25,970 nt of DNA from Heliocybe sulcata (Eukaryota; Basidiomycota; Agaricomycetes; Gloeophyllales; Gloeophyllaceae), in assembly GCA_004369045.1 (NCBI GenBank), contig ML213543.1:49144-75113 (forward strand), written 5' to 3'. The translations under genes were made by a program, and so were the position numbers. Positions 1 to 25,970 of the stretch are shown piece after piece. The first letter of the stretch is position 1, and the number at the start of each line of letters is the position of its first letter. The notes beneath the pieces were generated by a model. The model was given only the letters and a program-made list of their open reading frames with translations, did not search any database and was not told where the DNA came from.

Positions 1-681
1 GATTGTCCCCCTTGGGTAAAGCACTGCAAGCATTTTTTCGATCGCGCATTCGGATCGAAGAGTGCCAAACATCCCGATTACGATCTCACCAGTACGCCGA
101 CTCCACAAGCGTTCCCACCAGAGTTGCAGCGAAGTACGGCGGAACGTGGCTGCTTACATGCGTACCTGAGGGTTGAAGGTGTCATGTATTCCACAGCCAG
201 ACAGCACACCAGAAACAGTCTCATCTTTTTCTATCCGCAAGGGAACAAATTGCTCGCGCCAGTTCCCGGATGCATCCAGTACATCTACAGTACTGGTAAT
301 TCTGCGAAGTTCGCAGTCAAGCATCAATTGCGTGCACCCGATGGTACGAAGAACCCATTCGATAAATGGAAAGTCGACTATCCTGCAGCAATCTACTCCC
401 GATCGTTGGCCTCAGAGCTAGAGGACGTCGGGACGGAGGACATATATTGTCATTTCGCCCGTTGTCCTTTGTCAGCAGAGCTAGTCATAGTGCTCCCACT
501 AGTGCAGGTTCATTATTTCCTCGCGTCCTCTTCCTTAGCGGCAGCTGATAGGCTCTTCTCCACAGAACTGAACTCGCCCCGTCCCCTTTACTGCTACATC
601 GCTACGTGTTCTACACGGGAGACGAAAGTAGATTTATTCATCCATAATATGTGTATCCGACCGCAAGATATCATTGATTAA
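1..681 (+). CDS. 3' end of a basidiomycete transposon-type protein (5' cut by window edge)
   Basis: Frame 1 is open from the first base to a TAA at 679-681, giving 226 residues with no start in the window. The middle of the protein carries a pattern that I associate with the C-terminus of transposon-encoded proteins in Agaricomycetes: NSLIFFYP, then PVPGCIQYIY, then FAVKHQL, NPFDKW, a YPAAIYSRSL block, and ISxxHFAR-like DIYCHFARC. These lie at about residues 70-160 of the visible part. After SAELVIVLPLV the sequence no longer resembles that pattern, so the last 60 residues may come from a frameshift or from read-through into unrelated sequence. No catalytic domain is visible because the 5' part is outside the window. 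The match to a Tnp2/CACTA-type tail is from memory and is not certain. It could be a live gene end or a relic. Confidence 0.5.
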   Translation, partial: DCPPWVKHCKHFFDRAFGSKSAKHPDYDLTSTPTPQAFPPELQRSTAERGCLHAYLRVEGVMYSTARQHTRNSLIFFYPQGNKLLAPVPGCIQYIYSTGNSAKFAVKHQLRAPDGTKNPFDKWKVDYPAAIYSRSLASELEDVGTEDIYCHFARCPLSAELVIVLPLVQVHYFLASSSLAAADRLFSTELNSPRPLYCYIATCSTRETKVDLFIHNMCIRPQDIID

Positions 682-833
682 ATAGTATTCAAGGGTAAAT
701 ATATATACTCTGCACCTTCGCATTGACCACACTGTCGTCCTTGCTCTCCACCACCGTCTCCGCCGTCGTCGTCCTGGCCCGTCCATCCTCCGCGACTCAG
801 CTCGCTTCCTGCTATTTTCGCCTCTGCCTAACT

Positions 834-1457
834 GCGCTTGCTGCGTTCATCCAGCAACCGCCCTTCTTCATCGTGCGCGCGACCCCACAGTGAGTTTTTC
901 GCGTTCTTGTCGCTGGCAACGGTACTAACTCGTTACTTGCTCGCTGCTCTCGTGCTCGTTCATCGGCGCTTGCTGCGTTCATCCAGCAACCGCCGTTCCT
1001 GGCCGTTCGTTGCTTACCGCGGTGAGTTCTACGCGTATCTCTTCGCGGCGACCGTTCTAACGTGAAATTTCCTTCCTCCTCGTCTTTGCTCCTCGGCGCT
1101 TGCTGCGTTCATCCAGCAACCGCCTCTCCTCGCCGTTCGTTGCTCAGTGTTTCTCGCCGATCGTTACTGTCGCGGTGAGTCTTTGTGCGTATCCCTTCGC
1201 GTGCTGACTCCTTATTCTCTCGCCGTGTTCTTCTCGCGCTTGCTGTGTTCGCCAGCAACCGCTTTCCTCGTGATCAGCCTCCCGCTCGCCACTCGTTGCT
1301 GTCGCGGTGAGTTTCCGTGCGTATCTCTTCACATGCTGACTTCTTATTTTTTTCGTTGCGTTCTTCGTCCTCGTCGCGCTTGCTGTGTTCGTCCAGCAAC
1401 TGCCCTTCATCGTTCTCGTCCTCGCAGCTCGCCGTTTATGTTTCTCCTCCAGTGAGT
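834..1457 (+). repeat. Five-unit diverged tandem array, each unit with a GTGAGT
   Basis: A C/T-rich array of five units starts at 834, 966, 1096, 1236 and 1376 (spacing 132, 130, 140, 140 bp). Each unit opens with GCGCTTGCTG, followed by CGTTC or TGTTC and then CAGCAAC. TTGCTG and CAGCAA can pair as a short hairpin. Each unit also contains a splice-donor-like GTGAGT 56-79 bp further on (890, 1022, 1175, 1307, 1452). The GTGAGT of the last unit is the donor of the first intron in my model of the next gene. The flank at 682-833 is C/T-rich with no gene. Long open frames in this stretch follow from its base composition and are not called as genes. Confidence 0.8.
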
Positions 1458-1859
1458 ACTCTACAATTCATGGATGAATATATTCATCTCCTTGCATAGG
1501 CAAAGGATTGCGCTTGGACGCCGGGCTTTGCTCGCCCCCTTCTCTCGCCGATTCACGCTGCAATGGGGCCGCGCGACCCGTTTGATGGACCAGGAAAAGA
1601 AGATCCTGGAGGAGATCAAGTCTCATCCACTTTTGAAGGATGAGGCTCATGACGGCCTTGTTATGTGAGTGCATCCTCTCAGTTAGTAACATTCAATTAA
1701 TCTCGATGTCTTCGCGGCAGGGGCGACACGCACGAAGCGGGCGATGAGCTTCACCTCACCGTCCGTATTCACGATGTTTGTACGCATCGCCTGATGACGA
1801 TGCATTGGTACACGGGTGCCCGGGTTGTATACAACAAAGAGAAGTACAATTGCAAGTAA
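1438..1859 (+). CDS. Small three-exon gene, unknown function
   Basis: Model: exons 1438-1451, 1500-1664 and 1721-1859, with introns of 48 nt (GTGAGT...TAG) and 56 nt (GTGAGT...CAG). Phases match at both joins and give 105 residues ending in a TAA at 1857. The N-terminus (MFLLQQRIALGRRALL, then more Arg) is basic and free of acids, so it could act as a mitochondrial presequence. It is followed by a charged helix (MDQEKKILEEIKSHPLL at about 39-55) and a beta-like segment (ELHLTVRIHDV). I do not recognise the family. A shorter form could start at the ATG of MDQEKK (1585). A last intron from 1856 to 1939 would only change the final residues to KTAL. The upstream repeat array looks like its leader. 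The gene is inferred from consistent splicing only, without homology. Confidence 0.5.
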
Positions 1860-2473
1860 ACGGTTCTGTTTTCTTGGAGGTACTCCCAGTGCCTCAGTAG
1901 CTTAAAATGTAACATATCAACTCTACTGATTTGTTGTAGAACTGCGCTATAAACCCCATTCTCTTCGCTACGCCACCGCTGATTGGTGGCTCAGCGCCAC
2001 AGCGGCCCGTCGGAGGCTGCCGCTTGCCGCTGTGGCGCGCAAGATGATGACCGGTACCGGACCGCCAGGATATGACCTAAGAGTATATCTCATATATAGC
2101 ACAGCATTTTCTCCCCTTATGCTATTGCTTGCCCAACTTGAAATTTTTCGTATCAGGTGTATCCATGTGTATTTATCCAATATAGGCATACATACTCATT
2201 TCAGGCGCAATTTGAAATATATGTCATTGACAAAGAACAGCACATAGTTCCAATATCTTTTCCTCCCGTGTGTGCATGTTATTTTTGGAATTCACTTCAA
2301 CATTTCCTACGGTGCCGGAGTCTTGTACATATTTCACATTTATCAACGGTTATGTGGAACATGATGTATATGGAAAATGAAATGCCATTTTGGGTGGGCA
2401 TCACATATCAAAGCCCACACCTCGATATAGGTCGACATTTACATCGACCACGTATATTCGGTTCTCTCCGGTG
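1860..2473. other. No gene seen; AT-rich flank
   Basis: Apart from the GC-rich hairpin at 1994-2038, this stretch is AT-rich with scattered TATA-like and TTTT runs. Open frames of 70-133 codons exist on both strands, but none has motifs or plausible splice partners, and one runs into the inverted-repeat arm. I see no gene. Confidence 0.5.
1994..2038. repeat. GC-rich perfect 13-bp inverted repeat
   Basis: GCGCCACAGCGGC (1994-2006) is exactly complementary to GCCGCTGTGGCGC (2026-2038), with a 19-nt GC-rich loop. It is a strong stem-loop in an otherwise AT-rich flank, downstream of the small gene. It could be a transcript-end structure, a remnant of a short inverted-repeat element, or chance. 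Confidence 0.7.
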
Positions 2474-3197
2474 GAGGCCTTATACAGGGGTCCATACATT
2501 CCCAAGTGCTAATAATAGATCATATAGCACTGCCTCTGTTGCCAGGAATATTTGCTGATTTATTGTGATTTTCCCCATATTTTATCGCTGTCTTTGAAGG
2601 CAGCGCAAGCTTACATCATGCAGATTATGTCAGAGCAGGGCTATGACGGACTTGCATGTTCGATAGTTGAGCTGCATGTGCATCATAGTTGCCTTAATCA
2701 GAATCTCTTATAGCCTGACTACAACTTTTTGTAGTCAACAGTAAGTAGCGCTCCTTTAGCAAGCCGGCAGCCAATCAGAAGCCAGGAATCCCAACCGGCG
2801 CGGAAACCTCGTAGTTGAAGCTCCGACAGTGTTCTCTCACGGTAAGAAATGAGTAAGTAAATGATTTGTAGTCCCTCTGCCAAGAACATGCACACAGCAC
2901 ACTCGGAATTGACTCATAAATCAGGCAAATATTTGGGAAGGTATAATATATGGGCCAGATAATATATTTGGAATTTCAGCCTCTGCCAAGAACAGGAGCA
3001 GAAGCACTGTGCAGATTACTGAAATGTGGCACTACAAATCAAAAACTGTAGTCTTGACTACAACCGGAGTTTCAATAAAGTGTTATCAAGACTACAATTT
3101 TAATTCCCACAGTTTCTCGGCATTATCGTGGGAGGATCTGCATTGTTCGGCATCGACCCGGTAAATACTCTTCCTTCGTAAACTCAGGACTCGTAAT
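2474..3197 (+). repeat. Left arm of ~724-bp inverted repeat
   Basis: This arm is the reverse complement of 9180-9902. I count roughly 30 differences over about 724 bp (near 96% identity by eye), with one small indel at the outer edge. It contains six copies of TGTAGTC/GACTACA (2717, 2730, 2867, 3047, 3056, 3090), two of which form a hairpin at 2717-2736. The inner edge at about 3190-3197 is the complement of the last codons and stop of the transposase fragment at 9193, so the arm is a copy of transposon 3' end plus flank. I see no target-site duplication outside the arms. Confidence 0.9.
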
Positions 3198-4172
3198 AAC
3201 GTCATGATACGACCACCATATAAAGTTCCATCTCCGACTCGATCCGACTTGCATGCTACCTTCGTACTGCCCTCCTGACTATGACCACGTCCATCATAGC
3301 CTGTGGCGAAAAGCATGCTACGGTGGCTTATTTGCAGAATCAACGACACACTTGAGGCAGCGGCCTCTATATCCATCGCTCACCTTCATACTCGAGTTGA
3401 ACGTGACCAGACGTACCGAGCCTGACGACAGAGGACAGAGGATCGGCAACCCGTTGCTGGGTTGCATCTACAAGTTGTCAAGGTCAGCATCCGTGGCAGT
3501 GCCCTGCAGCTCCGTCGACGTGGACTTTCGTCAATTAGTGATTCGTCACATCGTTGACTTTGTCCACCTGTGGAACTCACCGGACGGACGTTCCCCACCT
3601 CGGATCGGTTTTCTCCCACATGGGCAGTATCCTCTGGCGACATACCAATCGCGGCTCAGACTGCCAACGAGGAAAGCATTGGTCCCATTTACCCGACAGT
3701 GGGCGGGAGCCTAGTTAGGCGCTCACGACACTACGCCCTTCATCGCTGCGTTTAGCTCGGGTTTTCGGACTGGAGTCGACCTTCGATTGCCCTCCTGTGG
3801 AAGCTGGACTAGGTTTGTCTCCTTGACGCTACTAGTTGGGGACCTTGATGTAGATGCCGAAATCATCATACCGGACTTCATCACCGGTGCTCCTTAGTTC
3901 CTAAGCAAATTTACCACAGGCGATTTCTCATCATACAGTTGAAACTTTATATCGGTACGTTCTGATCTGTAAAACGTGCTTGAATGCTCCTGATCCCTTC
4001 CTGTCCTCGCAGAATTTGTGACAGGTCTTTTGAAAGCACTCTGCTGGATTCGTGGATTCTACGTCGCATCACCTGTGTCACCTTCTGATTCTACTCATTT
4101 ACTTCGTCTCGTAGCCTGGATCGCACTTCTCGCAGTGCAATACTCAAGCCGTCGACCGCCGCCAAGGGCGTT
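3198..4172. other. No gene recognised between left arm and copy A
   Basis: A plus-strand open frame of 153 codons (3253-3714) and an overlapping minus-strand frame (3386-3643) are present. Neither has a recognisable motif, and both look Arg/Ser/Pro-rich as expected by chance. The stretch lies directly downstream of copy A and may hold its 3' UTR or transposon remains. I could not match it to the sequences downstream of copies B or C. Confidence 0.4.
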
Positions 4173-5364
4173 TCAGCTGTGCCATGTCAGATCTTGTTGA
4201 TCGTCCATCGTTCTCAAGGCCACAAGGAATGATGTACTGCTGCAGAAGTCACAAGTGAGCAAATACCGAGAGCGCTGTCACCCGCCTACGCGTACCATGT
4301 GCTCGATGAACTCATTTATCTCGATCAATCTCCTCTTATTGTCAAGGGAATATGCTATAACGTTGTACCTCTGTCGCGCCTCCGACTTGACAGCAGATGT
4401 CAAAGGGTCGATATCTGGCTGAAAGTAATATGGATTCGATCGAATGGCCTCCATAGCTTGTTCAAAGGCTTCAAGCTCAGATCTTGTGTGGATCCGGATA
4501 GGGACATCCTGAAGGCGGAATGTACTGTAATAGTGTACTAGCGGAGACACCATGGTCCATGAAGAGTCCCTTTGTCATGCGCATACATTGCAATTAGAGA
4601 CAGAAAAACGCGATGCACAAAGCGTGGGTACATACATGATAACGGCTGGTACATCCTCAGGTGGACAGCTCGCGATGCATATCAAGTCCTCCTTAAATAC
4701 CACCAGTTCTTCGAGCGGACGCATGATTGTCGGGCTGATGCCCCTGCGGGACGCTTCTTGACATAAGCGCAGTAGTGCGTCGTGGACGAGCGGGAGAGTG
4801 TGACAGTGCTCGTCCGGGGGAAGGGAGAGGACGAGAAGTGAAAGATAATAGGCGGCGGTAAGACGAACTGAGAGGTTATACCTCCTGTCACTAGACAGTA
4901 CACATCTTGTTATCTATTACTGGAAGTGATCGATAGCAGACTTACATCGTGAACTGCACCAGCCTCTCAGTCTCATCACGGGGATGAGAACTCGCACTCA
5001 TGATCTCGAAAAGCATAAATGGTTGTTTGAACCACCAGCCGAGGTGCCTGGTACACCTGTAGTCTCCGGTTTCCTTTCCCCAGGGACGACTGCGACGGAT
5101 AAGTCTAGTATAAGTCGCGTCGGGGCCATTGCCGAGGAGGTCAGAGCACAAGCTGAGGAACATCTCGAGCGGAGCAGCCACTCGCTTCACGAGTCTTCCG
5201 AACGTCCTTCCGGGGCCGACAGCATCGTCGATGGAGGAGTCGTCGTTGTCGGAGTCGGCATACTCGTACTTGACATCGCCGATGGTGATGCGACCGCCGG
5301 GACCGAGCCATTCAAAAGCGGCGCCGCTGAGCTCGACGACAGAGAGATCCTGAGCTGGAGACAT
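4173..5364 (-). CDS. Uncharacterised four-exon gene, copy A (intact)
   Basis: Exons 5364-4946, 4884-4636, 4524-4282 and 4239-4173, with introns of 61, 111 and 42 nt, all GT-AG. Phases agree throughout, giving 325 residues. The start (MSPAQDLSVVEL) is chosen because copies B and C begin at the same point. Visible blocks: EWLGPGGRITIGDV at about 18-31; an acidic stretch followed by SIDDAVGPGRTFG; AAPLEMFLSLCSDLLGNGPDATYTRL; after the first intron RLTAAYYLSLLVLSLPP and DALLRLCQEASRRGI; then RSELEAFEQAMEAI and INEFIEHMVRV near the end. It looks soluble and mostly helical, with no signal peptide and no enzyme motif I know. Many differences from copy B are third-position changes. It lies within the inverted-repeat block, tail towards the left arm. 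An alternative acceptor for the second intron (ACAAG) is also in phase. Function unknown. Confidence 0.75.
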
Positions 5365-5789
5365 GACAATCTGGAAATGAAGGAGAGAAGCGCGGAAGAT
5401 AGCTCTAGACTGCAGGACCGACATCGCACCCGGGCTCGCGCTTGGAGCACTGCCCAGCTGTGTACTGTTCTCGAGATCTCATCTTACCAGCCCCTCTTAT
5501 CACCCAATCACAGCTTTGCTGCACATCTTCAGAGTCTGAGCTGCCCGAGTTCCCCGCGCCTCGAGAGCTATATCTGGCCTCTTCGAGTGACCCGCAGCCC
5601 GTGTGCTTTTCAAATACACACCTGAGGGTACATATCATTGCTGCCATGCGGCGTAAGCGGTAGTAGCACGAGGCATATACGGAACGCTCGATAACTCTTG
5701 CAGTCTTGAATGGGTCCTGTGCCCACTACATGCTCAGTTGAAGCAAACATCAGGAAAAAGAGACATGAGAATGTAGCGCTCCATTGCCA
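5365..5789. other. Upstream region of copy A; possible 5' UTR intron
   Basis: On the minus strand a pyrimidine-rich tract ending CATTTCCAG lies six bases before the ATG of copy A. A possible donor (GTAAGATGAG) lies about 120 nt upstream, so a 5' UTR intron is plausible. I found no TATAAG like that of copies B and C. A plus-strand open frame from about 5442 has no recognisable content. Confidence 0.35.
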
Positions 5790-6062
5790 GAGTAGGGTAT
5801 GTAGTCTTGTAACTAACCCCCCGATTCTATAACACTCTGTGTCATTGGTTTAAGCAATGCAGGACAATCGATGACTACATCATACCGCCCATGCAATGTA
5901 GCCATTGTAGTTCCCGAGTCACGTTGCAGCTGTAGCGCAGTGTAGTACAATGTAGCACGGGTAGTACTATAGGCCTGTAGTCTCGTAGCACCACATAGTA
6001 TACCATAGGAATAGGAGCCAGATCCAATACTCTGCCTATTGCGACCAAAACCTTCACATGCA
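5790..6062. repeat. TGTAG-rich subterminal-type repeat cluster
   Basis: Around ten copies of TGTAG or GTAGT and their complements occur here (for example TGTAGTC at 5800 and 5976, GACTACA at 5873, and CTGTAGCGC near 5930). It lies just past the stop of the DUF6532 gene. The same core TGTAGTC recurs in the inverted-repeat arms, and CTGTAGCGC recurs near 13384, after the orphan Plavaka C-terminus. Clustered short repeats near element ends are typical transposase-binding regions of CACTA-like elements. That this is an element end is an inference. Confidence 0.5.
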
Positions 6063-6123
6063 ATAGTAGTCAAAGAGCAAGATATTATTTATATGGTGCA
6101 GACAGTTGAGAGAATACTGGTAT

Positions 6124-8105
6124 CTAGGACTCGATATCCTCCTCCTCCTCCTCCGAGCTGCCTTCATACAGTCCTCCATGCTCATGGTAGTCTTGTATGG
6201 CTGCTGCGATGGCATCCCCAGACATGGGGCCCCTCCGGCCCTCTGTCCTCATGTCTACACCAGAATGGAACCTGTTGTGATGTCGACAGTGAGTAGTGAC
6301 CATATACGAGATGCTGCTACTACGCACCGTCCGTTCTCAGCGAGAGCGCGCCTGATATCTCCCAAAATCTCCTTACCTCCCTCCTTCTTGAAGTTATACA
6401 GCATCTGGAGGATATCTTCGTAGCGCTCCTTGTACTTCTGGGTGGTGAAGTCGATACGATGTTTCTTCCCAGTCTCCCATTCTTCGATGCAACATTCAAT
6501 CTATTTGCAAATCAGTCACACTCTCGGTGTTAACTGATTGCCACGTACTGCAGTGAACATGAGTGCGAGACACTCATGCGATATCTCCCCGAAATACATG
6601 CCGTACCGGATCCCTTCGTCATCCGGATCCTTAAACCACATGGCATTTACCAGCTTTTGTATGATCTTGTGCTGGAAAGCTCCCTTGCGTCCCTCTGAAC
6701 TCCGGTGCTGCAATTCAATATGTTCAGGAAGATATGGTCGAATATAATAGCAGCAAACGTACACGGTAAGTGTAGTTGTAATCGTCGAGTAGGACTTCAG
6801 CGCGCTTGCGATTGCGCTGTATAGTGGACGGCCGAATACCGGTTTCAAAATTGTAGAGGGTCTCGACCAGCGGCCGTGCCTTTGACTTAAGTTCCCCACG
6901 GACATGCGCATCACGCGCCATGATCTCCAGAAGAAGCATAAGCCGCTTCTGTATGTCTAAGAAAGGTAAGGAGAAGACATACTAATTTGCATATATCTCC
7001 ATCGAGCGGGATATCCATTTTCAGAGCCTCGCAGGCCTTAGCCCATGATTCCGCTGCCATCTTCGAAACGTCCAGTCGTCTGGAAGCGGGGAAAGGGTTC
7101 TCAGAAACCAGGAGGCACCTGAAATGCCTGATACCCTCCTCGATTACATCACGAACATCGTCATCGTAGTTGGACACCTTCGGGCGCTTACAACCACGGC
7201 GAGCATTAGGAGCCACCGACGAATCTTCACGCACCGTGGAATCTTCATGCTCATCAATGCTGCAATCTAATTCTGCATCCTGAACTCCGGTCTCATCCTC
7301 CTCCTCCTGGAATCGACCCTGCGCTGGCGATGGCCGAACTTCTGAAGAATGATCATCGGCAGACCCTGGCGATAGTGAGCGTACACATTTCCGGGACATA
7401 TACATGGATGGATGATCCAGACGATTGCTGCTACGATGCCCGGTCCCTGGGGAAAGCAACAATGACCAGAGTTAGTACAAAACCAAATAGAGGCTTACAA
7501 AGGGACAGACCACGGGCATTCTCTTCTTGATCATCATCATCGAGCGGCGTATCAGCACGTCCATCTGTAAACTGAGACCTATCCAACCGGGTAGACGGAA
7601 TTGGTGGTATATTCGAGTCTCGATGTGCGAGGGCTTGCTTCAAAGGTTGTATTACCGCCTTCGTAGTGAACTGCATGTACAAAGTTCAAGGTCAGGTCGA
7701 GGGTTCAGAGACAGACGTACAGCATTCGATGGTATCGGATTGGCTGGGATATCTGTATCCGATCCATCACCCGGATCGATGTTGCCGGTCACTTTGCGTT
7801 GATGCAGCTGCTCAGCCTTGCGTGCCTTCCAAGCATCAAGCTCATGCTGCTCCACGATTTTCTGTCGACGAGCGGCATCTTGCATCCCAACGGCATTTTC
7901 CTTCTCAACTGGAAACCACTATGAGCATACGAAACAGTAGTTCATACGGGCGTTCACCTTGATAATCACCCCGTTCAGTAGCGCGACGAGCTCGGCCATG
8001 GGAGGAGGCTTGCAGCTGCATGTGTCCTACAGGCTGTACTGCATCCGGGAACAGCTGCTTTTTTGCATTCTGGCGCCGTGTAGGCTTCTGGGAGACTGCG
8101 CGCAT
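6124..8105 (-). CDS. DUF6532-domain protein, eight exons
   Basis: Exons 8105-7958, 7908-7721, 7670-7499, 7446-6983, 6948-6763, 6707-6549, 6500-6328 and 6271-6124. Introns are 49, 50, 52, 34, 55, 48 and 56 nt, all GT-AG, and every join keeps phase, giving 545 residues. The N-terminal 260 residues are charged and low in structure (ARRQKIVEQHELDAWKARKA; acidic DDDDQEE and EEEDE runs; a basic RRGCKRPK). The DUF6532 domain runs from about 265 to 480: VIEEGIRHFRCLLVSENPFP, RGELKSKARPLVETLYNF, HKIIQKLVNAMWFKDPDDEG, IECCIEEWETG. The C-terminus is acidic (SSEEEEEDIES). DUF6532 proteins are multicopy in basidiomycetes and of unknown function. The 34-nt intron is unusually short but needed for frame. 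The start is the first ATG before the protein runs into transposase sequence. Confidence 0.82.
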
Positions 8106-8117
8106 GTTCTTCGCAGA

Positions 8118-9193
8118 TGCTTCACAGAGAAGTATAGGGCACTTGCAGGCTACCGGCTGTTTCATGATTGCATGCGCTCGATCTTGAAGCCTTTGATAGC
8201 AGCCGGGAAGGAGGGTATTGTGATGACCTGTGCTGATGGACACTTGCGTCGAGTGTATCCAATTCTCGCAGCATACATTGCCGACTACCCCGAACAATGC
8301 CTGGTTGCATGCTGTAAGCAGAACTGCTGTCCAAAATGCACAGTCAGTCCTGATGACCGTGGCTCCCCTGTCATATCGGTGCTACGTGACCAGGCGACCA
8401 CGGCAATCGTGCTAGAGAAGAAGGCGAATGACATAGAAGACCCACGGTTCACGGCTCAAGGCCTTCATCCAGTCTGGAAGCCATTCTGGGTGGACCTCCC
8501 ATTTTCCGACATCTTCGCCTGCTTCACGCCGGATATCTTGCATCAGCTGCACAAGGGAATCTTCAAAGATCACCTCGTTAACTGGATTTGTGAGCTTGGA
8601 TCCGACCAGGAGATAGACACATGGTTCAAGGCCATGACTGGCTGAAAGGCATCACATCGATCTCACAATGGACTGGTAATGAGCACCGCCAGATGACCCG
8701 CGTGTTCATTGCTATCTGTGCAGGCTGCATGGATAATCATGTCACTAAGGCTGCGACATGCCTCCTCGACTTCATTTACTATGCCCAGTATCAGCGCCAT
8801 ACCTCTGAGACCCTAGCTCTTATGCAGCAAGCCCTCGATGGCTTCCACGCGGTCAAAGGCATTTTCATACAATACCTTGTTCGGCAGCATTTCAATATAC
8901 CAAAATTCCATTCCTTATTGCACTATATCGACACCATCCGAGCTCTTGGTACGGCCGACGGGTACAACACTGAATCGCCGGAACACCTTCATATCGAATA
9001 TGCAAAGAATGCGTATCGCGCAAGCAACAAGCGCGATTACGAGATCCAGATGGCCAGGTGGCTGCAAAGGCAGGATGCAGCGGCTAGACTTGCTTTGTAT
9101 ATCGAGTGGGTAACTGGTCAGGCAAATTTTGATAAGGTGGGGGACGGCGAAGGGAACGAGGAGGATGACGATGAAGAAGATTATGAGTCCTGA
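8118..9193 (+). pseudogene. Truncated, frameshifted Plavaka transposase (core region)
   Basis: The transposase begins abruptly at FTEKYRALAGYRLFHDC (about 8118), just past the start of the divergent DUF6532 gene. Plavaka core blocks follow: MTCADGHLRRVYPILAAYIA, a CPKC motif, TPDILHQLHKGIFKDHLVNW (presumed second catalytic Asp), then NTESPEHLHIEYAKNAYRAS (presumed catalytic Glu) and YIEWVTG. The N-terminal zinc-finger region and the first catalytic Asp block (SSDKT) are missing. A frameshift with loss of a few residues occurs near 8630 (after DTWFKAMT, continuing at WLKGITSISQWTGNEH). The protein ends in an acidic tail with TGA at 9191, about 250 residues short of a full Plavaka. The last codons lie in the right inverted-repeat arm. 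Open sequence upstream to 7959 is better explained by the opposite strand. It is not functional as it stands. Confidence 0.88.
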
Positions 9194-9902
9194 GTTTACA
9201 AAGGAAGAGTCTTTACCGGGTCGACGCCGAACAATGCAGATCCTCCCACGATAATGCCGAGAAACTGTGGGAATTAAAAGTGTAGTCTGGATAACACTTT
9301 ATTGAAACTCTGGTTGTAGTCGAGACTACAGTTTTTGATTTGTAGTGCCACATTTCAGTAATCTGCACAGTGCTCCTGCTCCTGTCCTTGGCAGAGGCTG
9401 AAATTCCAAATATACTATTTGGCCCATATATTACACCTTTCCAAATATTTGCCTGATTTATGAGTCAATTCCGAGTGTGCTGTGTGCATGTTCTTGGCAG
9501 AGGGACTACAAATCATTTACTTACTCATTTCTTACCGTGAGAGAGCACTGTCAGAGCTTCAACTACGAGGTTTCCGCGCCGGTTGGGATTCCTGGCTTCT
9601 GATTGGCTGCCGGCTTGCTAAAGGAGCGCTACTTACTGTTGACTACAAAAAGTTGTAGTCAGGCTATAAGAGATTCTGATTAAGGCAACTATGACGCACA
9701 TGCAGCTCAACTATCGAACATGCAAGTGCGTCATAGCCCTGCTCCGACATAATCTGCATGATGTAAGCTTGTGCTGCCTTCAAAGACAGCGATAAAATAT
9801 GGGGAAAATCACAATAAATCAGCAAATATTCCTGGCAACAGAGGCAGTGCTATATGATCTATCATTAGCACCTGGGAATGTATGGAGCCCTGTATAAGCC
9901 TC
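9180..9902 (-). repeat. Right arm of ~724-bp inverted repeat
   Basis: Reverse complement of 2474-3197, with the same TGTAGTC motifs in mirror order. The inner edge includes the last codons of the transposase fragment. The outer edge (ATAAGCCTC) lies inside the first unit of a tandem repeat that continues to about 10340, so the arm's end does not coincide with the repeat's end. Confidence 0.9.
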
Positions 9903-10340
9903 TTTGTTGTTGAACTGAGTTTAAATACCTAATTAAATACCTAAAAATACACCAAAAAAATCAGAATAAGCAGCCAGTGCTCAATCACCTGGGAATCATG
10001 CTTATTTGTGCACAGAAGCAGACCTGTATGGCATCCAGCAAAATCACTTGAGTAACAAAATGCCCCAACAATTGCCCAAAAGGATGGGGTAAATCATAAT
10101 AAATCAAAAGATATTCCCGGAGACAGGGGCAGTACTATATCAGCTGTTATAAGCACCTGGAAATGCATGGAGCCCTGTATAAGAGCTCTGGGTTGTTGAA
10201 CTCAACTCAATAAGTAACTAAAAATACGCCGAAAAATCATGATAATCAGCCAATACTCAGCCACCTGTGAATCATGCTTATGTAAGCATGGAAGTTGTGC
10301 TGCATGTCTTCTAGCAGTCGCAATTGAGCGGGAAATGGCC
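9798..10340 (+). repeat. Two diverged ~285-bp direct repeat units
   Basis: The unit from about 9798 (ATGGGGAAAATCACAATAAA) is repeated from about 10084 (ATGGGGTAAATCATAATAAA). Matching landmarks are GGCAGTGCTATAT / GGCAGTACTATAT, AGCACCTGG(G/A)AATG, TGGAGCCCTGTATAAG, GTTGTTGAACT, and AATCATGCTTAT. A third, more decayed unit may follow to about 10520. The first half of unit 1 lies in the right inverted-repeat arm. No coding content is seen. Confidence 0.7.
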
Positions 10341-11308
10341 CAAAAATCAGAAAATTCAATAGTACTCACCTGTATATAGGTTTCAGCCTACATAAGAACA
10401 TGAACAATGTGGGATAATCCCTGCCAGAATAAATAAACTGAAACAATTGATTAAAAATGCACAAAAATTCAGGATAGCCAAGAACACTCAGGTAAGCAGG
10501 TATTGCTGCTTAGATAAGAACAGATACCACTACAAATAAAGTAGTGAATTTTTTAAGTGAATATTGCTGCTCATTGTGGCCGGCACCATCTTGTAGCCCT
10601 GATATAGAAGGAGCAACAGTATACTTTGGTGAGTTCCACTTCACATGTAGGTTTATTACTAAAAGCAGAAATAATTGTGCACAAACTGGGGACAGTGTAT
10701 CCTTGAAGGTCATCTAGATAATATGTGGTGGAATATGTGGAATAGCAATTTTTTATTTTGGATCTGGTTGTCACGCTGATCAACATGAACACACGACGAA
10801 ACCCTGAAAGAGGAAGACCTAAACAAACAACAACAACCACACACCAGCACCAATCCCTTGGTGCTGCCGCGGCTGCGAGGCCCCGGGGATCGAAGGGTAT
10901 GAATGTAGTTTGGAGGGAGTCAATGGGAAATATAGGACCGAGACCACAAGCCACAAGAGCGACGTAGCAAAGCGCTAAAAATAGAACAAGCGGCGAAAGC
11001 GACCGGAAGCGACGGAGAGCGCTATAGAAGCGAAAAGGCGCTGAACGCTAAAAATAGATGTAGACTCTAAAAATAGAATGAAGCGAAAAGACCTCTGGTG
11101 TCTGGCGGAACACAGACAGCAAAAGCTCTGAAAGAAACAGACGGAAAGCGCACAATGAGTGAAACAGCGACACGTGGGAAAATATGACGAAGCAACAGCG
11201 GCAGGTGTAGTGACAGTGCCCAAACGCTGGCGATGGCTAGGGACGACTCGGAGCGTAGAGCGGTGAAGGTTTTGTGAAGCGCAGGAGGGTGAGCAACGCT
11301 TGCCAGCC
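10341..11308. other. No gene seen; repeat debris
   Basis: This begins AT-rich and becomes rich in GCGA and CGCTAAAAATAG (near 10973, 11045 and 11070) after about 10960. Open frames on the minus strand (10510-10954 and 10975-11321) have no motif and vary with composition. I see no gene. Confidence 0.5.
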
Positions 11309-11380
11309 GTTTTAGCGACAAGCAGCGGGTTTAGCGACGATTAGCGGGTTTAGCGACGATGAGCAGGATTAGCGACGGAG
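11309..11380 (+). repeat. 19-bp tandem repeat (AGCGGGTTTAGCGACGATT)
   Basis: Units start at 11324, 11343 and 11362 (period exactly 19 bp, the third with two changes). A partial unit (TTTTAGCGAC) precedes them at about 11309. The repeat sits in a GCGA-rich low-complexity stretch. Confidence 0.75.
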
Positions 11381-12436
11381 ACGCAGGAAACTCAGATGGA
11401 GACGCAGGGAAGGGAGGGAAACACTAGATTGCGCAGGGAGGACGAGATACAAGCTCTGGGGGGATTCTGGTAGACTCGGGAACCTGAATTACAAGTACAG
11501 GAGGTGCTACTCTAGTAGGCTACCTGCCTAAACCAAATAGCCGAGGTCCCTGTGCTAAACAATAAGAACAATAGCTATATGCAAAACAATAAGAAAGGCT
11601 AGACCAAAACCCGAACCTCGGAACAAGCTCCAGGAGCTGCAGCATCCATATACGGAAGCGGCCGCTGGCTGACGCAAGCGTGGGAATGTGCGCTCATCGC
11701 ATCAAAAGCGCTGCCAATGAGTGGCCGGACGACGGACGGTGCCGGCAAGGCACACACACTCTCGGAAATGACTCGAAATGACTGAGGCGACCTAGAACAA
11801 GACCGTCGGCCATTGCCGAAGCGTCGCTGCACTGCACCGCTACGACGTGTCGCCAGCGCCGACGCCGACAGCGACGAAGCGCCGCTGCAGCGCTGCATAT
11901 CGAGAGGCCAGCGACAGCCTATGGAACGATTCGGAGCGTCTGTCAGGCGAGATCGGAGCTCAGGAAAAGCCAGGAAGTAACGGAAAAATCCATAGAAACT
12001 TGAATATCGCTCGTAGCGTGACGCCGCGGATACGCTCACTATCGCACAGAGCGTGGGAATCTGTGCAAATAGCTTGAAAATGCATTTTCAGCGCTCAGAG
12101 ACATGTAGGGCGTATTAACGCTTGCATAAACAGGCCTGTACACCCACATGTGTCTGTCCTTGCTTATTAACTTATCTCTTTCCCTTAGTATCTAGGTATG
12201 GGTTGTTGTACTTTGGTTCTTCTTGTAGATAGCATCCTTGTCACTATATGTAGATATTGTAGTAACTGCATGTGAGATATGTAATTAAATATGTTTTCCT
12301 ACTCATATTTGAGTGACATGTGCCAAATTTACTTCAGAAAATTTCAAACTCAGGACTCGTATCATGCCATGCACAGCAGTGGCCCACTTCCACAAGTCCA
12401 GAAGGACGCGATATGCTCCGGACTGCACACCTAAGG
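11381..12436. other. No gene seen between low-complexity DNA and Plavaka remnant
   Basis: 11381-12080 is GC- and GCGAC-rich with overlapping open frames on both strands (11599-12039 minus, 11847-12077 plus). None has a recognisable domain. 12080-12310 is AT-rich. A 16-nt string (AAACTCAGGACTCGTA) near 12346 also occurs at the inner edge of the left inverted-repeat arm near 3180. Confidence 0.45.
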
Positions 12437-13210
12437 TCGCAGAACCACGTCGCCATCGGTATCGCTCGTAAGTGTCCTTCCCCTGCAACTAGGGTTGACA
12501 GACTTGAACAGGAATATGGTGCAATGGAGTTCCTTCCGGCTTTGCGCACATTCCTTGCCGAGACGTGTGTGACTCTCAAGATTCAGCCGAAACGGTCCGA
12601 TGTCTTCGACGTCTACAAGGCAGCTCGTATTCCTTTGCCTTCCAGCTATCATCTGCCTGACTCTACCATGAATTCGACCAAAGTCCATGCTGTCCCATCT
12701 CGGAGAACCAAGAATGCTAGGAAGTCGGACTCGCCAGCGCGGTTTGATATGGTACTTGTTGTGGAAGACCGCGCAGGACGCAAGAGTGACCCTTCTGGTA
12801 TCCGCGGTGCGTCTGATCTTCACCTTAGACAGTTTAAAAGTTTTCATATTGACTCTAAATCACTTTCAGGTCTGCGAGTCGCTCAAGTGCGAGTAATATT
12901 CAAGCTACCTGGCGAGCTTGGCGGGACCAATGAACAAGAGCCTCTCGCTTATGTTCACTGGTTTCGTCCTCTCCAATCCATTGATCCGGTCGGTAACATG
13001 TTCAAGCTCGTACGCTCGACCCGTCAGTCACGGCCAAACGCTTCGATCATCCCTGTCAGTGCGATCGTCCGGACTTGTCACCTTGCACCTCGGTTTGGGA
13101 CGGCAGCGGTGATGGAGTCTTGGGCAACGGATGATAGAAACGAGTTTCTGTTAAATAAGTATATTGATCATTCCATGTTTGAGATGCTTCGACACCATGC
13201 ATACGAGTAG
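12437..13210 (+). pseudogene. Orphan C-terminal part of a Plavaka transposase
   Basis: Two exons, 12437-12806 and 12870-13210, are joined by a 63-nt GT-AG intron. The protein matches the C-terminal quarter of the Plavaka at 21510-24704 in order: IARKCPSPATRVDRLEQEYG against its AKHPTLRAVPLAAIRQDYG; PARFDMVLV against PSRFDTVLV; then, after an intron at the same site, RVAQVRVIFKLP against RVAQVRVVFSLP; then YVHWFRP against YIEWFTP, ASIIPVSAI against ASIIPVLQI, and a final NKYIDHSMFEM. The TAG is at 13208-13210. The DDE core is absent immediately upstream, so it cannot work alone. It could be the displaced 3' end of the truncated copy at 8118-9193, which stops just before this region of the protein, or a remnant of a separate element. 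Confidence 0.85.
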
Positions 13211-13336
13211 GTACTCATGTACTCTGCCAATCACTTGACAAACTTGAAGGTCGATCTCAAAGTAAATGGTTTCCGTCGGGACTCCAAAGCCCAGACAAGC
13301 TTGAAAATGTATTCCACACAATGAATCCTACAAGGC

Positions 13337-13530
13337 AGTATCATTTCGAGTACTAGGGTAGCAGCCGTAGTACACGGTAGCCACTGTAGCGCGGGGAGTG
13401 CGACATAGGCACGGCAGCCACTGCATAGACATATCGGGAATGCCGACAACAATGTATGACATCATGTGCGTACCGAGGTCTAAACCTACACACTGTAGCC
13501 TTTGGGAGCCTACAGACTTGTATTTGGGCG
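13337..13530. repeat. GTAGC/TGTAG-rich subterminal region after orphan Plavaka end
   Basis: Repeated GTAGCAGCC, GTAGTACAC, GGTAGCCACTGTAGCGC, GGCAGCCAC and CACTGTAGCC motifs occur within about 190 bp, starting some 130 bp past the transposase stop. The pattern resembles 5790-6062, including a shared CTGTAGCGC. It is probably the 3' subterminal region of the element. The true end and target-site duplication are not identified. Confidence 0.5.
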
Positions 13531-13791
13531 AAACCAGGGCTACCGTCGGTGACCCTTTTTCCTGATGAACTGGCGTGGTAGTTAGGACAGAGAGTCTTCG
13601 GAGAGATCTACTCACCAGCAAGGAGAAGTCCGTGAGTAGAAGAGTACGCAAAAGAATATTATGAGTGCAAGAGGCAGTATGGAGCTCGAACGAAGAGTAC
13701 ATCACGGCGTGATCGTGTACCAGGCTGATAAGATTAGACTCGATAGCTCGCGCCTTGCGCCGCCCCACCAGAGCTGTGCACTAGTACTGCT

Positions 13792-13797
13792 TATAAG
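13792..13797 (+). promoter_or_regulatory. TATAAG core promoter of copy B
   Basis: TATAAG lies 36 bases before the copy B ATG and is followed by a CTTGGAT motif. Copy C has the same arrangement at 18502. Upstream, about 13663 onward shares GTGCAAGAGGCAGTA with copy C's upstream region. Confidence 0.5.
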
Positions 13798-13832
13798 AAG
13801 AACTTGGATGATGACTACCCTGTTTGCCTACC

Positions 13833-15357
13833 ATGTCTTCGACCGACGACCTCTCCATCGTTGAGCTCCGCGGCGCCGCCTTTGAATGGCTAGGCCCAAG
13901 CGGTCGCATCGCCATCCACGGCGTCGAGTACGAGTACGCCGACTCGGACGCGGACGACGACTCCATCGACGACGCCGTCGGCCCTGGAAGAACATTTGGA
14001 AAGCTCGTGAAGCCCGTGGCTGCTCCGCTGGAGATGTTTTTCAGCTTCTGCTCTGATCTGCTGGGCAACGGCCCCGACCCGACTTTCACTAGGCTCATGT
14101 GTCGCAAACACTCTATTCCAAAGAAGTTCGGGCGTCGGAGGAACCTGACCTGGTGGTGTAAGGAGCATTTGATCCAGCTATGGACCATATACTATGAAGA
14201 CGATGAAAATATCGAGAGGCTGGTGCAGTTCGTGATGTAAGTCTGCTACTCATCACTTCCGGTAATACGTCGTAAGACATGTACTACCTAGTGACAGGCG
14301 ATACAAATTTTCAGTCCGTCTTACCGCCGCCTATTACCTTCTCATCCTTCTGCAGTCGCTCCGCTCGTTCCAGCTCTGGCGTATCCTCCCGCTCATGCAC
14401 AACGCCCTGTTGCGCTTATGCCAGGAAGGGTCTCGGCGCGGTATCAACTCATCGATCCTGAAACCGCTGGAAGAGGTGGTCACATTTAATGAGGAGCTGA
14501 AACACATTATATACTGTTGGAGCCAGAAAATGCCAGATGTCATCATGTATGCACTCTAACTCCGCGTATACCATCTTTCTGCTCTAATTGGAGTTCATCT
14601 CCATGACAAAGTGGGTCTGGGGGTGGTGTTACATCTCTATTTCTACTCACTCGACAATTGCATCCCCTATGCTATGACTACGACATCCGCACAAGATCAG
14701 ACCTTGAAGCCGTGGAGCAAGCACTGCAGGTTATTCTTTCAAGCCTACGTCGACTTCCACCAGCTACCAACTTCTTCATGGATGCTCTGAGGAAGGTAGT
14801 TGCAGGTGAATGCGACTACCTGGCACGTCACATCAATGAGGAACGGGGAGTAATTAAGACGAAAGAGTTTCTCGAGCATGTGGTACGCATGACCAGGTAA
14901 CGATGCTCCTGACGCTTCACTCACTTCCTCCTTCGGCAGCAATATACCATTCCTTGCGGTCCGGGGTATGGTAGCCGGTACACGTCTGTATCTTGCAGCG
15001 ACCCTGGAACGTGGTCCTGGATGGATAGAGCACATGCACTGGATAGTGTGCAGAATCTATGTCCAGGTTGCAAGCACACACGGTGCCCGCGACGAAACAC
15101 AGCGCGGTTCCATTCTCATTTCATCTCCTAGTTGCTTTATCCACTCCAGGTCGGACTCTGACCTAGATGTAAAGCATACTCGGTCTTCCCGTAGCTACGA
15201 CTCGTCTCAGGCAATGACATGTACCATAACGACTATTCATACTGCATGTATGAGGGGAGGAAATGCAGAAAGGACGTCACCATCCATGAGCCGGCGCCAG
15301 TCACAATTAATCGTAAAATGCAAAGAGAAGAAGCGAGCGGCAAGTCGGATGGGTTAG
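13833..15357 (+). CDS. Uncharacterised four-exon gene, copy B (splice site probably damaged)
   Basis: Exons 13833-14236, 14298-14546, 14696-14896 and 14940-15357. The first intron (61 nt) and second exon (249 nt) have exactly the same lengths as in copy A. The homologous acceptor of intron 2, used in copies A (ATTACAG) and C (TTTTACAG), has no AG here. The nearest in-phase AG is ACAAG at 14691-14695, which removes about nine residues. The same AG exists in A and C, so it could also be the true site in all three. With it the protein is 423 residues. It shares all family blocks: FEWLGPSGRIAIHGVEYEYADS, SIDDAVGPGRTFGKLV, a LEMFFSFCSDLLGNGPDPTFT block, LTAAYYLLILLQSL, NALLRLCQEGSRRGI, RSDLEAVEQAL, KEFLEHVV, NIPFLAVRGMVAGTRLYL. 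The last 120 residues have no counterpart in A or C and are probably read-through. Function unknown. Confidence 0.6.
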
Positions 15358-18300
15358 TGACACACTCTGCCACCCGTTCAGTCGGACTTGAATATCCTCC
15401 TGGGACGGTACGAGAAGGATCGAGTTGGGCGAGCATATAGGGCACTGCCCTGTCTGCGCGAGTATTGTTCCGAGACGAGACTTGCTGACGAATACTCAAC
15501 TATCAGAACGGCTTCGCGAAACGGCATAGAGACAGGTTCGGTGAGCCCAGGCACGAAATCGGGTACCAAGGCCTCTCTTGATTAGTATGCGCGCGACCGG
15601 TGCCGTGCAGCTATGACTCACTAAATTCCAGTCTTCACAGCACCGCCAGTACAGCGCGATATGAGTGTTCGCGCTTAGCGTACCGGGACACAACAGGTGA
15701 AGATCCAGGCCTAGGAATCAGCCAGAGGAAGGAGCACTCACGATAGTCGCGGGTCCATGGTAGTCGAGATGCATTTACGCCAGTCGCATTATGCACGAAC
15801 AACGACGGACATCGAGGCCCCTGCCTGAGATATGCTCTCAATTCGCTCCTACGCGCCTCTTGTTTCGGTAATACCCACTCGAGTAGATATCGACAGAACT
15901 CCTTGCCAGAGGGGAGCAGCGCAGTACGGATAGGGGAAGGAGATACGGAGGAGCATACCTGGATAGCAAGCGAACAATTGTGAGGTAAGTATTCAGTTCC
16001 AGATGGCGATCACGGCGCCATGATCGTCAGCGAGGAAGCACTGTGGGGATCCGTGCAAGTACATGGAGGCCGACGATGGAGAGAGCCAGGCAGCCGTGGA
16101 ATACATCTGAAGTCGTACCGACGGAGTCTACCATCTAAAGGTTCACGAGCTGGGGAAGGCACAGTCATGGAGGAAACGGAAAAAGGCGCGTGGCAGGAGC
16201 CGCCAGCAGATGTGACCATGTGGATGAACTGAGACGAGAGCGGCATGACAAGAGCGAAGATGGAATGTTATGAGCCGAATAACAACTGGTGCTGGCTTCA
16301 GAAAGGGAGCAAGAGAGCGTCGTGGCGCTTGGTGCCACGCGGGCCTTGTCGTCAATGGTCGAACAGGCAACGTTATCACTACGTAGACATATATGACACA
16401 GTACTAGAAGGTACCGCGTGTCCGGACGTAAGGACGACGAACAGCAAGAGTTAGCTGGAGCGCACCATGATCCGATGACTGAAGATGCCATCGTGCACCA
16501 TAGGTCCTGTGTATTCGCCGCCTCACAATCCCATCGTCTTTCCCTCAAGCTGGATAGAGCGCAAGATCCCGTCTCCGAAGAAACCTGGCCGCAGGGAAGA
16601 GAGTCGCGTGCATCTTGCAGTTGAGGAGAGCCTTCGCTGGGTTGACGCTGACCTTGGAGAAACACTCCGCGATATGATAAATACGTATCCGACTCATGTC
16701 AAGAACAGAATGCGCAAAGGCAGTTCAGAGAGTCGCCGAGCACTGCAATTAGTAGGACGACAGGGAGTGGAGTCACGAGTCATTGCCCGAGCTATATCTT
16801 GGAGGAAGCCCGTCCAATTCCCGCGCCCGTGTACCAGTGCCGCCCAGCAACGAAGACTAGAACAGACCTGCCATACCATCTTCCGACGCGAGACTTCATA
16901 CCAGCCGAATGATCTGCGAGTTCGGCGGGAGGAGGACATGAGGGTTCAGGTCCAGGGCGAGCCATCGAGGGCACGACTCCGTCCTGTAAGGGGGATACCG
17001 TATACGGATGAGGAAGACACATGATGGAGAGACTGTCAGCGTTGGGGATGCAGGCGAGCCTCCTCTGTTAAAGCGTGGCAATGGGACGGGGACGGACTCG
17101 TGAATAAACGCGGTCGGAGACTACAATGGAGCACTAAACGTTCCTTCATCCGCACGTGGACCATGAACCTTCTCTCGGTAGCCACAGAATCGAAACGCCT
17201 AGTCGACCGGACCACGGCCTCGTCTGAGCTTTTTCAAACATGCTTTTCATTTCCACGCGGAGTCCGGGCACTGCCGCGCCCTGAATTATGCTCGCAACCT
17301 GCGCAGGCTGTGCGAGGCGCCGTAGAAGTACCCAATAGGACGGGGGTGTCCTAAAGCCGACGGACGTCGATATTGAGCCCAGCCTGAGAGAGTGCGGAAT
17401 GATCAGCAAAGGAAGACATCTAAGACAGGCTGTACGAGAGCTTCATGTCCGCACCTTTCTCAAGTGCCGATTGTAGGCGCCAAATCCGATAATATCGCGC
17501 TGCAGGAAATGGCAAGGGGAGAAGTCGTAGAATGTAGGAAGCACGAGGATACAGCGGAATTGGCTAGTCGGAGCAGCTTGAACTTTGAAGCGCACAGCTC
17601 CGCTTCAAGTAGAGAGGATAAGATACCAAAACACGTAGCCGAGCAGTGCCAGACAATTGGGTCGTATGGATGGATGACAGCTCACAGTGGCAAGGCGGTA
17701 GGATGCACTTATCGCGGTCTGATGAAGCTGTGGGTTGGTCAGATCCGAGATAGCGCCTAATAAGTGTCTATAATTGGTACAGGAGCCGCGAACGACAACG
17801 TTCGAAGACCAGGCGCATAGCTTGCACAAGGCTCGGCGGTGCAGTGGGCAGCGTTACCAGAGTGTGGCAGATCGAACTACACGACACATTGGAAAACACA
17901 GCAGCACAAAGATAGGACAGAACGTACCGTGGTCCGAGTATATGCGCCTCCATTCGCACCGCACCCCATTTCTGTCACTCCGACACCGAGTTCAGCATCC
18001 CCACCGGAGACTGGACGTTGTCAGCGTCCAACTTGGCAAATCCGAGGTAAAGGCGAAGAGATCCACTTGATGCGGGTGACGACCGTGGAGATAGATGGCA
18101 CTGTCGATGACGAGAGCATGCGACAAGAGTAATGGAGGCGCTCGTACAATACAATGTCCGCCGCGATCAAGCAGGCGGCGTCCAGAGCAATGTTTCCAAG
18201 ACACTGCTGTGAAGGTACCATTTCTTATTCTTAGCAGACCCGTGGTCAAAGACAGACGAGAACTTAGCAATGCGGGAGGCACGATGTATAGGATGTGCAT

Positions 18301-18501
18301 GTGAGCCCTGAGGCCTATGCAACAAGGGAGAGCTGTCGAGCGATAATCAATGAGTGGCTGGGTATGAACGAGCAGACGGCGTGCAAGAGGCAGTAGACAG
18401 ACCAGAGAACCTTCGAACACGTGTGATCGAGGACTGCATCCTGATTGGCTGACGGGGTTGATAACATTAGATTCCAAGTTTAGCATCTACACTGCAGTGC
18501 C
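15358..18501. other. Copy B downstream segment, no convincing gene
   Basis: About 3.1 kb with many stops in all frames and only short open frames, the longest 179 codons at 16485-17024, which has no recognised motif. Parts are collinear with the segment downstream of copy C: GTGAAGATCCAGGCC (15698 and 20700) and the 150-bp block at 16084. I read it as decayed, duplicated intergenic or old transposon sequence. Confidence 0.5.
16084..16237 (+). repeat. Segmental duplication block (partner 21176-21330)
   Basis: Shares a run of landmarks in order with 21176-21330: CCAGGCAGCCGTGGAAT / CCAGGAAGCCGTAGAAT, GAGTCTACC, TTCACGAG, GGCACGGAC-like spacing, and GACCATGT(G/A)GATGA. In both copies the same frame reads EPGSR followed by S(L/L)P(S/T)K, so it may derive from an exon, but neither copy is convincingly coding. 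Confidence 0.65.
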
Positions 18502-18507
18502 TATAAG
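18502..18507 (+). promoter_or_regulatory. TATAAG core promoter of copy C
   Basis: TATAAG lies 40 bases before the ATG of copy C and is followed by CTTGGAT, as in copy B. Confidence 0.5.
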
Positions 18508-18546
18508 ACTACCTTGGATCTCGCAAGAATGCTACCTCCCCATACC

Positions 18547-19772
18547 ATGCCTTCCACTGATGACCTCTCCATTCTCGAGCTCCGAGGTCCTGCCATCGAA
18601 TGGCTCGGTCCGGGTGGGCGCATAACCATTGGCGACGTCGAGTACGAGTACGCCGACTCGGAAGCCGACGACGACTCCATCGACGACGCCGTCGGCCCTG
18701 GACGGATGTTTGGCAAGCTCGTGAAACGGGTGGCTGCTCCCCTTGAGATGTTCTTTAGTGTCTGCTCCGATCTCTTGGGCAATGGCCCCGATGCGACTTT
18801 CACTAAGATTATGCGTCGAGATGGTCCTTGGGTAAAGGAATACAGGCGTACTCGGCGCCTCAGCTGGTGGCTTAACATGCATGAGCACATTGTGTGGCTC
18901 CCATCACCCGTAGGCCGCCACATTGGCGAGGTTGGGAGGCTGGTGCAGTTCGTGATGTAAGTCTGCTACACAATACTTTCCGTGATGTATAACAAAGCCA
19001 CGCACTACGTAGTGACAGGCGTTATAGCCTATCAGTCCGCCTTACTGCTGCCTACTACCTGGTACTCATTATGGCACAGTCCTTTCTGGGTGATCTCCCT
19101 GGTCTCCTACCGCTCATTCACGACGCGCTGTTGCGCTTATGCCTGGAAGGTTCTCGCCACGGTATCTAGTCATCGACCTTGCGACCGCTACAAGAGGCAG
19201 TGACATCCAAAGAGGACCTCATACGTATCGGCAGCTGCGATGACGAGGAGATACTAGCTGTTATCATGTACGCCCCCGCACTTTGTGTATACTCCCGTGC
19301 TGACCCGTACTGAAATGTGTCTGAATACCAAAAAGCTCGTCCAAGAACATGAGGTCTTTGTTAGTACATTATCACTGCGTAGTTAGATTATTTTACAGTT
19401 GCTCCGACATCTACACAAGAGACGACCTTGAAGCTGTGGAGCAAGCGAGTCTTTGCTCAAGGAAATTTCGGCTTCCGGCAGATCCCAACCCTCTCGAATA
19501 TGCCTTGAAATCGGAAGTGCAGAGATTTTATGACTGGATGGGAGATGAAATCGATGACAAGAAGAGCAAAATCGAGATGCGAGAGTTTATCGAGCACATG
19601 GTATGCATGAGAGAGTAACTGGGCTCCCGATACCTTGCTCACTCTCGAGTTGGCTTTCCGCAGCGCTAATATACCATTCCATGCGGCCCGGAGTATGGTA
19701 GCCGATACACGGCTGTATCTTGTACCTACCACGACGGATACCGGTACTGGGGAGATAGTATTTTTGGATTAG
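18547..19772 (+). pseudogene. Uncharacterised four-exon gene, copy C (in-frame TAG)
   Basis: Exons 18547-18956, 19019-19267, 19399-19614 and 19664-19772, with introns of 62, 131 and 49 nt, all GT-AG with matching phases. Without the lesion this would be 327 residues ending at a TAG (19770), with a C-terminus close to copy A in length. The second exon is again 249 nt. It contains TAG at 19167-19169 (codon 187), where copy A has AGC (Ser) and copy B has AAC (Asn), right after SRHGI. Family blocks are otherwise well kept: IEWLGPGGRITIGDVEYEY, DDAVGPGRMFGKLV, EMFFSVCSDLLGNGPDATFT, SVRLTAAYYLVL, DALLRLCLEGSR, RDDLEAVEQA, MREFIEHMV, ANIPFHAARSMVADTRLYL. The rest is undamaged, so the stop seems recent. 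It may still give a 186-residue protein. Confidence 0.72.
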
Positions 19773-21509
19773 ACAGTGTACAGACTCTGTGTCCAGGTTG
19801 CGAGCACCGGCAGTTCTCGTCCATCGTGCCCTCTCCGTCGTCGTTGTTCCGCCAGAATTCATCCATGAAAATTGACGGTGCCAAAAGTCGACCGTACCGA
19901 GTGGCAGAATTCGCCTAGTCATCAGAGGATAGGGTATAGAGAGCGTCAGTTGGTGCATCAGACGAGACTAAGACTTACCGCCTGTAGTTCCACAGCGATG
20001 CGCTAGACGGGTAAGTAATCTGGCAATTACGCTAACAGGAGCCCGAAAGTATGTCGGACGAACAGGACCCACGTGAAGTCGCAGCCATATGTCGAGACTG
20101 TTCATGGTACATCTGGTCAGCGTCCACCGGTCACTGGTGACGAGCCCGCGATCTCCACGACCTTTGTATCGGGACGAAGACACCCGCCCACCTGACAAAC
20201 GTACAATAGCGCATTCCATGAGCGATCGAGCACAGCCCGACTCGAGTCAAAATACCGAAGAAACGCACCGATGGAGGACATACCCGGGCGAGCGCCTAAC
20301 TAGGCGCCCGCTCACTATTGACCGTGTATGCCTTCTTCCGACACCTTCCTGCTAATGGTAGCGGCCGAGATTAAGATGCTGAAAGAGCAGATGCTTCCGA
20401 GCTGGAAGAAAATCGGTCCACGATGTCGCTCCCTTCCAATGAAGCAGAAACGCGATCATAAGCTCGCACACTCAGCTGATTTCGTCGAGCCGGAATGAGC
20501 CTTGCAATATCAGCTGGAGAGACTTCGACTCCTGAAGTACCAAAACAGTACTCAATATTTTAGGAGCAATGACTTAGCTGCGTATATTGGACCAGAAAAA
20601 CCAAGTGAGACGCATGGGAGAAGGAACACATCGGGAGAACTTGAAGCGGGTTGTCCTACTCAAGGCCGTTGCTCCGACACGAGACTCGTGACTGGCTGCG
20701 GTGAAGATCCAGGCCCTGCACAGCGCGGGTACCGCTTTACGATAGCATGTGGTTCGAAGACTCAAGCCTGACCGAATACGAGGAGCTCGCGCACCCGAGC
20801 CCGACACGGTCCAGCTATGACTCTCAAGCCAGAGTCATTGTCAAACCGTCAGGACAGCGCCGCCTGAATTGTTGCATCCGGAATGCTCCAAGCCTACGAC
20901 GGATACCGAGGCCGTTGCCCGAATACACCGTCGACTCGTACCTGATGTTATGTACGGGACAGCGTCTCAAATAAATGGAGGACGAATAACAGGATATCTC
21001 GCCGGGAGAGACAGACAGCTCAGTGACGGCTGAACTGAACGGAGACACGGGATTCGAGTAGGTAAGCGAGGACAACGAGCAAACCCTCGTGCGACCAAAG
21101 TCCACTTTCATATGCTGATCGCGGCACCAGAGGTAAATAGAAACACGGAAGCGGAAACATCGGACAGTCAATCCAGAGAACCAGGAAGCCGTAGAATGCA
21201 TCTGGGGTTTTATCCACCGAGTCTACCGACCAAGAATTCACGAGACTGGGGGAGGCACGGACATGTTGAGGATAGAAGAAGGCGGGGGACAGGAGTTGCT
21301 AGCGGATACGACCATGTAGATGAGCTCAGGAAAGACGCATAGGCATCAGGGAAAACCCCCGCCGCTGATTAGATCGTAATTAGCTCTGATTATTGCTAGG
21401 GGAGGCTAAGGCATGTAATCGTCCTTATAAGAGGTAAATCACGAGTGGGCTGTACTAAACCAATATAAAAGCAGCCAATTCTTGCCAATTGTGTATACAT
21501 TACAATCTA
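19773..21509. other. Copy C downstream segment, no convincing gene
   Basis: About 1.7 kb of short open frames, partly collinear with the copy B downstream segment. A short stretch at about 20500-20560 reads ALQYQLERLRLLKYQN, faintly like a glutamine-rich helix (ALQDYQMQLMLLEQQN) common in fungal hypothetical proteins, but it follows a stop and has no extended open frame. 21340-21509 is likely the 3' flank of the Plavaka element that follows. Confidence 0.45.
21176..21330 (+). repeat. Segmental duplication block (partner 16084-16237)
   Basis: Second copy of the block downstream of copy B. The offset (about 5.09 kb) is close to, but larger than, the copy B to copy C offset (4.71 kb), as expected for a tandem duplication with later indels. 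Confidence 0.65.
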
Positions 21510-24500
21510 TTAGAACTGCGTCATGTAGCTATGCCGGTCGAGAAATGGGTTAACATAAAACATAGTCGCCTCATCCAGTACAGTACTGGATGTCCACTCG
21601 CGTGGTACAGTAGGACCCCACTTAGGATAGAGATGGATGCTGCGTCGAATCTGAAGCACGGGAATGATGCTTGCCAGTCGGTCATGATTGCGAAGGGATC
21701 GGGACACTTTGAACAGACGGCTACTGGGCTCAGGCGATGACGTAAATGGTGTAAACCATTCGATATATGCAAGGTGTTGGGGTGGGGGACGGCGGGGAAA
21801 GAGGAGGGAAATCACACGTGGTGGAAGAGAGAACACGACTCGTACTTGTGCGACACGGTAGCCTTGATGACTGTCAGGTAGATAAATCGAAACAGTAGTG
21901 AAGGGACATACCAGATAACCCGAACTCATTACCCGACCCGAGATTCACCAAAACTGTGTCAAAACGTGATGGTACAGGCCGACCGCGCTTGTCAGACCTG
22001 CCTGGCCTGACATGTACCGCATCTGATGAGGTGAAAGATGCTCCGTCCAGCCGTGATACGTCGGCATGAAGAAACTTGATTTTGTGGTACACGGGTAGCG
22101 TCTGGAATGGCAAAAAGATGTCTCCAGAAGCATCCTCCACTTGTTGAGCCGAGAACCGAGGATTATTGAATTGCACCACAAAGCGAGCGAAGGCATCTGA
22201 AAAGAAACGCGCGCCATAGTCCTGGCGTATCGCCGCGAGAGGTACAGCCCGCAGAGTCGGGTGTTTAGCCATACGCAGTCCCGGAACATCTTCACGAGCA
22301 TACATCGGAGGGTCCAAAGCAGTCAACTGCAGCTGTGACGGGGCTGGAGTACGAAACCTTCTTGCTAGGCACCATTCAATATATTTGGCATGCCGTAGTA
22401 CCTTTTCACGACGCTCGAGCCAGGCTGTCATTTGCGGATACTCATCCTTACGGTTTGTGGCCCGATACGCATCCTTCGCAAGGTCGATATGAAGTCGTTC
22501 CGTATACTCAGTGTTGTAGTTGTCTGTAGTCCCGAAGAGCTGGATCGATAGGAAGTAATGGATCAATGCATGGAGCTTCGGAATGTTGAACTGATCTCGT
22601 ATTCCAAGCTCAACAAAGATATGCTTACTGTCATGGAAACGTCGCAGAGCATCGCGCAGATGATCAAGAGTGTGGTCGGTATGCACAGGATATTGAGCAA
22701 GGTATAAGAAGTCAAGAAGAGCTCGGATAGCCCTGACTAGAGTCGCCGACGAGACGTGGTTCGGCAAGCGTATGTCGAGGACGAGCCCGAGCAGCAGCTG
22801 GCACATCTGTGCATGCTCTCGACCGGTGACTCGTGACAGCGTACTGATACCCTTCTGGAATATACGAATGCCATGGTTAGGGGGAAACCTTCGGCAGCGA
22901 GCATCGATCTCAGCCGCGGAGCAGGCACTTGTAATCCAAGCTATAATGTGCTTCATTACCCCCTGGTACATCTGGTGGAGGTTATCGGGGGTTATTGCCT
23001 GATAGATATTGACGTATGGCAGCTCTTCCCAGAATGGCTGCTGTATCGGCTTAATTCCCGCTGTCTTACAGGCCTTCACGAACACGTCAGGACCATCTGC
23101 TAGTGTGGCAAGTGCATCGAGACTGCCGTCCATGGACCGGAGCTGGTACTCGTCATCTTCATCATAGTCACCGAGCCCGTCATGGCCTACTGGACATTTC
23201 GGACAATCACCATATTTAGTGCCGGCAACAAGAACCTGTTCTGGGTAGTCGCCAACGAATGTCGCGAAGATGGGGTGACAGCGTCGCCATACACCATCAC
23301 TGCTGACCATTGCCAGCCCCACTTGACCTGCCTGCTTCAGTGGATGAAGGATTCGTCGGACACAAGAGTGAAAGAGGTTTGCGAGAGTGCGGCGGCGGGC
23401 AGCCTTATTGGTAATATGGACGAGACGGGTTGTCGGCAGGTACCCCAGGAGTACGTGTCCACCTTGCGATGGCTTGCGCCGGATCTCCTTTGGCAGATTC
23501 CCAATCGTCATGTAGATGGGGTAAGCAGATTTATTGCCAAAGAGTGTTACCTGCGTCTTGTCAGATGAAATTATGACCGGGATTATTGTGGCTCCAGGAG
23601 TATTGTACTCAACCGCCTTCTGCCAAGGATCGAATGGGTCAGTCTGAGTGCTCTGTATCTAGCATTAACAGTACAACATACCTGTGTATTCCACCACCAT
23701 TTGCCAGTATGCATGTCGAAGTACATCCGCGTTGTCTTGTCCGGATCTGCATAATGACGCTCTGGAGTGAAGACGAGATGCTTCGCAAACTCCGGATCCC
23801 CATAGAGAGCCTTGAGACATTCAATAACATTGCGGTAGTATAGCTCAAAAGCCTCGCCCGCAATCACAACTTCTTCTCGTCTGAAGCGAGGCCGACTAGG
23901 AAGGGAATCGATTTTCTTGTTCAGCTCATCAGCAGTCTTGAATGAAAGCCCGAGCGCGTCGCGCAGCTGTCAAATCTTTAGCATATGGTACATATAGAGC
24001 AAAGACGAACATATGCCTTCTATTCTCAAGAGTTCTGTCAGGGCTGTTGACCCTGGACCGCGAAGCTTGGCCCACCGTGCTACCTCCCAATCCAATCGCG
24101 AGCTGAATGGAGACCAGATATCGGCAGAAGGAGTACGAAGCTGGGATGCATAGAGATGATACTCAGACAATGCAGCATCCTGATGGCGAAGTGGTTTGCC
24201 GGCTGCATTCGACGGGAAATGCTCGACCGCAGCAGACTTTCGTAAAGTCTCTGCAGCCTGTTCCCGTGTCATATGAATCCCGCTCACATCTTCCTCAGCT
24301 GTCATCTCCACATCCGGTTCAGATGATGCTGGAGCTGCGGGAGGATCAGGTTCCCAGCTGTGCGACTCGGCCTCTTCATCGTCCGACAAACCACTGCTGT
24401 CGGAGTCGCCGGTGCTTATTGCCTCCATATCCCACTGGACATCATCACCAGCATGGTTTTCGAAGTCGTCAGGATGATAATCCGAGCCGAAAAAGTCGCC

Positions 24501-24704
24501 AGCGAAGGCTGGGGGATCAGAGTCCAGATCTGTGGAGGCGACTTGTTGGCCAGTATCTGTGCGAGTAGTAGTATCCTTCTGACCGGGCATGTAAGATTCG
24601 TGGGCCTCGTATATTGCTCGACACGGTGGGTTTCTGGTTTTACGCAGATGCTGTGTATACCCAGGATACGTGAACGAGCGTCCACAGCCCTCGCAGTCCA
24701 CCAT
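21510..24704 (-). CDS. Plavaka (CACTA-like) transposase, near-complete, one splice-donor lesion
   Basis: Exons 24704-24015, 23966-23682, 23619-21912 and 21862-21510; introns 48, 62 and 49 nt; about 1011 residues. A Cys/His zinc-finger-like N-terminus (C4, C7, H19, C28; MVDCEGCGRSF) precedes an acidic linker, then WSPFSSRLDWEVARWAKLRGP. The presumed DDE residues are D345 (ISSDKTQ), D537 (TPDNLHQMYQG) and E696 or E699 (NTEYTERLH), with a CPKC at 464-467. The C-terminal region ends RVAQVRVVFSLP...YIEWFTPF. Plavaka transposases cut and paste DNA elements in basidiomycetes. Introns 2 and 3 have GTATGT donors, but intron 1 begins ATATGT at 24014, a G-to-A change at position +1. If the intron is retained, translation stops at TGA 23970-23972. 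Otherwise no stop or frameshift is seen. Start chosen at the ATG before the zinc finger. Confidence 0.9.
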
Positions 24705-24760
24705 AGCTGATGGATGGCCGCAGACACTCTTCACCGAGAGTCTATCTGAACTGCATGACG

Positions 24761-24837
24761 TTACGCTGTCGTGATAGGACTGTGGCTGGCGCACAATAAC
24801 GCGTGATAGGATTGCTGGTGCATGATAACGCGGGTAC
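24761..24837. repeat. Short tandem repeats upstream of the Plavaka gene
   Basis: Two units of about 31-34 bp (GTGATAGGA, CTG, GGCGCAC/GGTGCATG, ATAACGCG) and a third partial unit (CATGATCACGCG) lie 60-130 bp upstream of the transposase ATG. This fits a 5' subterminal binding region of the element. I could not identify the element end itself. Confidence 0.5.
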
Positions 24838-25064
24838 ATGATCACGCGTATCGCCATGGCTATGTAAGCTGTTGGGATGATAGGAGCAGCCGTCAATATA
24901 TTGGACCACATAGACCAAAACAAACCTGAAACATACCATACAAGGGACACCAATTTTCCGTCTCATCCTTATACCACCGTCTCACCGTCTCCTCTCAATT
25001 GGACTCTCATTTCCACTCCATCCCACCGCTCGTTTTCATTAGACTGCAACTAACTCGACACGCC

Positions 25065-25199
25065 ATGTCCCAGCGTCAGGTACCTGTCAAGCAAACTCCA
25101 CGTACGACAGCTGTCAAGGCCAAAGCGGGTAGCGGCAAGCCTGGAGCACCCACCGATACTCCTGGTCAGGAACCAGTGAGAGGTCAGTACGAATGCTAG
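25065..25199 (+). CDS. Candidate first exon of an unknown gene
   Basis: ATG at 25065 follows a C/T-rich leader (ACCGTCTC repeats at about 24980-25010), as is common before fungal starts. The reading is basic and Pro/Thr-rich (MSQRQVPVKQTPRTTAVKAK) and stays open for 44 codons to TAG 25197. A donor GTGAGA near 25173 could join an acceptor TTACCAG near 25241 in phase and extend the frame to about 25472, but no motif supports either form. It is weakly supported. Confidence 0.25.
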   Translation: MSQRQVPVKQTPRTTAVKAKAGSGKPGAPTDTPGQEPVRGQYEC

Positions 25200-25345
25200 G
25201 ATGTCATGCATGATTCAGTAATGCTTACCGTTGGTTACCAGCAACTCGCAATGCAAAGACAAAGGCACTTGCAAATCTATGACGGACCGTATTGGACAAA
25301 AATATGTACCAAGTCGTTCCCCCTAGTCTGGGATCGCGTGTCATT

Positions 25346-25386
25346 AGAGATCATCAATGTGCATCAATGCGCATCAATGCGCACCA
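25346..25386 (+). repeat. 10-bp tandem repeat GCATCAATGC
   Basis: Four near-perfect consecutive units (ATCATCAATGTGCATCAATG, then two more GCATCAATGC-type units). Confidence 0.65.
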
Positions 25387-25680
25387 CGCTTCACCATGTC
25401 TTGGCACCGGCACCAGCACCAGCCTTGATGCCCACTGGCGCCGGTGAGTGCCGCACCCTAGCGCCATGCTGACGGCACTGATCGGCACTGCATGCACAGC
25501 CACATCACGTCGATGCTTCCTTGTGTTCCGGGCATTGATCGGCACTGCTAGCACTGGTGCCGGCACCACTGATGCGCCTTTCCACACTCTAGTGTTGCCC
25601 CAGCAGCCCGGTGGATGCACAGGCACCGTCGCGCTTGCACCCAGCATGATGGCCCTGTGTCCGGGCAGCGCGCAAGCAGG

Positions 25681-25752
25681 GTCGCCCTAGTCAGCACTGC
25701 CTTCGCCCTTCGCGCGGTCGTCCTAGTCAGCGCTGCCTTCACCCCTCGCGCT
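25681..25752 (+). repeat. 36-bp tandem duplication
   Basis: GTCGCCCTAGTCAGCACTGC... at 25681 is repeated from 25717 (GTCGTCCTAGTCAGCGCTGC...) with about four differences and the same CGCGC end. Confidence 0.7.
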
Positions 25753-25970
25753 GATACGGTCACGCACGGCTGCTTCGATGGTTGAAGTTAAAACGTTGAC
25801 AGACTCGAACATTTCAGTCAGTCCGTGGACGACAATCAGACTCTGATTAATGATTGACGATGTTTGTAGAAGCTCTTAATGACAAGAGAATGTATTTAAT
25901 ATAGATCTGTAGTCTGTAGATAGTAGTTGTGTACTGTACAGGCTTGCCCTTTAACAACGCTACCACACTC

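Follow-up and report, generated by a model that had tools for sequence, protein, structure and literature searches.

Lineage-specific gene families that contain no known domain are common in fungi. Among the described systems with which such a family can be compared are the fungal allorecognition (het) genes, and het-d and het-e of Podospora anserina are presented as NLR allorecognition genes in a published account (PMC12222747). For basidiomycetes, the mechanisms of non-self recognition are called completely unknown in another report (PMC8229728). Here we describe a window of 25,970 nucleotides (the whole stretch of DNA that was analysed) from the basidiomycete Heliocybe sulcata, which forms the end of the 75,113-bp contig C41 in a genome of 31.6 Mb in 51 contigs. 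The window carries three copies, A, B and C, of what is very probably a real and constrained orphan family.

Each of the three copies consists of four exons in the same order, with intron phases of 2, 2 and 0 and introns of 55–68 nt, which bears out the common architecture proposed in a first-pass annotation of the window. The exons are placed as follows.

4946 to 5364, minus strand: copy A exon 1, with the start codon at 5364; N-terminal module and variable stretch
4636 to 4890, minus strand: copy A exon 2, 255 nt, with the IDRRYNLSVRLTAAYYL.. core
4296 to 4569, minus strand: copy A exon 3, terminating in EFIEHM
4144 to 4239, minus strand: copy A exon 4, departing from the family after YIIPCG, with the stop at 4146-4144
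13833 to 14236, plus strand: copy B exon 1
14292 to 14546, plus strand: copy B exon 2, 255 nt
14612 to 14882, plus strand: copy B exon 3
14940 to 15131, plus strand: copy B exon 4, in the family-conserved frame, QYTIPCGPGYGSRYTSVSC..LDSVQNLCPGC..
18547 to 18956, plus strand: copy C exon 1
19013 to 19267, plus strand: copy C exon 2, with an in-frame TAG at 19167-19169
19336 to 19600, plus strand: copy C exon 3
19664 to 19813, plus strand: remnant of copy C exon 4, with an in-frame TAA at 19667-19669

With B as the query, exon 1 of A was matched at E = 2.3e-46 and exon 1 of C at 9.7e-52, indicating that the three copies are related far beyond chance. The starts given in the first-pass annotation (5364, 13833 and 18547) were retained, but two of its ends had to be moved: copy A ends at 4144 instead of 4173, and copy B at 15131 instead of 15357. 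The frame of B that ends at 15131 is common to C and to the copies E, H and I found elsewhere, while position 15357 closes a different frame. Within the window, the whole conserved frame is open in copy B only. The conserved C-terminus is lost in copy A after YIIPCG, and copy C, which extends from 18547 to about 19813 on the plus strand and had been taken for an intact gene, is interrupted by the TAG in exon 2 and the TAA in exon 4. Conserved blocks that had been singled out are present in A, B and C with small changes, TFG being replaced by MFG in C, and PDAT by PDPT and EFIEHM by EFLEHV in B. Exon 2 measures 255 nt and intron 1 measures 55–56 nt in A, B and C, which replaces the earlier values of exactly 249 nt and 61–62 nt. 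The shorter version splices to an AG that lies six bases beyond the likely acceptor; loci J and M are without this downstream AG and yet retain Asp-Arg-Arg-Tyr through other codons, which favours the 255-nt exon, and the 249-nt one was rejected. Exon 2 is 246 nt long in D and 258 nt long in I.

A six-frame search of the genome with B gave 37 matches at 14 loci, replacing the three-copy family first described, with eight loci on C41, three on C46 and one each on C27, C7 and C8, and the divergent copies L and K as queries recovered the identical 14. This count is a lower bound for the readable part of the 31.6-Mb genome, since C41:20266-20900 and 33090-49143 read N. Two small contigs, 75 and 77 kb long, hold eleven of the 14 loci. 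The phase pattern 2, 2, 0 was observed in nine of the 14 loci, from explicit models in D, E, H, A, B, C and I and from spliced alignment in J and L, where the alignment puts a further, doubtful intron in the last part of both; extra, doubtful introns were also placed in weak parts of several copies. Locus K is partial and retains the first two introns, M is likewise partial, and F, G and N are fragments only. Copies A and D have altered ends, and the C-terminal ends given for J, K and L are provisional. The first stop occurs at residue 331 in D, 379 in E, 354 in H, 347 in A, 373 in B, 362 in I and 188 in C, and the open gene models encode 331–379 residues. Upstream in loci J and L there is an additional, partial N-terminal module in the same open frame. 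Such a partial extra module, in tandem and in frame, was noted in two divergent members at C27:316464-317123 (L044) and C46:61699-62340 (L042). A protein tree of 11 rows, from which the extra upstream module of J and L was trimmed off, left seven of its eight inner branches open.

Several other elements share the window. Plavaka-type transposase genes lie at 7941-9193 on the plus strand (PF18759 match at 7941-8645, E = 2.2e-64) and at 21510-24962 on the minus strand (PF18759 match at 21874-23658, E = 1.8e-86), and a frame at 12317-13210 on the plus strand, which has no Pfam match, looks by eye like the end of such a transposase. Transposase matches of this type are in keeping with a basidiomycete. 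A minus-strand fragment at 6911-7471 resembles DUF6532 (PF20149) at E = 4.7e-5 and 23.8 bits, with a cut-off of 24. Inverted arms of 719 nt that are 97% identical (2479-3197 and 9180-9898) enclose copy A, and one of them overlaps the extreme end of a Plavaka frame. RNA genes were not found in the window at the thresholds used, with the tRNA scan run in its bacterial setting. In the genome, 39 Plavaka matches were listed, including two loci on C41 and some on C27 and C8; among these matches, which are a lower bound, none lies on C46 or C7.

As the first-pass annotation had supposed, the family corresponds to no known domain in the libraries searched. No Pfam family matched A or B at E up to 1, and a scan of nine members (A, B, D, E, H, I, J, K and L) at E up to 5 gave a single match in one member at E = 0.19; neither HET, NACHT/NB-ARC nor any other known domain was found in these nine. 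NCBIfam gave no match at E up to 1, and PHROGs gave just two one-member matches, the better at E = 0.021. A PDB profile search revealed no significant relative, the best match being Pumilio homolog 23 (5wzg, E = 0.25, positions 137–242) or, for exon 2 of B alone, Kalirin (E = 1.1). Assignment to a known domain was rejected on these results. Two peptide patterns were matched 21 times in bacterial and archaeal contigs and 19 times in viral contigs, none of the matches being confirmed, and prokaryotic or viral relatives were rejected within the reach of two patterns per contig set. Judged by these searches, the family is new to the libraries searched. Among the papers listed in literature searches, no title or abstract opening that names it was found, which does not imply its absence from print. 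Across nine proteins, the highest 19-residue hydropathy mean was 1.62, with no likely membrane helix by hydropathy and no hydrophobic N-terminus, suggesting that the family protein is probably soluble and intracellular.

Constraint on the protein was assessed by dN/dS over exons 1–2 in 10 of the 14 loci, where 10 of the 45 pairs were saturated. Among the seven closest copies, every one of the 21 pairs gave a value within 0.24–0.44, which indicates that the protein is constrained, now or recently. The values are not near 1, and the selection at the protein level that had been read from third-position differences between A and B is upheld. That excess is real: over 220 codons of exons 1–2, these two copies differ at 60, 44 and 96 sites at codon positions 1, 2 and 3, respectively (dN/dS 0.32). 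The 20-codon-window, exon 3, grouping and permutation analyses used seven of the 14 loci (A, B, C, D, E, H and I). In 20-codon windows, pN/pS was 0.16–0.32 within aa 1–90, 0.61–0.95 at aa 81–141, 0.18 at aa 132–151, up to 0.88 in mid exon 2 (aa 152–171) and 0.55–0.94 in exon 3. These values show that purifying selection is strong on aa 1–90, with the N-terminal module, and on the DRRY block, and that constraint is looser over aa 91–131, in mid exon 2 and in exon 3. Pooled over the seven copies, exon 3 has a pS of 0.515 and a pN of 0.363, with pairwise ratios of 0.35–1.23 that in places come close to neutrality, and among D, E, C and I it is nearly neutral (pS 0.33, pN 0.30). In no 20-codon window of the seven copies did pN exceed pS, the maximum ratio being 0.95; as there is no excess of amino-acid change, diversifying selection is not claimed.

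Spacers connect copies D, E, C and I, with 85–99% identity over their best 0.8–1.4 kb. The links join D with I on the upstream side and D, E and C on the downstream side; C and I have no spacer in common at high identity, and the upstream side of E matches no other copy. The spacer of this group that lies in the window is as follows.

20115 to 21343, unstranded: spacer 3' of copy C, sharing 82.6% and 83.5% identity with those 3' of D and E across 1.2-1.3 kb

Compared with E, its best 200-nt bins reach 87–97% at 2.0 to 2.8 kb. For D and I, which lie on different contigs, identity is 96.5, 95.0, 96.0 and 96.0% in successive 200-nt bins between -2200 and -1400 of the start codon, and beyond -2200 it goes down to 90.0 and 76.8%. 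From -1400 towards the start codon it falls unevenly through 90.0, 86.7, 78.5, 90.1, 79.2, 74.9 and 70.5% (the -1000 bin at 78.5%, the -800 bin at 90.1%), and inside the gene it is 67.0–81.5%. Copies D and E are 84.8–99.0% identical from 2.0 to 3.4 kb after the D start codon and then 79 and 75%, with about 600 nt right after the gene that could not be aligned. Spacer pieces of 386 nt and 1,701 nt each have three genome matches, self included, all of which adjoin family genes. The shared spacers, the stopped copy and the fragments show that copies arise together with their flanks by duplication and subsequently decay; the fast turnover proposed earlier agrees with these duplicated units and decayed copies.

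The coding regions of the same four copies revealed a different pattern. Within D, E, C and I, synonymous difference rose from 0.33 in exon 3 through 0.44 in exon 1a to 0.55 in the core, defined as exon 1b plus exon 2, values near 0.55 approaching saturation; between these four and the set of A, B and H it was 0.58 for exon 3, 0.52 for exon 1a and 0.52 for the core. The introns differ by 0.32, 0.23 and 0.25 within the four. Among 35 possible groupings, that of D, E, C and I came first in both exon 3 and exon 1a; its rank was 19 in exon 1b and 26 in exon 2. When codon columns were permuted across the core and exon 3, the difference had p = 0.0006 and the loss of grouping p = 0.0002 (reached in 0 of 5000 shuffles); versus exon 1a the two values were 0.022 and 0.018. 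The test was preceded by the spacer linkage of the four copies and was designed when the closeness of exon 3 was already visible. As a pattern, D, E, C and I have near-identical spacers, which could themselves be constrained, and yet exon 1b and exon 2 show no trace of closer kinship. This contrast suggests that the core has been exchanged between paralogues, or that divergent cores have been retained while recombination homogenised the flanks.

The same contrast might be produced by ectopic recombination together with spacer constraint, acting on ordinary lineage-specific accessory genes that are occasionally duplicated, weakly constrained and in several cases decaying. We consider this account possible, if rather doubtful. 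It agrees with the stop codons of C, the changed ends of A and D, the fragments F, G and N, the partial loci M and K, the nearly neutral exon 3 within D, E, C and I, and the crowding of 11 loci on two small contigs, but it does not sit easily with the strong constraint on aa 1–90 and DRRY or with a core divergence peak that is significant. A family for intracellular self/non-self or anti-parasite recognition with a diversified core would share the duplicated units, the conserved N-terminal module, the variable core and the near-identical flanks around divergent cores; pN exceeds pS in no 20-codon window, however, and HET, NACHT or other known domains are absent from the nine members scanned, so that this reading seems improbable.

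That the copies are cargo of Plavaka-type DNA transposons, in line with the tie to transposons drawn in the first-pass annotation, appears very improbable. Two Plavaka loci lie between or beside the copies on C41, a further one on C8 is found some 18 kb from fragment N, and copy A is situated between the 719-nt inverted arms. However, four of the 14 family loci are on C46 and C7, where no Plavaka match was listed, and none of the listed matches falls inside the shared spacers, and cargo of this type was rejected for these reasons. The arms are copies of a dispersed repeat for which 49 genome matches were listed, both arms and partial ones counted, and a long-inverted-repeat element around copy A was rejected as well.

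A birth-and-death array in which the core is exchanged or kept divergent is the most economical account of the family, and shuffling or maintained divergence of this kind is rather likely. We lean towards the explanation that, as a whole, this is a real, undescribed family of protein-coding genes in such an array of a basidiomycete-type fungus, with a binding adaptor as its putative product. An intracellular binding adaptor is our tentative best guess on function, by analogy: the conserved N-terminal module would serve a constant partner, and the varied, helical-looking core would serve changing partners. A recognition or defence role is unlikely on present analogies, and the fuller proposal of an array of recognition genes in a mushroom-type fungus, encoding soluble intracellular proteins with a conserved N-terminal module and a core shuffled by gene conversion between near-identical spacers, is less likely still. 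If the recognition-array reading were true, the family would be a candidate for somatic incompatibility, antiviral or anti-transposon defence genes in basidiomycetes. The combination of strong N-terminal constraint, a divergence peak in the core and near-identical spacers provides a testable signature. Should the core prove polymorphic among strains, the locus would become a concrete candidate for non-self recognition in basidiomycetes; should it not, it would still exemplify birth and death shaped by recombination.

Compared with known systems, the family genes on C41 have Plavaka-type DNA transposons (PF18759) as neighbours, but they show no match to the transposase, and the contigs that carry four of the 14 loci have no listed Plavaka match. 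Segments of exon 2 appear amphipathic-helical, as in ARM/HEAT/PUF-type helical repeat proteins, and the weak Pumilio profile match is to a protein of this type, but that match is not significant (E = 0.25) and no Pfam repeat was matched. In a comparison with het-d and het-e, no HET, NACHT or WD domain was found in the family members scanned. The resemblance of the family to fungal allorecognition genes and recognition-gene arrays is one of pattern and does not extend to domain content: like the het genes, it comprises divergent members with products that are probably intracellular.
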